From NCBI RefSeq assembly GCF_018326005.1, contig NZ_AP021903.1:1242001-1306000 (forward strand): DNA of 64,000 nucleotides, read 5' to 3'. Under the pieces are notes generated by a model that was given only the letters and a program-made list of their open reading frames with translations, searched no databases and was not told the origin of the DNA. The translations under genes and the position numbers were made by a program. Shown piece by piece: positions 1-64,000 of this stretch. The stretch comes from Pseudomonas sp. Seg1. GTDB taxonomy: Bacteria > Pseudomonadota > Gammaproteobacteria > Pseudomonadales > Pseudomonadaceae. The number at the start of each line of letters is the position of its first letter. Position 1 is the first letter of the stretch.

Positions 1-1417
1 CTACAGGTGCAGCCACAAGCGCCCGGCCCAATGCCGGCATCGCCAGGCGAATCTCATCAGCAATGCTGTCAGCCATCGGTCCGACGACAACCTGCAGACT
101 GCCGCCCTTGCCCGGGCGTACAACCGCCATCGCACCCAGCGCTTTCAGATCAGCATCCGATGCCTTGTTGCGATCAACCATCTCCAGGCGCAACCGCGTG
201 GTGCACGCACCGACAGTCACCAGGTTCTCGGCACCGCCCAAGGCTTTGATGTACGCAGCGGCGCGCTCGTTTTCTGTCAGCACAGATTTCTCGGCTGCGG
301 CCACGTCTTCACGGCCCGGCGTTTTCAGATTGAAACGGCGGATACAGAAGTCGAACACCGCGTAATAGATGACCGCATAAGCCAGCCCCACCGGAATCAC
401 CAACCAGCCATTGGTCGAGCGGCCCCAGCCCAGGACCATGTCGATAAAACCGCCGGAGAAGGTGAAGCCGAGGTGAATGTTCAGCGCATTGGTAATCGCC
501 ATCGACAACCCGGTCAGCAGCGCATGCAGCAAATACAACAGCGGCGCCAGAAACATGAAGGCGAATTCGATCGGCTCGGTCACCCCGGTCAAAAACGAAG
601 TCAAAGCCATCGACAGGAAAATCCCGCCCATCACTTTGCGGCGTTCCGGCAGGGCGTTGCGGTACATCGCCAGACACGCCGCCGGCAGGCCGAAGATCAT
701 CATCGGGAACATACCGGTCATGAACTGGCCGCCCTTCGGATCGCCAGCGAAGTAGCGCGACAGGTCACCAGTGACCAGTGCGCCGGTGGTTGGATCAGTG
801 AAGTTGCCGAACACGAACCACGCCATGTTGTTGAGGATGTGGTGCAGGCCAGTGACGATCAGCAAGCGGTTGAACACGCCAAACACGAACGCACCAATGC
901 TGCCGCTTTCCATCATCAAGGCGCCGAAGCTGTTGATGCCGTGCTGGATCGGCGGCCAGATGTAGCCGAACACCACGCCCAACCCGACCGCAGCGAACCC
1001 GGTGACAATCGGTACAAACCGTCGGCCACCAAAGAACGCCAGGTACTCCGGCAGCTTGATGTCCTTGAAGCGGTTGTACAGCGCGCCGGCCATCAAGCCG
1101 CTGACGATCCCGGCGAGCATGCCCATGTTGATGCTCGCGTCGAGCACCTTGAGGGTGGAGATCATCACCAGATAACCGATCACCCCGGCCAGGCCTGCGG
1201 TGCCGTTGTTGTCCTTGGCGAAACCGACGGCGATGCCGATGGCGAAGATCATTGCCAGGTTGGCGAAGATCACTTGGCCGGCATCGTGGATGATCGCGAT
1301 GTTCAGCAGGTCGGTGTCGCCCAGACGCAGTAGCAGGCCGGCGATCGGCAGGATCGCGATCGGCAGCATCAGCGCACGGCCGAGGCGTTGCAGGCCTTCG
1401 ATGAAGAGTTGGTACAT
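1..1417 (-). CDS. nagE: PTS N-acetylglucosamine transporter, IIC-IIB subunit (3' end beyond window)
   Basis: Inner-membrane permease that imports N-acetylglucosamine while phosphorylating it. The reading begins MYQLFIEGLQRLGRALMLPI, typical of the EIIC glucose/GlcNAc family, runs through a long hydrophobic IIC part, and ends in a IIB domain with the phospho-cysteine motif GACTTRLRL. The last visible residues (VVVGPMADSIADEIR and a short tail) are near the usual end of IIB, but no stop is reached, so the gene is cut by the window edge. It is the last gene of the nag operon, 36 bp after nagF, which supplies the IIA, HPr and EI activities it needs. The start is the ATG preceded by an AGGGAG ribosome site. 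Substrate assignment rests on the neighbours nagA and nagB2. Confidence 0.93.
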   Translation of the reverse strand, partial: MYQLFIEGLQRLGRALMLPIAILPIAGLLLRLGDTDLLNIAIIHDAGQVIFANLAMIFAIGIAVGFAKDNNGTAGLAGVIGYLVMISTLKVLDASINMGMLAGIVSGLMAGALYNRFKDIKLPEYLAFFGGRRFVPIVTGFAAVGLGVVFGYIWPPIQHGINSFGALMMESGSIGAFVFGVFNRLLIVTGLHHILNNMAWFVFGNFTDPTTGALVTGDLSRYFAGDPKGGQFMTGMFPMMIFGLPAACLAMYRNALPERRKVMGGIFLSMALTSFLTGVTEPIEFAFMFLAPLLYLLHALLTGLSMAITNALNIHLGFTFSGGFIDMVLGWGRSTNGWLVIPVGLAYAVIYYAVFDFCIRRFNLKTPGREDVAAAEKSVLTENERAAAYIKALGGAENLVTVGACTTRLRLEMVDRNKASDADLKALGAMAVVRPGKGGSLQVVVGPMADSIADEIRLAMPALGRALVAAPV

Positions 1418-1453
1418 GGTGGTTCTCCCTGCTCTTTTATAGAGAGCTTTTTG

Positions 1454-3967
1454 TTAGCGCAGAGGCCAATGTTGGTGGCAGGCATGACGCACCGCTGCGG
1501 CGCTGCTCAGCTTGAGCAGGTCGCGGGCGAGGCGTTGGCATTCGGTTTCGTGCAACTGGCGCACGCGATCCTTGATTTCACCGATCTGCACCGGGCTCAC
1601 CGACAGTTCAGTGACGCCGAGGCCGATCAACACCGGCGTCGCCAGCGGATCCGAGGCGAGGGCGCCGCAGACGCCGACCCAACGCTTGTGCACCGCCGCG
1701 CCTTCACAGGTCATGGCGATCAAACGCAGCAGAGCAGGGTGCAGGGCGTCGACGCGGGCGGCCAGACCGGCGTGATCGCGGTCCATGGCCAGGGTGTATT
1801 GCGACAGATCGTTGGTGCCGATGGAGAGGAAGTCGGCATGTTCGGCCAATTGCTCGGCTTGCAGCGCGGCGGCGGGGACTTCGATCATGACGCCGATTTC
1901 CGGGCGTTGACTGATGTTCAGCTCCAGGCATAACGCCTCGACGCGCTGACGGATGTGCAGCAGTTCGTCGACTTCAGTGACCATCGGTAACAGGATGCGG
2001 CAGCGCTGTAACGGGCTGACTTGCAGCAGCGCGCGCAGTTGCTGGTCGAGGATTTCTGGTCGGGCCTGCGCCAGTCGAATGCCGCGCAAGCCGAGTACCG
2101 GGTTGGCCTCGGCGGGCAGTGGCAAGTAGTCGAGTTGCTTGTCGCCGCCGACGTCGATGGTGCGGATGATCACCGATTTATCGCCCATCGCGTCGATCAC
2201 GGCTTGATAGGCACTGCGCTGTTCTTCGACATCCGGCGCGGTCTGGCGATCAACGAAGAGAAACTCGGTGCGCAGCAGACCGACACCGTCGGCGCCGTTG
2301 GCAAAGGCGTCCGCCGCTTCAGCACTTGAGGCGACGTTGGCGACCACTTCGATCGCCACACCATTGCGCGTTTCCGCCGGCAGATGAGCCTTGGCTTGTT
2401 GAACGTCGCGGCGCTGTTTGCGTTCGAGTTGCGCTTGCTGAACTTCAGCCAGGCGCTCGGTATTCGGTGCCAGTTCGAGGCGCCCACCATCAGCATCAAG
2501 CACCACCGCTTGGCCCTGCGGTTGATCAAGCAATGCTGCACCCAGAGCGACCATGCACGGCAGACCTTTGCCGCGCGCCAGAATCGCCACGTGAGAAGTC
2601 GCGCCGCCCTCGGCCATGCACAATCCGGCGACACCTTGCGCGCTCAGTTGCAGCAGATCCGAGGGGGTAAGTTCATGGGCTGCGACGATGGCGCCGGCCG
2701 GCACGTCGTAATGCCAGGCTTCGCCGAGCAGGGCACGCAGCACCCGTTGCTTGAGGTCGCGCAAGTCGTTGGCGCGTTCGGCCAGCAGCGCGCTACCGGT
2801 GTGCTGGAGCACTTCGCACTGGATATCAATCGACTGACCCCAGGCGTGAGTCGCTGCTGTGCCTTGCTCGATGGATTGTTGTGCGGCGTCGAGCAGGGCC
2901 GGGTCTTCGAGCAGTGCCAGATGCGCAGCGAAGATCGCTTCTTCGTCGGCATTCTTCTGCTTTTTGGCTTGGGTGAGGGTGCTGTCGATTTCGCAGCGAA
3001 CCTGATTCAGTGCGGTGTCGAGGTTTTGCAGTTGCTGTACCGGGTCATGATTGCCTGCATCCACTGGCAAACTGATCGCGTTCAAGCGAAACAGCGGGCC
3101 ACCGACCAGTCCCGGCGCGGCGCAAACGCCGTGCAGAACGCCAGCCTCGGCCGCACGTTTAAGAGGCGCAACACTTACCGGTGCGGCAGCGTGATGGTCA
3201 TCCGGCAAAGCAGTCGCCAATGCCGTGAGCAAGGCTTGCAGCGCGGCTTCGGCGTCCGAACCCTGACAGCTGACCTGCACTTCATCCTGCTCGCCGATCG
3301 CCAGCCCCATCAATCCGATCAGGCTGTTGCACGGCGCCGATTTACCGGCGAAGTGCAACTGCGACTGACTCTTGAAACCTTGCGCGGTCTGCCGAATCAA
3401 CGCGGCAGGGCGCGCATGCAAACCGCCGCGATGAGCAACCAGGACATGTCCATGAACTTCAGGCCCGCCCACCTCTTCAGCATTAGCCGACGAACTGTTG
3501 CGCGCGACGATGTGCAATAGCGGCTCGCCGACTTTTACCGCTTTCAGTGTGATCGGTCGCACCTGAAAATCCTGGCTGTTGGTCAGGATCAACAGGCTGA
3601 CCAGGCTTTTGCATTGCTGACCGACCTTGTCCAGGTCGTAACGCAACAGCGGCTGACCTTTGCTGACGCGTAGGCCTTCCTTGACCAGCATCGAGAAGCC
3701 TTCGCCGTTCAGTTCAACGGTGTCGAGGCCCAGGTGCAGGAGGATTTCTGCGCCATTGTCGGCGCGCACGGTCAACGCATGGCCGGTGCGTGCGACGTGG
3801 ATGATCACGCCGGCGCACGGCGAGTACAGGGTGTCGTTGACGGGATCGATGGCAATGCCATCGCCCATCGCGCCGCTGGCGAACACTGCGTCCGGGACTT
3901 TGGCGAGCGTGAGCACCGGGCCGCTGAGCGGGGCGCTGAGGGTCAGCTCTTTATTGTTGTTGTACAT
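1454..3967 (-). CDS. nagF: Multiphosphoryl transfer protein, fused EIIA(GlcNAc)-HPr-enzyme I
   Basis: Carries phosphate from phosphoenolpyruvate to NagE. The 837 residues hold three PTS modules in order: EIIA (about 1-150, with phospho-His78 in EILLHLGLDT), HPr (about 172-250, His184 in GLHARPA) and enzyme I (about 280-830, His459 in GGATSHVAILARG, with PEP-binding LLRTEFLF further on). The fusion means this operon needs no general PTS proteins, which suits Pseudomonas, where sugar PTS systems are few and self-contained (fruB is the parallel case). It lies 34 bp downstream of nagB2 and 36 bp upstream of nagE. Some annotations call it ptsP, but the nitrogen PTS enzyme of that name starts with a GAF domain, absent here. 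Confidence 0.95.
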   Translation of the reverse strand: MYNNNKELTLSAPLSGPVLTLAKVPDAVFASGAMGDGIAIDPVNDTLYSPCAGVIIHVARTGHALTVRADNGAEILLHLGLDTVELNGEGFSMLVKEGLRVSKGQPLLRYDLDKVGQQCKSLVSLLILTNSQDFQVRPITLKAVKVGEPLLHIVARNSSSANAEEVGGPEVHGHVLVAHRGGLHARPAALIRQTAQGFKSQSQLHFAGKSAPCNSLIGLMGLAIGEQDEVQVSCQGSDAEAALQALLTALATALPDDHHAAAPVSVAPLKRAAEAGVLHGVCAAPGLVGGPLFRLNAISLPVDAGNHDPVQQLQNLDTALNQVRCEIDSTLTQAKKQKNADEEAIFAAHLALLEDPALLDAAQQSIEQGTAATHAWGQSIDIQCEVLQHTGSALLAERANDLRDLKQRVLRALLGEAWHYDVPAGAIVAAHELTPSDLLQLSAQGVAGLCMAEGGATSHVAILARGKGLPCMVALGAALLDQPQGQAVVLDADGGRLELAPNTERLAEVQQAQLERKQRRDVQQAKAHLPAETRNGVAIEVVANVASSAEAADAFANGADGVGLLRTEFLFVDRQTAPDVEEQRSAYQAVIDAMGDKSVIIRTIDVGGDKQLDYLPLPAEANPVLGLRGIRLAQARPEILDQQLRALLQVSPLQRCRILLPMVTEVDELLHIRQRVEALCLELNISQRPEIGVMIEVPAAALQAEQLAEHADFLSIGTNDLSQYTLAMDRDHAGLAARVDALHPALLRLIAMTCEGAAVHKRWVGVCGALASDPLATPVLIGLGVTELSVSPVQIGEIKDRVRQLHETECQRLARDLLKLSSAAAVRHACHQHWPLR

Positions 3968-4001
3968 GGCTCGGTCTCATCAGGTGTGCAGTCATTCGGG
4001 C

Positions 4002-5024
4002 TTAGTGCGTACGCGTAACTTTGCTCAGGTGGCGCGGCTGATCCGGGTCCATGCCACGGGCTACGGCGAGGCCTGCGGCCATCACGTAGAAACTCTGGAT
4101 GGCCAGAATCGGATCAAGGGCCGGGTGTTCGGCGCGGCTCAGGGTCAAGTCGCGTTCGCTCACGTCGTCCGGTGCGGCCAGCAACACGCGGGCGCCGCGC
4201 TGGCGCATTTCTGCCGCGAGGCTCAACAGGCCGGCCTGCTCGGCACCGCGTGGGGCGAAGACCAGCAGCGGGTAGTGTTCGTCGATCAGCGCCATCGGGC
4301 CGTGACGGACCTCGGCGCTGCTGAACGCTTCGGCTTGAATGGCCGAGGTTTCCTTGAATTTCAGCGCCGCCTCTTGGGCGATGGCAAAACCGGCGCCACG
4401 ACCAATGACCATCAGGCGTTCGCAATCGCGCAGTGCTTCGATGGCCACGCTCCAGTCCTGTTGCGCGGCTTCTCGCAGGCCTTCGGGCAGAGCGTTATGA
4501 GCCTGGAGCAATTCGCTGTCTTCTTTCCAGTGCGCGATCAACCGGGCGCTGGCGCTGAGGGTGGCGATAAAGCTTTTGGTCGCGGCGACGCTGCTTTCGG
4601 TACCGGCGAGCAATGGCACGCTGAATTCACACGCAGCTTCCAGTGGCGAATCGGCGGCGTTGACCATCGACACACTGAGCGCGCCACGCTTGCGCAACAG
4701 ACGCAGGCTGTTGACCAGATCCGGGCTCTGACCCGACTGTGAAAAGGCGAACGCGACCTGACCGCTGACTTTCAACGGCGCCTGCTGCATGGTCACCACC
4801 GACATCGGCAACGACGCAACGGGTACGCCCAGTTGCTGCATGGTCAGGTAGGCGAAGTAGCTCGCCGCATGATCGGAACTGCCGCGTGCAACGGTCATCG
4901 CCACTTGCGGTGGCTGACGGCGCAGGCGTCCGGCGATCTCGATCATCTGTGGATCGAGTTGCTCCAGTTGGGCTTGCACGGCCTCGAACGAGGACAGCGC
5001 CTCTTCAAGCATTTTTGAAGTCAA
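4002..5024 (-). CDS. nagB2: SIS-domain glucosamine-6-phosphate deaminase/isomerase (NagB-II, AgaS-like)
   Basis: Probable cytoplasmic enzyme converting glucosamine-6-phosphate to fructose-6-phosphate and ammonia. The 340 residues contain two SIS sugar-isomerase domains: the first with VARGSSDHAASYF and the phosphosugar loop SQSGQSPDLVNSLRLL, the second with VIGRGAGFAIAQEAALKFKE and the conserved EVRHGP. The glutaminase half of GlmS is absent, which is what separates NagB-II/AgaS proteins from GlmS. It overlaps nagA by 20 bp and sits in the position where a classical NagB would be expected. The exact reaction is inferred from family and operon. No classical NagB is seen in this window. Confidence 0.87.
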   Translation of the reverse strand: MTSKMLEEALSSFEAVQAQLEQLDPQMIEIAGRLRRQPPQVAMTVARGSSDHAASYFAYLTMQQLGVPVASLPMSVVTMQQAPLKVSGQVAFAFSQSGQSPDLVNSLRLLRKRGALSVSMVNAADSPLEAACEFSVPLLAGTESSVAATKSFIATLSASARLIAHWKEDSELLQAHNALPEGLREAAQQDWSVAIEALRDCERLMVIGRGAGFAIAQEAALKFKETSAIQAEAFSSAEVRHGPMALIDEHYPLLVFAPRGAEQAGLLSLAAEMRQRGARVLLAAPDDVSERDLTLSRAEHPALDPILAIQSFYVMAAGLAVARGMDPDQPRHLSKVTRTH

Positions 5025-6111
5025 TGTCTTCTCCTTCGACCATGACGGCGGTCAGTGTGAGTGAGCGATCCAGCCGCACGCAGTCGGCCCAGGCGCCTGG
5101 TTCAAGGCGCCCGCGTTCGGTGATGCCGAGGTAGTCGGCGGGGAATTGCGAAAGACGTTGCGAGGCCTCACTGATCGGCAAACCGATCTTCACCAGGTTG
5201 CGCAGGGCCTGATCCATGGTCAGGGTGCTGCCGGCCAGCGTGCCGTCGGGCAGGCGCACGCCGCCCAGGCATTTGGTTACGGTGTGGCTGCCAAGCTTGT
5301 ACTCACCGTCGGGCATGCCGGCGGCAGCGGTCGAATCGGTGACGCAATACAGGCATGGGATCGAACGCAGGGCCACGCGAATGGCGCCGGGATGCACGTG
5401 CAGCAAATCCGGGATCAATTCGGCGAATTTGGCGTGGGCCAGTGCCGCGCCGACGATGCCGGGCTCGCGGTGATGCAGCGGGCTCATGGCGTTGTACAAA
5501 TGGGTGAAGCTGGTGGCACCAGCTTCCAGTGCGGCGACGCCTTCCTCGTAACTGCCGAGGGTGTGGCCGATCTGCATGCGCACGCCACGGCTGCTCAGTT
5601 CTCGGATCAAACCGTCATGGCCGGCGATTTCCGGGGCGATGGTGATCACGCGGATCGGGGCCAGCGCCAGGTATTCTTCGACTTCGGCCATCAACGCGGT
5701 GTGGGCAAAGTTCGGTTGTGCACCGAGTTTGCCGGGATTGATGTACGGGCCTTCGAGGTGCACGCCGAGTACCCGCGCGGCGCCTTGCGGACGCTGTTCG
5801 CAGAATACTCCGACCTCTTTGAGCACACTGGAGATCTCGGCGCTCGGTGCGGTCATGGTCGTGGCCAGCAGCGAGGTGGTGCCGAAGCGCACGTGGGTTT
5901 TGGTGATGGTCTCGAACGCGCTGGCGCCTTCCATGATGTCTTTGCCGCCACCGCCGTGGACATGCAGGTCGATGAAGCCGGGCAGCAGATAGGGCAGGTC
6001 ATTGGTCGCCGGATCGCACGGCACGCCTTCAATCGACACGACTTTGCCGTGTTCGTGGACCAGCCGGCCGCGAATCCAGCCGCTGGCGGTAAGGATGTTG
6101 TCTTCGGACAT
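5005..6111 (-). CDS. nagA: N-acetylglucosamine-6-phosphate deacetylase
   Basis: Removes acetate from GlcNAc-6-phosphate, the first step after PTS uptake. It is an amidohydrolase-fold protein of 368 residues with the metal and substrate signatures LHVHGGGGKD, HLEGPYINPGKLGA, QIGHTLGSYEEG, FTHLYNAMSP and the catalytic Asp in CVTDSTAAAG. The open frame extends much further upstream, but the ATG of MSEDNILTASGW is chosen because it falls just after the nagR stop and matches the family length; the longer frame would read through nagR. The 3' end overlaps nagB2 by 20 bp, implying translational coupling. Confidence 0.95.
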   Translation of the reverse strand: MSEDNILTASGWIRGRLVHEHGKVVSIEGVPCDPATNDLPYLLPGFIDLHVHGGGGKDIMEGASAFETITKTHVRFGTTSLLATTMTAPSAEISSVLKEVGVFCEQRPQGAARVLGVHLEGPYINPGKLGAQPNFAHTALMAEVEEYLALAPIRVITIAPEIAGHDGLIRELSSRGVRMQIGHTLGSYEEGVAALEAGATSFTHLYNAMSPLHHREPGIVGAALAHAKFAELIPDLLHVHPGAIRVALRSIPCLYCVTDSTAAAGMPDGEYKLGSHTVTKCLGGVRLPDGTLAGSTLTMDQALRNLVKIGLPISEASQRLSQFPADYLGITERGRLEPGAWADCVRLDRSLTLTAVMVEGEDIDFKNA

Positions 6112-6134
6112 TTCGGTTCTCGCTTTGGGCCGTT

Positions 6135-6866
6135 TTAGCGGCGCAGCTCTGCAACAAAGTCGTAGTAGTCGTTGCGGCAATAGGTGTCGGTGACTTCGAT
6201 CGGCGTGTTGTCTTCCAGGTAGCCGACCCGGGTCATCAGCAGCATGGCGGTGCCGGGGGCGATGCCGACCAGCGCGGCGAACTCGTCCGAGGCGTTGATC
6301 GCCTGAATGTGCTGAAGGGCGCGGACAATCGGTTTGCCGATGCCGTCGAGGTATTCGTAAAGCGAATCGCCCACCAATTGTGGCTTGGGCATGATCGAGG
6401 CGGGCAGGGTGCTCATCTCGATCGCCATCACCGTGTCGTCGGCTTTGCGCAGGCGTTTCATGCGCGCGACCTTGTCGTTCGGCGACAGGCTCAGGCGGAT
6501 CAATTCTTCGTGGGTCGGCAGGGTGATTTCCCGCTCCAGCCACTGTGAGCTGGGCACAAAACCCTTGAGGCGGAGCATCTCGCTGAAACCCGAAAGGCGT
6601 GACAGCGGTTGTTCCAGGCGTGGCGTAATGAATGTGCCGGAACCCTGCAAGCGACGGATCAGACCTTGATCGAGCAAGACCTCCAGTGCTTTGCGGGCAG
6701 TGACCCGGGAGATGCCGAGCTGTTCACTGAGATTGCGCTCGGATGGCATCGCCTGTTCGGCTTTCCACTGCCCGGCATGAATCGCTGCTTCCAGGTTGCG
6801 CGCCAGTTGCAGGTACAGCGGCGTCGGCTGGGAGTCATCTGGGCGTAGGGCGTGGAAGTCGTTCAT
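6135..6866 (-). CDS. nagR: GntR/HutC-family regulator of the nag operon
   Basis: A 243-residue transcription factor with an N-terminal winged helix (about 15-75, PLYLQLARNLEAAI through ISRVTARKALEVL) and a C-terminal UTRA effector domain (about 95-240). HutC-type regulators next to nag genes usually bind GlcNAc-6-P or GlcN-6-P and repress uptake and catabolism. It is the first gene of the operon, 23 bp before nagA, so it probably regulates its own transcription. The ATG of MNDFHALRPDD is preferred over upstream ATGs because GGAA lies nine bases before it. The exact ligand is inferred. Confidence 0.88.
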   Translation of the reverse strand: MNDFHALRPDDSQPTPLYLQLARNLEAAIHAGQWKAEQAMPSERNLSEQLGISRVTARKALEVLLDQGLIRRLQGSGTFITPRLEQPLSRLSGFSEMLRLKGFVPSSQWLEREITLPTHEELIRLSLSPNDKVARMKRLRKADDTVMAIEMSTLPASIMPKPQLVGDSLYEYLDGIGKPIVRALQHIQAINASDEFAALVGIAPGTAMLLMTRVGYLEDNTPIEVTDTYCRNDYYDFVAELRR

Positions 6867-6922
6867 GTAGGTCATTTCCGGCGCGAGTATAGGATTGTTG
6901 TGGCTCGCTTGTGAGGCGGAAA

Positions 6923-7081
6923 TTAATACCACTTGAATACCATGTCAACGCAGGGAAATGGTTCATGGCCTAATGAAATGGCGGTTTCTAGGGGTGATGG
7001 TTTTAAGTGGTATTAGGGGTGGGCTTTAAAAAGCAAAAGATCGCAGTCTGCGGCAGCGCTTACAGTGGGAAGTGGTATCAA
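6923..7081. promoter_or_regulatory. Candidate NagR operators (repeated AATACCAC/GTGGTATT)
   Basis: Upstream of nagR lie TTAATACCACTTGA at 6923-6936, an adjacent GAATACCATG at 6935-6944, an inverted copy TTAAGTGGTATTAG at 7003-7016, and a further AAGTGGTATCAA at 7070-7081. HutC-family regulators bind short palindromes of this kind. Repetition around the operon start and the GntR regulator beside it suggest autoregulatory operators; binding itself is inferred. Confidence 0.55.
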
Positions 7082-7114
7082 CCCTGTAGGCGCTGCCGCA
7101 GACTGCGATCTTTT
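7035..7114. repeat. REP-type inverted repeat pair
   Basis: Two near-identical arms face each other: 7035-7065 (starting AAAAGATCGCAGTCTGCGGC) and its reverse complement at 7084-7114, 18 bases apart. This GATCGCAG..TGCGGCAGC family is scattered through Pseudomonas genomes. It lies in the space between nagR and the L,D-transpeptidase gene. Confidence 0.8.
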
Positions 7115-7149
7115 GATTTATTTTTTTCGGAGTGACCGGTGGTCAGTCT

Positions 7150-7665
7150 TTACGGGCGAATCTCGATCATCGTGCCATCCGGCACCAGGCCCCAGACTTC
7201 GCGCATGTCCATGTTACGCATGGCGATGCAGCCGTCGGTCCAGTCCAGTGTGTGGAACAGGTCCTCGGGGTTTTCCTCGGTGTCGGGGGTGCCGTGGATC
7301 ATGATCATCCCCCCAGGCTCGACGCCTTCACGCCGGGCGCGTGCCGAATCGCTGATGTTCGGGTAGGAGATGTGCATTGCCAGGTTGAATTTTTCGCTGA
7401 CCTTGCGCCAGTCGATCCAATAGAAACCTTCAGGTGTGCGTTTGTCGCCCTCAATCAGTTTCGGCCCTTTTTTCGCGCCCTTACCCAGGGAAATGCGATA
7501 GGTCTTGAGTGGCTTGCCGTCGACGATCAGCTGCAGTTGATGGGCGGATTTGAGAACCAGAACTTTCTCGATCAGAGGTGTCTTTGACGGCGTCACGGTG
7601 GTCACGAATGACGCTTGCGAGACCGTGACGAATGACAGGCAAAACAGGGCAAGCAACCAACGCAT
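7150..7665 (-). CDS. L,D-transpeptidase-like YkuD protein, exported
   Basis: A 171-residue protein with a Sec signal peptide (MRWLLALFCLSFVTVSQAS, cut near residue 19) and a YkuD catalytic domain. The active-site region shows His124 in MIMIHGTP and Cys146 in DWTDGCIAMRN, matching the HG..(S/T)xGC[IV]xx(R/N) pattern of L,D-transpeptidases. Such enzymes make 3-3 peptidoglycan cross-links or attach proteins to peptidoglycan in the periplasm. Here there is no LysM or other wall-binding domain, as in small YafK/ErfK-like members. It stands alone between repeats. Confidence 0.85.
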   Translation of the reverse strand: MRWLLALFCLSFVTVSQASFVTTVTPSKTPLIEKVLVLKSAHQLQLIVDGKPLKTYRISLGKGAKKGPKLIEGDKRTPEGFYWIDWRKVSEKFNLAMHISYPNISDSARARREGVEPGGMIMIHGTPDTEENPEDLFHTLDWTDGCIAMRNMDMREVWGLVPDGTMIEIRP

Positions 7666-7707
7666 TGAAACGATTCCCCAGGAAGTGACGCAAATATGAC
7701 GTTAAGT

Positions 7708-7740
7708 GTAGAAGCTGCCGCAGGCTGCGATCTTTTGATC
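7708..7740. repeat. Single REP-type element
   Basis: One copy of the GTAGAAGCTGCCGCAGGCTG..GATCTTTTGATC family, the same family as the pair at 7035-7114. It lies between the Nudix and L,D-transpeptidase genes. Confidence 0.65.
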
Positions 7741-7763
7741 TTCTAGCCGGTGCCGTCGCCGGA

Positions 7764-8315
7764 TCAAATAATGACCGGCTGGGCCAGCGGCGGAATCGAT
7801 TCGGAACGAACCGGGTAGGCCTCGGCGCGCCGATCAGCGAAGAAGCATTCTAAGGTACGCCCCACCGTGCGGAAAGCCAGCTCATCCCATGGAATGTCGG
7901 CTTCGTCGAATAGTTGCACTTCGAGGCTCTCGGGGCCGGCGGCGAAATCCAGGTCGACCAGCTCGGCGCGGAAGAACACATGCACCTGACTGATGTGCGG
8001 CACGTCGATCAGCGTATAGATGCTCAGGTTGCGTACCCGGGCGCAGGCTTCCTCGGCGGTTTCGCGGATCGCAGCCTGCTCGATGGTCTCACCGTTTTCC
8101 ATGAAACCAGCGGGCAGCGTCCAGTAACCGAGGCGCGGCTCGATGGCGCGACGGCAGAGCAATACTTTAGAGCCCCAGGTCGCGACACAACCGGCAACGA
8201 TGTTGGGATTCTGATAGTGAATGGTCTGACAGCTGTCACAGACAAATCGCAGCCGCGAGTCGCCTTCGGGAATGCGCTGTGTCACCGGGTTGCCGCACTG
8301 GCTGCAAAATTTCAT
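7764..8315 (-). CDS. Nudix hydrolase with N-terminal zinc ribbon
   Basis: A 183-residue cytoplasmic pyrophosphohydrolase of unknown substrate. The N-terminus has a four-cysteine zinc ribbon (C4, C7, C26, C29) and then a Nudix domain with the box GFMENGETIEQAAIRETAEE at residues 70-89. The architecture recalls NudC (NADH pyrophosphatase), but the SQPWPFPxS motif that follows the box in NudC is missing, so it belongs to the shorter zinc-ribbon Nudix group. It is divergent from the CoA pyrophosphatase gene. Confidence 0.87.
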   Translation of the reverse strand: MKFCSQCGNPVTQRIPEGDSRLRFVCDSCQTIHYQNPNIVAGCVATWGSKVLLCRRAIEPRLGYWTLPAGFMENGETIEQAAIRETAEEACARVRNLSIYTLIDVPHISQVHVFFRAELVDLDFAAGPESLEVQLFDEADIPWDELAFRTVGRTLECFFADRRAEAYPVRSESIPPLAQPVII

Positions 8316-8461
8316 GCTGGGGTTCCTGAATGCTGCGCCTATCTTGGCGTGCAGCGGTGCCGGTCGGCAAGTTGTCGTTTCGCGACATGCTCCGGCGAGG
8401 GGCTTGGGCGGCCGCTATGATTGGTGCATGATGCCGGGTAAGGCACAGATCGAGAACACTC

Positions 8462-9061
8462 ATGCTGGACGAGCTACTGCATCGGGTAAGCAACCACACA
8501 CCGCGCACGCTGGAGACCGACACACGTTTCCCCGAGGCCGCCGTGCTGGTGCCGATCACCCGCAGTGCCGAGCCTGAGCTGGTACTCACTCTGCGTGCCA
8601 GCGGTCTCTCGACCCATGGCGGCGAAGTCGCCTTCCCGGGTGGGCGCCGCGATCCGGAAGACCCTGACCTGATTTTCACCGCCTTGCGTGAAGCCGAAGA
8701 AGAGATTGGCCTGCCGCCGGGACTGGTCGAAGTGATCGGCCCGCTGAGCCCGTTGATCTCTCTGCATGGAATCAAGGTCACACCTTACGTTGGCGTGATC
8801 CCCGATTTTGTCGAGTACCAGCCCAACGACGCGGAAATCGCCGCCGTGTTCAGTGTCCCCCTCGAATTCTTCCGCAAGGATCCCCGCGAACACACCCATC
8901 GCATCGACTATCAGGGCCGTAGCTGGTACGTACCGAGTTATCGCTACGGCGAGTTCAAGATCTGGGGGCTGACGGCGATCATGATCGTCGAGTTGATCAA
9001 TCTGCTCTATGACGCGAAGATTAGTCTGCATCAACCGCCTAAAAGCTTTATTAACACGTAA
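8462..9061 (+). CDS. CoA pyrophosphatase, Nudix family
   Basis: A 199-residue Nudix hydrolase. The stretch LVLTLRASGLSTHGGEVAFP followed by the box GGRRDPEDPDLIFTALREAE (EEIGL) fits the UPF0035 signature of the CoA pyrophosphatase subfamily, which cleaves CoA to 4'-phosphopantetheine and 3',5'-ADP. It is the first of three same-strand genes (this one, gamma-carbonic anhydrase, DUF1289), with 45 bp before the next start. The substrate is inferred from the subfamily motif. Confidence 0.88.
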   Translation: MLDELLHRVSNHTPRTLETDTRFPEAAVLVPITRSAEPELVLTLRASGLSTHGGEVAFPGGRRDPEDPDLIFTALREAEEEIGLPPGLVEVIGPLSPLISLHGIKVTPYVGVIPDFVEYQPNDAEIAAVFSVPLEFFRKDPREHTHRIDYQGRSWYVPSYRYGEFKIWGLTAIMIVELINLLYDAKISLHQPPKSFINT

Positions 9062-9106
9062 GCCATCGTTCGAATGGCCATCCCCGTGAGCCCTGAGGAA
9101 AACAAG

Positions 9107-9631
9107 ATGAAATACCGCTTGGGCGACGCCCGTGTCGAAACCCACCCGCAGAGCTGGGTCGCCCCCAATGCCGTGTTGGTGGGCAAGGTCAAACTGGAGG
9201 AGGGCGCCAACGTCTGGTTCAACGCCGTGCTGCGCGGCGACAACGAACTGATCCTGATCGGCAAGAACAGCAACGTCCAGGACGGCACCGTGATGCACAC
9301 CGACATGGGCTATCCGCTGACCATCGGCACCGGCGTGACCATTGGCCACAACGCCATGCTCCACGGCTGCACCGTTGGCGATTACAGCCTGATCGGCATC
9401 AACGCGGTGATTCTCAACGGCGCGAAGATCGGCAAGAACTGCATCATTGGCGCCAACTCGCTGATTGGTGAGGGCAAGGAAATTCCGGATGGTTCGCTGG
9501 TGATGGGCTCGCCGGGCAAGGTTGTGCGTGAGTTGACCGAGCCGCAGAAGAAGATGCTCGAAGCGAGCGCTGCGCACTATGTGCATAACTCCCAGCGTTA
9601 TGCGCGTGATCTGGTCGAGCAGGAAGAATGA
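9107..9631 (+). CDS. Gamma-class carbonic anhydrase family protein
   Basis: A 174-residue left-handed beta-helix protein with repeated hexapeptide motifs and the three metal-binding histidines of the gamma-carbonic anhydrase/PaaY/YrdA group: His64 (GTVMHTD), His81 and His86 (GHNAMLHG). It probably binds zinc or iron as a trimer; whether it hydrates CO2 is not certain for this subgroup. The ATG of [10 protein letters not shown] is chosen over one 33 bp upstream because GAGGAAA precedes it and the length matches the family. Its stop overlaps the next gene by ATGA. Confidence 0.9.
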
Positions 9632-9837
9632 CTACTGTCGAAAGACCGGTCGCCTCGCCTTGCGTGAATATTTGCGCGCTGGACGAAGACGATATTTGCA
9701 CCGGTTGCCAGCGCACGGTCGCGGAGATCACCCGCTGGGGCCGCATGAGCAATGACGAGCGACGCGTGGTGCTGGGGTTGTGTCATGAGCGGGCGAAGGC
9801 GAGCGGGTTGGTGTGGATGGTGCCTTCGAAATCGTGA
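9628..9837 (+). CDS. DUF1289 cysteine-rich small protein
   Basis: A 69-residue protein with the DUF1289 pattern: [20 protein letters not shown] and then EITRW and a short helical tail. Four cysteines suggest a metal or Fe-S site. Function is unknown. The start codon overlaps the carbonic anhydrase stop by four bases, so the two are probably translated together. Confidence 0.88.
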
Positions 9838-9850
9838 TCAACTCGGGAAT

Positions 9851-10119
9851 GCCCTCACCCTAGCCCTCTCCCAGAGGGAGAGGGGACTGACCGAGTTGAT
9901 AGTTTGAGCTACATCGACCTGAACGATTGAGTTGAGCTCAAGTTTTCAAAGCCCCCGATCTGCTCGCTTTCCCTCTGGTCTGAAGGGGGAGGGGATGACC
10001 GGGTTGATGGTTCGGTCCGTACCGACCTGCGGTCTCGAGTCGAACTCGGGATTCGATCATACGAAGATCTGCTCCCTTTCCCCCTCGCCCCCCTGGGGGG
10101 AGAGGGCTGGGGTGAGGGG
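9851..10119. repeat. 269-bp element with inverted ends, filling the 9838-10175 gap
   Basis: Terminal arms are near-perfect reverse complements: GCCCTCACCCTAGCCCTCTC at 9851-9870 and the matching sequence at 10099-10119. Each end also carries a small internal hairpin of C-runs against G-runs. The middle (about 9885-10080) has no convincing frame. This class of CCCTCACCCTAGCCC repeat is familiar from Pseudomonas intergenic regions. It is probably a composite non-coding repeat. Confidence 0.65.
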
Positions 10120-10145
10120 GTGGCTCTTGATCTACGGGTCCAGTA

Positions 10146-10168
10146 ACCTGTGCGCCAAACTGACAGGT
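10146..10168 (+). promoter_or_regulatory. Leader hairpin covering the ribosome site of the VUT gene
   Basis: ACCTGT (10146-10151) pairs perfectly with ACAGGT (10163-10168) across an 11-base loop. The 3' arm contains the only purine-rich stretch (AGG) before the ATG at 10176; the bases between are pyrimidine-rich. The hairpin would therefore hide the ribosome site. It does not match the preQ1 riboswitch consensus as I know it. Confidence 0.35.
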
Positions 10169-10175
10169 CGCCCCC

Positions 10176-10643
10176 ATGATTTTCCTCATTGCCTACATCA
10201 GCAGCGTCGTGCTGATCAACTTTGCCTTCTCCACCGCGCCCCACCTGGACATCATCTGGTCGGCCTGGGGCGGCCTGGTATTCGTGCTGCGTGACATGGT
10301 GCAAACCCGCTTCGGCCACGGCGCCATCGTGGCGATGCTGGCGGCGCTGGTGTTGTCGTATGTCACCTCCGATCCGTCCATCGCCCTGGCCAGTGCCACG
10401 GCGTTTGCGGTGTCCGAGATCATCGACTGGCTGGTCTTCAGCATCACCAAGCGGCCGTTGCGCGATCGTTTGTGGATCAGTTCGGCGCTGAGCATTCCTC
10501 TCGATACCTTCATTTTCTTCGGCATGATCGATCTGATGACGCCGCCGGTGATCATCACCGCCCTGGCCTCGAAATTCGCCGGCGTTACCGCCGTCTGGCT
10601 GATCATGGCCTGGCGCGAACGCAAACAGGCCGTCGCCAGCTGA
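10176..10643 (+). CDS. VUT-family membrane transporter (queuosine-precursor transporter-like)
   Basis: A 155-residue inner-membrane protein with about five hydrophobic helices and the polar signatures ATAFAVSEIIDWLVFSITKR and SIPLDTFIFFGMI seen in VUT/YhhQ proteins, which import preQ0/preQ1-type precursors of the tRNA base queuosine. It is shorter than E. coli YhhQ (about 220 residues), so the substrate is uncertain. It lies 100 bp upstream of purT on the same strand. See the hairpin over its ribosome site. Confidence 0.75.
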   Translation: MIFLIAYISSVVLINFAFSTAPHLDIIWSAWGGLVFVLRDMVQTRFGHGAIVAMLAALVLSYVTSDPSIALASATAFAVSEIIDWLVFSITKRPLRDRLWISSALSIPLDTFIFFGMIDLMTPPVIITALASKFAGVTAVWLIMAWRERKQAVAS

Positions 10644-10743
10644 AGCCAAACCTTCGGGTTCATGTAAAATGCCGCGCTTTCGCCCCATGGAAAGTGCGCA
10701 TGGCGACGCTTTCCTCGATGATCCGCTTCTTTGAGGACCTGAG

Positions 10744-11925
10744 ATGACCCGTATCGGAACTCCATTGTCGCCAACCGCGACCCGCGTATTGCTGTGTGGC
10801 TGTGGTGAGTTGGGCAAGGAAGTGGTAATCGAACTGCAACGTCTGGGCGTTGAAGTGATCGCCGTTGACCGTTACGCCAATGCGCCGGCCATGCAGGTTG
10901 CCCATCGCAGCCACGTGATCAACATGCTCGACGGCGCCGCGCTGCGTGCCGTCATCGAAGCCGAGAAGCCGCACTTTATCGTGCCGGAAATCGAAGCCAT
11001 CGCCACCGCCACTCTGGTCGAGCTGGAAGCCGAAGGCTTCACCGTGATCCCGACCGCCCGTGCTGCGCAGTTGACCATGAACCGCGAAGGCATCCGTCGT
11101 CTGGCTGCCGAAGAGCTGGATCTGCCGACCTCGCCGTACCACTTTGCCGACACCTTCGAGGACTACAGCAAAGCCGTGCAGGATCTGGGCTTCCCTTGCG
11201 TCGTCAAGCCAGTGATGAGTTCGTCGGGCAAGGGTCAGAGCCTGCTGCGCAGCGCCGATGACGTGCAGAAAGCCTGGGATTACGCACAAGAGGGCGGTCG
11301 CGCCGGCAAAGGTCGGGTGATCATCGAAGGCTTCATCGATTTCGACTACGAAATCACCTTGCTGACCGTGCGTCATATTGGTGGTACCACGTTCTGTGCG
11401 CCAGTCGGTCATCGTCAGGAGAAGGGTGACTATCAGGAATCCTGGCAGCCACAAGCCATGAGCCCGATTGCACTGGCGGAATCCGAGCGTGTTGCCAAAG
11501 CCGTGACTGAAGCGCTGGGCGGTCGTGGTCTGTTCGGCGTCGAGTTGTTCATCAAGGGCGATCAGGTGTGGTTCAGCGAAGTATCGCCGCGCCCGCACGA
11601 CACCGGTCTGGTGACGCTGATTTCGCAGGACTTGTCGCAGTTCGCCCTGCACGCACGCGCCATTCTTGGTCTGCCGGTGCCGCTGATCCGTCAGTTCGGG
11701 CCATCGGCTTCGGCAGTGATTCTGGTGGAAGGGCAGTCGACCCAAACGGCATTCGCCAACCTTGGTGCGGCGTTGAGCGAACCGGACACGGCATTGCGTC
11801 TGTTCGGCAAGCCGGAGGTGAATGGCCAGCGTCGCATGGGTGTGGCGCTGGCGCGGGATGAGTCGATCGAAGCGGCTCGTGCCAAAGCGACCCGTGCTGT
11901 TCAGGCTGTCGTTGTAGAGCTGTAA
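10744..11925 (+). CDS. purT: Formate-dependent phosphoribosylglycinamide formyltransferase
   Basis: ATP-grasp enzyme of purine synthesis that formylates GAR using free formate and ATP, an alternative to PurN. The 393 residues contain the N-terminal Rossmann-like segment [20 protein letters not shown], the ATP-grasp lid ([19 protein letters not shown]) and the Mg/ATP site [20 protein letters not shown], followed by HDTGLVTL. Length and motifs fit PurT throughout. RBS TGAGGAC precedes the ATG. Confidence 0.97.
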
Positions 11926-11938
11926 ACCGAGTCGCGTC

Positions 11939-12011
11939 TATCGCGGGCAAGCCCGCTCCTACAATTGGAATGCGTTCCCCTGTAGGAGTGAGCCTGCTCG
12001 CGATAGCGATC
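11939..12011. repeat. REP doublet (inverted)
   Basis: ATCGCGGGCAAGCCCGCTCC (from 11939) faces GTAGGAGTGAGCCTGCTCGC (to 12011). It is an inverted pair of the GGGCAAGCCCGC REP family lying between convergent purT and the MHS transporter, where it may also help end transcription. Confidence 0.8.
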
Positions 12012-12013
12012 TA

Positions 12014-13330
12014 TCAGGCAACCTGATTCAGATCGTTGCCACGCGTTTCCTTCAGGCACAGCACCGCAATCAAACTCAGCACCGCCGCCGCCGACACATA
12101 CCCGCCGACATAACTCAAACCACCCATCGCCACCAGTTTCTGCGCGAAAAACGGCGCCGCCGAGGCCCCGACAATGCCGCCGAGGTTGTACGCCGCCGAT
12201 GCGCCGGTATAACGCACATGAGTGGGAAACAACTCCGGCAACAACGCCCCCATCGGCGCAAACGTCACGCCCATCAAGAACAACTCGATACACAGAAACA
12301 GCGCCACGCCCCAGGTCGAACCCTGCGTCAGCAATGGCTCCATCAGAAACCCGGACAGAATCGCCAGCACGCCGCCGATGATCAACACCGGTTTGCGCCC
12401 GTAACGGTCACTGGCCCAGGCTGACAACGGCGTGGCTGCCGCCATGAACAACACGGCAAAACACAGCAGACCGAGGAACGTCTCACGGCTGTAGCCGAGC
12501 GTGGATACGCCATAGCTCAGGGAAAACACCGTCGAGATATAGAACAGCGCATAACATACGACCATCGCCGCAGCGCCCAGCAGCGTCGGTGCCCAGTATT
12601 GACTGAACAGCTCGACCAACGGCACTTTCACCCTTTCGTGGCGGGCGATGGCGTTGGCGAATACCGGGGTTTCATGGAGTTTCAGGCGTACGTACAGACC
12701 CACCATCACCAGTGCCGCACTGAGCAGAAACGGGATCCGCCAGCCCCAGCTACGGAATTGTTCGTCGGTGAGGGTCATGGCCAAGGTCAGAAACAGACCA
12801 TTGGCGGCGAGAAAACCAATCGAAGGGCCAAGCTGCGGAAACATACCGAACCACGCGCGTTTGCCTTTCGGCGCGTTTTCCGTGGCCAGCAGGGCGGCAC
12901 CGCCCCATTCGCCACCCAATCCCAGCCCCTGCCCGAAGCGCAGCACGCACAGCAGAATCGGTGCCCACGCGCCAATCGTGGCGTAACCCGGCAGCACGCC
13001 GATCAGCGTCGTACACACGCCCATCAACAGCAAGGATGCGACCAGTGTCGATTTACGCCCGATACGGTCACCGAAGTGGCCGAACAGCGCCGAGCCCAGC
13101 GGCCGGGCAAGAAAAGCGATGCCGAAAGTGAGGAACGCCGAGAGCATCTGCGCGGTGCCGGAGGTCTGCGGAAAGAACACCGGCCCGATCACCAGCGCGG
13201 CGGCCGTGGCATACACATAGAAATCGTAGAACTCGATGGCGGTGCCGATAAAACTCGCGGTCGCCACGCGGGTGGCGGAATTGGTCGGTTGGGCAGGCGC
13301 GGTGTCGCTGTAAGCGGTACTGGTCGTCAT
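12014..13330 (-). CDS. MFS transporter, metabolite:H+ symporter (MHS) family
   Basis: A 438-residue, 12-helix inner-membrane carrier. Signs of the MHS branch are ASFIGTAIEFYDFYVYATAA near the N-terminus, GHFGDRIGRKSTLVASLLLM in the loop between helices 2 and 3, and GLGLGGEWGGAALLATENAP. Relatives include ShiA (shikimate), ProP and KgtP; substrate cannot be named from sequence. The ATG of MTTSTAYSDTAP is chosen because GGGA lies just upstream; a longer frame starts at 13351. Confidence 0.88.
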   Translation of the reverse strand: MTTSTAYSDTAPAQPTNSATRVATASFIGTAIEFYDFYVYATAAALVIGPVFFPQTSGTAQMLSAFLTFGIAFLARPLGSALFGHFGDRIGRKSTLVASLLLMGVCTTLIGVLPGYATIGAWAPILLCVLRFGQGLGLGGEWGGAALLATENAPKGKRAWFGMFPQLGPSIGFLAANGLFLTLAMTLTDEQFRSWGWRIPFLLSAALVMVGLYVRLKLHETPVFANAIARHERVKVPLVELFSQYWAPTLLGAAAMVVCYALFYISTVFSLSYGVSTLGYSRETFLGLLCFAVLFMAAATPLSAWASDRYGRKPVLIIGGVLAILSGFLMEPLLTQGSTWGVALFLCIELFLMGVTFAPMGALLPELFPTHVRYTGASAAYNLGGIVGASAAPFFAQKLVAMGGLSYVGGYVSAAAVLSLIAVLCLKETRGNDLNQVA

Positions 13331-13589
13331 GCGGTGATCCCTGACAGTCATGAGCTCCGTTGGAGCGAATTATTATGGTCGAACACCCAGGGATGTGGGA
13401 TGAGGCGCGAGCGCTGTTTCGAGTAGGAACAGTCGCCGGTTTGTTGCGGAAAAAGGCCGAGATCCGAATCGTGCTGGATAAGCACATGGACCGGCTGCGC
13501 TTGGGTAAGCGCCTCGATTATAGGAAGGGGGCTAACAAATGAACAAGAGGGCTGGCAGAGCCAATGAAACCTGAGGTCAGTAGAGATTC

Positions 13590-13684
13590 TGTGGCGAGGG
13601 AGCTTGCTCCCGCTGGGTTGCGAAGCGACCCCAGCACATTTGCGGACGCTGCACGCCCGAGCGGGAGCAGGCTCCCTCGCCACA
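13590..13684. repeat. REP-type inverted repeat pair
   Basis: TGTGGCGAGGGAGCTTGCTC (13590 onward) and GAGCAGGCTCCCTCGCCACA (to 13684) are arms of an inverted pair downstream of the CorC-like gene. The rest of the 361-bp space between it and the MHS transporter shows no gene I trust. Confidence 0.8.
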
Positions 13685-13691
13685 ACTACGC

Positions 13692-14924
13692 TTAGATCTT
13701 GGCAGGCACCGAAGAGGTATGCCAGATCAACACCTTGCTCACCCGGTTCTCCTCAGTTTCGAGGATTTCCAATCGATAACGGCCGATCTTCAGGCAAACC
13801 GCGCTTTCCGGGATGGTCTCCAGCGCTTCGGTCACCAAGCCATTCAGTGTCTTCGGCCCGTCGCTTGGCAAGTGCCAGCCCAGGCATTTATTCAGCTCAC
13901 GGATTGATGCCGCGCCATCAATCACCATGCGCCCATCGGCCTGTGTGTGAATGTGCGGGTTGTCGAGGCTGTGCTCGCTTTCGAACTCGCCGACGATCTC
14001 TTCAAGAATGTCTTCCAGGGTGACGATGCCCAACACTTCGCCGTACTCGTCCACCACCATGCCCAACCGGCGCTGCTGCTTGTGGAAGTTCAGCAGTTGC
14101 AGTTGCAACGGCGTGCTTTCCGGCACGAAGTACGGCTCGTAGCTGGCGGCCAGCAGCGCTTCACGGGTCAGACTGTCGTTGTTCAGCAGATGGCGGATCT
14201 GCCGGGTATTGAGCACCGCTTCGACCTGGTTGATGTCGCTGTGGAACACCGGCAGGCGCGTGCGTTTGTTGTGGCGCAGTTGTTCGATGATGTCTTCGAT
14301 CGGGTCATCAAGGTTGATGCCGTCGACGTCGCTGCGCGGGACCAGAATGTCGTTGACGGTGATGTTGTCCAGCGCATGGATGCCTGACACCGGGTGCGTA
14401 CGTGTCGGATGTTCGGGATCATCGGGATGATCCGCCGCCAGGTCGTCCTCGCTTTGCTGCACCACTTGGGCTTTGCGCGCAAAAGGTCGAGTCAGCAAAC
14501 CGCTGATACGGCTGAGCAGCCAGGCCAATGGGTAAACCGCTTTCAACGGCACCGCCAGCAAGGTATTGCCGAAAGAAAGCACGGCGTCCGGATAGCGTTT
14601 GGCGAGCGAGCGTGGGAAGTAATCGGCGAAGACCAGCAAGATCACGCCGGCACTGAGGCACGCGGCCCACGGGCCGTTTTCTTCGCAAAGGAAAATCGCC
14701 AGCAGCGTGGCGATGATCACTGCCAGTGCCCGGCACAAGGTATTGCACAGGATCAGGCTGTCGAGCGGGAAGCTCAGCCTGGCCAGCGGCTTATCGCTGG
14801 CGCGTGAGGCGGTGCGCTGCGCGAGCAGGTGTTGCTGCGCGATTTCGACGGCGGTAAACAGCCCCGACCATAAAATCAGCAGGGCAAATATTGCGAGCAT
14901 CGGCCCTATGGGCAAACCGTCCAT
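13692..14924 (-). CDS. HlyC/CorC (CNNM) family protein with DUF21 and CBS domains
   Basis: A 410-residue membrane protein: N-terminal DUF21 transmembrane part (about 1-150, with [15 protein letters not shown] and the downstream helices), paired CBS domains (about 185-310, [20 protein letters not shown] and [20 protein letters not shown]) and a C-terminal CorC/HlyC domain (about 325-405). This architecture matches the CNNM/CorB magnesium transporters and YfjD. It is in tandem with ypjD, 12 bp downstream of its stop, as in other gamma-proteobacteria. Mg2+ efflux is inferred from family. Confidence 0.88.
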
Positions 14925-14936
14925 TTATGCCGCCCG

Positions 14937-15749
14937 TCAGATGTGCAGGATGTATTCACGAACCAGTTTGCTGCCGAAATAAGCCAACATCAGCAGGCAG
15001 AAACCGGCGAGGGTCCAGCGAATCGCCTTGTGGCCGCGCCAGCCCAGACGATTGCGGCCCCACAACAGCACGCTGAACACCACCCAGGCCAGGCACGCCA
15101 GCAGGGTTTTGTGTACCAGATGCTGAGCGAACAGGTTTTCGACGAACAGCCAGCCGGAAATCAGCGACAGTGACAGCAGCGTCCAGCCGGCCCAAAGGAA
15201 ACCGAACAGCAGGCTTTCCATGGTTTGCAGCGGCGGGAAGTTCTTGATCAGGCCGGACGGGTGCTTGTGCTTGAGCTGGTGGTCTTGCACCAGCAGCAGC
15301 AAAGCCTGGAACACCGCGATGGTGAACATGCCGTAGGCGAGGATCGACAAGAGAATGTGGGCGAGGATGCCCGGCTCTTCATCGATGATCTGCACCGTGC
15401 CGGTCGGCGCGAACTGCGCCAGCAACACGGTGACTGCGCCCAGCGGAAACAGCAGCACCAGCAGGTTCTCCACCGGAATCCGTGAGCAGGCGATCAGCGT
15501 CAGGGCGATCACCGCTGCGGCGATCAGGCTGGAGGCGCTGAAGAAATCCAGGCCCAGACCGATCGGGGTCAGCAAATGCGTGAGCAGGCTGGCGCTGTGG
15601 GCGACCACGGCGAGGACGCCAAGCATAACCAGCAGGCGCTTGTTCGCCTTGGCGCCGGTGGCCAGACGAGTGCTCTGATAAAGAGTCGCAGCGGCGTATA
15701 GAAGGGCGGCGGCGAGAGTGGTAAGCAAACTGGGTGACAAGGGGAGCAT
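14937..15749 (-). CDS. ypjD: Inner-membrane protein YpjD, CcsA/cytochrome-c-assembly-like
   Basis: A 270-residue integral membrane protein with about eight helices, related to the CcsA/CcmC cytochrome c biogenesis fold (IDEEPGILAHILLSILAYGM region). In E. coli the homologue ypjD also lies divergent from ffh and in tandem with a CorC-like gene, as here. The function of this branch is uncertain. The ATG of MLPLSPSLLTTL is chosen because the upstream extension would be hydrophilic and would run into the ffh promoter. Confidence 0.85.
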   Translation of the reverse strand: MLPLSPSLLTTLAAALLYAAATLYQSTRLATGAKANKRLLVMLGVLAVVAHSASLLTHLLTPIGLGLDFFSASSLIAAAVIALTLIACSRIPVENLLVLLFPLGAVTVLLAQFAPTGTVQIIDEEPGILAHILLSILAYGMFTIAVFQALLLLVQDHQLKHKHPSGLIKNFPPLQTMESLLFGFLWAGWTLLSLSLISGWLFVENLFAQHLVHKTLLACLAWVVFSVLLWGRNRLGWRGHKAIRWTLAGFCLLMLAYFGSKLVREYILHI

Positions 15750-15959
15750 AAATCCTGTTAGGCAAGCCCGAAAGGGGCTGAGTTTGGCATAGAACCGCCA
15801 TGGCACGAAAGACTCAGGAAGCTGACAGCGAGGTGTCCGCCAGCCGCAGTCTTCGCTATAATCCGCGACCTGCCCACGCCGCAGGCTCGCCGAGCACATG
15901 TTGATTCCGGTCTGGGCCGCCATTATCCCGGTCTACACAGGGCCTGAAAGGATCGCGCA

Positions 15960-17336
15960 ATGTTTGAAAACTTAACCGACCGTCTCTCGCAGACGCTGCG
16001 CCATGTCACCGGCAAGGCGAAGCTGACCGAGGACAATATCAAAGACACCCTGCGTGAAGTGCGCATGGCGTTGCTCGAAGCCGACGTCGCCCTACCGGTG
16101 GTCAAGGACTTCGTCAATTCGGTCAAGGAGCGCGCTGTCGGCACCGAGGTGTCGCGCAGCCTGACGCCGGGCCAGGCGTTCGTGAAGATCGTCCAGGCCG
16201 AACTCGAAAGCCTGATGGGCGCGGCCAACGAAGACTTGAACCTGAGCGCTGTGCCGCCAGCGGTCATTCTGATGGCCGGTCTGCAGGGTGCGGGTAAAAC
16301 CACCACCGCCGGCAAACTTGCGCGTTTCCTGAAAGAGCGCAAGAAGAAGTCGGTCATGGTGGTGTCGGCGGACGTTTATCGCCCGGCAGCTATTAAACAG
16401 CTGGAAACCCTGGCCAACGACATCGGCGTGACGTTCTTCCCGTCCGACCTGAGCCAGAAGCCGGTGGACATCGCCACCGCGGCTATTAAAGAAGCAAAAC
16501 TGAAATTCATCGACGTGGTCATCGTCGACACCGCCGGTCGTCTGCACATCGACGAAGAGATGATGGGCGAGATCAAGGCGTTGCACGCCGCGATCAACCC
16601 GGTCGAAACCCTGTTCGTGGTCGACGCCATGACCGGTCAGGACGCCGCCAACACGGCCAAGGCCTTCGGCGATGCACTGCCGTTGACCGGTGTGATCCTG
16701 ACCAAGGTCGACGGCGATGCCCGTGGCGGCGCCGCTCTTTCGGTGCGTGCCATCACTGGCAAGCCGATCAAGTTCATCGGTATGGGCGAGAAGAGCGAAG
16801 CGCTCGATCCGTTCCACCCTGAGCGTATCGCTTCGCGGATTCTCGGCATGGGCGACGTGCTCAGCCTGATCGAACAGGCTGAAGCGACCCTCGACAAGGA
16901 CAAGGCCGACAAACTGGCCAAGAAGCTGAAGAAGGGCAAGGGCTTCGACCTCGAAGACTTCCGCGATCAGCTGCAACAAATGAAGAACATGGGCGGCCTC
17001 GGCGGGCTCATGGACAAACTGCCGAGCATCGGTGGCGTCAACCTGTCGCAAATGGGCAATGCCCAGAACGCCGCAGAGAAACAATTCAAACAGATGGAAG
17101 CCATCATCAATTCCATGACCCCGGCCGAGCGCCGCGACCCTGAGCTGATCAGCGGTTCGCGCAAGCGCCGGATCGCCATGGGTTCCGGCACGCAGGTGCA
17201 GGATATCGGTCGCTTGATCAAGCAGCACAAGCAGATGCAGAAGATGATGAAGAAATTCACCGCCAAAGGCGGAATGGCGAAAATGATGCGCGGCATGGGC
17301 GGTATGTTGCCCGGCGGCGGCATGCCAAAGATGTGA
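15960..17336 (+). CDS. ffh: Signal recognition particle GTPase Ffh
   Basis: Binds signal sequences of nascent membrane proteins and, with 4.5S RNA and FtsY, targets ribosomes to the inner membrane. The 458 residues show the N domain (1-90), the G domain with P-loop GLQGAGKTTTAGKLA, DTAGRLHIDEEM and TKVDGDARGGAAL, and the methionine-rich M domain from about 300 (FRDQLQQMKNMGGLGGLMDK, MQKMMKKF). Full length for the family. Divergent from ypjD. Confidence 0.98.
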   Translation: MFENLTDRLSQTLRHVTGKAKLTEDNIKDTLREVRMALLEADVALPVVKDFVNSVKERAVGTEVSRSLTPGQAFVKIVQAELESLMGAANEDLNLSAVPPAVILMAGLQGAGKTTTAGKLARFLKERKKKSVMVVSADVYRPAAIKQLETLANDIGVTFFPSDLSQKPVDIATAAIKEAKLKFIDVVIVDTAGRLHIDEEMMGEIKALHAAINPVETLFVVDAMTGQDAANTAKAFGDALPLTGVILTKVDGDARGGAALSVRAITGKPIKFIGMGEKSEALDPFHPERIASRILGMGDVLSLIEQAEATLDKDKADKLAKKLKKGKGFDLEDFRDQLQQMKNMGGLGGLMDKLPSIGGVNLSQMGNAQNAAEKQFKQMEAIINSMTPAERRDPELISGSRKRRIAMGSGTQVQDIGRLIKQHKQMQKMMKKFTAKGGMAKMMRGMGGMLPGGGMPKM

Positions 17337-17337
17337 G

Positions 17338-17495
17338 GTGTCCCGTCTCACCCATTCTGCTCACTTATGGCGGCGCCTGATGCCCTCATGCTGCGTTGCC
17401 GCTCCTCGCCATAGCGGGCTATGACTCGTCGCGGCGCCTTGCTTGAGGGCATCAGTCACTCGCCAAAAGTGAGCGAAATGGGTGACACAGGACAC
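17338..17495. repeat. 158-bp long imperfect inverted repeat downstream of ffh
   Basis: Outer arms 17338-17373 and 17461-17495 pair over most of their length (GTGTCCCG..CTCACCCATT against AATGGGTGACACAGGACAC). Inner arms CTGATGCCCTCA and TGAGGGCATCAG pair as well, and the centre CATAGCGGGCTATG is a small palindrome. The whole could fold into one long interrupted hairpin. It begins one base after the ffh stop. It may act as terminator or be a mobile non-coding repeat. Confidence 0.7.
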
Positions 17496-17646
17496 TAAGA
17501 CTTCGCCGGTCGTCGCACCGGCGCAGACCCCGCAAGGATGCGGGATCAACAGCAAACCCGCACTCGGCGGGAGCTGACTGGCCGTTTTCATCGACGGCTC
17601 TCTATGCAAATCTGCACGGCATGCCATAGGCGCCGGAAAAAGTCAT

Positions 17647-17674
17647 TTGCAAAAGTCCGGATATTCCTTAGAAT
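17647..17674 (+). promoter_or_regulatory. Candidate sigma-70 promoter of the rpsP operon
   Basis: TTGCAA (17647-17652), a 16-base spacer and TAGAAT (17669-17674), about 70 bp upstream of rpsP. It is the best -35/-10 pair in the 410-bp space between ffh and rpsP. Confidence 0.45.
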
Positions 17675-17746
17675 ATGCGGCCTTTCGGGCACCCATGCCC
17701 GCTGTGCATTTAGATTTGCAGCACCGACTACAGGAACGATGTTCAC

Positions 17747-17998
17747 ATGCTAACAATCCGTCTTGCCCTTGGCGGCTCCAAAAAGCGCCCGTTTTACCAC
17801 CTGACCGTAACCGACTCGCGTAACCCGCGTGACGGCTCCCACAAAGAACAGGTTGGTTTCTTCAACCCTGTTGCCCGTGGTCAGGAAATCCGTCTGTCCG
17901 TGAACCAAGAGCGCGTAGCCTACTGGCTGAGCGTTGGTGCACAGCCTTCTGAGCGTGTTGCTCAGTTGCTGAAGGAATCTGCAAAGGCTGCGGCCTGA
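17747..17998 (+). CDS. rpsP: 30S ribosomal protein S16
   Basis: An 83-residue small-subunit protein ([20 protein letters not shown]), the typical length and sequence for bacterial S16, needed for 30S assembly. First gene of the conserved rpsP-rimM-trmD-rplS operon; rimM starts 5 bp after its stop. AGGAA precedes the ATG. Confidence 0.98.
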
Positions 17999-18003
17999 GC
18001 AAT

Positions 18004-18540
18004 ATGAACGCGACGCCTGCTGTTGCCGATGATTTGATCGTTATTGGCAAAATTTATTCTGTTCATGGCGTTCGCGGCGAAGTGAAGGTTTATTCCTTTA
18101 CTGATCCGACTGAAAACCTGTTGCAGTACAAAACCTGGACGCTCAAGCGCGAAGGCAATGTCAAACAGGTCGAGCTGGTCAGTGGACGCGGGAGCGACAA
18201 GTTCCTGGTCGCAAAGCTCAAGGGTCTTGATGATCGTGAAGAAGCTCGTCTTCTGGCCGGTTATGAGATCTGCGTGCCGCGTAATCTGTTCGCTGAATTG
18301 ACCGAAGGTGAGTACTACTGGTACCAACTGGAAGGTCTGAAGGTCATCGACACCCTTGGGCAATTGCTCGGGAAAATCGATCATCTTCTGGAAACCGGCG
18401 CCAATGATGTAATGGTAGTCAAGCCTTGCGCTGGCAGCCTGGATGATCGCGAACGCCTGTTGCCCTATACGGAGCAATGCGTGTTGGCCGTCGACCTGGC
18501 AGCGGGCGAGATGAAGGTGGATTGGGACGCGGACTTCTAA
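18004..18540 (+). CDS. rimM: 16S rRNA processing / 30S maturation factor RimM
   Basis: A 178-residue protein that binds S19 and helps mature the 3' domain of the 30S subunit. The N-terminal RimM barrel ([20 protein letters not shown]) and the C-terminal PRC-barrel ([40 protein letters not shown]) are both present. It lies between rpsP and trmD, two bases before the trmD start. Confidence 0.97.
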
Positions 18541-18542
18541 GC

Positions 18543-19295
18543 GTGGCTAACTTGCGCGTAGAAGTGATCAGTTTGTTTCCCGAGATGTTTTCCGCCATCG
18601 GCGACTACGGCATCACCAGTCGAGCGGTCAAACAGGGGCTCTTGCAGCTGACCTGTTGGAATCCGCGGGATTACACGACGGATCGGCATCACACTGTGGA
18701 CGATCGCCCGTTTGGCGGTGGTCCGGGCATGGTGATGAAGATCAAGCCCCTGGAAGATGCTCTGGTTCAGGCCAAGGCAGCAGCCGGGGAGGCGGCGAAG
18801 GTGATTTACCTGTCCCCCCAAGGCCGTCAACTGAATCAGTCGGCGGTACGCGAGTTGGCGAAATCGGATGCATTGATCCTGATTGCCGGCCGCTATGAAG
18901 GCATTGACGAGCGCTTTATTGAGGCTCATGTCGATGAAGAGTGGTCAATTGGTGACTATGTGTTGTCTGGCGGTGAGCTGCCGGCCATGGTCCTGATCGA
19001 TGCGGTTACACGACTGCTGCCTGGAGCTTTAGGGCATGCGGATTCCGCTGAGGAAGATTCCTTTACGGATGGTCTGCTGGATTGCCCGCACTACACCCGA
19101 CCTGAGGTGTATGCGGATCAGCGTGTTCCCGACGTGTTGCTAAGTGGCAATCACGCGCATATCCGGCGTTGGCGTTTACAGCAGTCCCTTGGTAGGACCT
19201 TTGAACGACGCGCCGATCTTCTGGAAAGCCGCTCGCTTTCTGGAGAAGAGAAGAAGCTGCTCGAGGAATACATCCGCGAGCGGGACGATAGTTAA
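18543..19295 (+). CDS. trmD: tRNA (guanine-37-N1)-methyltransferase
   Basis: Methylates G37 of tRNAs, preventing frameshifts. The 250 residues show the SPOUT trefoil-knot signatures [23 protein letters not shown] and [20 protein letters not shown]. It starts with GTG two bases after the rimM stop ([16 protein letters not shown]); the open frame extends upstream into rimM, but family alignment starts here. Confidence 0.97.
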
Positions 19296-19340
19296 CAACG
19301 TATCGATGGTAGATCAGTTGATTTACCTTAGGAGCACAGC

Positions 19341-19691
19341 ATGACCAACAAAATCATCCTTGCACTCGAAGCAGAGCAGATGACCAAAGAAATCCCTACC
19401 TTTGCCCCAGGCGACACTATTGTCGTTCAGGTGAAAGTGAAGGAAGGCGATCGTTCCCGTCTGCAAGCGTTCGAAGGCGTTGTAATCGCCAAGCGTAACC
19501 GCGGCGTGAACAGTGCGTTCACCGTTCGTAAAATCTCCAACGGTGTTGGCGTAGAACGTACTTTCCAGACCTACTCCCCGCAGATCGACAGCATGGCTGT
19601 TAAACGTCGCGGTGACGTACGTAAAGCCAAGCTGTACTACCTGCGCGACCTGTCGGGTAAAGCAGCTCGCATCAAGGAAAAACTGGCTTAA
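19341..19691 (+). CDS. rplS: 50S ribosomal protein L19
   Basis: A 116-residue large-subunit protein at the 30S-50S interface ([30 protein letters not shown]). Last gene of the rpsP operon, preceded by AGGAG and followed by a clear terminator. Confidence 0.98.
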
Positions 19692-19708
19692 GTCCAGCTT
19701 CCGATGCA

Positions 19709-19738
19709 GAAAAAAGCAGCCTACGGGCTGCTTTTTTG
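19709..19738 (+). terminator. Rho-independent terminator of the rpsP operon
   Basis: Stem GCAGCC-TAC-GGGCTGC followed by a run of six T, 18 bp after the rplS stop. The A-run on the 5' side could let it work in both directions. Confidence 0.92.
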
Positions 19739-19782
19739 TTGCCTGCAATTTGTCCACAGCCATTTCGTTTCAGGCCAGAACC

Positions 19783-20196
19783 ATGACCACCCGTGACCAG
19801 GAAATCGAACGCCGTACCGAACTCTCGGTAACCCGCGTAACCAAAGCCGTCTTCCCGCCGACCACCAACCACCACAACACCCTGTTCGGCGGCACTGCGC
19901 TGGCGTGGATGGACGAAGTGTCGTTCATCACCGCCACGCGTTTTTGCCGTTTGCCGCTGGTGACGGTTTCGACTGATCGCATCGACTTCAACCACGCCAT
20001 CCCGGCCGGCTCGATCGTCGAACTGGTAGGGAAAGTGATCAAGGTCGGCAACACCAGCCTCAAGGTCGAGGTGGAAGTGTTTGTGGAAAGCATGAGTTGT
20101 GATGGGCGCGAAAAGGCGATCCATGGGCAGTTCAGCTTTGTTGCCATCGATGATGACAAGCGACCGGTGCCGGTGCTCCCGGGTTTTGCGGCCTGA
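19783..20196 (+). CDS. Acyl-CoA thioesterase, hotdog fold
   Basis: A 137-residue protein of the YciA/BFIT acyl-CoA hydrolase type: VFPPTTNHHNTLFGGTALAW followed by MDEVSFITATRF gives the hotdog helix with its catalytic Asp region, and the basic-rich tail is short. It hydrolyses acyl-CoA to free acid; chain preference is not readable. The ATG of MTTRDQEIERR is chosen because the upstream frame crosses the rplS terminator. Confidence 0.88.
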   Translation: MTTRDQEIERRTELSVTRVTKAVFPPTTNHHNTLFGGTALAWMDEVSFITATRFCRLPLVTVSTDRIDFNHAIPAGSIVELVGKVIKVGNTSLKVEVEVFVESMSCDGREKAIHGQFSFVAIDDDKRPVPVLPGFAA

Positions 20197-20207
20197 TCTG
20201 AAACCGC

Positions 20208-20306
20208 GTCGCGACCATCGCTGGCAAGCCAGCTCCCACAGGTTTTGTGTCGTTCACAACTTTTATGCACGACACGGACACTGTGGGAGCGGGCTTGCCC
20301 GCGATT
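20208..20306. repeat. REP doublet (inverted)
   Basis: ATCGCTGGCAAGCCAGCTCC near 20217 and GGGAGCGGGCTTGCCCGCGA ending near 20303 form an inverted pair between convergent genes. Confidence 0.8.
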
Positions 20307-20310
20307 GGAT

Positions 20311-22122
20311 TTAAGAGGCGCCGCTGGCCTCCGGCTGAATCAACGCCAGCAACGTCCACCCAGATCCCGGCTTCAACGTGGTCTCAGGCGTCACCACATG
20401 CACCCAACCACTGTCATCACGCATGAACAGCAGGGTCGCCCGATTGCCATGCAATGCCCGGTAATCCTCCCAGCCAAACCCTTCCGTCAATGCTGTGCTG
20501 TACAGCTCGGCGCCCTGGCCCATCTGGCTGGCCAGTTTCGCGTAGGTCAACGCCTCACTGCCCAACTGATTGCCACGATGCTCAAGGCTCGCGCGATGTT
20601 TGTCGCTGCGGCGGCTTTCATGACCGCTGGCCAAACCAAACAAACGATGATGTCCGAAGTCATGACGAAAGCGCATCGCCGCCAAGGTGTTTAGTTCGCC
20701 GGACGGTGACAACGCCAGCAAATGCCCCAACCCGACCAGATCCAAATGCGCATCGGCATGTTGCGAAGCCGGGTTGCCGAAGTAGGTCGGTAGCCCTTCC
20801 ATACGCGCCGCGCGAATATTTTCCCAGCTCGAATCGGTCAGCAAAACCCGGCTGCCCAGTTGTTGCAACGACTTGCCAAGCAAGCGCGAAGGCGCATTGG
20901 CGCCGACGATCAGGAAGCCACTCGGCGCCGGTTCCGCGACTTTGAGCAGGCGTGCCAACGGGCGTGCTGTAGCGCTTTGCAGCACCACGGTGCCGATGAT
21001 CACCGCAAAGGTCAGTGGCACCAGCAGCAACGCACCTTCATGGCCGGCCTCATCCAGGCGAATGGCAAAAATTGCCGACACTGCGGCCGCGACAATCCCT
21101 CGTGGTGCGATCCAGCACAAAAGTGCGCGCTCACGCCAACTCAGGCTGGAGCCCGCCGTGCTCATCACAACGTTCAGTGGCCGGGCGATCAATTGAATCA
21201 CCAACAACAAAATCAGCACCAGCGGACCCAGTCCAATCAAGGCGTTCAAGTCGAGGCGCGCCGCCAACAGAATGAACAGTCCGGAGATCAGCAGCACGCT
21301 GAGGTTTTCCTTGAAGTGCAGGATGTGCCGCACATCCACGCCTTTCATGTTGGCCAGCCACATGCCCATCAGCGTCACCGCCAACAATCCCGACTCATGC
21401 ATGACCTCGTTGGAGGCAATGAAAATCCCCAGTACCGCCGCCAGCGAGGCGAGGTTATGCAGGTACTCCGGCAGCCACTGCCGGCGGATCACCGTCCCTA
21501 ATAACCATCCACCGACAATCCCGAACGCCGCGCCACACAGAATCACCCCGCCGAAGGTCAACAGACTCTGCTTGAAACCATGGCCCTCAGCGCTGGCAAT
21601 GATGAAGCTGTAGACCACGACGGCGAGGAGGGCGCCGATCGGGTCAATGACAATGCCTTCCCATCGCAGAATATTGGCGATAGAGGCTTTCGGCCGCACT
21701 ACCCGCAGCATCGGCACGATCACTGTCGGGCCAGTCACCAGCGTCAGGCTGCCGAAAAGGATGGCCAGCATCCAGTCAAAGCCGAGCAAATAATGGGTGG
21801 CGACCGCGATGACGATCCAGGTTGAGATAGCTCCAATCGTCACCAGTCGATGAACAACGCTGCCAATCTCTTTCCATTCCGACAGATGCAGCGTCAGGCT
21901 GCCTTCGAACAGAATCAGCGCTACCGCCAGCGACACCAGCGGCATCAGCAACGGCCCGAACATTTCCTGTGGATCGAGCCAGCCCAGTACCGGGCCGGCC
22001 AGAATGCCGGTCAGCAACAAAAACAGAATCGCCGGCAATTTCAGGCGCCAGGCCAGCCACTGGCAACCCAGCGCCGCCACACCAATCCCGCCAAATGCCA
22101 ATAGGATTTGCTGCTCGTTCAT
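20311..22122 (-). CDS. CPA-type cation:proton antiporter with C-terminal TrkA-N-like domain
   Basis: A 603-residue protein. Residues about 1-385 form a 12-helix Na+/H+ exchanger domain (LPAILFLLLTGILAGPVLGW; LVTGPTVIVPMLRVVRP; IAPRGIVAAAVSAIFAIRL). The C-terminal 200 residues resemble the NAD-binding TrkA-N/RCK domain (FLIVGANAPSRLLGKSLQQL, RVLLTDSSWENIRAARMEGL). It exchanges Na+ or K+ for H+ at the inner membrane; which ion is not readable. Divergent from xerD, as in other pseudomonads. Confidence 0.87.
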   Translation of the reverse strand: MNEQQILLAFGGIGVAALGCQWLAWRLKLPAILFLLLTGILAGPVLGWLDPQEMFGPLLMPLVSLAVALILFEGSLTLHLSEWKEIGSVVHRLVTIGAISTWIVIAVATHYLLGFDWMLAILFGSLTLVTGPTVIVPMLRVVRPKASIANILRWEGIVIDPIGALLAVVVYSFIIASAEGHGFKQSLLTFGGVILCGAAFGIVGGWLLGTVIRRQWLPEYLHNLASLAAVLGIFIASNEVMHESGLLAVTLMGMWLANMKGVDVRHILHFKENLSVLLISGLFILLAARLDLNALIGLGPLVLILLLVIQLIARPLNVVMSTAGSSLSWRERALLCWIAPRGIVAAAVSAIFAIRLDEAGHEGALLLVPLTFAVIIGTVVLQSATARPLARLLKVAEPAPSGFLIVGANAPSRLLGKSLQQLGSRVLLTDSSWENIRAARMEGLPTYFGNPASQHADAHLDLVGLGHLLALSPSGELNTLAAMRFRHDFGHHRLFGLASGHESRRSDKHRASLEHRGNQLGSEALTYAKLASQMGQGAELYSTALTEGFGWEDYRALHGNRATLLFMRDDSGWVHVVTPETTLKPGSGWTLLALIQPEASGAS

Positions 22123-22229
22123 TGATGCTCCCTGTTCCTTGAAATAGCGGGCTATGAAAGACTAGCGGCCATTCCTACAGTTCACTCTACATTTGCGCAC
22201 AGCCCCGAGGTTGTGTGTCTTGAGCGCCC

Positions 22230-23126
22230 ATGCCTGCCATCGACCATCCCCTGATTGACCAATTCCTCGACGCCCTGTGGCTGGAAAAAGGCCTGTCCGA
22301 TAACACCCGAGGCGCCTATCGCAGTGATCTGGCGCTGTTCAACGGCTGGTTGCAGGAGAAAAACCTGGAGCTGATCAATGCTGGGCGCGAATTGATCCTC
22401 GATCACTTGGCCTGGCGTCTGGAGCAGAACTACAAACCACGTTCCACCGCGAGATTTCTTTCGGGTGTGCGTGGGTTTTATCGGTATTTGTTGCGGGAAA
22501 AGCTGATCACCGTAGATCCGACGTTGCGTGTCGACATGCCGCAGCTGGGCAGGCCGCTGCCCAAATCCCTGTCGGAAGCTGATGTGGAAGCGCTGCTCAA
22601 GGCGCCGGATCTGAGCGAAGCCATCGGCCAGCGTGATCGTGCCATGCTTGAAGTGCTGTATGCCTGCGGTCTGCGCGTGACCGAGCTGGTGAGCCTGACC
22701 CTGGAGCAGGTCAACCTGCGTCAGGGCGTGCTGCGGGTGATGGGCAAGGGCAGCAAGGAACGGCTGGTGCCGATGGGCGAGGAGGCGATTGTCTGGATCG
22801 AGCGCTATATGCGCGATGGCCGCGGCGAATTGCTCGGCGGCCGTCCCAGCGATGTGCTGTTCCCCAGTCAGCGCGGCGAGCAGATGACGCGCCAAACGTT
22901 TTGGCACCGGATCAAGCATTGGGCCAAGGTCGCCGGGATCGGCAAGTCGCTGTCGCCGCATACCTTGCGCCATGCGTTTGCCACGCACCTGCTTAACCAT
23001 GGCGCCGACTTGCGCGTGGTGCAGATGCTGCTGGGGCACAGTGACCTTTCGACCACCCAGATCTATACCCATGTCGCCCGCGCCCGATTGCAAGACCTGC
23101 ACGCCAAACATCACCCGCGCGGTTGA
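22230..23126 (+). CDS. xerD: Tyrosine recombinase XerD
   Basis: With XerC resolves chromosome dimers at dif under FtsK control. The 298 residues contain an N-terminal SAM-like core-binding domain (about 6-90) and the catalytic domain with Arg149, Lys173, His244, Arg247, His270 and the nucleophile Tyr279 (TTQIYTHVARARL). The order xerD-dsbC-hom-thrC is the Pseudomonas core order, which supports XerD rather than XerC. Confidence 0.96.
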   Translation: MPAIDHPLIDQFLDALWLEKGLSDNTRGAYRSDLALFNGWLQEKNLELINAGRELILDHLAWRLEQNYKPRSTARFLSGVRGFYRYLLREKLITVDPTLRVDMPQLGRPLPKSLSEADVEALLKAPDLSEAIGQRDRAMLEVLYACGLRVTELVSLTLEQVNLRQGVLRVMGKGSKERLVPMGEEAIVWIERYMRDGRGELLGGRPSDVLFPSQRGEQMTRQTFWHRIKHWAKVAGIGKSLSPHTLRHAFATHLLNHGADLRVVQMLLGHSDLSTTQIYTHVARARLQDLHAKHHPRG

Positions 23127-23154
23127 TGCACCCTTCAATGTTGGAATAATTACC

Positions 23155-23287
23155 TGTGGTGAGGGGATTTATCCCCGATGGGCTGGGCAGCAGCCCCAGG
23201 CTCGGCTTGTTCGGTTTTTCTGATAGACCGGGGTGGACGGTTTCAGGGCTGCTTCGCAACCCATCGGGGATAAATCCCCTCGCCACA
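23155..23287. repeat. Long inverted repeat between xerD and dsbC
   Basis: TGTGGTGAGGGGATTTATCC (23155 on) is matched by the reverse complement ending CCCCTCGCCACA near 23287; a shorter inner match (CAGCCC/GGGCTG) continues the stem. The remaining part of the 346-bp gap (23288-23472) should carry the dsbC promoter but shows nothing decisive. Confidence 0.75.
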
Positions 23288-23472
23288 ATAATGTGTGTCA
23301 GCTGCACATGTATGAGGGTGTGGCAGGTGCACATGAATCTGTGGCGACAGGCGCATTCGGCCACCGTGACCTTATGTGTTAGGCTTTGCCGGTTTGCACG
23401 ATGGACGGTTATGACCCGGTGTTCCGGCACGGGCGTTCTGACCGATCCATTTGTCCGCCTTCAGGAGTTCTC

Positions 23473-24204
23473 ATGCGTCTGACCCAGATTTTCGCCGCCG
23501 CAGCCATTGCGTTGGTCAGCACCTTTGCCGTCGCCGATGACGCGGCCGACAAAGCGATTCGTCAAAGCCTGGAAAAACTCGAACTCGAGGTTCCGGTAGA
23601 AAGCATCAATGCCAGCCCGTTGCCGGGCATGTACGAAGTCAAGCTCAAGGGCAGCCGCGTGCTGTACGCCAGCGCTGACGGTCAGTACATCGTTCAGGGT
23701 TACCTGTTCCAGCTCAAGGACGGCAAACCGGTCAACCTGACCGAGAAAGCCGAGCGCGTCGGCATCTCCAAACTGATCAACGCCATCCCGGTGGCCGAAA
23801 CCGTGGTCTATCCGGCCGTGGGCGAGACCAAATCGTTCATCACCGTGTTCACCGACACCACCTGCCCGTACTGCCACAAACTGCACGCCGAAGTGCCTGA
23901 GCTGAACAAGCGCGGCATTGAAGTGCGCTATGTAGCGTTCCCGCGCCAGGGCCTCGGCTCGCCGGGTGACGAGCAGTTGCAAGCCGTGTGGTGCTCGAAA
24001 GACAAGAAAGCCGCCATGGACAAAATGGTCGATGGCAAGGAAATCAAGGCCGCCAAGTGCGATAACCCGGTTTCCAAACAGTTCGCCCTCGGTCAGTCGA
24101 TCGGTGTGAACGGCACACCGGCCATCGTTTTGGCTGACGGACAAGTCATTCCGGGCTACCAGCCTGCGCCACAAGTCGCCAAACTGGCGCTGGGCGCGAA
24201 GTAA
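23473..24204 (+). CDS. dsbC: Periplasmic thiol:disulfide isomerase
   Basis: Reshuffles wrong disulfides in the periplasm. The 243-residue precursor has a signal peptide (MRLTQIFAAAAIALVSTFAVA, cut near 21), an N-terminal dimerisation domain (about 22-85) and a thioredoxin domain with active site C131-PY-C134 (TDTTCPYCHKLHAE) and the structural pair WCSKDKK..AAKC. The CPYC dipeptide is usual for DsbC in Pseudomonas. AGGAG precedes the chosen ATG. Confidence 0.95.
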   Translation: MRLTQIFAAAAIALVSTFAVADDAADKAIRQSLEKLELEVPVESINASPLPGMYEVKLKGSRVLYASADGQYIVQGYLFQLKDGKPVNLTEKAERVGISKLINAIPVAETVVYPAVGETKSFITVFTDTTCPYCHKLHAEVPELNKRGIEVRYVAFPRQGLGSPGDEQLQAVWCSKDKKAAMDKMVDGKEIKAAKCDNPVSKQFALGQSIGVNGTPAIVLADGQVIPGYQPAPQVAKLALGAK

Positions 24205-24334
24205 TTCGCATCGTCACGGTCAGCCTTGACGATCATGGTCCGGCAGCCACATCGCCGGGCCATTAATTGAGAGCCGCGAGCATGCGGTTGTTTTCCGGCC
24301 GACCCAGCGTCGGCCGTTTTATGGGGAGTTCACA

Positions 24335-25639
24335 GTGAATCCGGTCAAAGTAGGCATCTGTGGGTTAGGGACCGTCGGTGGCGGTACCTTCAACGTACTT
24401 CAGCGCAACGCCGAGGAAATTGCTCGTCGTGCCGGGCGTGGGATCGAAGTGGCACAAATTGCCATGCGCACGCCAAAGCCTCAGTTCCAGACGACCGGTA
24501 TTGCGATTACCAACGATGTCTTCGAAGTGGCCACGAACCCTGAGATCGACATCGTCATAGAGCTGATGGGCGGCTACACCGTTGCCCGCGAGCTGGTACT
24601 CAAGGCCATCGAGAATGGCAAGCATGTGGTCACCGCGAACAAGGCTCTGATTGCCGTTCACGGTAATGAAATTTTCGCCAAGGCCCGCGAGAAAGGCGTG
24701 ATTGTGGCGTTTGAAGCGGCCGTGGCCGGCGGCATTCCGGTGATCAAGGCGATCCGTGAAGGCCTGTCCGCCAACCGCATCAACTGGGTCGCCGGGATCA
24801 TCAACGGCACCGGCAACTTCATCCTCACCGAAATGCGTGAGAAGGGCCGTACCTTCGAAGACGTGCTGGCCGAGGCGCAGGCTCTGGGTTACGCCGAAGC
24901 CGATCCGACCTTCGACGTTGAAGGCATCGACGCGGCGCACAAGCTGACGATTCTGGCCTCCATTGCGTTCGGTATTCCGCTGCAATTCGACAAGGCTTAC
25001 ACCGAAGGCATCACCAAACTGACCACCGCCGACGTCAACTACGCCGAAGCGCTGGGCTACCGCATCAAGCACCTCGGTGTGGCCCGCAGCACCGCTACCG
25101 GCATCGAGCTGCGCGTACACCCGACGCTGATCCCGGCCGATCGTCTGATCGCCAACGTCAACGGCGTGATGAACGCGGTAATGGTTAACGGCGATGCTGC
25201 CGGTTCGACGCTGTTCTACGGCGCTGGCGCTGGCATGGAGCCAACCGCATCTTCGGTGATCGCCGATCTGGTGGACGTGGTTCGCGCCATGACCTCCGAC
25301 CCGGAAAACCGCGTACCGCACCTGGCCTTCCAGCCGGACTCGCTGTCGGCCCATCCGATCCTGCCGATCGAAGCCTGCGAAAGCGCTTACTACCTGCGCA
25401 TTCAGGCCAAGGACCATCCGGGCGTACTGGCTCAGGTGGCGAGCATCCTTTCGGAGCGTGGCATCAACATCGAGTCGATCATGCAGAAGGAAGTCGAGGA
25501 ACACGACGGTCTGGTGCCGATGATCCTGCTGACCCACCGTGTGGTCGAGCAGCGCATCAACGATGCCATCGCCGCCCTCGAAGCCCTGGCTGGCGTGAAC
25601 GGTCCGGTTGTACGGATCCGCGTCGAACACTTGAATTAA
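24335..25639 (+). CDS. hom: Homoserine dehydrogenase
   Basis: Reduces aspartate semialdehyde to homoserine, feeding threonine and methionine synthesis. The 434 residues contain an NAD(P) domain (VKVGICGLGTVGGGTFNVLQ), the catalytic domain (GIINGTGNFILTEM; AEADPTFDVEGIDAAHKL) and a C-terminal ACT domain from about 350 (YYLRIQAKDHPGVLAQVASI), which fits feedback control by threonine. Starts with GTG after GGGGAG. Followed by thrC. Confidence 0.97.
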   Translation: MNPVKVGICGLGTVGGGTFNVLQRNAEEIARRAGRGIEVAQIAMRTPKPQFQTTGIAITNDVFEVATNPEIDIVIELMGGYTVARELVLKAIENGKHVVTANKALIAVHGNEIFAKAREKGVIVAFEAAVAGGIPVIKAIREGLSANRINWVAGIINGTGNFILTEMREKGRTFEDVLAEAQALGYAEADPTFDVEGIDAAHKLTILASIAFGIPLQFDKAYTEGITKLTTADVNYAEALGYRIKHLGVARSTATGIELRVHPTLIPADRLIANVNGVMNAVMVNGDAAGSTLFYGAGAGMEPTASSVIADLVDVVRAMTSDPENRVPHLAFQPDSLSAHPILPIEACESAYYLRIQAKDHPGVLAQVASILSERGINIESIMQKEVEEHDGLVPMILLTHRVVEQRINDAIAALEALAGVNGPVVRIRVEHLN

Positions 25640-25648
25640 CACCAGCGG

Positions 25649-25725
25649 CAAGTTTCAAGCTTCAAGCTGCAAGTAAAAGCACAGCCGCTTTTCACTTGTA
25701 GCTTGCAGCTCAAAGCTTGTAGCTC
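25649..25725. repeat. Inverted repeat between hom and thrC
   Basis: CAAGTTTCAAGCTTCAAGCT (25649 on) and AGCTTGCAGCTCAAAGCTTG (toward 25719) are complementary arms around a short GC-rich loop; they belong to an AGCTTGCAGCTTG-rich repeat class. The stem could attenuate or stabilise the hom-thrC transcript. Confidence 0.65.
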
Positions 25726-25744
25726 AAACCGAAGGTTTGAAATC

Positions 25745-27154
25745 ATGCGTTACATCAGTACCCGCGGCCAGGCACCGGCCCTGAATTTCGAAGACGTCCT
25801 GCTGGCCGGTCTCGCCACCGACGGCGGTCTGTACGTCCCGGAAAACCTGCCACGTTTCACCCAGGAAGAAATCGCTTCCTGGGCCGGCCTGCCGTATCAC
25901 GAGCTGGCCTTCCGCGTCATGCGCCCATTTGTTACCGGCAGCATCCCTGACGCCGACTTCAAAAAGATCCTCGAAGAAACCTACGGCGTGTTCTCGCACA
26001 GCGCCGTCGCGCCGTTGCGTCAACTGAACGGTAACGAGTGGGTGCTGGAGCTGTTCCACGGCCCGACCCTGGCGTTCAAGGACTTCGCCCTGCAACTGCT
26101 CGGTCGCCTGCTCGATTACGTGCTGGAAAAGCGCGGCGAGCGGGTGGTCATCGTCGGCGCCACTTCCGGTGATACCGGCTCGGCTGCCATCGAAGGCTGC
26201 AAACACTGCGAAAACGTCGACATCTTCATCCTGCACCCGCACAACCGCGTGTCCGAAGTGCAGCGTCGGCAGATGACCACGATTTTCGGCGAGAACATCC
26301 ACAACATCGCCATCGAAGGCAACTTCGATGACTGCCAGGAAATGGTCAAGGCGAGCTTCGCCGACCAGAGCTTCCTCAAAGGCACACGTCTGGTGGCGGT
26401 GAATTCGATCAACTGGGCGCGGATCATGGCCCAGATCGTCTACTACTTCCACGCAGCCTTGCAGTTGGGCGGCCCGGCACGCTCGGTGTCGTTCTCGGTA
26501 CCGACCGGCAACTTCGGCGACATCTTCGCCGGTTACCTGGCGCGCAACATGGGCCTGCCGATCAACCAGTTGATCGTCGCCACCAACCGCAACGACATCC
26601 TGCACCGTTTCATGAGCGGCAATCAGTACGTCAAGGAAACCTTGCACGCCACGCTGTCGCCGTCGATGGACATCATGGTTTCGTCGAACTTCGAACGTCT
26701 GCTGTTCGACCTGCACGGTCGCAACGGTGCGGCGATTGCCGGTCTGATGGACTCGTTCAAGAAGGACGGCAGCTTCAGCGTCGAGCAAGAGCGCTGGACT
26801 GAAGCGCGCAAACTGTTCGACTCGCTGGCCGTGGACGATGCGCAAACCTGCGAGACCATCGCCGAAGTCTACGAGCAGTGCGGTGAAGTGCTGGATCCGC
26901 ACACCGCCATTGGCGTCAAGGCTGCGCGCGAGTGCCGCCGTAGCCTGGACATCCCGATGGTGATCCTGGGGACTGCTCACCCGGTGAAATTCCCCGACGC
27001 GGTGGAAAAAGCCGGTGTAGGAAAAGCTCTCGAACTACCTGCACATCTTTCTGATTTGTTTGAGCGAAACGAGCGCTGCACCGTTCTGCCAAACGAGCTG
27101 AAAGCCGTGCAAGCCTTTGTCAGCCAGCATGGCAACCGCGGCAAGCCACTTTAA
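25745..27154 (+). CDS. thrC: Threonine synthase
   Basis: PLP enzyme that converts O-phosphohomoserine to threonine. The 469 residues show the PLP lysine K112 (GPTLAFKDFALQL), the phosphate-binding SGDTGSAAIEG and the long-form C-terminus seen in gamma-proteobacterial enzymes. The ATG of MRYISTRGQAP fits the family start; an upstream frame of 14 codons lies in repeat DNA. Downstream of hom, probably co-transcribed. Confidence 0.97.
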   Translation: MRYISTRGQAPALNFEDVLLAGLATDGGLYVPENLPRFTQEEIASWAGLPYHELAFRVMRPFVTGSIPDADFKKILEETYGVFSHSAVAPLRQLNGNEWVLELFHGPTLAFKDFALQLLGRLLDYVLEKRGERVVIVGATSGDTGSAAIEGCKHCENVDIFILHPHNRVSEVQRRQMTTIFGENIHNIAIEGNFDDCQEMVKASFADQSFLKGTRLVAVNSINWARIMAQIVYYFHAALQLGGPARSVSFSVPTGNFGDIFAGYLARNMGLPINQLIVATNRNDILHRFMSGNQYVKETLHATLSPSMDIMVSSNFERLLFDLHGRNGAAIAGLMDSFKKDGSFSVEQERWTEARKLFDSLAVDDAQTCETIAEVYEQCGEVLDPHTAIGVKAARECRRSLDIPMVILGTAHPVKFPDAVEKAGVGKALELPAHLSDLFERNERCTVLPNELKAVQAFVSQHGNRGKPL

Positions 27155-27178
27155 GCCTGCCAAAGCTGTCACATTTTG

Positions 27179-27205
27179 AAGCCCGTCTCCTGACGGGCTT
27201 TTTTG
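27179..27205 (+). terminator. Rho-independent terminator after thrC
   Basis: AAGCCCGTC-TCCT-GACGGGCTT followed by T-run, 24 bp after the thrC stop. Confidence 0.92.
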
Positions 27206-27274
27206 TTTCTGCTGCCACACTGCTCGGGTTTTCACCCATGAAGGACGGGTGAGTCGATCACGAAGGATGTGGCA

Positions 27275-28648
27275 ATGCTGTTTTATAGAGGTTTCAAACC
27301 AGCACTGGGCTGGTTGTTAGTGTTGGGAATGCTCGCGGGTATGGGCAGCAGTGTGGCGGCGCAACTGGCGCTGCGTGACGATGTGCGGACACAACATGTT
27401 CAGCCGGTCGAACTCGATGAGCATGAGCGTCAATGGATTCGCGATAACCCTAAGGTGACGGTGGCGTCGGTGCAGTACCCGCTGTATCTGTTTCAGGATG
27501 AGCACGCGCAGTGGAGCGGTTTGAACAATGATGTGCTCAAGCAAATCAGTGCCATGACCGGTCTGCAGTTTGTGCACCATGAATCGTTTTCCACCGATCA
27601 CATGCTCGAGCGCCTCGAGAGTGGGGCAGCAGACATCAGTACCACTCTGGCGATGAGTGACGAGCGCAAGGTGTTTCTCGATTTCAGCCATGCCTTTGGC
27701 GGTGCAGGCTGGGTGTTTGTCGGGCGCGCGGGGGCGCCCTCGGTAGATTCGCTGGAACAACTGGCCAAGCGTGTAGTGGTGCTGCCAGCCCGGCACGCAC
27801 TCGAAGATCTTATCCGTCGTGATCACCCGTCGATCGAAATTCGCTCGGTGAAAACCTACGCCGAGGCGCGGGCATTGGTCGAGAGTGGCGAGGCTTACGC
27901 CACGATCGAAAACGAAATCGGTGCGCAGCTTTATCCGTTGGGGCTGCTCAAGGTCGGCGGGCTGGTGGAAGGCAAGTGGGAGGCTGATCATCTGGCGGTG
28001 CGCAAGGGCATGCCTGAGCTTTTGAGCATTCTCAACAAGGCACTGGAGGCGTTTCCCGCTGCCGAGCTACGTGCCATTCGCCTGAAATGGCTGGAGGGCA
28101 TCTCACCGCCTCCCGCGCCTTCGCTCTGGCAACGGCTGGTTGGTTGGGGCTGTTGGGCAATGGCAATGCTTGGCGTGTTCGGCCTGCTGTCGCTGGTGTG
28201 GAATCGTCGCCTGGCCGCAGTGATCAAGCTGCGCGGTGCTGCCGAGCAAAGCCTGGGCGATCAATTGGCCTTTCAGCACGCGCTGATCGATTCCATGCCT
28301 GATCCGGTATTCGTCCGGGATCTGCAAGGACGCCTGGTCATGTGCAACCGCAGTTATGAGGAGGCGCTTTCAGTACGCCAGGATCAAGTGCAGGGGCGGC
28401 TGCTGATCGAGATCGAAGCGCTGCCCGAGGCCACGGCCTTGATGCTGCATGAAGAGTTCATGGTGCAGTTGCGCACGCGTACCTCACGCTTCAGTAAACG
28501 GCAATTGCAATTCAAGAGTGGCCCGCGCGAGGTCTACCAGTGGACGGTGCCGTTCTACAGTGTCGACGGCAAGTTGCGCGGACTGCTGGGGGGCTGGACG
28601 GATATTACCCAGCGTCGGACGGAGAGTGGTTGCCGTTGTCCGCATTGA
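27275..28648 (+). CDS. Periplasmic-binding-domain plus PAS membrane protein, lacking a kinase domain
   Basis: A 457-residue protein with a signal/anchor at the N-terminus, a periplasmic solute-binding (SBP-bac-3) domain at about 45-265 (IRDNPKVTVASVQYPLYLFQ; ERLESGAADISTTLAMSDER), one membrane helix near 280-302 (GCWAMAMLGVFGLLSLVWN) and a cytoplasmic PAS domain at about 325-440. This is the front half of a BvgS/RocS-type sensor kinase, but the frame ends at DITQRRTESGCRCPH with no HisKA, HATPase or receiver module. It is probably a truncated sensor. The ATG at 27275 is preferred to the GTG at 27269 because AAGGA is seven bases upstream. The next gene encodes a RocR-like receiver. Confidence 0.75.
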   Translation: MLFYRGFKPALGWLLVLGMLAGMGSSVAAQLALRDDVRTQHVQPVELDEHERQWIRDNPKVTVASVQYPLYLFQDEHAQWSGLNNDVLKQISAMTGLQFVHHESFSTDHMLERLESGAADISTTLAMSDERKVFLDFSHAFGGAGWVFVGRAGAPSVDSLEQLAKRVVVLPARHALEDLIRRDHPSIEIRSVKTYAEARALVESGEAYATIENEIGAQLYPLGLLKVGGLVEGKWEADHLAVRKGMPELLSILNKALEAFPAAELRAIRLKWLEGISPPPAPSLWQRLVGWGCWAMAMLGVFGLLSLVWNRRLAAVIKLRGAAEQSLGDQLAFQHALIDSMPDPVFVRDLQGRLVMCNRSYEEALSVRQDQVQGRLLIEIEALPEATALMLHEEFMVQLRTRTSRFSKRQLQFKSGPREVYQWTVPFYSVDGKLRGLLGGWTDITQRRTESGCRCPH

Positions 28649-28765
28649 AGTTGGGAAATGTCCTATAGGACGCGGCTACTTTTCCGATGGGAGGCTTAAG
28701 ACGCCTGCCCTACAGTGAACGGCAACTGCGGTGAGAGTCCGCGATTGTCGTTTCAGAGGTCGCCC

Positions 28766-29173
28766 ATGCGCTCGCTTAAAGTCCTGATTCTTGAACCCAA
28801 TCCGTTTCAGTTGATGGCATTGCATCAAATGCTCAATGCCATTGGCATCTATGACGTCCTGACCGCGCCATCGCTGCCATCGGCCTTGTGTTCTCTGGGG
28901 CATCGCGGCGCGGTCGATATTGCCATTTGCGACCCGCAACTCAAGGGCGGTGACGGCCTCGCCCTGATCCGGCATCTGGCGCAGCAGCGTGAAGCGCGAG
29001 CGCTGATCATGCTGGGTGCGGTGGCCTCGAGTCTGCTGAATGATCTCGAACCGCTGCTTTGCGAACACAGACTGCGGCTGCTGGGATGCCTGCAAACGCC
29101 GGTGTCGGCGGTGCTCATGAGAGGGTTGCTGGACAGCTACCTTATCGCCCCTTCGCCGCCTGTCGAGGCCTGA
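28766..29173 (+). CDS. Stand-alone degenerate receiver domain, RocR/PvrR-like
   Basis: A 135-residue single-domain protein. Its sequence (VLILEPNPFQLMAL, VDIAICDPQLKGGDGLALIR, RLLGCLQTPVSAVL) resembles the receiver domain of RocR/PvrR, which in P. aeruginosa is followed by a c-di-GMP phosphodiesterase EAL domain. Here the protein stops after the receiver. The phospho-acceptor Asp is kept (AICD), but the usual acidic pair before it is replaced (LEPNPFQ instead of LEDEPFQ) and the conserved Lys (GKP) is Gln (LQTP). It is therefore probably not phosphorylated normally. It follows a kinase-less sensor gene. Confidence 0.72.
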   Translation: MRSLKVLILEPNPFQLMALHQMLNAIGIYDVLTAPSLPSALCSLGHRGAVDIAICDPQLKGGDGLALIRHLAQQREARALIMLGAVASSLLNDLEPLLCEHRLRLLGCLQTPVSAVLMRGLLDSYLIAPSPPVEA

Positions 29174-29340
29174 AGCGCACGGTTATTTTTCTGTCATCTT
29201 CGCGGTGCATGCTCTGAACGACCGGTAACACTCCAATGCTTGCGACCGGAATGAGGCAGAACTTTCTTCTCGGGCCGGTGGTCATTTACTGTGGACATGC
29301 CCCAGACACAATGTTTTCGGACGATTGAGTGGAGATCGAG

Positions 29341-29622
29341 ATGGAAAGTATCAGTCTATTGCTCGGTGAGGCTCTGAGCCCGTATCAGGTTTCGTTGTCT
29401 CCAAGCGGCGCCCATGGTGAATGCCTGGTGACCTTGAAGAACAGCAGCGGTGCAATTGTGGTGGAACGCGAATTCAATCAGGCGCAACTGACCGACAAAC
29501 GTCAGTTGACCGATGTTGTTGATGGCTTGCACCGAGACGTCCTGATCGCCGAAGGGCGACTGGAGCCCTGTGTGATCGCGGCGTTGCGCAATGCGGCCCT
29601 GGACAAGCGTCCGGCGCTCTGA
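29341..29622 (+). CDS. DUF3509 small protein
   Basis: A 93-residue cytoplasmic protein (MESISLLLGEALSPYQVSLS; VVEREFNQAQLTDKRQLTDV) of the Pseudomonas-restricted DUF3509 family; function unknown. The ATG at 29341 is chosen over a GTG 12 bp upstream because GGAG is eight bases before it. A candidate small RNA follows. Confidence 0.82.
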   Translation: MESISLLLGEALSPYQVSLSPSGAHGECLVTLKNSSGAIVVEREFNQAQLTDKRQLTDVVDGLHRDVLIAEGRLEPCVIAALRNAALDKRPAL

Positions 29623-29641
29623 AAATGAAATATTTTTTGTG

Positions 29642-29670
29642 GGAACCTTCCTGCATCCCTGTCAGTCAGA
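29642..29670 (+). promoter_or_regulatory. Candidate AlgU (sigma-E-type) promoter
   Basis: GGAACCTT (29642-29649), a 16-base spacer and TCAGA (29666-29670) closely match the GAACTT-N16/17-TCTGA promoter of the envelope-stress sigma factor AlgU/RpoE. It would start transcription near 29676. No protein gene follows on this strand. Confidence 0.5.
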
Positions 29671-29676
29671 CCCCAT

Positions 29677-29786
29677 AACAGCAGGATCAAGCATTGTGCT
29701 CCGGTGCTTGTCGCTTGCTGCTACGGGTCTTTATGTAGGCCACGTTTAACCCCGAGTCGTCTCCCCACTTCTCGGGGTTTCTTTTG
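29677..29786 (+). ncRNA. Candidate small RNA of about 110 nt
   Basis: Downstream of the AlgU-like promoter the sequence can fold into a nested stem (AGCAG 29680-29684 with CTGCT 29718-29722; CAAGCA 29688-29693 with TGCTTG 29705-29710). It ends in a terminator-like hairpin AACCCCGAG (29748-29756) / CTCGGGGTT (29771-29779) with a T-run to 29785. No open frame fits. The hairpin may alternatively be the shared terminator of the convergent DUF3509 and TIGR02285 genes. I cannot match it to a named sRNA. Confidence 0.42.
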
Positions 29787-29798
29787 TCTGCAATTTGT

Positions 29799-30752
29799 TC
29801 ACTGCGTGGCCTGCTGCTCGAAAAATGCCCGGACCTGCTCCAGGTAATCGGTGCGCATGTCGGGATCCAGCCAATCGGCATAGAGCTGGTTCAGTTGATC
29901 GTGGGGCAGGGTACGCAGTAACTGATTGATTTCGCTGATTGCCTGGCGGCCCTGAGCGGTGTCTGAGCAACCGATGTACCCCGACAGGTATTTACCGTTG
30001 CCACGGATTGGATAGAACAGCAAATCGTCTTCGGCTATTTGCGCCAGATGAGCCTGATAACGGATCTCCGGCCAATAGCCCAACACCACCTGTAACCGAC
30101 CCAGTCGCTGCATCGATAGAAGACTGTTGAGGGCGTCGTTGCCGTAATGGGATGTCAGTGCGTCCTGTGGGGCCTGTCGCAACAGGTTGTCGACTCGCTC
30201 ACCGTAACTGCGCTCCGCCACGACACCGACCTTCTCTTTGCCATTGGCCAAAAGCGCCGCCAGATCGATTTCCCCGTCCACCAGAAACGGTGCCAGCACC
30301 TCGCGATCTTTCTGACGCACCACCAGGCCATTACTGACAGCGCGGAAGGCCGGGATGGAAAACGCGATCCATTGCGCTCGCTCCTTGCTCCAGATCAGCG
30401 ACGGGTCGCAGGTGAAGGAAGCTTCGTGGAGCATTTGCATACCCCTGGCACGGTTGACCCGCATCAGGGTGTGTTCGTATTGCGGCATGCCGGCGATGAG
30501 CATTGGCATCAAGTGATCGATGACGCCCTGACCTTTTTTCGAGCCTTCGAAAATCGTCAAGGGCGGTAAGTCGCGCAGTAACCAGATCAACGTCGGTTTG
30601 GCCTGCGTCCAAGTGGGCAGGGCCAGCAGAAACAATAAGCCGAACAACCGCCACGTCCACCAGTGGTGGGCACGATGGGTGTTCGATGTCGGCTGGCGTT
30701 TCAGCTCAAATGGCTCCGTCTTCGCGCAGTCGGGCGATCTGCTGTTCGTCAT
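29799..30752 (-). CDS. Periplasmic substrate-binding-like protein, TIGR02285-type
   Basis: A protein of about 317 residues resembling solute-binding proteins of the type 2 periplasmic fold (PTLIWLLRDLPPLTIFEGSK; MRVNRARGMQMLHEASFTCD; FLSGYIGCSDT-like end region). The hydrophobic segment WWTWRLFGLLFLLALPTWTQA is the signal peptide, but it lies about 30 residues after the only nearby ATG (30752), and no ribosome site is convincing. The start is therefore uncertain, and a non-ATG start closer to the signal is possible. The 5' end overlaps the CoA-transferase gene by 47 bp on the same strand. Ligand unknown. Confidence 0.68.
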   Translation of the reverse strand: MTNSRSPDCAKTEPFELKRQPTSNTHRAHHWWTWRLFGLLFLLALPTWTQAKPTLIWLLRDLPPLTIFEGSKKGQGVIDHLMPMLIAGMPQYEHTLMRVNRARGMQMLHEASFTCDPSLIWSKERAQWIAFSIPAFRAVSNGLVVRQKDREVLAPFLVDGEIDLAALLANGKEKVGVVAERSYGERVDNLLRQAPQDALTSHYGNDALNSLLSMQRLGRLQVVLGYWPEIRYQAHLAQIAEDDLLFYPIRGNGKYLSGYIGCSDTAQGRQAISEINQLLRTLPHDQLNQLYADWLDPDMRTDYLEQVRAFFEQQATQ

Positions 30753-31905
30753 AGCCAAGATCGTGGAGTACCTGCGCATTGTGTTCACCGAGCTGCGGTC
30801 CGACCCATTCGGACGAGCCTGGCGTCTCAGAGAGTTTCGGCACGATGCCGGGCATCTTGAAGGGTTTGCCGTCGGGCAGCTTGGCGTGCAGGAACATTTC
30901 CCGGGCCAGGTATTGCGGATCGCTCAACATGTCCTCGGCGCTGAAGATGCGGCTGACTGGTACCTCGGCCTGATTGAGCAGGTCGAGCACGGTTTGCAGC
31001 GGCAGCGCATTGACCCAGCGATCGATCACGCCATACAGCTCGTCACGACGTAAGTCACGCCCGTCGTTACTGGCCAGTGTCGGGTCGTTGGCCAAGTCTT
31101 CACGACCGATCACCCGCATGAAGCGTTGGAAAATCGCATCACCATTGGCGCCGATCTGCACGTGCTTGCCGTCGGCGCTGGTGTGGATCGAGGAGGGCGT
31201 GATGCCGGGCATGATGTTGCCGGTGCGCTCGCGGATAAAACCGAACACATCGAACTCGGGCACCATGCTTTCCATCATTGCGAAAATCGCTTCATACAAC
31301 GCAACGTCGACCACTTGGCCCACGCCACCGTTGACCTCGCGATGACGCAGCGCCATCAATGCGCCAATCACGCCCCATAGCGCGGCAATCGAATCACCAA
31401 TGGAAATCCCGGTGCGCACCGGTGGCCGGTCTTCGAAACCGGTGATGTAGCGCAGACCGCCCATGGATTCGCCCACCGCGCCGAAGCCCGGCTGATCTTT
31501 CATCGGCCCGGTCTGACCGAAACCGGACAGGCGCACCATTACCAGTTTCGGGTTCAGCGCGTGCAGGGTTTCCCAGCTCAGGCCGAGTTTTTCCAGTACG
31601 CCGGGGCGGAAGTTCTCGATGAGGATGTCGGCTTCACTGAGCAGTTTTTTCAGGATCGCCAAACCATCGGGATGCTTGAGATTCAGCGTCAGCGACTTTT
31701 TGTTGCGTGCCTGAACGAACCACCACAACGAGGTGCCTTCGTACAATTTGCGCCACTTGCGCAGTGGGTCACCGCCGTCCGGCGATTCGATCTTGATCAC
31801 TTCAGCGCCGAACTCGCCGCAAATCCGTGAAGCAAACGGCCCGGCGATCAACGTACCCAATTCAATGACTTTCACACCGCTGAGCGGTTTGTTGGCGAAC
31901 GGCAT
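30706..31905 (-). CDS. CaiB/BaiF-type (class III) CoA-transferase
   Basis: A 399-residue class III CoA-transferase. The N-terminal LSGVKVIELGTLIAGPFASR, the block RNKKSLTLNLKHPDGLAILK and the catalytic-Asp region GISIGDSIAAL match formyl-CoA:oxalate transferase relatives. It moves CoA between acyl groups of carboxylic acids; substrate unknown. It stands alone and overlaps the following gene at its 3' end. Confidence 0.9.
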   Translation of the reverse strand: MPFANKPLSGVKVIELGTLIAGPFASRICGEFGAEVIKIESPDGGDPLRKWRKLYEGTSLWWFVQARNKKSLTLNLKHPDGLAILKKLLSEADILIENFRPGVLEKLGLSWETLHALNPKLVMVRLSGFGQTGPMKDQPGFGAVGESMGGLRYITGFEDRPPVRTGISIGDSIAALWGVIGALMALRHREVNGGVGQVVDVALYEAIFAMMESMVPEFDVFGFIRERTGNIMPGITPSSIHTSADGKHVQIGANGDAIFQRFMRVIGREDLANDPTLASNDGRDLRRDELYGVIDRWVNALPLQTVLDLLNQAEVPVSRIFSAEDMLSDPQYLAREMFLHAKLPDGKPFKMPGIVPKLSETPGSSEWVGPQLGEHNAQVLHDLGYDEQQIARLREDGAI

Positions 31906-32051
31906 ACTGAATCCTGTAGGACAAGGCTGAACGGATACAGCGTTTTAACATAGCCGGCTGTCAGGCGCCCAAAGTTGATCGCCATCAATTCGATGATTGC
32001 CTACAGCATCGGTTAGACTTGCCGACTTTCCTCGTATCAAGAAGCCCGTTC

Positions 32052-32594
32052 ATGGCCCAGCCGTCCACTACCTATAAATTCGAACTGAACCTCACCGACC
32101 TCGACCGCAGTGTCTACGAGAGCGTCAAGCAGACGATCGCCCGTCACCCTTCGGAGACCGAAGAGCGCATGACCGTGCGGCTGCTGGCCTACGCGCTCTG
32201 GTACAACGAGCAGTTGTCGTTTGGCCGTGGTCTGTCGGACGTGGATGAACCTGCGCTGTGGGAAAAGAGCCTGGATGATCGTGTTCTGCACTGGATCGAA
32301 GTTGGCCAGCCAGATGCCGATCGCCTGACCTGGTGCTCGCGTCGCACCGAACGCACCAGTCTGCTCGCCTACGGCAGCCTGCGCGTCTGGGAAACCAAAG
32401 TGATTCCGGCGATCAAGAACCTGAAAAACGTCAACATCGCCGCCGTCCCGCAGGAAGTGCTGGAGACCTTGGCCAAGGACATGCCTCGCGTTATCAAGTG
32501 GGACGTGATGATCAGCGAAGGGACGATCTTCGTCACCGACGACCGTGGTCAGCACGAAGTCCAGTTGCAATGGCTACAAGGCGAGCGCGGCTGA
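32052..32594 (+). CDS. yaeQ: YaeQ family protein
   Basis: A 180-residue protein (YKFELNLTDLDRSVYESVKQ; MTVRLLAYALWYNEQLSFGR; LTWCSRRTERTSLLAYGSLR) with the full YaeQ pattern, a PD-(D/E)XK-like fold. Homologues suppress rfaH defects in E. coli, but the biochemical role is unknown. The ATG of MAQPSTTYKF is selected by family alignment. recJ follows 55 bp downstream. Confidence 0.9.
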   Translation: MAQPSTTYKFELNLTDLDRSVYESVKQTIARHPSETEERMTVRLLAYALWYNEQLSFGRGLSDVDEPALWEKSLDDRVLHWIEVGQPDADRLTWCSRRTERTSLLAYGSLRVWETKVIPAIKNLKNVNIAAVPQEVLETLAKDMPRVIKWDVMISEGTIFVTDDRGQHEVQLQWLQGERG

Positions 32595-32649
32595 GCCCTC
32601 GCCCTCAACTGATTAATCACACGTATTAAAGAGAAGTCTCCGTCACCCC

Positions 32650-34359
32650 ATGCGTATCGAACCTCGTCAACTGCCTGCCACTCTGCCATTTCTTGGTGAT
32701 ATCCCGCCGCTGCTGACCCGCCTGTACGCGGCGCGGGGCGTGCAGTCCGAGGCGGAGCTGGATAAAAGTCTGGCGCGGTTGATTCCGTTCCAGCAGCTCA
32801 AGGGCATCGACGCAGCGGTGGACTTGTTGGTGACCGCGCTGGAACAACGCCAGCGCATCCTCATCGTCGGCGACTTCGACGCGGACGGCGCGACAGCCAG
32901 TACCGTCGGCGTGCTCGGCCTGCGACTGTTGGGCGCGGCGCATGTCGATTATCTAGTGCCGAACCGTTTTGAATATGGCTACGGCCTGACCCCGGAAATC
33001 GTCGAAGTCGCCATGACCCGTGAGCCGCAGTTGCTGATCACGGTCGACAACGGTATCTCCAGCGTCGAAGGCGTCGCCGCCGCCAAGCGTCATGGGCTCA
33101 AAGTGCTGATCACTGACCACCACTTGCCCGGCGACGAACTGCCGCTGGCCGATGCGCTGGTCAACCCGAATCAGCCGGGCTGCGAATTCCCGAGCAAGGC
33201 GCTGGCCGGGGTCGGGGTGATTTTCTATGTGTTGATGGCATTGCGTGCGCGCTTGCGCAGTCTTGGTTGGTACGAGAGCAAGCCGCAGCCGAATATCGGC
33301 GAACTGCTGGATCTGGTGGCACTGGGCAGCGTCGCCGACGTGGTGCCGTTGGACGCTAACAACCGAATCCTGGTGCATCAAGGTCTGGAGCGGATTCGTG
33401 CCGGTCGCGCACGGCCGGGGATCAAAGCGATCCTTGAAGTGGCCAAGCGAGACGCTGCACGCATTACCTCTACCGATCTCGGTTTTATCGTCGGCCCGCG
33501 CCTGAACGCCGCCGGGCGTCTGGATGACATGAGCCTGGGCATTGAATGCCTGCTCACCGCCGACGCCAATATGGCGCGGGAAATGGCCGCACAACTGGAT
33601 GGCATGAACCAGGATCGCAAATCCATCGAGCAGGGCATGCAGCGTGAAGCGCTGGCGCAGCTCAAGGACTTGCCGGTCGAATCGATGCCGTTTGGTCTGT
33701 GCCTGTTTGATCCGGAATGGCACCAGGGCGTTATCGGTATTCTCGCCTCGCGGATGAAAGAGCGTTATTTCCGCCCGACCATCGCCTTCGCTGATGCTGG
33801 CGACGGCCTGCTCAAGGGCTCGGGGCGTTCGGTGCAGGGCTTTCATATCCGCGATGCCTTGAGCGTGGTAGCGGCGCAGCATCCGGAGTTGATCAGCAAG
33901 TACGGTGGCCATGCGATGGCCGCGGGTCTGACCTTGCCGCAGGAGAATTTTCCGTTGTTTGCCGAGGCATTCGACGCTGAAGTCCGTAGGCAACTTCGCG
34001 AAGAAGATCTGACCGGGCGCTTGCTCTCGGACGGCACGCTGGCGGTTGAAGAGTTTCACCTTGAACTGGCTCGCGCCCTGCGTCACGCCGGACCTTGGGG
34101 GCAGCACTTCCCGGAGCCGCTGTTTCACGGTGTGTTCCAGTTGGTCGAGCAGCGGGTCGTGGGCGAACGGCACCTGAAAGTGGTGCTGAAAAGCGAATGC
34201 GGGTCGGTGAAGCTCGACGGTATTGCGTTCGGTATCGACCGCGAGGTCTGGCCGAATCCGACCATTCAATGGGTTGAGCTGGCTTACAAACTCGATGTGA
34301 ACGAGTTCCGGGGCAACGAAACCGTGCAACTGATGATTGCCCACATCGAACCGCGTTGA
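32650..34359 (+). CDS. recJ: Single-stranded-DNA-specific 5'-3' exonuclease RecJ
   Basis: Degrades ssDNA in RecF-pathway recombination and mismatch repair. The 569 residues contain the DHH phosphoesterase motifs (VGDFDADGATAS; LITVDNGISS; VLITDHHLPGDELP), the DHHA1 domain (GSGRSVQGFHIRDAL; KYGGHAMAAGLTL) and a C-terminal OB-type domain. Length is normal for RecJ. Confidence 0.96.
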   Translation: MRIEPRQLPATLPFLGDIPPLLTRLYAARGVQSEAELDKSLARLIPFQQLKGIDAAVDLLVTALEQRQRILIVGDFDADGATASTVGVLGLRLLGAAHVDYLVPNRFEYGYGLTPEIVEVAMTREPQLLITVDNGISSVEGVAAAKRHGLKVLITDHHLPGDELPLADALVNPNQPGCEFPSKALAGVGVIFYVLMALRARLRSLGWYESKPQPNIGELLDLVALGSVADVVPLDANNRILVHQGLERIRAGRARPGIKAILEVAKRDAARITSTDLGFIVGPRLNAAGRLDDMSLGIECLLTADANMAREMAAQLDGMNQDRKSIEQGMQREALAQLKDLPVESMPFGLCLFDPEWHQGVIGILASRMKERYFRPTIAFADAGDGLLKGSGRSVQGFHIRDALSVVAAQHPELISKYGGHAMAAGLTLPQENFPLFAEAFDAEVRRQLREEDLTGRLLSDGTLAVEEFHLELARALRHAGPWGQHFPEPLFHGVFQLVEQRVVGERHLKVVLKSECGSVKLDGIAFGIDREVWPNPTIQWVELAYKLDVNEFRGNETVQLMIAHIEPR

Positions 34360-34362
34360 CGC

Positions 34363-34430
34363 CATTCGCGAGCAGGCTCGCTCCCACAGGTACGGTGTTG
34401 TCTTTGTGGGAGCGAGCCTGCTCGCGAAAG
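34363..34430. repeat. REP doublet (inverted)
   Basis: TTCGCGAGCAGGCTCGCTCC and GGAGCGAGCCTGCTCGCGAA are perfect inverse copies around about 20 bases, just after recJ. Confidence 0.85.
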
Positions 34431-34627
34431 CACCCTTTCACACACTGAATCACTCTGAACCCTCCCTCATCCCCGGTTGTCGACTAGGCTCTAAGCACTG
34501 CTTGATTGGCCTTGTGACGTCTTGTCGATTTTTTTGCCCGCGGGGGCGGGTGCTGTACCTTTTTCTGTCACTCGTCGACTTTTCAAACAGAACCCTGGAG
34601 CCTGCCCACTGATTCGAGAGGTGCCCC

Positions 34628-35734
34628 ATGAGTCTGCTGCTTGAACCCTTTACCCTGCGCCAACTGATCTTGCCCAACCGCATCGCCGTATCACCCATGT
34701 GCCAGTATTCCAGCGTCGATGGCCTGGCCAACGACTGGCACCTGGTCCACCTCGGTAGCCGCGCGGTGGGTGGCGCCGGCTTGGTATTCACCGAAGCCAC
34801 GGCAGTCACCGCCGACGGACGGATAACCGCCGAAGACCTCGGCCTGTGGAACGACGAACAGATCGAACCGCTGCAACGCATCACCCGCTTCATCACGTCT
34901 CAGGGCGCTGTCGCCGGCATCCAGCTGGCCCACGCCGGGCGCAAGGCCAGCACCCATCGGCCGTGGATTGGCAAGCACGGCAGCGTCAAACTCGACGATG
35001 GCGGCTGGACCCCGGTCGGGCCTTCGCCGATTGCCTTTGACCCGCAACACACACAACCGAAACAGCTCGATGAGGGGCAGGTAGCCGAGGTCATTCAGGC
35101 GTTTGTCGATGCCGCCAAACGTGCGTTGACGGCGGGGTTCAGTGTGGTTGAAGTGCATGCCGCGCACGGTTATCTGCTGCATCAGTTTCTTTCGCCGCTG
35201 AGCAATCAACGTCGCGATCAGTACGGCGGTTCGTTCGAAAACCGCATTCGGCTGGTACTGCAAGTCACCGAAGCCGTCCGCGCTGTCTGGCCGGAGGAAT
35301 TGCCGCTGTTTGTCCGCGTGTCGGCCACCGACTGGGTCGAGGACGGCTGGAACCCGGACGAAACCGTTGAGCTGGCGCGACGTCTGCACACCCTGGGCGC
35401 GGATCTGATTGACGTTTCGTCCGGAGGCACCGCCGCCAACGCCGAGATTCCCGTAGGACCGGGCTACCAGACGCGTTTCGCCGAACGTGTACGCAAAGAG
35501 TCAGGCATCGCCACCGGCACTGTGGGAATGATTACCGAACCTGCGCAAGCCGAACACATCCTGCGTACCTGTCAGGCCGACATCATCTTTCTCGCCCGTG
35601 AACTGCTGCGTGATCCTTACTGGCCGCTGCATGCCGATGATGACCTCGGTGGACGCAAAGCGGTGTGGCCGGCGCAGTATCAGCGCGCGACTCATCGTGA
35701 TCAGCCGATTCATGAGTCTGATTTGCGCGATTGA
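34628..35734 (+). CDS. NADH:flavin oxidoreductase, old yellow enzyme (XenA/YqjM class)
   Basis: A 368-residue FMN-dependent ene-reductase that reduces activated C=C bonds or nitro compounds. Motifs: RIAVSPMCQYSSVDGLANDW, QLAHAGRKASTHRPW (active-site histidines), HAAHGYLLHQFLSPLSNQRR followed by DQYGGSFENRIRL. The Cys in MCQY is the redox-tuning Cys of the YqjM/XenA class. Physiological substrate unknown. Confidence 0.9.
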   Translation: MSLLLEPFTLRQLILPNRIAVSPMCQYSSVDGLANDWHLVHLGSRAVGGAGLVFTEATAVTADGRITAEDLGLWNDEQIEPLQRITRFITSQGAVAGIQLAHAGRKASTHRPWIGKHGSVKLDDGGWTPVGPSPIAFDPQHTQPKQLDEGQVAEVIQAFVDAAKRALTAGFSVVEVHAAHGYLLHQFLSPLSNQRRDQYGGSFENRIRLVLQVTEAVRAVWPEELPLFVRVSATDWVEDGWNPDETVELARRLHTLGADLIDVSSGGTAANAEIPVGPGYQTRFAERVRKESGIATGTVGMITEPAQAEHILRTCQADIIFLARELLRDPYWPLHADDDLGGRKAVWPAQYQRATHRDQPIHESDLRD

Positions 35735-35773
35735 TTGATTTTCATCTTTTGATTATGCAGTGCCTGGGGAGCC

Positions 35774-35867
35774 GCCATCGCTGGCAAGCCAGCTCCCACA
35801 GGTTTTGTGTTGAAACACGGCCAACGTGTCAACGTTGAACACTGTGGGAGCTGGCTTGCCAGCGATG
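35774..35867. repeat. REP doublet (inverted)
   Basis: CATCGCTGGCAAGCCAGCTC and GAGCTGGCTTGCCAGCGATG are perfect inverse copies separated by about 50 bases, between convergent genes. Confidence 0.85.
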
Positions 35868-35892
35868 AGGCCCGTCCAGGCACCTCAAGTCA

Positions 35893-37521
35893 TCAAGGAT
35901 ACTTACGCTTGTCCGGCGCCGGCGGGAAGTACTGGTACAACCAGGTCTCGCTCAACGTGCGGTCATTGGTGCGAATGAACAACCGCAGCTCCACCGGCTC
36001 AACGCTGTCACTGGTCGGATACCAGTCGAACAGGATCCGGTAACCCTTGATGTCATCCAGCACCAACACGCTGAAGTCCTGCACCTTGCCGTTCGAGCAG
36101 GTCACCACCGGTTCGATCCCGGTGCCCTGCGGCAGGCGATCCAGGCCGCCACCGGTGAAGTCCACGGCAAAGCGACGGGCCCAGACTGGCGGATAATGCT
36201 CGCCCGGCGCCCAGCCTTCGGTGAACCCCCCCATGCCGGAACGGGTGGCATGCACTCGCGCCAACGGCGTACCCACTGGCGGCAGTGCGCTCCAGTAAAG
36301 CTTGTAGCCATAGTTCAGCGAATCCCCGGCGGCCACCGGTTTTTTCGGTGTCCAGAACGCCACGATGTTATCGAGGGTTTCGCCGGTTGTAGGAATTTCC
36401 AGCAGATCGATAGAGCCTTCGCCCCATGCGGTTGTAGGTTCTACCCACAGACTCGGGCGCTTGCTGTACCAGTCGACGGTGTCCTGATAGTTGGCAAACT
36501 CGTGATCGGTCTGCACCAGGCCAAAACCTTTCGGATCAGTGTCGGCAAACGCGTTGAATTGCAGAGTCGCCGGGTTGTTCAGCGGTCGACAGATCCATTC
36601 GCCGTTGCCGCGCCACATCGCCAGGCGATCCGAATCATGGATCTGCGGGTGAATGGTGTCGCACATGCGGCGCTCGTGGGTGCCGCAGCTGAACATGCTG
36701 GTCATCGGCGAGATACCCAGTTGCTCAATGGCCGTGCGCGCATTGATGTGCGCGTCGACTTCCATCACCACGCGCTCGGCCTGGCAATCGATGTCAAAGC
36801 GGTACGCGCCAGTGGCGCTCGGCGAATCGAGCAGGGCGTAGACCACGAACCGCGTGGCGTTCTTGTCCGGTGTCTCGAACCAGAACTTGGTGAAGTCAGG
36901 GAATTCTTCGCGTTTTTTCGCGTAAGTGTCGATCGCCAGACCGCGTGCGGAGAGGCCATATTGGCCAGTCGCATCCACTGCACGGAAATAGCTGGCGCCG
37001 AGGAACGACAGCACGTCATGTCGATCCAGCTCCGGCGCCTTGAACAGCTTGAAGCCGGCAAAACCCAAGTCGCCTTTCAACTGTTGAGTGTCGACCGAGG
37101 TGTTTTCATAGTTGAACAACGCCGGGCGGAAATGCACCTCGCGGGCGGTACGGGTCTTGGCATCGACGCTATACATGCGCACCGGCTGACGGAAACCCAT
37201 GCCAACGTGGAAGAACTGCACGTCCAGTTGGCCCTTGTTCTCCTTCCACAACGAATGCTCGCCGTCGTAGCGGATCGCGTTGAAGTTTTGCGGGGTCATG
37301 GTCGCCAAGGTCGGCGGCAACACCTGCTTGGTGTCCTGATAGCCGTTGCCGGCCAATTGTTTGGCCTGACGCTTGAGCGCTTCGAAGTCAAAGGCCTGAG
37401 CCTCGCCATCAGCCGCGCCACCATTGCCAGCCCAGGCACGGCTAGCCAGCAGGCCGGTGGCCGACAGACCGGTGTAAGCCGCAATGGCCATGGACGCTTT
37501 GAGCAAATTCCTGCGGTGCAT
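35893..37521 (-). CDS. opgD: Osmoregulated periplasmic glucan biosynthesis protein OpgD
   Basis: A periplasmic protein of the OpgG/OpgD family that shapes osmoregulated glucans. The 542-residue precursor begins [20 protein letters not shown], a twin-arginine signal. The mature part follows the MdoG pattern ([40 protein letters not shown]) to the end. The twin-arginine start distinguishes OpgD from OpgG. The ATG at 37521 is chosen because the upstream extension ([14 protein letters not shown]) would bury the signal. Confidence 0.94.
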
Positions 37522-37925
37522 AAATACAACCTGTCGTGTGCAATCCCGCGCCTTTCCTGGCACGTGCTGGATCAGAAATTACGGTTCGGACAAGCCTTCG
37601 GCCAAACGCAACGGACTATAAACAGATGCCGGCTAGCTTAAACGGTTCGATTGTCGAGCAGAAATGATTGATTACAAGGCTCAATCTGGCAATGAAACAA
37701 GACATGTCAGTATTTTTTCCGACAGGGCTTTCTGAATTACACGGCATATCTGCTTTTTTCGACTAATTACTCTAAATAACCCTTTTCAGCGCCGATTTAA
37801 TTTCTATTCTATGGGCATGACCGGTCGCGAACCTTCAGACCGGTGGGGCACACGACGCTGCTGAAAGGGGCAGGGCGATGTGGTTGTTGAGCAGTTCTTT
37901 GACGTATTAGAGAAGGACATCGTCC
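37522..37925. other. Intergenic region between divergent opgD and the 61-residue gene
   Basis: The stretch is AT-rich near 37660-37800, where promoters for both genes are expected. An exact inverted repeat ACCGGTC (37820-37826) / GACCGGT (37838-37844) lies in the leader of the downstream gene, with no T-run after it. No coding frame seen. Confidence 0.4.
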
Positions 37926-38111
37926 ATGGCAAAAATACAAGGCATCACCGACATGTTGGGCATCTTTCCCTGCCTCGGCAGCGGCCGCAAAAGACGCCGG
38001 CTCAGCTCTGATGAGCTGAAGCTGGTGGAGCGTTATCGAGAGCTTTCGGAGAGCGACCGGATCGCGATGAGGTACCTGGTGGATGCGATGAGGAGTGTTT
38101 CGCGGTTTTGA
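37926..38111 (+). CDS. Conserved small basic protein of unknown function
   Basis: A 61-residue protein (MAKIQGITDMLGIFPCLGSG; RKRRRLSSDELKLVERYREL; ESDRIAMRYLVDAM). It has an N-terminal hydrophobic stretch, a basic patch RKRRR, and a helical charged C-terminal part. AAGGA lies nine bases before the ATG and a strong terminator follows, so it is a complete transcription unit and probably real. I do not recognise a named family. Confidence 0.68.
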   Translation: MAKIQGITDMLGIFPCLGSGRKRRRLSSDELKLVERYRELSESDRIAMRYLVDAMRSVSRF

Positions 38112-38119
38112 GTGGAAAT

Positions 38120-38154
38120 AAAAAGGGGCGGACTTAAAGGTCTGCCCCTTTTTA
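38120..38154 (+). terminator. Rho-independent terminator after the 61-residue gene
   Basis: AAAAAGGGGC(G)GACTT..AGGTCTGCCCCTTTTT: a long stem flanked by A-run and T-run; probably bidirectional, also serving the convergent BRO-N gene. Confidence 0.88.
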
Positions 38155-38160
38155 TTTGGA

Positions 38161-38673
38161 TCAGCTACACGTTCCCAATACTGGATACGGCCGCTGGCCG
38201 TGCATCAACTCCGGCGCATCCCGCCATTTGACCCACGCCTGCTGTTGCCAGTGCAGCAACGGCACAGTAACGCCTGCCCAATGCATTGAGCTCAAGCTCG
38301 GGTGGTTTTCCACAGGGCTTGATTGGGTTTCGCGCAGCGTCGGGATCACTTCATGGCTCAGCCATTGGCGCAGGTGTCGGTTTTCCGGGACGAAGTGATG
38401 GACGAGCAGGGCGTACAGGCCGGATTCGCTGACCATCGCGCAATCGATAATTTCGCCATCCCGACGCAGGAGGACATGGCGGCGCTGATCGGGATCGAGT
38501 TTCAGGGTGAGGCGTTCGTTTAGCGGATAGCCCATCAGACGACCGAGATCCTGAACACAGAACCAGGCTTCGTGGTCTTGCATGAAGGCGTGGAGGAAGC
38601 GGTTGTGGCGGGTGAAGATTGTGGGGGTGAAGAAGTCAGAACTTTCAGAAAGATTTTGGACGTGGTTAGGCAT
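38161..38673 (-). CDS. BRO-N domain protein (phage antirepressor-like)
   Basis: A 170-residue protein with a BRO-N/Bro-like DNA-binding domain in the first 115 residues (WFCVQDLGRLMGYPLNERLT; DGEIIDCAMVSESGLYALLV; ENRHLRQWLSHEVIPTLR). BRO-N proteins occur as phage antirepressors and as orphan chromosomal copies. The C-terminal 50 residues (HWQQQAWVKWRDAPELMHGQ) do not match the usual ANT or KilA-C domain. No other phage gene is near. GGAG precedes the ATG. Confidence 0.82.
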   Translation of the reverse strand: MPNHVQNLSESSDFFTPTIFTRHNRFLHAFMQDHEAWFCVQDLGRLMGYPLNERLTLKLDPDQRRHVLLRRDGEIIDCAMVSESGLYALLVHHFVPENRHLRQWLSHEVIPTLRETQSSPVENHPSLSSMHWAGVTVPLLHWQQQAWVKWRDAPELMHGQRPYPVLGTCS

Positions 38674-39050
38674 TTGTCGACTCCAATGTTGAGAATAGAG
38701 CCGCCACTCAAATGAGTGCGGTCACGCCGTTTTGATATTTACTCCGGCTCCGACACCGGGCCGCTGATTTCGCCGCCGAGAGAAAGCCTATCGGCTAGCC
38801 ACCCAAGACGCCAAGTCGGCTCTATCGATACCTTCTGTAGGAAGGCGGGCTTATTTCTGAAGGCAGTATCTGTAGGAAATGCCTGATTTTGTAGTGTCAG
38901 CAGCAACCGACCGCCCAAGCCTTAGTTTTTCCTTTATCTATTTGGGTCCACGGAATGAACTGCATGGGTGCCACCAGGGCTAAGAGGTCGAGGCCTGCAA
39001 TACGGTAAAAATAATCCTGCGATAAGCGGCGGTTGCGGATATCTCGATCA
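38674..39050. other. Non-coding stretch upstream of the toxin-antitoxin pair
   Basis: No credible frame, no REP element. A short CTGTAGGAA repeat occurs near 38836 and 38870. Composition is less GC-rich than the core genes, in keeping with an accessory patch. Confidence 0.4.
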
Positions 39051-39078
39051 AGTAATACGTTGTTCCATTGAGTAATAC
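39051..39078 (+). promoter_or_regulatory. Direct repeats AGTAATAC before the antitoxin gene
   Basis: AGTAATAC at 39051-39058 and 39071-39078, spaced exactly 20 bp, two helical turns. The second ends about 14 bp before the antitoxin start. Probable autoregulatory operator of the toxin-antitoxin pair. Confidence 0.45.
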
Positions 39079-39092
39079 TTTAGGGGTATGAC

Positions 39093-39338
39093 ATGTCGAC
39101 GACCATGACCAGCAAGGGGCAAGTCACAATTCCCAAGCCAATTCGTGATGCTTTGCATCTTACGCCGGGCTCGGCCATTGAGTTCAGCGTCAACGATCAT
39201 GGCGAAGTGGTTCTGCATAGTGCTAAGCGCGAATCGGGAAAAGCGCGAGCTCCTGATCGATTTGATGCCGTAAGGGGCAAAGCCGATATCAAATGGCGAA
39301 CCGATGATTTAATGGCCTTGCTCCGAGGGGATGATTGA
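39093..39338 (+). CDS. vapB: AbrB/MazE/SpoVT-type antitoxin
   Basis: An 81-residue antitoxin. The N-terminal swapped-hairpin domain is clear (MTSKGQVTIPKPIRDALHLT then GSAIEFSVNDHGEVVLH); the C-terminal half, which should wrap the toxin, is charged (DIKWRTDDLMALLRGDD). It binds and neutralises the PIN toxin and represses its own promoter. Its TGA overlaps the toxin ATG by one base. AGGGG lies upstream. Confidence 0.88.
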   Translation: MSTTMTSKGQVTIPKPIRDALHLTPGSAIEFSVNDHGEVVLHSAKRESGKARAPDRFDAVRGKADIKWRTDDLMALLRGDD

Positions 39339-39739
39339 TGGTGCTGGTCGATACGAATGTGTTGATTGATGTGCTCGAAGACGATCCGGTCTGGGCCGAT
39401 TGGTCGATTCAGCAACTTCGTGCTCAATCACTGATCCATGAGTTAGCTATCAATCCGATAGTTTATGCAGAGCTATCACAGACATTTTCGACGTTTGAGG
39501 CATTGGACGGAGTAGTGAATCAACTGGGATTGGTCATGCAGGACATTCCCAGACCCGCACTGTTTTTAGCTGGTAAGGCCTTCGTGAAGTATCGGAAGGT
39601 TGGCGGTGGAAAGCATAATGTTCTGGCGGATTTTTTCATCGGAGCACATGCGGCCGTTAAAAAATTGCCCTTGTTGACAAGAGACTCCAAGCGTTACCGC
39701 AATTATTTCCCTTCAGTCGAATTGATAACGCCGTCCTGA
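39338..39739 (+). CDS. vapC: PIN-domain ribonuclease toxin (VapC type)
   Basis: A 133-residue PIN-domain RNase. Acidic active-site residues: MVLVDTNVLIDVLEDD (first Asp), a mid-domain NPIVYAELSQ (Glu), and NVLADFFIGAHAAVKKLPLL (Asp) with TRDSKRYRNYFP near the end. VapC toxins cut tRNA or rRNA. The ATG at 39338 is preferred to TTG at 39335; GAGGGG lies upstream inside the antitoxin gene. Confidence 0.88.
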   Translation: MVLVDTNVLIDVLEDDPVWADWSIQQLRAQSLIHELAINPIVYAELSQTFSTFEALDGVVNQLGLVMQDIPRPALFLAGKAFVKYRKVGGGKHNVLADFFIGAHAAVKKLPLLTRDSKRYRNYFPSVELITPS

Positions 39740-39814
39740 GCTTATGGATTGCTACACGACGTGCGGTCTCGCAAATCGCCCCGGTAACAATGAATCTACC
39801 GGGGCGATTCTGCT

Positions 39815-41299
39815 TTATCGACTCACCTTCCACGCATCCCCAGCCGGCGCCTTGCCATGGTCATACGGCTTGCCAATCCACATATAAACTAGGCCCAAGC
39901 CAATCACGATCGCAGTGCTCAACACCATCGCATAGTTCACATACCAAGCCGCATCCGGTGTACGTGGCCAGGCCATGTTGATGATTGCGCCAACGCCATA
40001 CACCAGCGCGCCGATATTCACTGGCCAGCCCCAAGCACCAAGGGTGAATTTGCCGCTCGGTTTCCAGCCTTTACTGCGGGCGTACAGCGCGGCCAGTACG
40101 ATCATCTGGAACGCGAGGTAGATACCGATGGCGGCGAAACTGACGATGGTCGCCACTGCGTCTTGCAGGAAGAAACCGAGGGCGATGATCAGGGCGGGCA
40201 GGACGCCGGACACGAACAGTGCGGCAACCGGAACCTGGGTGGTAGGAGAAATCTTCTTCAGCAGTCGGCTGCCGATGACCATTTCGTCGCGAGCGTAGGA
40301 GTACAGCAGGCGGCTCGCCGCTGCTTGTAGGCTGATGACGCAGGAGATGAAGGAAATCATCACCACGCCCATCACCACTTTAGAGCCGATCGGGCCGAAC
40401 GCATTGTTGAGGATGGTGGTGACCGGGTCTTTGTCGGTGCCGTTGATCACCGCTTGCATATCCGGCACGGCGAGGATCAGCGCCAGGCAAGCGAACATCG
40501 CGGCGATGCCGCCAATGTAGATGGTCATGCGCATGGCCACCGGGATTTTTGCGCTTGGGTTCGGGGTTTCTTCGGCGACATCACCGCAAGCCTCGAAGCC
40601 GTAGTAGAGGAACATTCCCGCCAATGAAGCCGTGAGGAACGCCGGCAGGTACGAGCCGTCGACGCTGATGTCGAAGGTGTTGAACAGCACACTGAGCGGC
40701 TGGTGGCGTTCGAAGATCAGCAGGTAAACGCCGACGATCACCGCGCCGACCAGTTCGCAGAGGAAGCCGAACATGGCGATCCGTGCCAGCACTTTGGTGC
40801 CGCTGAGGTTGACCAGCGTGGCGAACAGGGTCAGCACCAAAGCAATGACAATGTTGGTGTTGTTGCTCGGCTCAAAACCGAGCATGGCGGCCAGGTACGG
40901 TCCAGCACCGACGGCGACTGCAGCGATGGTCACGCAGAGGGCGATGGAGTAGATCCAGCCGACCATCCACGCCCATTTCTTGCCCACCAAACGGCGCGCC
41001 CAAGGGTACACGCCGCCGGAAATCGGGAACTGCGAAACCACTTCGCCGAAGATCAGGCACACCAGCAATTGGCCGCAACCGACCAGCAAGTAGGCCCAGA
41101 ACATCGGTGGCCCGCCAGCGGCGAGGCACAGGCCGAAGAGGGTATAAACCCCTACGACCGGTGACAGATACGTGAAGCCTAAAGCGAAGTTTTCCCACAG
41201 GCTCATGCTGCGGTTGAAGTTCGAGGTGTAGCCCAGTTTGCGCAGTTGTTCGGCATCGCTGTCGGCAACGGCTGCGGCGAGATCGGGTGAGGCACTCAT
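39815..41299 (-). CDS. APC-family amino acid/polyamine permease
   Basis: A 494-residue, 12-helix inner-membrane permease of the amino acid-polyamine-organocation superfamily (LGYTSNFNRSMSLWENFALG; FGEVVSQFPISGGVYPWARR; YYGFEACGDVAEETPNPSAK). The opening resembles GABA/choline-type permeases of the AAT/ACT branch. It follows patD, suggesting a role with polyamine-derived amines or GABA. The ATG of MSASPDLAAAV is preferred to an upstream one in a low-quality extension. Confidence 0.85.
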   Translation of the reverse strand: MSASPDLAAAVADSDAEQLRKLGYTSNFNRSMSLWENFALGFTYLSPVVGVYTLFGLCLAAGGPPMFWAYLLVGCGQLLVCLIFGEVVSQFPISGGVYPWARRLVGKKWAWMVGWIYSIALCVTIAAVAVGAGPYLAAMLGFEPSNNTNIVIALVLTLFATLVNLSGTKVLARIAMFGFLCELVGAVIVGVYLLIFERHQPLSVLFNTFDISVDGSYLPAFLTASLAGMFLYYGFEACGDVAEETPNPSAKIPVAMRMTIYIGGIAAMFACLALILAVPDMQAVINGTDKDPVTTILNNAFGPIGSKVVMGVVMISFISCVISLQAAASRLLYSYARDEMVIGSRLLKKISPTTQVPVAALFVSGVLPALIIALGFFLQDAVATIVSFAAIGIYLAFQMIVLAALYARSKGWKPSGKFTLGAWGWPVNIGALVYGVGAIINMAWPRTPDAAWYVNYAMVLSTAIVIGLGLVYMWIGKPYDHGKAPAGDAWKVSR

Positions 41300-41440
41300 A
41301 TGTGTTTGCTCCGTGAAATCGGCAGATTTCGGATGGCCAAGGCCGTGGCGGGGCCATGCAGGCACCGCCCGGATCGGTAGTTATTGTTTTGGGATCCTGG
41401 TGGTGCGTAATGCCGGTTTCCTTCCTGAAACCGAGGTGAC

Positions 41441-41510
41441 GCCATCGCTGGCAAGCCAGCTCCCACAAGGGCTGCACTGAACCTTGTGGGAGCTGGCTTG
41501 CCAGCGATGC
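41441..41510. repeat. REP doublet (inverted)
   Basis: GCCATCGCTGGCAAGCCAGC and GCTGGCTTGCCAGCGATGC are inverse copies, just downstream of patD. Confidence 0.85.
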
Positions 41511-41512
41511 TT

Positions 41513-42937
41513 TTAGTGCTTGAACATCACATGCCGAACCGTGGTGTAGTCCTCCAGCCCATACATGGACATGTCTTTCCCGTAACCTGACAACTTCTGA
41601 CCGCCATGGGGCATTTCGCTGACGAGCATGAAGTGCGTGTTCACCCACGTGCAGCCGTACTGCAAACGCGCCGACATGCGATGTGCGCGTCCTACATCCG
41701 CCGTCCATACGGAGGAAGCGAGGCCGTAGTCCGAATCGTTGGCCCACTCCAGCGCCTGCGCTTCATCGGTGAACTTCGTCACCGAAACCACCGGCCCAAA
41801 CACTTCGCGGCGGACGATTTCGTCGTCCTGCTGCGCATCGGCCAGTACGGTCGGTTCAAAGAAGAACCCGTTGCCGTCGACAGCCTTGCCGCCAGTGATC
41901 AAGCGAATGTGTGGCTGTGCCACCGCTCGCTCGACAAACCCGGCAACACGGTCGCGATGTTGCGCAGTGATCAACGGCCCAAGCTCAGTCGACGGATCAT
42001 CCTGCAAGCCGTACTTGATTGTGCTCACCGCCGCGCCAAGCTTCTCGACAAACTTGTCGTAGATGTCTTGTTGCGCATAGATCCGGCACGCAGCGGTGCA
42101 ATCCTGCCCTGCGTTGTAGAAGCCGAAGGTACGAATGCCTTCAACTGCCGCATCGATATCGGCGTCGTCGAAGATGATCACCGGCGCCTTGCCGCCCAGT
42201 TCCATGTGCATGCGTTTAACACTGTCGGCGGTGCTGGAAATGATATTGGCGCCCGTGGCGATGGAGCCCGTTAGCGAAACCATGCGCACTTTCGGGTGTG
42301 TAACCAACGGACTGCCGACGGTAGGACCACGGCCGAATACCAGATTGAGCACACCGGCCGGGAAAATTTCCGACGCCAGTTCGGCCAGACGCAACGCGGT
42401 CAGCGGGGTTTGTTCCGACGGCTTGAGCACCACGGTATTACCCGCAGCCAGCGCCGGGGCGATTTTCCAGGCGACCATCATCAGCGGGTAGTTCCACGGC
42501 GCGATGGAGGCAATGACGCCGACCGGATCGCGACGGATCATCGAGGTGTGACCGGGCAGGTATTCGCCACCCGCCGAACCGCTCATGCAACGGCTGGCGC
42601 CGGCGAAGAAGCGGAACACGTCGGCAATCGCCGGGATCTCGTCGTTGAGCGCCGCGCTGTAGGGTTTGCCGCAGTTATCGGATTCGAGTTTGGCCAGTTC
42701 TTCGCCGTGGGCTTCGATGGCGTCGGCGAGTTTGAGCAGTAGCAGGGAGCGGTCTTTCGGCGCTGTTTGCGACCAGTCGGCGAAGGCATTGTCGGCGGCG
42801 CGTACGGCGGCATCGACCTGGGCTTCGGTGGCTTCGTTGATTTCCACTAGCACTTCGCCGAGTGCCGGGTTGAGCACCGGTTGGGCGGGGCCTTCGCCGT
42901 TGACCAGGTGGCCGTTGATCAAGAGTTTGGTTTGCAT
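41513..42937 (-). CDS. patD: Gamma-aminobutyraldehyde dehydrogenase
   Basis: Oxidises 4-aminobutanal, from putrescine, to GABA with NAD+. The 474 residues follow E. coli PatD (YdcW) closely from memory, including [16 protein letters not shown], the NAD-binding site, the catalytic Glu/Cys region ([19 protein letters not shown] and [14 protein letters not shown]) and the end [16 protein letters not shown]. In E. coli patD also follows ydcSTUV, as here. The ATG is set by family alignment; the upstream frame lies in REP DNA. A second copy of the family is at 47370-48857. Confidence 0.92.
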
Positions 42938-42985
42938 GGGTTTGTCCTCACTAACACTTTTGTTGTTCTGGCCGAATCGAGAACC

Positions 42986-43077
42986 CTGTGGGAGCGGGTT
43001 TGCCCGCGATGAGGCCTTCCCATTCAAAATTGATGGTGGCTGACGCACCGCCATCGCGGGCAAGCCCGCTCCCACAG
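42986..43077. repeat. REP doublet (inverted)
   Basis: CTGTGGGAGCGGGTTTGCCC and GGGCAAGCCCGCTCCCACAG are inverse copies between ydcV and patD. Because the two genes are in one operon, this pair lies inside the transcript. Confidence 0.85.
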
Positions 43078-43101
43078 GGGATTGTGGTGTCGGTTATGAA
43101 T

Positions 43102-43911
43102 TCATTTGCCGCCACTGCCCGCGACACTCTCGCCACCCCGAGTCAGGTAATAAGCGCCAAGGATCGGCAGCATGGTCACCATCATCACCAGCATCGCGAC
43201 GACGTTGGTCACCGGCACATCCCGTGGTCGGCTCAGTTGATTGAGCAGCCACAACGGCAAAGTGCGTTCATGCCCGGCGGTAAACGTAGTGACGATGATT
43301 TCGTCGAACGACAGCGCAAACGCCAACATGCCGCCAGCCAGCAACGCCGAGCCGAGGTTCGGCAGGATGATGTAGCGAAAGGTCTGCCAGCCATCGGCGC
43401 CGAGATCCATCGAAGCTTCGATCAAACTGTGCGAAGTACGGCGCAGGCGGGCGATGACGTTGTTGTAGACGATCACCACACAGAAGGTCGCGTGGCCGAC
43501 GATGATGGTGAACATCCCCGGCTCGATCCCCAGCGTCTTGAAGGTCGCCAGCAGCGCGATCCCGGTGATGATCCCCGGCAGCGCAATCGGCAAGATCAGC
43601 ATCAGCGAAATGCCCTGCTTGCCGAAGAAGTCCCGGCGGTACAGAGCTGCCGAAGCCAACGTGCCAAGCACCATCGCAATCAATGTGGCGATGGCTGCGA
43701 TCTGCAATGAAAGCTTGATCGCCTCCAGAACGTCAGGCCGCGAAAACGCCACGCTGAACCAGTGCAACGTGAAGCCTTTCGGCGGAAAGCTGAACGCCGC
43801 TTCCTCGGTGTTGAAGGCGTAAAGAAAGATGATCAGGATCGGGAAGTGCAGAAACACCAACCCGCCCCAGGCCGCGATGCGTAAACCTAGTGAAGCCTTT
43901 TCAGAGTGCAT
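43102..43911 (-). CDS. ydcV: Polyamine-type ABC transporter permease (YdcV/PotI-like)
   Basis: A 269-residue permease with six helices and the EAA loop ([20 protein letters not shown]). It forms the channel with YdcU. Its start overlaps the end of ydcU by 11 bp. The [20 protein letters not shown] segment after helix 1 is typical of PotC/PotI permeases. Confidence 0.88.
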
Positions 43912-44836
43912 CGAAGGCCCCCAGTCGTTTAACGATGGACAGGTAGATGGCGATCAACACAATCGGCACCAACGTAAACGCGGCGGCCATTGGCATGTTG
44001 CCGATCGCACCTTGCTGCGCGTACACCATGCTGCCGACGAAATAACCCGGCGGGCCGACCAGTTGCGGCACGATGAAGTCGCCCAATGTCAGCGAAAAAG
44101 TAAAGATCGAACCGGCCGCAATTCCGGGAATCGACAGCGGCAGAATCACCTGCATAAACGTCTGGCGCGGCTTGGCGCCAAGGTCGGCGGAAGCCTGCAA
44201 CAGCGACGGCGGCAAGCGCTCAAGCGAAGCCTGAATCGGCAGGATCATGAACGGCAGCCAGATGTAGACGAACACCATGAACCGCCCCAGATGCGAGGTC
44301 GACAAGGTGCTGCCGCCCACGCCGGGAATCCCCAAGATGAACTGCAATACCGGCTCAAGTCCCAGGTGCTGCACAAACCACTGCGCCACACCGCCCTTGG
44401 CCAACAGCAATGTCCACGCGTAGGCCTTGACGATGTAACTGGCCCACATCGGCATCATCACCGCGATGTAGAAAAACGCTTTCGTCTTGCCGGTGGTGTA
44501 GCGCGCCATGTAATAGGCGATCGGAAACGCGACGATGGCGCTGGCAATCGACACGACGATGGCCATGCTCAGCGTGCGCAGGATGATGTCGAAATTCGAA
44601 GGCTGAAACAGCGCGGCAAAATTCGCCACGGTCAGGTCAGGGGTGACCGCCATTGTGAAGTCGTCGAAGGTGTAGAACCCCTGCCACAACAGCACCAGCA
44701 ACGAGCCCAGATAGATCGCGCCGAACCACAGCAGCGGCGGCACCAGCAGCATCGACAGATACAGATTTGGCTTGCGATAGAGCAGGTTGGAAAACCTGCG
44801 CAACGGCGGCGATTGAGTCATCGCGAGCGTGCTCAT
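43901..44836 (-). CDS. ydcU: Polyamine-type ABC transporter permease (YdcU/PotH-like)
   Basis: A 311-residue inner-membrane permease with about six helices and an EAA-like loop ([20 protein letters not shown]). N-terminus: [20 protein letters not shown]. Pairs with YdcV. Two bases separate the ydcT stop from this gene. Confidence 0.88.
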
Positions 44837-44837
44837 G

Positions 44838-45875
44838 TCACACCCCGCTTGTTACGGTGTCGTGCAGCGGGATCATCGCTTCCCGCGCCCAGCGCGCACT
44901 GAGGCGCTGGCCGGTCTGGTGTTGTGCGCTGCTGTCGATCCACTGGTTATTGGCGTGGCTGATGCTTAGGGTCTGGCCGTTTTCCAGTTTCAATTCATAG
45001 CGCGTGGCGCTGCCCTGATATTGGATGTCGTGGAGCAATCCGCTGATCTCGATTTCGTGGCTGGCGAGTGGGCCCTCGGCGAAACGCACGTGTTCCGGAC
45101 GGATCGAAAACGGCTGCGGATGACCGCTGATTTGGCGAGCCAGATCACCACGAATGACGTTTGAAGTGCCGACAAATTCAGCCACGAAAGTGGTGGTCGG
45201 TTTCATGTACAGGTTGCGCGGCGTGTCGACCTGTTCGATGCGGCCCTTGTTGAACACGGCGACGCGATCGGACATGGACAGCGCTTCGGTTTGATCGTGG
45301 GTGACGAAGATAAAAGTAATGCCGAGTTGGCGTTGCAGCTTCTTCAGTTCGCTCTGCATTTGCTCGCGCAGTTTCAGGTCGAGTGCACCCAAAGGCTCAT
45401 CGAGCAACAGCACGCGCGGACGATTGACCAGCGCGCGGGCGAGGGCGACACGCTGGCGCTGACCACCGGACAACTGCACCGGTTTGCGTGCGCCGTAGCC
45501 GCCGAGGGCGACCATGTCCAAGGCTTCTTCGGCACGTTTGTGCCGTTCGGTTTTGCCGACGCCTTTGACCTTCAATCCATAGGCGACGTTGTCGAGGACG
45601 TTCATGTGCGGGAACAGCGCGTAATCCTGAAACACCGTGTTTACATCACGTTGATACGGCGGCAGACCGGCCGCTTCGGCGCCGTGAATGCGGATCGAGC
45701 CGGCGCTCGGTTGTTCGAACCCGGCGATCAGGCGCAGGCAGGTGGTCTTGCCCGAGCCGGAAGGGCCGAGCATGGAAAAGAACTCGCCGTCCTCGATATC
45801 GATGGAAACCCGGTCAACGGCCTTCACTTCGCCAAACTGCCGGGAAACGTTGGTGAACTGGACTGCAAGCGTCAT
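44838..45875 (-). CDS. ydcT: Polyamine-type ABC transporter ATPase (YdcT/PotA-like)
   Basis: A 345-residue ATP-binding subunit with Walker A (LGPSGSGKTTCLRLIAG), Q-loop, signature LSGGQRQRVALARAL, Walker B LLLDEPLGALD and H-loop (FVTHDQTEALSMSD), followed by a TOBE domain. The ATG of MTLAVQFTNVSRQFGEV is chosen; the longer frame runs into the repeat at 45935-46047. Confidence 0.92.
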   Translation of the reverse strand: MTLAVQFTNVSRQFGEVKAVDRVSIDIEDGEFFSMLGPSGSGKTTCLRLIAGFEQPSAGSIRIHGAEAAGLPPYQRDVNTVFQDYALFPHMNVLDNVAYGLKVKGVGKTERHKRAEEALDMVALGGYGARKPVQLSGGQRQRVALARALVNRPRVLLLDEPLGALDLKLREQMQSELKKLQRQLGITFIFVTHDQTEALSMSDRVAVFNKGRIEQVDTPRNLYMKPTTTFVAEFVGTSNVIRGDLARQISGHPQPFSIRPEHVRFAEGPLASHEIEISGLLHDIQYQGSATRYELKLENGQTLSISHANNQWIDSSAQHQTGQRLSARWAREAMIPLHDTVTSGV

Positions 45876-45934
45876 GGTGCGGTGCTCCAAAAAGGCGAAG
45901 GCCGTCGCAGCGGCCCTGCCTGGACTTTTTCGAG

Positions 45935-46047
45935 TGATCGTTCCCACGCTCTGCGTGGGAATGCAGCCTGTGACGCTCTGCGTCACCTCGTGCAAATGGA
46001 CGCGGAGCGTCCGGATGCATTCCCACGCAGAGCGTGGGAATGATCGG
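45935..46047. repeat. Inverted repeat of the TTCCCACGC..GCGTGGGAA class
   Basis: TGATCGTTCCCACGCTCTGC (45935 on) and GCAGAGCGTGGGAATGATC (to 46047) are perfect inverse arms; the inside carries two further GCGTC/GACGC stems. A different repeat family from the REP doublets. It lies inside the operon between ydcS and ydcT and could lower expression of the genes after ydcS. Confidence 0.8.
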
Positions 46048-46134
46048 CATCTAACGGTGAATGCCATCCGCTTTTAGCTCCCTCTTCTCCAGGAGGCGAG
46101 AGGGAAAGGGAGCTTGACCGAGTTGCTCTCGGGC

Positions 46135-47286
46135 TTAGCGGCCGCCCATGATCGCGATGTAGTCCTGGGTCCAGCGGCTATACGGCACAAACTTGCCGCC
46201 CTCAGCCTGCGGGGTTTTCCAGAAGGCGATTTTGTCAAACTGATCAAAGCCGTTGGTCTTGCAGCCCTCGGCGCCGAGCAGTTCGCTCTCCTTGCACGCC
46301 GCCGGTACCGCCGGCAACGAACCAAACCACGCCGCCACATCACCCTGGACTTTCGGTTTCAGCGACCAGTCCATCCACTTGTACGCGCAGTTCGGGTGCT
46401 TGGCCTCGGCGTGCAACATGGTGGTATCAGCCCAGCCAGTAGCGCCTTCTTTCGGAATGGTCGAAGCAATTGGCTGCTTCTCGTTCATCAGACCGTTGAC
46501 CTGATACGGCCATGCGCTGGAAGCGACAACACCTTCGTTCTTGAAGTCGCTCATCTGCACCGTGGTGTCATGCCAGTAGCGGTGGATCAGCGGCTGCTGT
46601 GCGCGCAACAGATCGAGCACGGCTTTGTACTGCGCTTCGGTCAGTTGATACGGATCGCTGATGCCCAGTTCAGGCTTGGTCGATTTCAGATACAGCGCCG
46701 CATCGGCGATGTAGATCGGGCCGTCATAGGCCTGCACGCGGCCCTTGTTCGGCTTGCCATCGGGCAGATCCTGCGCGTCGAACAGCACGTTCCAACTGGT
46801 CGGCGCCGTCTTGAACACATTGGTGTTGTACATCAACACGTTCGGGCCCCACTGGTACGGGGTGCCGTAGGTCTGGTTGTTGACCACGTACCACGGCGCA
46901 TCTTTCAGGCGCGGGTCGAGAGTCTTCCAGTTCGGGATCAACGCGGTGTTGATCGGTTGCACGCGCTTGCCGACGATCAACCGCAGCGACGCATCGCCCG
47001 ATGCTGTGACCAGGTCGTAACCGCCCTTGGCCATCAGGCTGACCATTTCGTCGGAGGTCGCAGCCGTCTTCACATTGACCTTGCAGCCGGTTTCCTGCTC
47101 GAAACCGGTCACCCAGTCGTAGGCCTTGTCGCTCTCGCCACGTTCGATGTAACCCGGCCACGCGACGATATCCAGCTGACCTTCGCCAGCGCCGACAGCC
47201 TTCAGCGGTTCTGCCGCTTGCAGGCTGGCGCTGGCCAGCAAGGCCGTGGTGATTGCACTGAGCAGTGCGGTCTTGTGCACGAACAT
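46135..47286 (-). CDS. ydcS: Polyamine-type ABC transporter substrate-binding protein (YdcS/PotD-like)
   Basis: A 383-residue periplasmic binding protein with signal peptide MFVHKTALLSAITTALLASA (cut near 25) and the PotD-like pattern (DIVAWPGYIERG; TGCKVNVKTAATSDEMVSLM; PYQWGPNVLMYNTNVF). It captures the substrate, probably putrescine or a related polyamine by analogy with ydcS neighbours. First gene of the ydcSTUV-patD set. Confidence 0.9.
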   Translation of the reverse strand: MFVHKTALLSAITTALLASASLQAAEPLKAVGAGEGQLDIVAWPGYIERGESDKAYDWVTGFEQETGCKVNVKTAATSDEMVSLMAKGGYDLVTASGDASLRLIVGKRVQPINTALIPNWKTLDPRLKDAPWYVVNNQTYGTPYQWGPNVLMYNTNVFKTAPTSWNVLFDAQDLPDGKPNKGRVQAYDGPIYIADAALYLKSTKPELGISDPYQLTEAQYKAVLDLLRAQQPLIHRYWHDTTVQMSDFKNEGVVASSAWPYQVNGLMNEKQPIASTIPKEGATGWADTTMLHAEAKHPNCAYKWMDWSLKPKVQGDVAAWFGSLPAVPAACKESELLGAEGCKTNGFDQFDKIAFWKTPQAEGGKFVPYSRWTQDYIAIMGGR

Positions 47287-47369
47287 GGTTGAACCCTCTT
47301 CTTTAAATTATGGTCGGGGCAGTTTTGAACGCGGTGAAGCATGCCGTTTTCGGCTTGTTATTAGCGTAG

Positions 47370-48857
47370 TCAGAGATGCTGACCGTGGCGGGCCATGATG
47401 TGCCGCACCACGCTGTAGTCCTGAAGCGAATCGCTGGATAAGTCTTTGCCGTAACCGGAGCGTTTCAGCCCGCCGTGGGGCATTTCGCTGACCAGCATGA
47501 AATGGCTGTTGATCCATGTGCAGCCGTATTGCAGGCGCGCGGCAACCTGCATCGCCTTGTCCAGATTTTGTGTCCACACCGACGAGGCGAGGCCGTATTC
47601 CGAATCGTTGGCCCAGTCGACGGCTTGCGCGAGTTCGTCGAAACGGGTCACGGTGACCACCGGGCCGAACACTTCGCGCTGGACGATTTCATCGCTCTGT
47701 TTGCAACCGGCGAGCAGCGTCGGCTGATAGTAGAAACCGGCGCCGGAATGCACCGCCGCACCGGTCACGCGTTCGATGTGCGGCTGACCAAGGGCGCGTT
47801 CGACGAAACTGGCGACGCGGTCGCGCTGGCGGGTGCTGATCAGCGGGCCGATCTCGTTATCGGCATCACGTTTGCCGGCGAAGCGCAGGCTGCTGACTGC
47901 TGCGCCCAACTCAGCGACCAATTTGTCGTGGATGCCGGCCTGGGCGTAGATCCGGCAAGCAGCGGTGCAATCCTGACCGGCGTTGTAATAACCGTAGGTG
48001 CGCACGCCTTCGACGACGGCCTGGATGTCGGCGTCGTTGCAGACGATCACCGGGGCTTTGCCGCCGAGTTCGAGGTGCGTGCGTTTCAGGGTTTTCGCAG
48101 CGGCCTGGAGGATTTTCTGGCCGGTGACGATATCGCCGGTCAGCGAGACCATGCGCACTTTAGCGTGGCCGACCAGATGGCTGCCGACGCCTTCGCCGCC
48201 ACCGCAGATGATGTTGATCACCCCACGCGGGAGGATTTCGGCCAACGCAGGCGCCAACGCCAGAATCGACAACGGCGTGTGTTCGGACGGTTTGAACACC
48301 AGCGTGTTGCCGGCGGCAAGGGCCGGAGCGATTTTCCACGCGGCCATCATGATCGGGTAATTCCACGGCGCAATCGAGGCGACCACGCCAATCGGATCGC
48401 GACGGACCATGCTGGTGTAGCCGGGCAGGTATTCGCCGCTGAGCTGGCCGGTCTGGCAACGCACGGCGCCAGCGAAGAAACGGAACACATCGACGGTCGC
48501 GGTCAGATCGTCCTGACGAGCCAAGTGCAGTGGCTTGCCGCAGTTCAGCGATTCGAGGCGGGCGAGGTGATCGGCGTGTTTTTCGACGGCATTGGCGATG
48601 TCCAGCAACAGGTTGGAGCGTTGCTGCGGCGTGGTGCGCGACCAGCCGTCAAAGGCGCGGTGGGCGGCAAGGATCGCGGCTTCGACCTGCTCGGTGCTGG
48701 CCTCGGCGATGTGCGTGAGGATTTCGCCGGTTGCCGGGTTGAGGATCGGCTCGACGAAACCTTCCCCGGCGACCAGTTCGCCGTTGATCAACAACGCGGT
48801 ACACATCGGGGGTTGCACGCCAGCCATTTTCCGCGATCTCTTTTCTTGTGTATTCAT
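47370..48857 (-). CDS. Second aminoaldehyde dehydrogenase, paralogue of PatD
   Basis: A 495-residue aldehyde dehydrogenase very similar to the product of 41513-42937 (shared [49 protein letters not shown] and PHGG.K.SGYGKD). It has an N-terminal extension MNTQEKRSRKMAGVQPPMCT; AGGGAG lies five bases before this ATG, so the extension is kept. Probably oxidises a related omega-aminoaldehyde. It lies 84 bp upstream of ydcS on the same strand and may head the operon. Confidence 0.88.
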   Translation of the reverse strand: MNTQEKRSRKMAGVQPPMCTALLINGELVAGEGFVEPILNPATGEILTHIAEASTEQVEAAILAAHRAFDGWSRTTPQQRSNLLLDIANAVEKHADHLARLESLNCGKPLHLARQDDLTATVDVFRFFAGAVRCQTGQLSGEYLPGYTSMVRRDPIGVVASIAPWNYPIMMAAWKIAPALAAGNTLVFKPSEHTPLSILALAPALAEILPRGVINIICGGGEGVGSHLVGHAKVRMVSLTGDIVTGQKILQAAAKTLKRTHLELGGKAPVIVCNDADIQAVVEGVRTYGYYNAGQDCTAACRIYAQAGIHDKLVAELGAAVSSLRFAGKRDADNEIGPLISTRQRDRVASFVERALGQPHIERVTGAAVHSGAGFYYQPTLLAGCKQSDEIVQREVFGPVVTVTRFDELAQAVDWANDSEYGLASSVWTQNLDKAMQVAARLQYGCTWINSHFMLVSEMPHGGLKRSGYGKDLSSDSLQDYSVVRHIMARHGQHL

Positions 48858-48957
48858 GACGCTCCCTGTGACCGGGAGCCGAACGTCTTATAGATGCAGC
48901 AAGACTAGTGCGCGGCTCCGAGGTCGACAAATTCTAAATACTGAAGGTTGCATTCGA

Positions 48958-49872
48958 TTAAATAGATGGCTTGCGGCCGCCGTGGGGTTGTTCACGGGCG
49001 ACGGTCAGGAAGGGATCGACCAGAGCCGGGCGCGCGGTACCACGGCGCCAGGCCAGACCGACATCGAGGGTCTGATTGAGATCGGCAATGGGCCGCGCCT
49101 CGATGATGTCGCCCTCCAGTGACCATGGGCGATAGGTCATGTCCGGCTGAATCGAAACGCCCAAGCCCGCCGCAACAAGGCTTCGCACGGCTTCGGTGGA
49201 GGCGGTTCTCAGGGTGATTTTTGGTTGCAGCCCGGCGCCGCGCCAAAGTCGCTGAGCGTTGCGATCCATCTCATCGACGTTCAGTTGAATCAGCGGTTCG
49301 CGGGCAACGTCGGCGAGGTTGATGCTGTCGTGTTCCAGCAACGGATGCTGCGCCGGCAGCCATAAACGGTGTGGGGAGTGAGTCAGCACTTCCGTCTGCA
49401 AGGCATGGCGGTCTTCGAGGTTGGAGAGGATCAGCACACCGACATCAATCTCGCCGCTGACCAGCAAATGCTCGATGTAGGGCCGTTCATCCTCCATCAC
49501 TCTTATTTCAACGTTGGGATAGGCCCGTTGAAATCGAGTCAGTAGATCCGCGAGGTAATAACCGGCGACCAGACTGGTCACCCCGACGATCAACTGCCCG
49601 GCAACCTGATCAGTGCTCTGTTGCAGGCTGCGCTTGGCGTTGTCCACGGTCGCCAGAATCAGGTGCGCCTGGCGCAGGAATTGATGACCTTGGTGTGTCA
49701 GCGTCATGCCTTTAGCGTGACGGCTGAACAGGCTGACACCTATTTCTTCCTCCAGTTGCTGGATCGCCAGCGTCAGAGTCGATTGGGAGATAAACGCGGT
49801 TTGCGCGGCGGCGGAGATCGAGCCGGTTTCGGCCACGGCGATGAAGTGACGAATCTGACGCAAGGTCATCAT
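48958..49872 (-). CDS. LysR-type transcriptional regulator
   Basis: A 304-residue regulator: N-terminal winged HTH (MTLRQIRHFIAVAETGSISA; FISQSTLTLAIQQLEEEIGV) and a C-terminal inducer-binding domain. It is upstream of, and on the same strand as, the second aldehyde dehydrogenase, with 100 bp between. It probably controls the polyamine cluster. LysR genes are more often divergent from their target, so this is inference. The start ATG is set by the HTH alignment. Confidence 0.87.
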   Translation of the reverse strand: MMTLRQIRHFIAVAETGSISAAAQTAFISQSTLTLAIQQLEEEIGVSLFSRHAKGMTLTHQGHQFLRQAHLILATVDNAKRSLQQSTDQVAGQLIVGVTSLVAGYYLADLLTRFQRAYPNVEIRVMEDERPYIEHLLVSGEIDVGVLILSNLEDRHALQTEVLTHSPHRLWLPAQHPLLEHDSINLADVAREPLIQLNVDEMDRNAQRLWRGAGLQPKITLRTASTEAVRSLVAAGLGVSIQPDMTYRPWSLEGDIIEARPIADLNQTLDVGLAWRRGTARPALVDPFLTVAREQPHGGRKPSI

Positions 49873-50050
49873 GAGAAGGGGTACCCAGTGGGCGGTTTTT
49901 ATAGATTGGCCTGAGTGTATATCTATTTTCGCGAACGCCTTGCGCCTACTGAGCAACATCTGGAAGCACACTCGCAAACAGGGCAGGGGCACTTTCGAAC
50001 TAGGCTGAGGGCCTTATAGATCCGGATAACCCCTGTTTTGGAGGCGGAAC

Positions 50051-50770
50051 ATGAACACCCGTGGATTGCTCGATCAACTACTCAAATCCGGCCAGGATCT
50101 GTTGCAAAACAAGGCCGGCGGCTCGCAGAACAAATCGTCCGGCGCCTTGGGCAGCTTGCTTGGCGGATCATCCAGCAAAGGCGCCCTCGGCGGTCTGCTC
50201 TCAGGTGCGGGCGGTGGCGCATTGGCGGCCGGCGCAATGGGCCTGCTGCTCGGCAACAAGAAAGTGCGCAAGGTCGGCGGTAAAGTCGCAATCTATGGCG
50301 GCCTCGCCGCCCTGGGTGTGCTGGCCTACAAAGCCTACGGCAACTACAACGCCCAAAAAGGCACCGCACCGCAAACCGAGCCACAAACCCTCGACCGCTT
50401 GCCACCCGCGCAAGCCGAACAACACAGCCAGGCAATCCTCAAAGCCCTGGTCGCTGCCGCCAAAGCCGACGGCCACATCGACGACCGCGAGCGCCAACTG
50501 ATCGAAGGCGAGTTCAGCAAACTCGACAACGACCAAGAGCTACAACACTGGCTCCACGCCGAACTCAACAAACCTCTCGACCCCACCGACGTCGCCCGCG
50601 CTGCCAGCACGCCGGAGATGGCTGCGGAGATGTACATCGCCAGCGTGATGCTGGTGGACGAGGAGAACTTCATGGAGAAGAGCTATCTGGATGAGCTGGC
50701 GAAACAGTTGAAACTGGAGCCGGGGTTGAAGGTGGAGTTGGAGAAGCAGGTGCGGTTGGCGGTTGTTTAA
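50051..50770 (+). CDS. DUF533/TerB-like inner-membrane protein (YebE-like)
   Basis: A 239-residue protein: glycine/serine-rich N-terminal half (GALGSLLGGSSSKGALGGLL), one hydrophobic segment (KVAIYGGLAALGVLAYKAYG, about 78-97), and a helical TerB/DUF533 domain from about 120 (ALVAAAKADGHIDDRERQLI; MYIASVMLVDEENFMEKSYL). E. coli YebE is induced by envelope stress; function unknown. Preceded by GGAGG and followed by a terminator. Confidence 0.87.
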   Translation: MNTRGLLDQLLKSGQDLLQNKAGGSQNKSSGALGSLLGGSSSKGALGGLLSGAGGGALAAGAMGLLLGNKKVRKVGGKVAIYGGLAALGVLAYKAYGNYNAQKGTAPQTEPQTLDRLPPAQAEQHSQAILKALVAAAKADGHIDDRERQLIEGEFSKLDNDQELQHWLHAELNKPLDPTDVARAASTPEMAAEMYIASVMLVDEENFMEKSYLDELAKQLKLEPGLKVELEKQVRLAVV

Positions 50771-50784
50771 ACAGTAGAAAAAGA

Positions 50785-50815
50785 AAAATCGCAGCTTTGA
50801 GCTGCGATTTTTTTT
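50785..50815 (+). terminator. Rho-independent terminator after the DUF533 gene
   Basis: AAATCGCAGC-TTTGA-GCTGCGATTT then T-run. It separates the core genes from the T6SS island; the A-run may also stop transcripts coming from the island. Confidence 0.92.
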
Positions 50816-50825
50816 GCAGTTTTAT

Positions 50826-51778
50826 GGTGATGGAAATGTACTTGTCGATTGCATCGCGAGAGGTATCCCTTAGGGCGCATGTGGAAGTAAGCGACAGTAC
50901 CCTCTTCAAACTCCTCAGGTTAAGGTGTCGGGAGTGCTGAAGGGCCTTCTTCCATGTAGACGCGTATGGCTTTCCATTCGGAGACAGTCTCATGTACGAA
51001 GGAGTGATCCGCACGGCAGATGCGACGGCATAGATGGAAAAAATCGACAGTACCTTCCTCAAACTCATCTGATTAATCTGGTGGTAAGGAAACCATTCCT
51101 TCCTCCATGTAGACACGAATTGCCTCCCACTCAGAAACGGCAAGACTCAAGTTGCTACTCGGGATCACAGACCACAGCACATCACCTGTGTTGGCATCTC
51201 TTTAGCCAATCAGTAATTTAAATTCAGGCATTACTGAATATTGAGTAATGAGCTTTCCAACAGATGCGCAAACAATGACATCCTCCCAAGGTATATAGCA
51301 CCGGTTATCGTGTTTTTTTGGGGGTGAATACAACTTCGCGGCGCTCTCGAGTGAAACGGATGGGTGGCTAAAGAGATACTTGGTGCGCTGCCTGAAAGAA
51401 AAAATAAATGTATGTTAGAGAGATTGATCTGATAATCGACCACAGCACGCGGTTGAAGAAAAATTTCAACCAAGCATAAAGGAAGGGTTCTTCATACCTT
51501 CTAATCCAAGACGCGAATCCTGAGATAAAGAATAATAGTGTCACGATTAGCATTATCGACCCGATGCCGGTTCGTGACATAAATTCAAAATTACCTTGCC
51601 CGATAGCGAAGTCCAGAAAAGTTTAGTTCACATTACGATGCAGTTGACGTGCACTAAACGGTGGCATTCCTGTGGGGATGGGCCGTGGCGAAATATAAAC
51701 CACTTCAATGCCGGATTTTGTTTCGAAGTCTCCGGCGTGAGGAAGTCGGTCGTATTTATCGTCAAAGGCACTATTCAT
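50826..51778 (-). pseudogene. Decayed paralogue(s) of the 349-residue membrane protein
   Basis: The reading starts with an ATG overlapping the stop of the intact gene (TGATG) and gives MNSAFDDKYDRLPHAGDFET.., clearly like MLENKYDRLPHAGDVE of the upstream gene. An in-frame TAA follows RQLHRNVN; then TFLDFAIGQGNFEFMSRTGI and the membrane segments continue in frame to further stops, PPIRFTRERREVVF and WEAIRVYMEEG. The WEAIRVYMEEG/EFEEGTV segment then appears a second time (WKAIRVYMEEGPSAL near 50960-50930). So this is a dead copy plus a fragment of another copy. The exact 3' limit is uncertain. Confidence 0.8.
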
Positions 51779-52827
51779 CAGTTGGTGGATTCGGTCTCGC
51801 GAGATGGCTCTGCAAGCTTCACCTTGAAGTAATCCAACAGGTTCTGACCTTTGGCGAAGGCCTTCCTGATTTCGGCGCTCTCCTTGAGCAACGCTTCGCT
51901 TGGCATAGCGTATTGCTCGAGGGGGAGAGATCTTGACCATTCCAGGATTTCTCTAGGGAAGGCGGCTTTGGGGCGGTTATTGATCCAGGCTGCGATGTAA
52001 CAAGGTATCGTCCAGCCACTGAAAAACTGAATAATCAAAAATCCCCAGATATACCGAAGGAATGAATGATGAGAACGGTACCCTTGTCTACACATATGAA
52101 AATACGCGACTGATCCTGCTTCGAATTCATCTGATTGCTTCATGGTTAACGCTTGAGGCCCTTCCTCCATATAGACACGTATCGCCTCCCACTCAGCTAT
52201 GGCTTGGTTCAAATTTCCACTTGGAACACTGACCCAAAGCACATCGCCATTTTTGTCGCGAAGTCCGATCATAAGTTTGAACTCGGGGATTACAGCATAT
52301 TGGGTGATCAGCTTGCTAACTGAAACGCTCGCGATAACCTCTTCCCACGGCACATAACGAGGGGTCATTCCCTTCTTGGGAACATAAACCACTTCCCGAC
52401 GCTGGCGATTGAAGCGTATGGGAGGTTGATTGCTGGCTTGGCGAATTGCAAAGAAAAATACGCAAAGGTAAAGAGTTGCAAGTGCTCCCACAAAACCCCA
52501 GACAGCAATGCTTGTAAAGAAATCAAGCCAACTACTCCAAAACGGCTCTACATCTCTTCTTATCCAAGACCCAAACCCCGTTGTAAAAAACAGAAAAATT
52601 AACAGGAACATTACCGCCCCAATTCCTGCTCGGGCCATAAACTCAAAATTTCCTCGGGAGATGGCAAAGTCTAAGAAAACCTCATTGGCATAGCGGTGCA
52701 GTTGGCGCGCACTGAAAGGTAGCACTCCGGTCGGTACCGGTTTCGGTGATAAATAGACTATCTCAGTTCCCGGTTCTCTCTCGACATCACCTGCGTGAGG
52801 CAGCCGATCATATTTGTTTTCAAGCAT
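51778..52827 (-). CDS. Polytopic membrane protein, probable orphan T6SS immunity (DUF6708-like)
   Basis: A 349-residue protein with hydrophobic segments at about 66-90 (AGIGAVMFLLIFLFFTTGFG), 102-130 and 255-280. Between them is a soluble part with the pattern PPIRFNRQRREVVYVPKKGM and YVPWEEVIASV, which I associate tentatively with DUF6708. Many proteins of this kind lie beside T6SS effectors. Its ATG overlaps the 117-residue gene by eight bases; a dead paralogue follows it. No partner effector is visible next to it. Confidence 0.62.
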   Translation of the reverse strand: MLENKYDRLPHAGDVEREPGTEIVYLSPKPVPTGVLPFSARQLHRYANEVFLDFAISRGNFEFMARAGIGAVMFLLIFLFFTTGFGSWIRRDVEPFWSSWLDFFTSIAVWGFVGALATLYLCVFFFAIRQASNQPPIRFNRQRREVVYVPKKGMTPRYVPWEEVIASVSVSKLITQYAVIPEFKLMIGLRDKNGDVLWVSVPSGNLNQAIAEWEAIRVYMEEGPQALTMKQSDEFEAGSVAYFHMCRQGYRSHHSFLRYIWGFLIIQFFSGWTIPCYIAAWINNRPKAAFPREILEWSRSLPLEQYAMPSEALLKESAEIRKAFAKGQNLLDYFKVKLAEPSRETESTN

Positions 52828-53173
52828 GCAGATTCTCCGGTTTCACGTCGACCCACTGTAATGGTATTCGACTGGCTCGGACGGATGGCTCGCCATTAAC
52901 GACGCTATTTTTTCCAGCCCCAAGAAAACTTAAGGATATGGGGTAATACAGGTATTCGTCCGTAGCTTTCAGGGGAGCATTCGCAGTGTCAGGCTGAACA
53001 CTCAATCGCAGTTTAAGTTGAGACTGCTCACCGCACCAGTTTTCAGGTACGACGAGCCGAGCGATAAGGGGGTTAATATTTGCTAAGCTTAATGCATGTC
53101 TGACATATGTTTGCTCATTGGTCAGTTCAGGTTTTAAACTAAGACCTAGTTGCTGTTTTTTTTGATCTTGCAA
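52820..53173 (-). CDS. Uncharacterised soluble protein, TTG start
   Basis: A 117-residue frame (MQDQKKQQLGLSLKPELTNE; LIARLVVPENWCGEQSQLKL; DEYLYYPISLSFLGAGKNSV). No membrane segment or recognised motif. The only available start is TTG at 53173, with no good ribosome site, seven bases after the upstream gene stop. It may be a real coupled gene, or the surviving C-terminal part of a larger protein such as a lost effector. The eight-base overlap with the next gene supports translation. Confidence 0.5.
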   Translation of the reverse strand: MQDQKKQQLGLSLKPELTNEQTYVRHALSLANINPLIARLVVPENWCGEQSQLKLRLSVQPDTANAPLKATDEYLYYPISLSFLGAGKNSVVNGEPSVRASRIPLQWVDVKPENLHA

Positions 53174-53179
53174 AAATAA

Positions 53180-53911
53180 TTAATTTTTGTCGCGGCCCTC
53201 TTCAAAATCTGTAGACGGCCGAGTAAATTTCTTTGCGAGTACTAAGAATTTGTCAATATCAGCTTTATGTAGGTGTACCGGTATATAAAGGTAGTTATCT
53301 TCAAGGCGCATTTCTGGGTTGTGACGGCGCTGAATGGCAACTAAGTTCCGCTTTCTATCGGTAATTACTAGATTTGGTCGATCCCAAGTGAATCTTAAAC
53401 TTTTTGTTGGGTTTTTCCAATTTAAAAGATGTATGGCGCTCACAATAGAAATTCCAGCGGGACCGGCCAGTAGCCATGCTGCTGATGGATTAAAGATAAT
53501 AAATATGAAAACTGTGAAGATGAATATCCCAGATAGCCATTTGAAGAAGGTTCCCGCAAACTTCGGGAAGTGGGTTTTGTATTTGACATCGATTTCTTTG
53601 TCGGTAACAACATAGTGGTATATATATTTTTGCCGTATAACTAAGGTCCAGAAATATAGAGTCATACATAGACATACAATTCCGAAGTGTGCGCTTAGGA
53701 ATGTTGAGCGTTGCCGTAGTGGGAGCTCAAGATAAAATATTTCATATATTCCATTTAAGAGTGCGGTTAGTCCGATTAGGGTAAGTACAATCATGCCCAT
53801 GTCCATGATTGAAGTATTGTGAGGTAATGCTTTGATTGTCCAAGACATTTGGACATCGCCCGTGATTGGTGCTTGTTCGATGGCGTTTTTGTCTGGTATT
53901 AAAGTAGTCAT
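53180..53911 (-). CDS. Four-helix membrane protein of unknown function, probable immunity gene
   Basis: A 243-residue protein with four hydrophobic segments (about 37-58, 70-95, 125-140, 145-165) and a soluble C-terminal part (RFTWDRPNLVITDRKRNLVA; RLEDNYLYIPVHLHKADIDK). GGAGG lies six bases before the ATG. The layout (helices, then a beta-rich soluble part) parallels the immunity candidates upstream, but sequence similarity is not obvious. AT-rich relative to the core genes. First gene of the orphan group 53911-50826. Confidence 0.6.
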   Translation of the reverse strand: MTTLIPDKNAIEQAPITGDVQMSWTIKALPHNTSIMDMGMIVLTLIGLTALLNGIYEIFYLELPLRQRSTFLSAHFGIVCLCMTLYFWTLVIRQKYIYHYVVTDKEIDVKYKTHFPKFAGTFFKWLSGIFIFTVFIFIIFNPSAAWLLAGPAGISIVSAIHLLNWKNPTKSLRFTWDRPNLVITDRKRNLVAIQRRHNPEMRLEDNYLYIPVHLHKADIDKFLVLAKKFTRPSTDFEEGRDKN

Positions 53912-54071
53912 TTAACCTCCTTAAGCGGAATTGGCACCACCGCGCCCTGCATTCGACCGCCTAATGTTTGTACTAGAAAGTGCTAACGCCTTGATGCGTG
54001 TGTCTTTTTGATCCTTTACCCCTTCGCTAGATAGTTCTAGTTGATATCTATACCTCGATCTCCTTCGTTAG

Positions 54072-54102
54072 AAAAAAACATCGACCAGAGCTAGCCGATG
54101 TG
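54072..54102 (-). terminator. Copy of the hcp terminator after the second hcp fragment
   Basis: On the minus strand ACATCGGCTAGCTCTGGTCG then ATG and seven T. It matches the hairpin after the intact hcp gene (62287-62313) with a few changes and lies at the same distance from the hcp stop codon. It would end the vgrG-effector-immunity transcript. Confidence 0.75.
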
Positions 54103-54120
54103 TGAAGCGATCAATCGTAA

Positions 54121-54288
54121 TTAGACGACTGGAGCACGCCAGTCATCGGAACCCGAAGTACCGGATATTGCATGGGTCCAGGTGATTTTGCGGTAGGTGA
54201 ACTGCACTTCTTCGAGGTGGGTGAAGTGCGAGTTGCCTAGATCCTGGCAGTTGTGCATTTTGTTGTTGATGGCGACATAGGTAATCAT
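54121..54288 (-). pseudogene. hcp 3' fragment (residues 121-171)
   Basis: Reads MITYVAINNKMHNCQDLGNS and on to DDWRAPVV then TAA. From VAINNK it matches Hcp residues 121-171 with only three changes (P132L, E156A, V157I). Homology continues past the stop for about 55 bp through the terminator. It begins with an ATG, so it could be translated as a 55-residue peptide, but it lacks the first 120 residues of Hcp and cannot make a ring by itself. Confidence 0.85.
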
Positions 54289-54317
54289 GAACGATGAATA
54301 TTATCGAAGTCATCGGC

Positions 54318-55514
54318 TTACGGAGTGGCATGTATCCCGTTTGCTTCTTGAGCGCGGTAATACGCCTCAATCGTCAACGATGGATCGATACGCGCTTTAA
54401 CGATGCAGGGTTCTTTTTGCCACGGATATTCCTGCAACTGCTTGGCCAGAGCCTTCTGGCCGCCTGTGATCCATCCTTTCTCCGACTGATCTCTCCATCG
54501 TCGTGGGTTGCGGCCAGTTTTTGCGTCGTGGGCCACTGTCACGGGATCAAGATGTCGACTTTGCTCAAGCACAGGCAGGTCAGGTAGTGGCTGCGTGATA
54601 TCCATGTAACGCTGTAGACAATCCCAAAAAGCGAGTGTGTTGGCCTGATCCAATCCCAGCGAGTGAACCTTGGTCGCCAAGCAAATTTTGGTGTCGGTAT
54701 AGCGATGATGCAGCCACAACGCGTAGTCGTGGGAGCCATAACCGCTTGGAAGCAGTTGCAGCACCGGATCGAACTCTTCAAATGGGGCAACGAAGAGTCG
54801 ACGGAAGCGACGCTTGAAACGGAGCATACCGTCAAGGCGGTTGAACTCGCTTCCGTCGTGGGTGCTCAACTTGCTATAAACCCACAGCAGGCAATTGAAG
54901 CCAACAGCACCCAAAAAGTAAAGAAGGGTGCCGAACCATAAGTAAATATGTAGCTTATCACTACCCCATAGCGCCCCCGTCTGTGAGTAGGCAGATATGG
55001 ATAATGTAAAAAAACCTATTATTTGCAAGTAATGAACGGCTATTTTTCCGTTCATGTAAAGAGCGAGTGAGCTAATCATTAGCGCGGCAACTAGAAACGA
55101 TGACACTAGAATCAGAAATGCATTGAAGTCTTTACGTCCGGTGTCAGGTAGGAACTCAACTATGAGTCCCGTTCCCCAAAGAACCCATATGAAGAAAAAG
55201 CACATCATTTTACATGCAAGAATAATCTGTGGAATCTTGCTTGAATTTTGAAAGCGCCAGCGCTTGGCGTCGCAATAGGTTCCTTCCTCTTTTCCTTGGT
55301 TTTGTTGTTGCCGATATATCGTTCGCTCTTCACCTTGTAACTGATTATTTATCTCGGTCGCAGGTTCTAAGTTAGCGTAATGACCAAAGGCTAGATGCGT
55401 GTCAAAGTTCCCTGACCTATTAGCATCCTCAGCCCATTTCGGAGGAGGTAATGGTGAATCGCTATTGCTGCGGTAGGCACCTGTTGCATAAGGTATGTTT
55501 GCCCTACCAGTCAT
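54318..55514 (-). CDS. Probable T6SS immunity protein 2, membrane
   Basis: A 398-residue paralogue of the upstream gene. Shared blocks include FGHYANLEP, the motif NSSKI, HDGSEFNR, then ALWLHHRYTD, LAFWDCLQRYMDITQPLPDL and the end GIHATP. Four hydrophobic helices occupy about 95-235. Its ATG overlaps the stop of the first hcp fragment by ATGA. Compared with the paralogue, an AAA codon has become TAA at the end, removing about 11 residues; the sequence after the stop still matches. Paired with a pore-like effector, an inner-membrane immunity role is likely but inferred. Confidence 0.7.
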   Translation of the reverse strand: MTGRANIPYATGAYRSNSDSPLPPPKWAEDANRSGNFDTHLAFGHYANLEPATEINNQLQGEERTIYRQQQNQGKEEGTYCDAKRWRFQNSSKIPQIILACKMMCFFFIWVLWGTGLIVEFLPDTGRKDFNAFLILVSSFLVAALMISSLALYMNGKIAVHYLQIIGFFTLSISAYSQTGALWGSDKLHIYLWFGTLLYFLGAVGFNCLLWVYSKLSTHDGSEFNRLDGMLRFKRRFRRLFVAPFEEFDPVLQLLPSGYGSHDYALWLHHRYTDTKICLATKVHSLGLDQANTLAFWDCLQRYMDITQPLPDLPVLEQSRHLDPVTVAHDAKTGRNPRRWRDQSEKGWITGGQKALAKQLQEYPWQKEPCIVKARIDPSLTIEAYYRAQEANGIHATP

Positions 55515-55642
55515 TTAGAAAGCTCGGCTGTCCAGGTGATTTTGCGGTAGGTGAACTGCACTTCTTTCAGGTGGGAGCAGTGCGAGTTGCCTGGATCCTG
55601 ACAAGAGTGCATTTTGTTTATATTGGCAATATAGATAATCAT
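55511..55642 (-). pseudogene. hcp 3' fragment inserted between the two immunity genes
   Basis: A 43-codon frame MIIYIANINKMHSCQDPGNS..KEVQFTYRKITWTAELSK that matches about residues 119-154 of Hcp and then diverges. Both ends are joined by ATGA overlaps: its ATG overlaps the stop of immunity gene 1, and its TGA overlaps the ATG of immunity gene 2. It may be just a recombination scar, or a coupling minigene kept because it relays ribosomes. Confidence 0.8.
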
Positions 55643-56892
55643 GGGCGGTGAATATTATCGTAATCAGTTGCTTTAGGGGTGGAATTAATGCCTTTCTTCT
55701 CTTGAGAATGATAGTAGTCTTCGATACTCAACGTGGAATCAATTTCGGCCGCCAAAATGCAGGCTTCAGTTTGCCAAGGATAATTCAGGTTTTTTTTCAT
55801 CATGGCAGGTCGTTCGGTGCGATCCCATACTTTGTATTTAGTATCGCGCCAACGGCGTGGTGGTCGGTTGGAGAGTTTGTCATGAGCCGCAGTGGTCGGA
55901 TCTAGATGGCGGAATTGTTCAAGGAGTGGTAATTCCGGCAATGGTTGACTTACGTCCATATAGCGCTGCAAGGTATCCCAGAATGCCAAGCATTCTTCAC
56001 GACTCATTCCTAACGATTGGACCTTGCCTCCAAGAAAAATCTCGAAATCACTGTAACGGTGATGTAACCAAATAGCCGTACTGCTGTTGCCGTGGGGAGA
56101 TGGTCGCAATTCCATCGATGCATCGAATTCATAAAATGGCGCAGAGAAGGCTGGACGAAAACGGCGAGCGACGGTGAGTATTCCCGTTTTCCTATTGAAT
56201 TCGCTGCCATCGTGCTGGAAAAATTGTAGATACTTAACAAATAAGTAGTCCCATCCTACCAGTCCCATGACTACGCTAACTACCATGGCTGCACTTCCTA
56301 TCAGAAGATTTTCGCCGTACACAGGATTGCCATAATCGATAACTGATGCCGTAGTGCATGTCAGGATGCCAAACGACATTTGGGTTAGGTATTTTTTATA
56401 TTTTGGTTCGTCAGACCACATGAACCAGGAGCTAAATCCCATCATTAGAAGGGCGAGTAGTGGAATGATTGAAGCGATCGCCATTGAGGAGTACGTACTA
56501 TGGTTCTTCATCATGTGATCTAGAGGTCGGGATATTGCCCCGGACATAACTAACGTCCAAAATATCCAAGGTACAAAGGCTATGCAACTCCATTTTAAAA
56601 ATGGGTGCAATATTTGGATTTTACTTGAGTTGTCAAAGTGCCAGTGTTCATTGGTTTTTGAGTAGGTTTCGTTTTCATCTTTAGTTTTCTCACGGTTATT
56701 GAGTTGATGAAGCTGTGCACTTACGTCCTGCCAGGGCTCAAGATTTGCATAGTTTCCCCAGTGGAGAGTGCTTCGAAGTAATCCGAAACTCTTCGATTCT
56801 TCCGTCCGTTTGTGAGCAGGTAATTTAGGAATTACCTGACTATTGAACGCCGCAATTCCGTATCTATTGGCTTGAAGTTCTTTAGGGTTCAT
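55639..56892 (-). CDS. Probable T6SS immunity protein 1, membrane
   Basis: A 417-residue protein directly after the effector gene, joined by an ATGA overlap. It has four hydrophobic helices at about 105-235 (CIAFVPWIFWTLVMSGAI; IASIIPLLALLMMGFSSWFM; and two more), then HDGSEFNRKTGILTVARRFR and a C-terminal part with AIWLHHRYSD, LAFWDTLQRYMDVSQPLPEL and RHLDPTTAAHD. Position, membrane nature and duplication suit an immunity protein protecting the inner membrane. The ATG of MNPKELQANRYG is chosen because of the coupling; an upstream frame overlaps the effector by 11 more codons. Confidence 0.72.
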   Translation of the reverse strand: MNPKELQANRYGIAAFNSQVIPKLPAHKRTEESKSFGLLRSTLHWGNYANLEPWQDVSAQLHQLNNREKTKDENETYSKTNEHWHFDNSSKIQILHPFLKWSCIAFVPWIFWTLVMSGAISRPLDHMMKNHSTYSSMAIASIIPLLALLMMGFSSWFMWSDEPKYKKYLTQMSFGILTCTTASVIDYGNPVYGENLLIGSAAMVVSVVMGLVGWDYLFVKYLQFFQHDGSEFNRKTGILTVARRFRPAFSAPFYEFDASMELRPSPHGNSSTAIWLHHRYSDFEIFLGGKVQSLGMSREECLAFWDTLQRYMDVSQPLPELPLLEQFRHLDPTTAAHDKLSNRPPRRWRDTKYKVWDRTERPAMMKKNLNYPWQTEACILAAEIDSTLSIEDYYHSQEKKGINSTPKATDYDNIHRP

Positions 56893-59800
56893 ATTTTTAA
56901 GAAATCTCTCTGTTCTATCAACCAATAAGGCACGTCGTCTGCCCCATCTTTATTAGTTGGCTGAGGACCAGGGTATGGCTCCCATGAGCTTGGCTTCGGT
57001 TGTGGTAAAATAATATTACGGTATTCAGGGAATGGATCTTCTGCTAGGCATTGAGGTTGTCCAAGCTCAAATTGCCCGTAAACTTTCAGGCTGTATTCGC
57101 AAGTGGTAAAGTTGCGTCTAATGTTATTTTCCTCTATTACTTGATTTTGATGGGCAAGTATGTAGATTATGCGTGAATCATCTAGTACTACGCCGCCAAG
57201 TTTTTCACGAGTTATGTCCACTGGTGGTCGGTAGTTCCATCCCGTATTGTTTTGTAGTGTTCTTACTATTTCTTTAGCTCTTATTTTGAAGTTTATTCCG
57301 TTTTCGAAGTGACCTAGCAGAGGTGTCTGTAGCTCAACAATCCAGTCGTATGGGTTTAACTTTACATTGAGCTCATTAGCTGTAAGAGTTATTTTTTCTT
57401 GTTCTTCTTTCTTTGCTTCTTTTTGCCAGTCACGCAGTCGCGTAATTTTGAATCGTGGTGCTCCCAAAAAGCCTAGTAATTGTTGGTAGGCAATTACTGG
57501 GTTGTTCAAGTGTGTCAGCCCCTTGCTGTCGCCAAATGGACCTTGTTTAACAACTTGCTCCAGTGGGCTATTGGTTAGTAATACGCTGCCGATCAAGCCA
57601 GTGACGAATAAAATAACACCTGCAGTTAATATCCACGGGCTGGCTAACAATCCTATTGAATAAAAAGCCCACATTCCAGACCCCAGCGCGGCTATACTGT
57701 AGGCCATCGCTACTTTATTCTCTCCTTGCTGGAAAGAACGGCCTGCATCCCATATGAACAGCACTGTGGTTGCAGCAATGGCCACGACTGAGCCTACACG
57801 TGTCCAATTTAGCCATGTATCTCCTGTCCTTTTAAGGAGGTTTTGTGCTAGACGTTTGCTTAAGTTTTTTGTATCAAAACGGCCATCCTCCCAGAACGCA
57901 AGCCAAGGTGATTTATTCGCCTTTGAGTTTTCTAAAATCTTTAATGCCACATTGTTTGCTGCCAATCCGAGGTCAGCTGACGCAGCTAGCACGCCAACGC
58001 CAAATCTAGCGCGCTCGCCATTGTCATAGATCGATTTAGCACCCACCGTATTAGCATATAAACTAAATGCCGCAAATGCCGTTGCTATCCCAGGAAGAGC
58101 GATATTTTTTTTCAGTTTCTCTGCCGATGCCATAGCAGGCATCGCCATGCGCCAACGCATATATTCTTGAACAATCGGATCATCTGCAGAACCTGCCACC
58201 ACCATTACATATCCAAGCTCTTTTTTAGCGAAGGACAGGCGTTCCGCTACTTTGCCGCTTGTCGTGCCAACGATTTGTCCGTTTCTTCCTTCAAAATTCG
58301 CCACAAGGAAGTTTTTACGCGTGAGAGTAGTTCGTTCGTCCGGCGTGACTCCGAAACTCAATCCGGCGCCATGTATACCCAATACAACCAGGTTCTGACC
58401 CAAGGCTTCACCTTGAGTGATCAACCTCAGATTTTTTGCTTTACTGGAAAGTTTGTTGGCGAACGTAAAGCTTGGTCCGAATACTCTGACCATTTCAACT
58501 TGAGTAATATTTTCGCTCTCAGCTACTTTTTTTGCTATGGCAGCGGTGGCGTGGGCAATATGCGCGGCTACTTCATCTACTGCGAGCGCTACGTTCTGTC
58601 CGATGTATAAATTGCTGAACAATGATAGAGAACTTAGCCCAAGGTTTTCCGGATTCGCTTCTTTTTCAGTACTCTTGAATGCAGCAAGTTTGCTCGCTGT
58701 CGCTGGTAATTCACCGTTAGTCGTCGGCAGCAAATCTTTGGTCAGAGCGTTAGTTGCGGCAGCCAAGTCTCTACTCAGCTTTAACACCGCCGCACTGACT
58801 TTGCTGTCCTCTGGCTCAATACACCGGGGATCAGATTTTTTTGCCGAGCAACCTAGTATTTCCAACAGTTCAACCAATAGAGCGTAGGGCTCTAACAGCC
58901 GTTCATCCTTACTGTAGGTGTAGTCATTCCAGATTGAAGGCAAGCTTTTGTTAACTAAGTCAAGCATGCGTTCTTGCTGGATATAGATAACTTCTCGAGC
59001 TTTTTCACGCTCAGCATGGAGGGTGGTCTTTTTTAATCCATCCTCATCGACGTGCGGTAGCAAGTCTTTCAAACTGCCTGCAGGTGACAGCACTTCTTGA
59101 TAGAGGAGTTCGGCGTAGTGACCAAAAGGTTGATATGGAACAAGTGCGTTGAGAGTTTGAAGCAGTTCGACTGCCAATCTGCACTGAGCGACAGCATGAC
59201 GGAATGTAAACAATGGATCGTCGACGATGAACCCCACCAAATGCGGGTAGTCACGGAGTTTATACTCGCTGAGCACATCGGTACTTGCGGGTAAAGCATC
59301 GGGAGGCGAGGGCGGGGTAGTGTTCAGATGCCCCGCGAGCTCTTGTTGGTACTTTTCCAGTTGTTTGATGAGTGTAGTAGCTGGCAGAGTCGTCAAATCG
59401 GGAGTGAATAGACTTGGATCTTCCAGCAAGGTTTCTACGTGCAGTTCTCGCGCTCGGAGTCCTTTGGTAATACCCTTTATTGGTGTCGCCGGGTAAATCA
59501 AAGAAGCCTTCCAATGCTGCGTCTCACCTGCAGTCGCCGCCCAGGCAGGTGCCATATTTTGACTGCGAGCCTTGATCCGCCCCGCATCCTTTTCGAGCCA
59601 TTCGATGTACTCCCACGTCCAAGGCAGCTCACTGTAAGCCATGCTCAGTTGATCGCCAACGAATCTACCCTGTAGAAACATCGGAACCAGTATCAAGAAC
59701 TGTTTAACGCACACTGGGTCGCGCTTGTCTGCATCACCTTTTTTCTCGGCAATCTTGCGCCAGTGGGCTACATCAACTTCGAACAACTGACCTTTGCCGT

Positions 59801-60113
59801 CGGTTTCCAGTTCTCGCCACAGTTTGTTTTTTAGGAACACATAGATACGGCCGGGGCGGGGGAGTGCGCCCTTCAGCGTTTCAGTCAGTTTGTCATGCCC
59901 AGGCAGCCGCGCCAGCGGTGTGACTGCAAGCAAGGTGTTGTGCTGATACTTCTCTTCTTCTTCAGTGGTCCTAGCATCGACCATGATCGGAATCTGCAGC
60001 TTGCCGCCATCGGTGCGTTCTACGTTAAGCGCCAACCTCGATTTTTGCGCATTTTCGTAGTCAGTCTTCTTGCGCGTCCCTTCGGTAATGGACTTGTCCT
60101 TGAACTCACTCAT
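56889..60113 (-). CDS. T6SS effector with MIX-like N-terminus and membrane-spanning C-terminus
   Basis: A 1074-residue protein directly after vgrG (ATGA overlap). The first 170 residues carry the three MIX marks in order: VTPLAR (64-69), RPGRIYVF (86-93, with Arg where the core motif has Trp) and YSELPWT (160-166). Residues 170-660 are mostly helical and soluble. Hydrophobic segments follow at about 672-690, 772-789, 801-822 and 824-847, then a soluble C-terminal 220 residues (PYDWIVELQTPLLGHFENGI; ending VPYWLIEQRDFLKI). The plan resembles pore-forming or membrane-disrupting T6SS effectors such as VasX or the MIX-class Tme proteins; the activity is inferred. No PAAR domain and no adaptor gene (DUF4123, DUF1795, DUF2169) adjoin it. 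The 3' half is visibly more AT-rich than the 5' half. Confidence 0.8.
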   Translation of the reverse strand: MSEFKDKSITEGTRKKTDYENAQKSRLALNVERTDGGKLQIPIMVDARTTEEEEKYQHNTLLAVTPLARLPGHDKLTETLKGALPRPGRIYVFLKNKLWRELETDGKGQLFEVDVAHWRKIAEKKGDADKRDPVCVKQFLILVPMFLQGRFVGDQLSMAYSELPWTWEYIEWLEKDAGRIKARSQNMAPAWAATAGETQHWKASLIYPATPIKGITKGLRARELHVETLLEDPSLFTPDLTTLPATTLIKQLEKYQQELAGHLNTTPPSPPDALPASTDVLSEYKLRDYPHLVGFIVDDPLFTFRHAVAQCRLAVELLQTLNALVPYQPFGHYAELLYQEVLSPAGSLKDLLPHVDEDGLKKTTLHAEREKAREVIYIQQERMLDLVNKSLPSIWNDYTYSKDERLLEPYALLVELLEILGCSAKKSDPRCIEPEDSKVSAAVLKLSRDLAAATNALTKDLLPTTNGELPATASKLAAFKSTEKEANPENLGLSSLSLFSNLYIGQNVALAVDEVAAHIAHATAAIAKKVAESENITQVEMVRVFGPSFTFANKLSSKAKNLRLITQGEALGQNLVVLGIHGAGLSFGVTPDERTTLTRKNFLVANFEGRNGQIVGTTSGKVAERLSFAKKELGYVMVVAGSADDPIVQEYMRWRMAMPAMASAEKLKKNIALPGIATAFAAFSLYANTVGAKSIYDNGERARFGVGVLAASADLGLAANNVALKILENSKANKSPWLAFWEDGRFDTKNLSKRLAQNLLKRTGDTWLNWTRVGSVVAIAATTVLFIWDAGRSFQQGENKVAMAYSIAALGSGMWAFYSIGLLASPWILTAGVILFVTGLIGSVLLTNSPLEQVVKQGPFGDSKGLTHLNNPVIAYQQLLGFLGAPRFKITRLRDWQKEAKKEEQEKITLTANELNVKLNPYDWIVELQTPLLGHFENGINFKIRAKEIVRTLQNNTGWNYRPPVDITREKLGGVVLDDSRIIYILAHQNQVIEENNIRRNFTTCEYSLKVYGQFELGQPQCLAEDPFPEYRNIILPQPKPSSWEPYPGPQPTNKDGADDVPYWLIEQRDFLKI

Positions 60114-62200
60114 GCCTTGTCCTCTGGCCCCAACAATTGCAATTGACTACCCAAATCCGGGTCTCCCCACACGTCTACGATGAGCGCCTCTTTGCCTTTC
60201 TCGCTGGTTTTTCTTGGTGCGGCCGTGTTGACCGGTGCGTTGCCCAGCGTTTGCCCGACCGGTGCGGTATCGGCCGGCTTGGGCGGTACAGGAAGTACCG
60301 CAGCAGCGCCAGTACCGCTTCCGGGGCTGCCGCCGGAGTTGATGTTGATCACCGGGCCGCTCATGGTAACGCCAGCGGCGTCGATCTTGATAAAGCTGCC
60401 CCCTCCGATCAGCGTCAGCTCAGCTCCCGCTTCCAGCACGACTTTGATGCCGCTATCAAGATGGATTTCCTGCCCCGCATCAATGAACTGCCCTGTACCA
60501 ATCTTGATGTGCTGATTCACTCCCACCGTCAGGTGATCATTGGCCTGCGCTTCAACCTTGCGGTCCTCAAAAACCGTGTGGTGTTCTTCGGCCTTGAATT
60601 CCGTGTAGCTGTTCTTCTCGACCGTGTCGTGACGCTCGTTGCCGACCCGAATCTTCTGGTCGTGCTCGATGTTTTCGTCCCAATCGCGCTGGGCATGCAG
60701 GTAGATCTGCTCCTGACCTTTCTTGTCTTCGATGCGCAGTTCGTTGTAACCGCTGCCGCCCATGGAGCTCAGGGTTTTGAAGGTGCTGCGCGTCTTGTTC
60801 GCCGGCAGTTCGTAGGGAACGGTGTTTTCCTTGTGGTACAGGCAGCCGCTGATGAGCGGTTGATCGGGGTCGCCTTCGAGGAACGTCACCAGTACTTCCA
60901 TGCCGATGCGCGGGATGGCGATGCCGCCGTACTGGGCGCCGGCCCAGGCGCTGGAGACGCGGAGCCAGCAGCTGGTCTTGTCGTCGGCCTGGCCTTCGCG
61001 GTCCCAGTGGAACTGGACCTTGACGCGGCCGTACTGGTCGCAATGGATCTCTTCACCTTTGGGGCCGGTGACCACGGCGCTCTGGCTGCCGAGGATGCGC
61101 GGTTTCGGGTGGCGCAGGGGCGGGCGGTTGGGCACGTCCCACGGGGTGGCCTGGAAGCGGTTGCGGTAGCCCTGGTGGAAATCGTCTTTCAGCGCGGTGG
61201 TGTCGCTGGTCACCGACTCTTCGAGGACTTGCGGCTGTTTGCCTTCGTGGAGGACTTCGGTGAGCAGCCAGAGGTCGTTCCACTTGGCTTTCGGGTGCGC
61301 AGTGAGTGCGAGGAAATGGCCGCTGACCAGCAACGGTTGATCGCTTTTGCCTTCGGCGAGTTGGAAGTCGCTGCGGTGGCGTTCGAGGGCGCGTTTGGCC
61401 AGGTGCTTGCCGCGTTCGCGGTCGACGAAGCGGCCCGGGTAGTCGTAGTCCTCGAGGTCGGGCAGGGCGTCGCCACGGTTTTCGCTTTCGAGGGTGATTC
61501 GCGGTTTTTCGAAGTCGTAATCGCGACGCGTGGTGCGGCTGGTGCGGGTTTCCAGGCGCAGGTCGAAGCGCTTGATCACCGGGTCGCTGGCGGCCATGCC
61601 GGAGTCTTGCTGATAGGCCACGGGTTTGAGTTTCGGGAACACCGTCTGGTCATCGCCGAAGATCAGTTTGTGCGCGGTGGCACTGTGCTGGAAGTGGTAG
61701 TGAATGCCTTCTTCCTCGCACAGGCGCTGGATGAAGTGCAGGTCCGACTCGTCGTACTGCACGCAGTAGATGCGCTCGGGGTAGATCGAGTGGGTCTGGA
61801 ATTCGTAGGCGTTGCTCTGGATGCCGTGCTCTTCGAGGACCATGCCGATGATTTTCGGCACGCTGAGGTTCTGGAAGATGCGCTGGTTGATGCGGTGCGC
61901 GAGGTACGCCAGTTGCGGGCGCAGGGTCACGGAATAACGGGTCAGGCGCTTGCCCGAGTCGCCTTGCGCGGCGCGGTAGATCTGGCCGTGGATGCCGCTG
62001 CCGTCGGGCGACAGTTGCAGGAAGGCCGGTTTGTGCAGGAGGGTTTCAAGGTCCAGCGACGGCTGCTCACTGACCAGTTCCACCTCGAAGACAAAAGGCT
62101 GGCTGATGGCCTCCCGGCCTTGCAGGGTAAACACCTGAAAGTCGGCGGAAAGACCTTCGATGGTCAGGGCAAAGTGAGTTTCGTTGGCCGGCGCGAACAT
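60110..62200 (-). CDS. vgrG: T6SS spike protein VgrG
   Basis: Tip protein of the T6SS tube (tssI). The 696 residues have the gp27-like part (FALTIEGLSADFQVFTLQGR; VQYDESDLHFIQRLCEEEGI), the gp5/OB part (SAWAGAQYGGIAIPRIGMEV; VTFLEGDPDQPLISGCLYHK) and the beta-needle region (about 490-630). The C-terminal 70 residues are a proline/alanine-rich linker plus a short tail (EALIVDVWGDPDLGSQLQLL), probably an effector-docking tail. The ATG of MFAPANETHFALTIEG is set by family alignment. It lies after the hcp terminator, so it needs its own promoter or readthrough. Confidence 0.95.
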   Translation of the reverse strand: MFAPANETHFALTIEGLSADFQVFTLQGREAISQPFVFEVELVSEQPSLDLETLLHKPAFLQLSPDGSGIHGQIYRAAQGDSGKRLTRYSVTLRPQLAYLAHRINQRIFQNLSVPKIIGMVLEEHGIQSNAYEFQTHSIYPERIYCVQYDESDLHFIQRLCEEEGIHYHFQHSATAHKLIFGDDQTVFPKLKPVAYQQDSGMAASDPVIKRFDLRLETRTSRTTRRDYDFEKPRITLESENRGDALPDLEDYDYPGRFVDRERGKHLAKRALERHRSDFQLAEGKSDQPLLVSGHFLALTAHPKAKWNDLWLLTEVLHEGKQPQVLEESVTSDTTALKDDFHQGYRNRFQATPWDVPNRPPLRHPKPRILGSQSAVVTGPKGEEIHCDQYGRVKVQFHWDREGQADDKTSCWLRVSSAWAGAQYGGIAIPRIGMEVLVTFLEGDPDQPLISGCLYHKENTVPYELPANKTRSTFKTLSSMGGSGYNELRIEDKKGQEQIYLHAQRDWDENIEHDQKIRVGNERHDTVEKNSYTEFKAEEHHTVFEDRKVEAQANDHLTVGVNQHIKIGTGQFIDAGQEIHLDSGIKVVLEAGAELTLIGGGSFIKIDAAGVTMSGPVININSGGSPGSGTGAAAVLPVPPKPADTAPVGQTLGNAPVNTAAPRKTSEKGKEALIVDVWGDPDLGSQLQLLGPEDKA

Positions 62201-62281
62201 CCGTTGTTCCTCGTGCTGTACAGCGGCGCTCGTCGACGGCCGCAAAGCGGGTCAACGTACGCGAAATTCTGGAGGGGCGTA

Positions 62282-62313
62282 AACAACATCGACCAGCAGA
62301 GCTGGCCGATGTG
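62282..62313 (-). terminator. Rho-independent terminator of hcp
   Basis: Minus-strand hairpin ACATCGGCCAGC-TCT-GCTGGTCGATGT (62313-62287) followed by TGTTTA. Since vgrG lies downstream it may be a partial terminator that lets much more Hcp than VgrG be made. Confidence 0.8.
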
Positions 62314-62331
62314 TGAAGCGATCAGCCGTAA

Positions 62332-62847
62332 TTAAACGACTGGAGCACGCCAGTCATCGGAACCCGAAGTACCGGATACTTCGTGGGTCCAGGTGATTTT
62401 GCGGTAGGTGAACTGCACTTCTTCCAGGTGGGTGAAGTGCGAGTTGCCTGGGTCCTGGCAGTTGTGCATTTTGTTGTTGATGGCGACGATGATCGCGTCT
62501 TCCAGTTTGGTGGTGTAGTAGTGCTCTTGAGTACCTTGAGCCGAAGTGCGGTACCACTGGATAACGATTTCGCTCATGCGCTCGCCCGAGGTCAGAGCGG
62601 CTTGCAGCAGAGGCGAAGCCTTGTCGTAGACCTTGGTGATCACAACAGGTTTGTGAACGCGCTGACCGGTTGGCTGACCGGATTGCGGGTCACGCGGGAT
62701 GATCACGTCGTGGCTGAAAGCCTGAACCATGACCTGGTCTTCGTGGCCTTCCTGGTAGGTGTTGCCAACGGAGTCGGCGGTGAAAGCGCCTGCAGTGATC
62801 AGGCCTTGTTTTTCGCCGGTAACCGACATGTACGCTGGTGTTGCCAT
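62332..62847 (-). CDS. hcp: T6SS tube protein Hcp
   Basis: A 171-residue tube subunit (tssD). The pattern MATPAYMSVTGEKQGLITAG, DQVMVQAFSHDVIIPRD, HKPVVITKVYDKASPLLQAA, YTTKLEDAIIVAINNKMHNC and the C-terminal beta strands is typical of the Hcp family that is secreted as hexameric rings and can carry small effectors. AGGAG precedes the ATG. Two fragments of its 3' end recur downstream at 54121-54288 and 55511-55642. Confidence 0.96.
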   Translation of the reverse strand: MATPAYMSVTGEKQGLITAGAFTADSVGNTYQEGHEDQVMVQAFSHDVIIPRDPQSGQPTGQRVHKPVVITKVYDKASPLLQAALTSGERMSEIVIQWYRTSAQGTQEHYYTTKLEDAIIVAINNKMHNCQDPGNSHFTHLEEVQFTYRKITWTHEVSGTSGSDDWRAPVV

Positions 62848-62917
62848 GGGATGCTCTCCTTGCGGATAAATTTAAGGTGCCCGGGAGGCGAAATCGCCCG
62901 GTGGGTGCCTGACTGTT

Positions 62918-62933
62918 ATCAAGGAGCGTGCCA
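62918..62933 (-). promoter_or_regulatory. Sigma-54-like promoter of hcp
   Basis: Minus strand TGGCACGCTCCTTGAT. It matches the -24 half TGGCACG exactly; the -12 half reads TTGA instead of TTGC. Spacing is correct (GG, ten bases, GA). Transcription would start near 62908, about 60 bp before hcp. Several Pseudomonas T6SS operons depend on RpoN. Confidence 0.6.
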
Positions 62934-63016
62934 GCTTTTGTGAGGTCCCCGGGAGCCGGGGGTGAAACCGCTCTGGCCTGCGCTTTGTAGGATTTTTCAG
63001 CGGGGATTCAGGGTAA

Positions 63017-63062
63017 AAGTGCGCAAGAAGTTGCGCAGTACTGCGCAACTTCTTGCGCACTT
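63017..63062. promoter_or_regulatory. Perfect 46-bp palindrome made of two 18-bp sites upstream of hcp
   Basis: The two arms (63017-63039 and 63040-63062) are exact reverse complements. Each contains an 18-bp site that is itself an inverted repeat, TGCGCAAGAAGTTGCGCA at 63020-63037 and TGCGCAACTTCTTGCGCA at 63042-63059, spaced 22 bp. They lie about 110-155 bp upstream of the inferred hcp start, the usual position for activators of sigma-54 promoters. Confidence 0.65.
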
Positions 63063-63100
63063 GGCTACAGGCCTTGTGGCGTATGGGCTGTAGCCAAGTT
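63059..63100. repeat. Inverted repeat beside the hcp upstream sites
   Basis: ACTTGGCTACAG (63059-63070) and CTGTAGCCAAGT (63089-63100) are exact inverse arms with an 18-base loop. It joins the paired palindromes and the third site. It may be a second factor's site or a structural element. Confidence 0.55.
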
Positions 63101-63123
63101 GGTAGCTGAAAATTGAAAACAAG

Positions 63124-63141
63124 TGCGCAACTTCTTGCGCA
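63124..63141. promoter_or_regulatory. Third copy of the 18-bp palindromic site
   Basis: TGCGCAACTTCTTGCGCA, identical to the copy at 63042-63059. The three sites together suggest cooperative binding. It lies closer to the divergent chemoreceptor gene, whose promoter (TATACT at 63325-63330) is about 190 bp away. Confidence 0.6.
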
Positions 63142-63363
63142 TCATGGCTCTTCGCCGCCATTGGCCGGTCACGAATGACCGATCCATCGCCTCCTTTTGT
63201 CATTCCGTCACTGGTACGCCAGCCCCGGATTGGCGGACAGTCCCACCCCAGAGCCGCCCGGCAAACCACGCCGGGCCGGCCCGGGGGTTAAAAAGCGTCT
63301 TATTAATGAAACACTGCCCTCGGCTATACTCCCCGCATTTCGACCTAGGCACGAGGAATCACT

Positions 63364-64000
63364 GTGAAGAACTGGACGTTGCGCCAACGCATTTTGGCGA
63401 GCTTTGCGGTGATTATCGCGATCATGTTGCTGATGGTGGTCGTGTCGTATTCGCGGCTGCTGAAGATTGAAAGCAGTGAAAGCAGCGTGCGCGACGACGC
63501 GATCCCCGGGGTTTATTACAGCTCGATGATCCGCGGCGCCTGGGTCGACAGTTACCTGCAGACTCAGGAGTTGCTCGGGCTCAAGGAAGGGCAGGGCATC
63601 AGTAGCGAAGATGCCGCCGACTACAAGGCGTTCGAAAACCGCCTGCAAGAGCAGATGGCCAACTACCGCAATACCGTCACCACGGACGAGGATCGGGTCG
63701 AGTTCGCCGCGTTCGAGAAATATCACGACGCTTATATGCAGATTCAGGATCAGGTGCTGGATCTTCACAAGCGCAATCTGGAAGCCGACGCGGTCAAGCT
63801 GTTCAGCGAAAAGCTGACACCGACCTGGTACACCGGGCGCATGAAACTCAACGACATCATCAGCGAAAACAAGAAAGTCGCCGATCAGGCCATGGCCAAT
63901 ATCGACGATGCCGTCGCGGCAGCGAAGATCAGCATGTTCATCTCGCTGCTGGTGGCCGTGCTGGCCGCCGGTGCCTGTGGCTTGCTGCTGATGCGCGCGA
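63364..64000 (+). CDS. Methyl-accepting chemotaxis protein (N-terminal part; 3' end beyond window)
   Basis: The first 212 residues of a chemoreceptor: membrane helix 1 (ILASFAVIIAIMLLMVVVSY), a periplasmic four-helix-bundle ligand domain (about 33-185, SSVRDDAIPGVYYSSMIRGA) and the start of helix 2 (ISMFISLLVAVLAAGACGLL). HAMP and signalling domains would lie beyond the window. GTG start with GAGGAA seven bases upstream. Ligand unknown. A sigma-70-like TATACT is at 63325-63330. Confidence 0.88.
   Translation, partial: MKNWTLRQRILASFAVIIAIMLLMVVVSYSRLLKIESSESSVRDDAIPGVYYSSMIRGAWVDSYLQTQELLGLKEGQGISSEDAADYKAFENRLQEQMANYRNTVTTDEDRVEFAAFEKYHDAYMQIQDQVLDLHKRNLEADAVKLFSEKLTPTWYTGRMKLNDIISENKKVADQAMANIDDAVAAAKISMFISLLVAVLAAGACGLLLMRA

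Follow-up and report, generated by a model that had tools for sequence, protein, structure and literature searches.

Hcp Remnants Behind Two Immunity Genes

Two pieces of the 3′ end of hcp lie behind paralogous immunity genes in a type VI secretion system (T6SS) island of Pseudomonas sp. Seg1, and they are probably scars of the successive displacement of hcp-vgrG-effector-immunity modules broken inside hcp. The island occupies the minus strand of the window (the whole 64,000-nt stretch analyzed) and starts at its left edge with an intact hcp (171 aa; 62847–62332; Pfam T6SS_HCP, NCBIfam TIGR03344). This is followed by vgrG (711 aa; 62245–60110; Pfam and NCBIfam VgrG models), an effector gene (1074 aa; 60113–56889) with only sub-cut-off matches to the BTH_I2691 family and VasX N-terminal models, and the presumed cognate immunity gene imm1 (428 aa; 56925–55639), a type also placed behind the effector in relatives. 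Next come an open 43-codon frame containing piece 2 (55511–55642; hcp-like part 55530–55618, corresponding to hcp nt 373–461), the orphan immunity gene imm2 (398 aa; 55514–54318), with relatives behind an effector in loci L108 and L114/L145, and piece 1 (54276–54073; hcp nt 361–567), with an open 55-codon frame at 54288–54121 and, at its end, the same hairpin with a T run (54078–54101) that is found behind hcp. The array continues with two immunity-like genes, Imm3 (53911–53180), 93% identical in Pseudomonas sp. TH43 and without Pfam or NCBIfam match, and Imm4 (52827–51778), matching DUF6708 with 26.5 bits (cut-off of 27); a broken copy of an Imm4-type gene (50992–51766) lies behind the latter. 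No tRNA genes were found in positions 48000–64000 of the window. The island thus has one intact effector-immunity module with orphan immunity genes behind it, and the remnants between the immunity genes are hcp stumps and, in TH43, also vgrG remnants.

An earlier note on this DNA had described two 3′ pieces of hcp after paralogous immunity genes, with the intact hcp beyond vgrG and the effector, and our comparisons bore out this description. Piece 1 (204 bp) is 93% identical to hcp nt 361–567 (E 3e-86), including the hairpin behind hcp, and at the protein level shows 94% identity to Hcp residues 121–171, in agreement with the near-identity and the retained terminator noted before. The nucleotide alignment of piece 2 (89 bp, 55618–55530) gave 91% identity to hcp nt 373–461 (E 8e-31), and the protein match, formerly put at about residues 119–154, covers Hcp residues 119–158 at 75%. 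The pieces are real and specific; a search of the whole 6.6-Mb genome, with all 36 first-look candidates scored, found four intact hcps and only these two pieces. The hairpin of piece 1 is no evidence by itself because 13 sites with a hairpin and a T run were found against 11.2 expected by shuffling.

The end of imm1 is an ATGA, in which its stop overlaps the ATG of the 43-codon frame, which goes on as hcp from about hcp codon 119, and this frame ends in a second ATGA, where its stop overlaps the start of imm2; the last ca. 17 bases of piece 2 ahead of imm2 are not hcp. In TH43, imm2 ends in the same ATGA way, and the 55-codon frame behind it extends as far as the regular stop of hcp; the imm2 of the window is eleven codons shorter at its end, and there too the 55-codon frame is present. 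The last codons of imm2 in TH43, whose bases are the same in the window, read DNIHR, like many ends of the imm1 type, in place of the DFDD that most imm2-type ends close to this one have.

The unit of immunity gene plus hcp piece does occur twice in tandem, as had been noted, and the two units align across the immunity/hcp junction over 253 bp with 74% identity; their immunity proteins are only 42% identical, so the duplication is not a recent one. A tandem duplication of the unit within the strain, followed by divergence, would account for the alignment through the junction and for the ATGA start of the small frame common to both units. We consider this origin improbable given the identity of the proteins, the presence of both junctions already in TH43 and the occurrence of each immunity type alone with its own effector in other strains, from which it follows that the types are older than the junction.

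Junctions in Other Strains

In strain TH43 (genome G011; loci L036, L053, and L073), the island lies between the same flanks as that of the window and already contains both of its junctions. Piece 1 of TH43 extends across the spacer between hcp and vgrG as far as the start of vgrG, and vgrG residues 105–667 follow, as a decayed gene. Beyond it lie Imm3, a second vgrG remnant and an imm2-type gene adjoining the right flank; the imm2 copy of this strain is split by about 1.4 kb of other sequence. The match between the window and TH43 resumes at Imm3 and ends at 53106, the start of the second TH43 vgrG remnant. Judging from this alignment, the window island is a reduced version of the TH43 island.

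Junctions of other kinds were found in four more genomes. G049 has an Imm4-like gene, then hcp nt 340–567, and then, at the usual spacing, an apparently intact vgrG (residues 1–667 matched, in a frame of 693 aa); G382 has a junction of the same kind with a shorter piece. Conversely, G138 and G242 have a broken 5′ end of hcp behind the immunity gene in place of a 3′ piece. The hcp boundaries vary across genomes (nt 361–568, 361 or 373–461, 340–567, 337–430, or a 5′ end). The continuation of the piece into vgrG in TH43 and G049 indicates that it is the stump of a gene and, together with the 5′ ends in G138 and G242, that the pieces are stumps of resident hcps cut at differing places.

Occupation of the Island and Frequency of the Pieces

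To compare the same locus among strains, the right flank was searched in 56 genomes chosen for hcp similarity, with matches in 54 (weak in G354 and G237). Of these places, 18 were fetched: in 11, an hcp lies no more than about 15 kb from the flank, and in seven there is none at that distance; the former, plus the window and TH43, make up 13 occupied islands. At the left edge, all 13 carry a single intact hcp; further hcp pieces are confined to the window and TH43. In L145 (genome G254) a single module of hcp, vgrG, effector, and imm2-type gene fills the whole space between the flanks. Among the places lacking hcp, five are empty, with flanks 122–193 bp apart (L146, L148, L149, L150, and L152), and L147 and L151 have 5.2 and 1.2 kb between flanks.

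The frequency of the pieces was estimated with hcp searches of 149 genomes, the union of sets of 99, 22 new and 28 new genomes, counting as a piece any match starting after hcp nt 300 and away from contig ends. Pieces of the 3′ end were present in four of the 149 genomes (the window, TH43, G049, and G382), a count from which stumps may be missing because of the limited number of candidates scored per genome (six in the set of 99, seventeen in the other two); a further run on 398 genomes, with two candidates scored per genome, was left out of it. The six pieces found in total are all on the same strand as an intact hcp, 7–10 kb downstream of it and directly behind an immunity-like gene. They represent only two independent events, since one junction is common to the window and TH43, and another to G049 and G382. 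Within 600 bp of 47 ends of imm1- or imm2-type genes there were four hcp 3′ pieces (window and TH43) and two 5′ pieces, and none in the other 41, one of which (L058) has only 83 bases left on its contig. For Imm4-like genes, two of 35 ends were followed by a 3′ piece, in a sample of 20 selected loci that includes some overlapping stretches of one genome.

Other partial matches to hcp were set aside. Those at contig ends (G055, G374, G230, and, in the 398-genome run, G372) were left out of the count; those in G056, G022, G207, and G111 cover most of Hcp as protein and were treated as diverged hcps, as were the matches in G262, which are two pieces of one place. There were also 5′ matches in G350 and G105, from the 149-genome search, as well as a small one in G005, and an hcp 5′ fragment in G008 is an artifact, ending at an N in the assembly. 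Matches of 30–37 bp to hcp nt 336–375, seen in nine of the 99 genomes, were taken as chance similarity of coding sequences after inspecting three of them (L064–L066). The letters around the match in L064 and L065 resemble those of L066, where the frame holding it presumably encodes a TonB-dependent receptor.

These counts bear on the proposal of the earlier note that the module grows or swaps by recombination at a short hcp-derived anchor, much as at an attachment site; in this reading, cargo would go in and out there, with hcp 3′ pieces bounding each unit. The two units with the same junction and the stump starts within hcp nt 337–373 in four genomes fit such an anchor; this clustering of starts is not significant as a sign of a site. 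The island comparison contradicts it, with no hcp piece in 11 of 13 occupied islands nor at 41 of 47 immunity gene ends, and so no constant short core. An Imm1 relative with 93% identity (strain GM80; L059, on the same contig as L107) and Imm2 relatives with 59–70% identity also lack an hcp piece within 600 bp, an outcome that the earlier note itself had named as refuting its proposal. Additionally, the stumps run on into vgrG, hcp 5′ ends are found in the same position, the exchanged tract ends inside imm1 (see below) and, in Pfam and NCBIfam family searches, none of the eight proteins scanned in this island (51778–62847 of the window) matched an integrase family. An attachment-like anchor is therefore very unlikely; what stands of the proposal is that recombination shapes the array at this hcp/vgrG island.

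Effector Partners and the Exchanged Tract

The orphan gene imm2 has effector partners elsewhere: genes of its type adjoin an effector in L108 and in L145, the latter being this very locus. The orphan Imm1 of GM80 clearly has an effector tail (residues 1042–1073) in front. The stretch of 17 bases from the end of the hcp match (nt 461) to the start of imm2 (55515–55531, minus strand) may be what is left of the end of a displaced effector gene, since in relatives the stop of an effector overlaps the start of an imm2-type gene in this manner; we regard the likeness as suggestive only. A first comparison used 12 hand-picked tails, all of which matched in at least 7 of 16–17 positions, and was rerun on all 25 placeable imm2-type starts. 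Of the 25, thirteen reached 7 of 17 positions, a level attained by 10% of the 10,333 background sites; the best match was 12 of 17 (L109), to which 0.1% of the background sites came up. The 12 starts below 7 of 17 are behind another immunity gene or belong to more distant relatives, and L106, among the 13 above, has no effector-like sequence in front.

The identity profile between the window and TH43 in 150-bp bins is 85–99% from hcp to about effector residue 650 and 59–76% in the rest of the effector; it is 39–59% over the first ca. 600 bp of imm1 and then 97–100% over the last 400 bp up to the junction. Piece 2 is about 83% identical, and there is a second stretch of low identity inside imm2. 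From this profile, the exchanged stretch comprises the effector C-terminus and the immunity N-terminus. Its right edge is inside imm1, not at the hcp piece; as far as the alignment tells, the homology at the edge of the exchange is the immunity gene's own 3′ end. In positions 58150–56100 of the window, compared with TH43 (L036), the effector C-terminus and the N-terminal half of the immunity protein diverge jointly while the sequence on either side is sharply conserved, which would fit the exchange of both as a single specificity cassette.

This genome's second hcp is followed by an island (L038 and L106; G000:C1, ca. 2,469,500–2,482,600) with five Imm4-like genes in a row plus an imm2-type gene (68%); no hcp piece was found there. 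In L111 (genome G108; 1497–2933) two complete hcps of different types are in tandem ahead of one vgrG, and in G034 (L044, L045, and L138) both vgrG genes seen match in two or three pieces in different frames, so that either the genes or their assembly must be faulty.

The 43- and 55-Codon Frames

Changes in the pieces between the window and TH43 were compared with those in the intact hcp, which has no nonsynonymous and 10 synonymous changes. Piece 2 shows 13.5 nonsynonymous and 4.5 synonymous changes (dN 0.13, dS 0.18; dN/dS ca. 0.74, from two strains only) and looks free of constraint, close to neutral. Piece 1 shows 6 and 5, respectively (dN 0.05, dS 0.14; dN/dS ca. 0.33, from 11 changes in two strains). 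A search of 5.77 billion proteins with the 43-residue product retrieved three sequences, the query among them. P0003 shows no difference from the TH43 frame; P0002 shares the start of the piece 2 frame and continues in hcp beyond nt 461, as would be expected of an earlier state of piece 2. Given the near-neutral changes of piece 2 and its having so few relatives, it is hardly credible that the two frames are functional small genes whose translation is coupled to that of the immunity genes, in spite of the ATGA overlaps at both ends of piece 2 and of both frames being open in the window and in TH43.

Four other short proteins (P0004–P0007) are Hcp C-terminal sequences, three of them labeled as partial Hcp of Pseudomonas aeruginosa or unnamed, on contigs of up to 6.5 Mb; they hint at hcp 3′ stumps elsewhere.

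A Model of Module Displacement

The displacement of modules probably explains the pieces. In its support, the stumps of TH43 and G049 run on into vgrG, the locus is found in a series of states, imm2-type genes pair with effectors elsewhere, and each island examined has a single intact hcp at its left edge. In this model, an incoming hcp-vgrG-effector-immunity segment would use the conserved hcp/vgrG region to pair with the resident island. The other end of the segment, immediately beyond its immunity gene, would join inside the resident hcp with little homology. At the left edge, the new module would then be the intact one, and its immunity gene would be followed by the 3′ stump of the resident hcp, still joined to the old vgrG and cargo, which would decay while the immunity genes persist. 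Piece 1 would be a stump whose vgrG was lost in the window strain. Piece 2 would be a stump cut short, probably when a later segment whose end lay inside it became joined to the last codons of the effector once ahead of imm2. The identical junction in both units would require one more step, an exchange between immunity 3′ ends. We infer the mode of joining (homology-facilitated illegitimate recombination), the order of events and the origin of the effector tail.

Three results count against displacement. The same junction base lies behind two immunity genes with 42% identity, hence the need for the extra exchange; the effector-tail match is short, with 12 of 25 starts below the 7 of 17 positions; and hcp 3′ pieces occur in only four of 149 genomes, as two independent junctions.

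Around vgrG, the effector gene, imm1, piece 2, and imm2, the intact hcp and piece 1 form a direct repeat (204 bp, 93% identity, with an identical run of 43 bp), and through it ordinary recombination could remove the whole weapon module at once. It is conceivable, although rather doubtful, that the stump makes the island self-editing, switching an attacker to a partly immune bystander within a population; if so, the deletion would restore an almost normal hcp and leave the older immunity genes in place. More generally, the series at one locus of empty site, single module, stacked array, and reduced array makes the steps of displacement readable, and the stumps of hcp and vgrG could mark the number of modules that an island has carried. 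Short repeats at the borders of cargo, in turn, need not be attachment sites.

A Palindrome Upstream of hcp

Upstream of hcp lie three copies of the 18-bp palindrome TGCGCAAGAAGTTGCGCA (63020–63037, 63042–63059, and 63124–63141). The genome has 13 exact copies, 12 of them as three upstream of each of its four hcps. Allowing two mismatches, 29 of 33 best-match hcp loci have three copies, at about −290, −210, and −190; only two copies were seen in three loci, one of which is interrupted by the end of its contig, and no copy in the remaining one. What we take to be a sigma-54-like TGGCAC element is closer to hcp than the palindromes. Away from any hcp (L153, ca. 10441; L154, ca. 6549), the only exact copy is upstream of a frame that we assume to be aldo/keto-reductase-like, and a copy with one mismatch lies elsewhere. 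The letters of the palindrome were not found in the open-licence literature. The palindromes are possibly activator sites; in P. aeruginosa, H2-T6SS genes are reported to be under the control of RpoN and Sfa2 (PMC8855297).

Comparison with Known Systems

Titles and abstract openings of the open-licence literature on hcp remnants, orphan immunity genes and vgrG islands gave no description of hcp stumps in immunity arrays, which is a weak ground for their novelty. Recombination hot spots are known in vgrG loci of agrobacteria, and, unlike here, hcp stumps behind immunity genes are not described in the accessible part of that study (PMC8546570).

The closest parallel is the sequential displacement of T6SS effector genes in Vibrio cholerae, which gives rise to arrays of immunity genes (Kirchberger et al., 2017; PMC5361080). 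As proposed in that paper, the incoming module pairs by its conserved upstream part and its far end is joined by homology-facilitated illegitimate recombination, in which the old effector is displaced and the immunity gene belonging to it retained. Like the present array, those of V. cholerae start at the 5′ side with one intact effector-immunity module followed by orphan immunity genes; what remains of displaced genes lies in between, and there is no integrase. They differ in that the remnant there is effector 3′ sequence, whereas here it is hcp and, in relatives, also vgrG, which places the break further upstream and implies the displacement of a whole hcp-vgrG module. A far end joined inside the resident hcp would give the order of new immunity gene, old hcp 3′ stump and old vgrG, that is, the state seen in TH43 and G049. 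The displacement of Rhs C-terminal ends, as mentioned in the same source, is also alike in its constant 5′ part, its replaced 3′ part, and the permanence of the displaced ends; however, it occurs within one gene family, whereas the remnant here comes from a tube gene located several genes ahead of where the effector ends. For Pseudomonas, this reading puts the break of T6SS module displacement inside hcp, a process known in kind and new in this detail.
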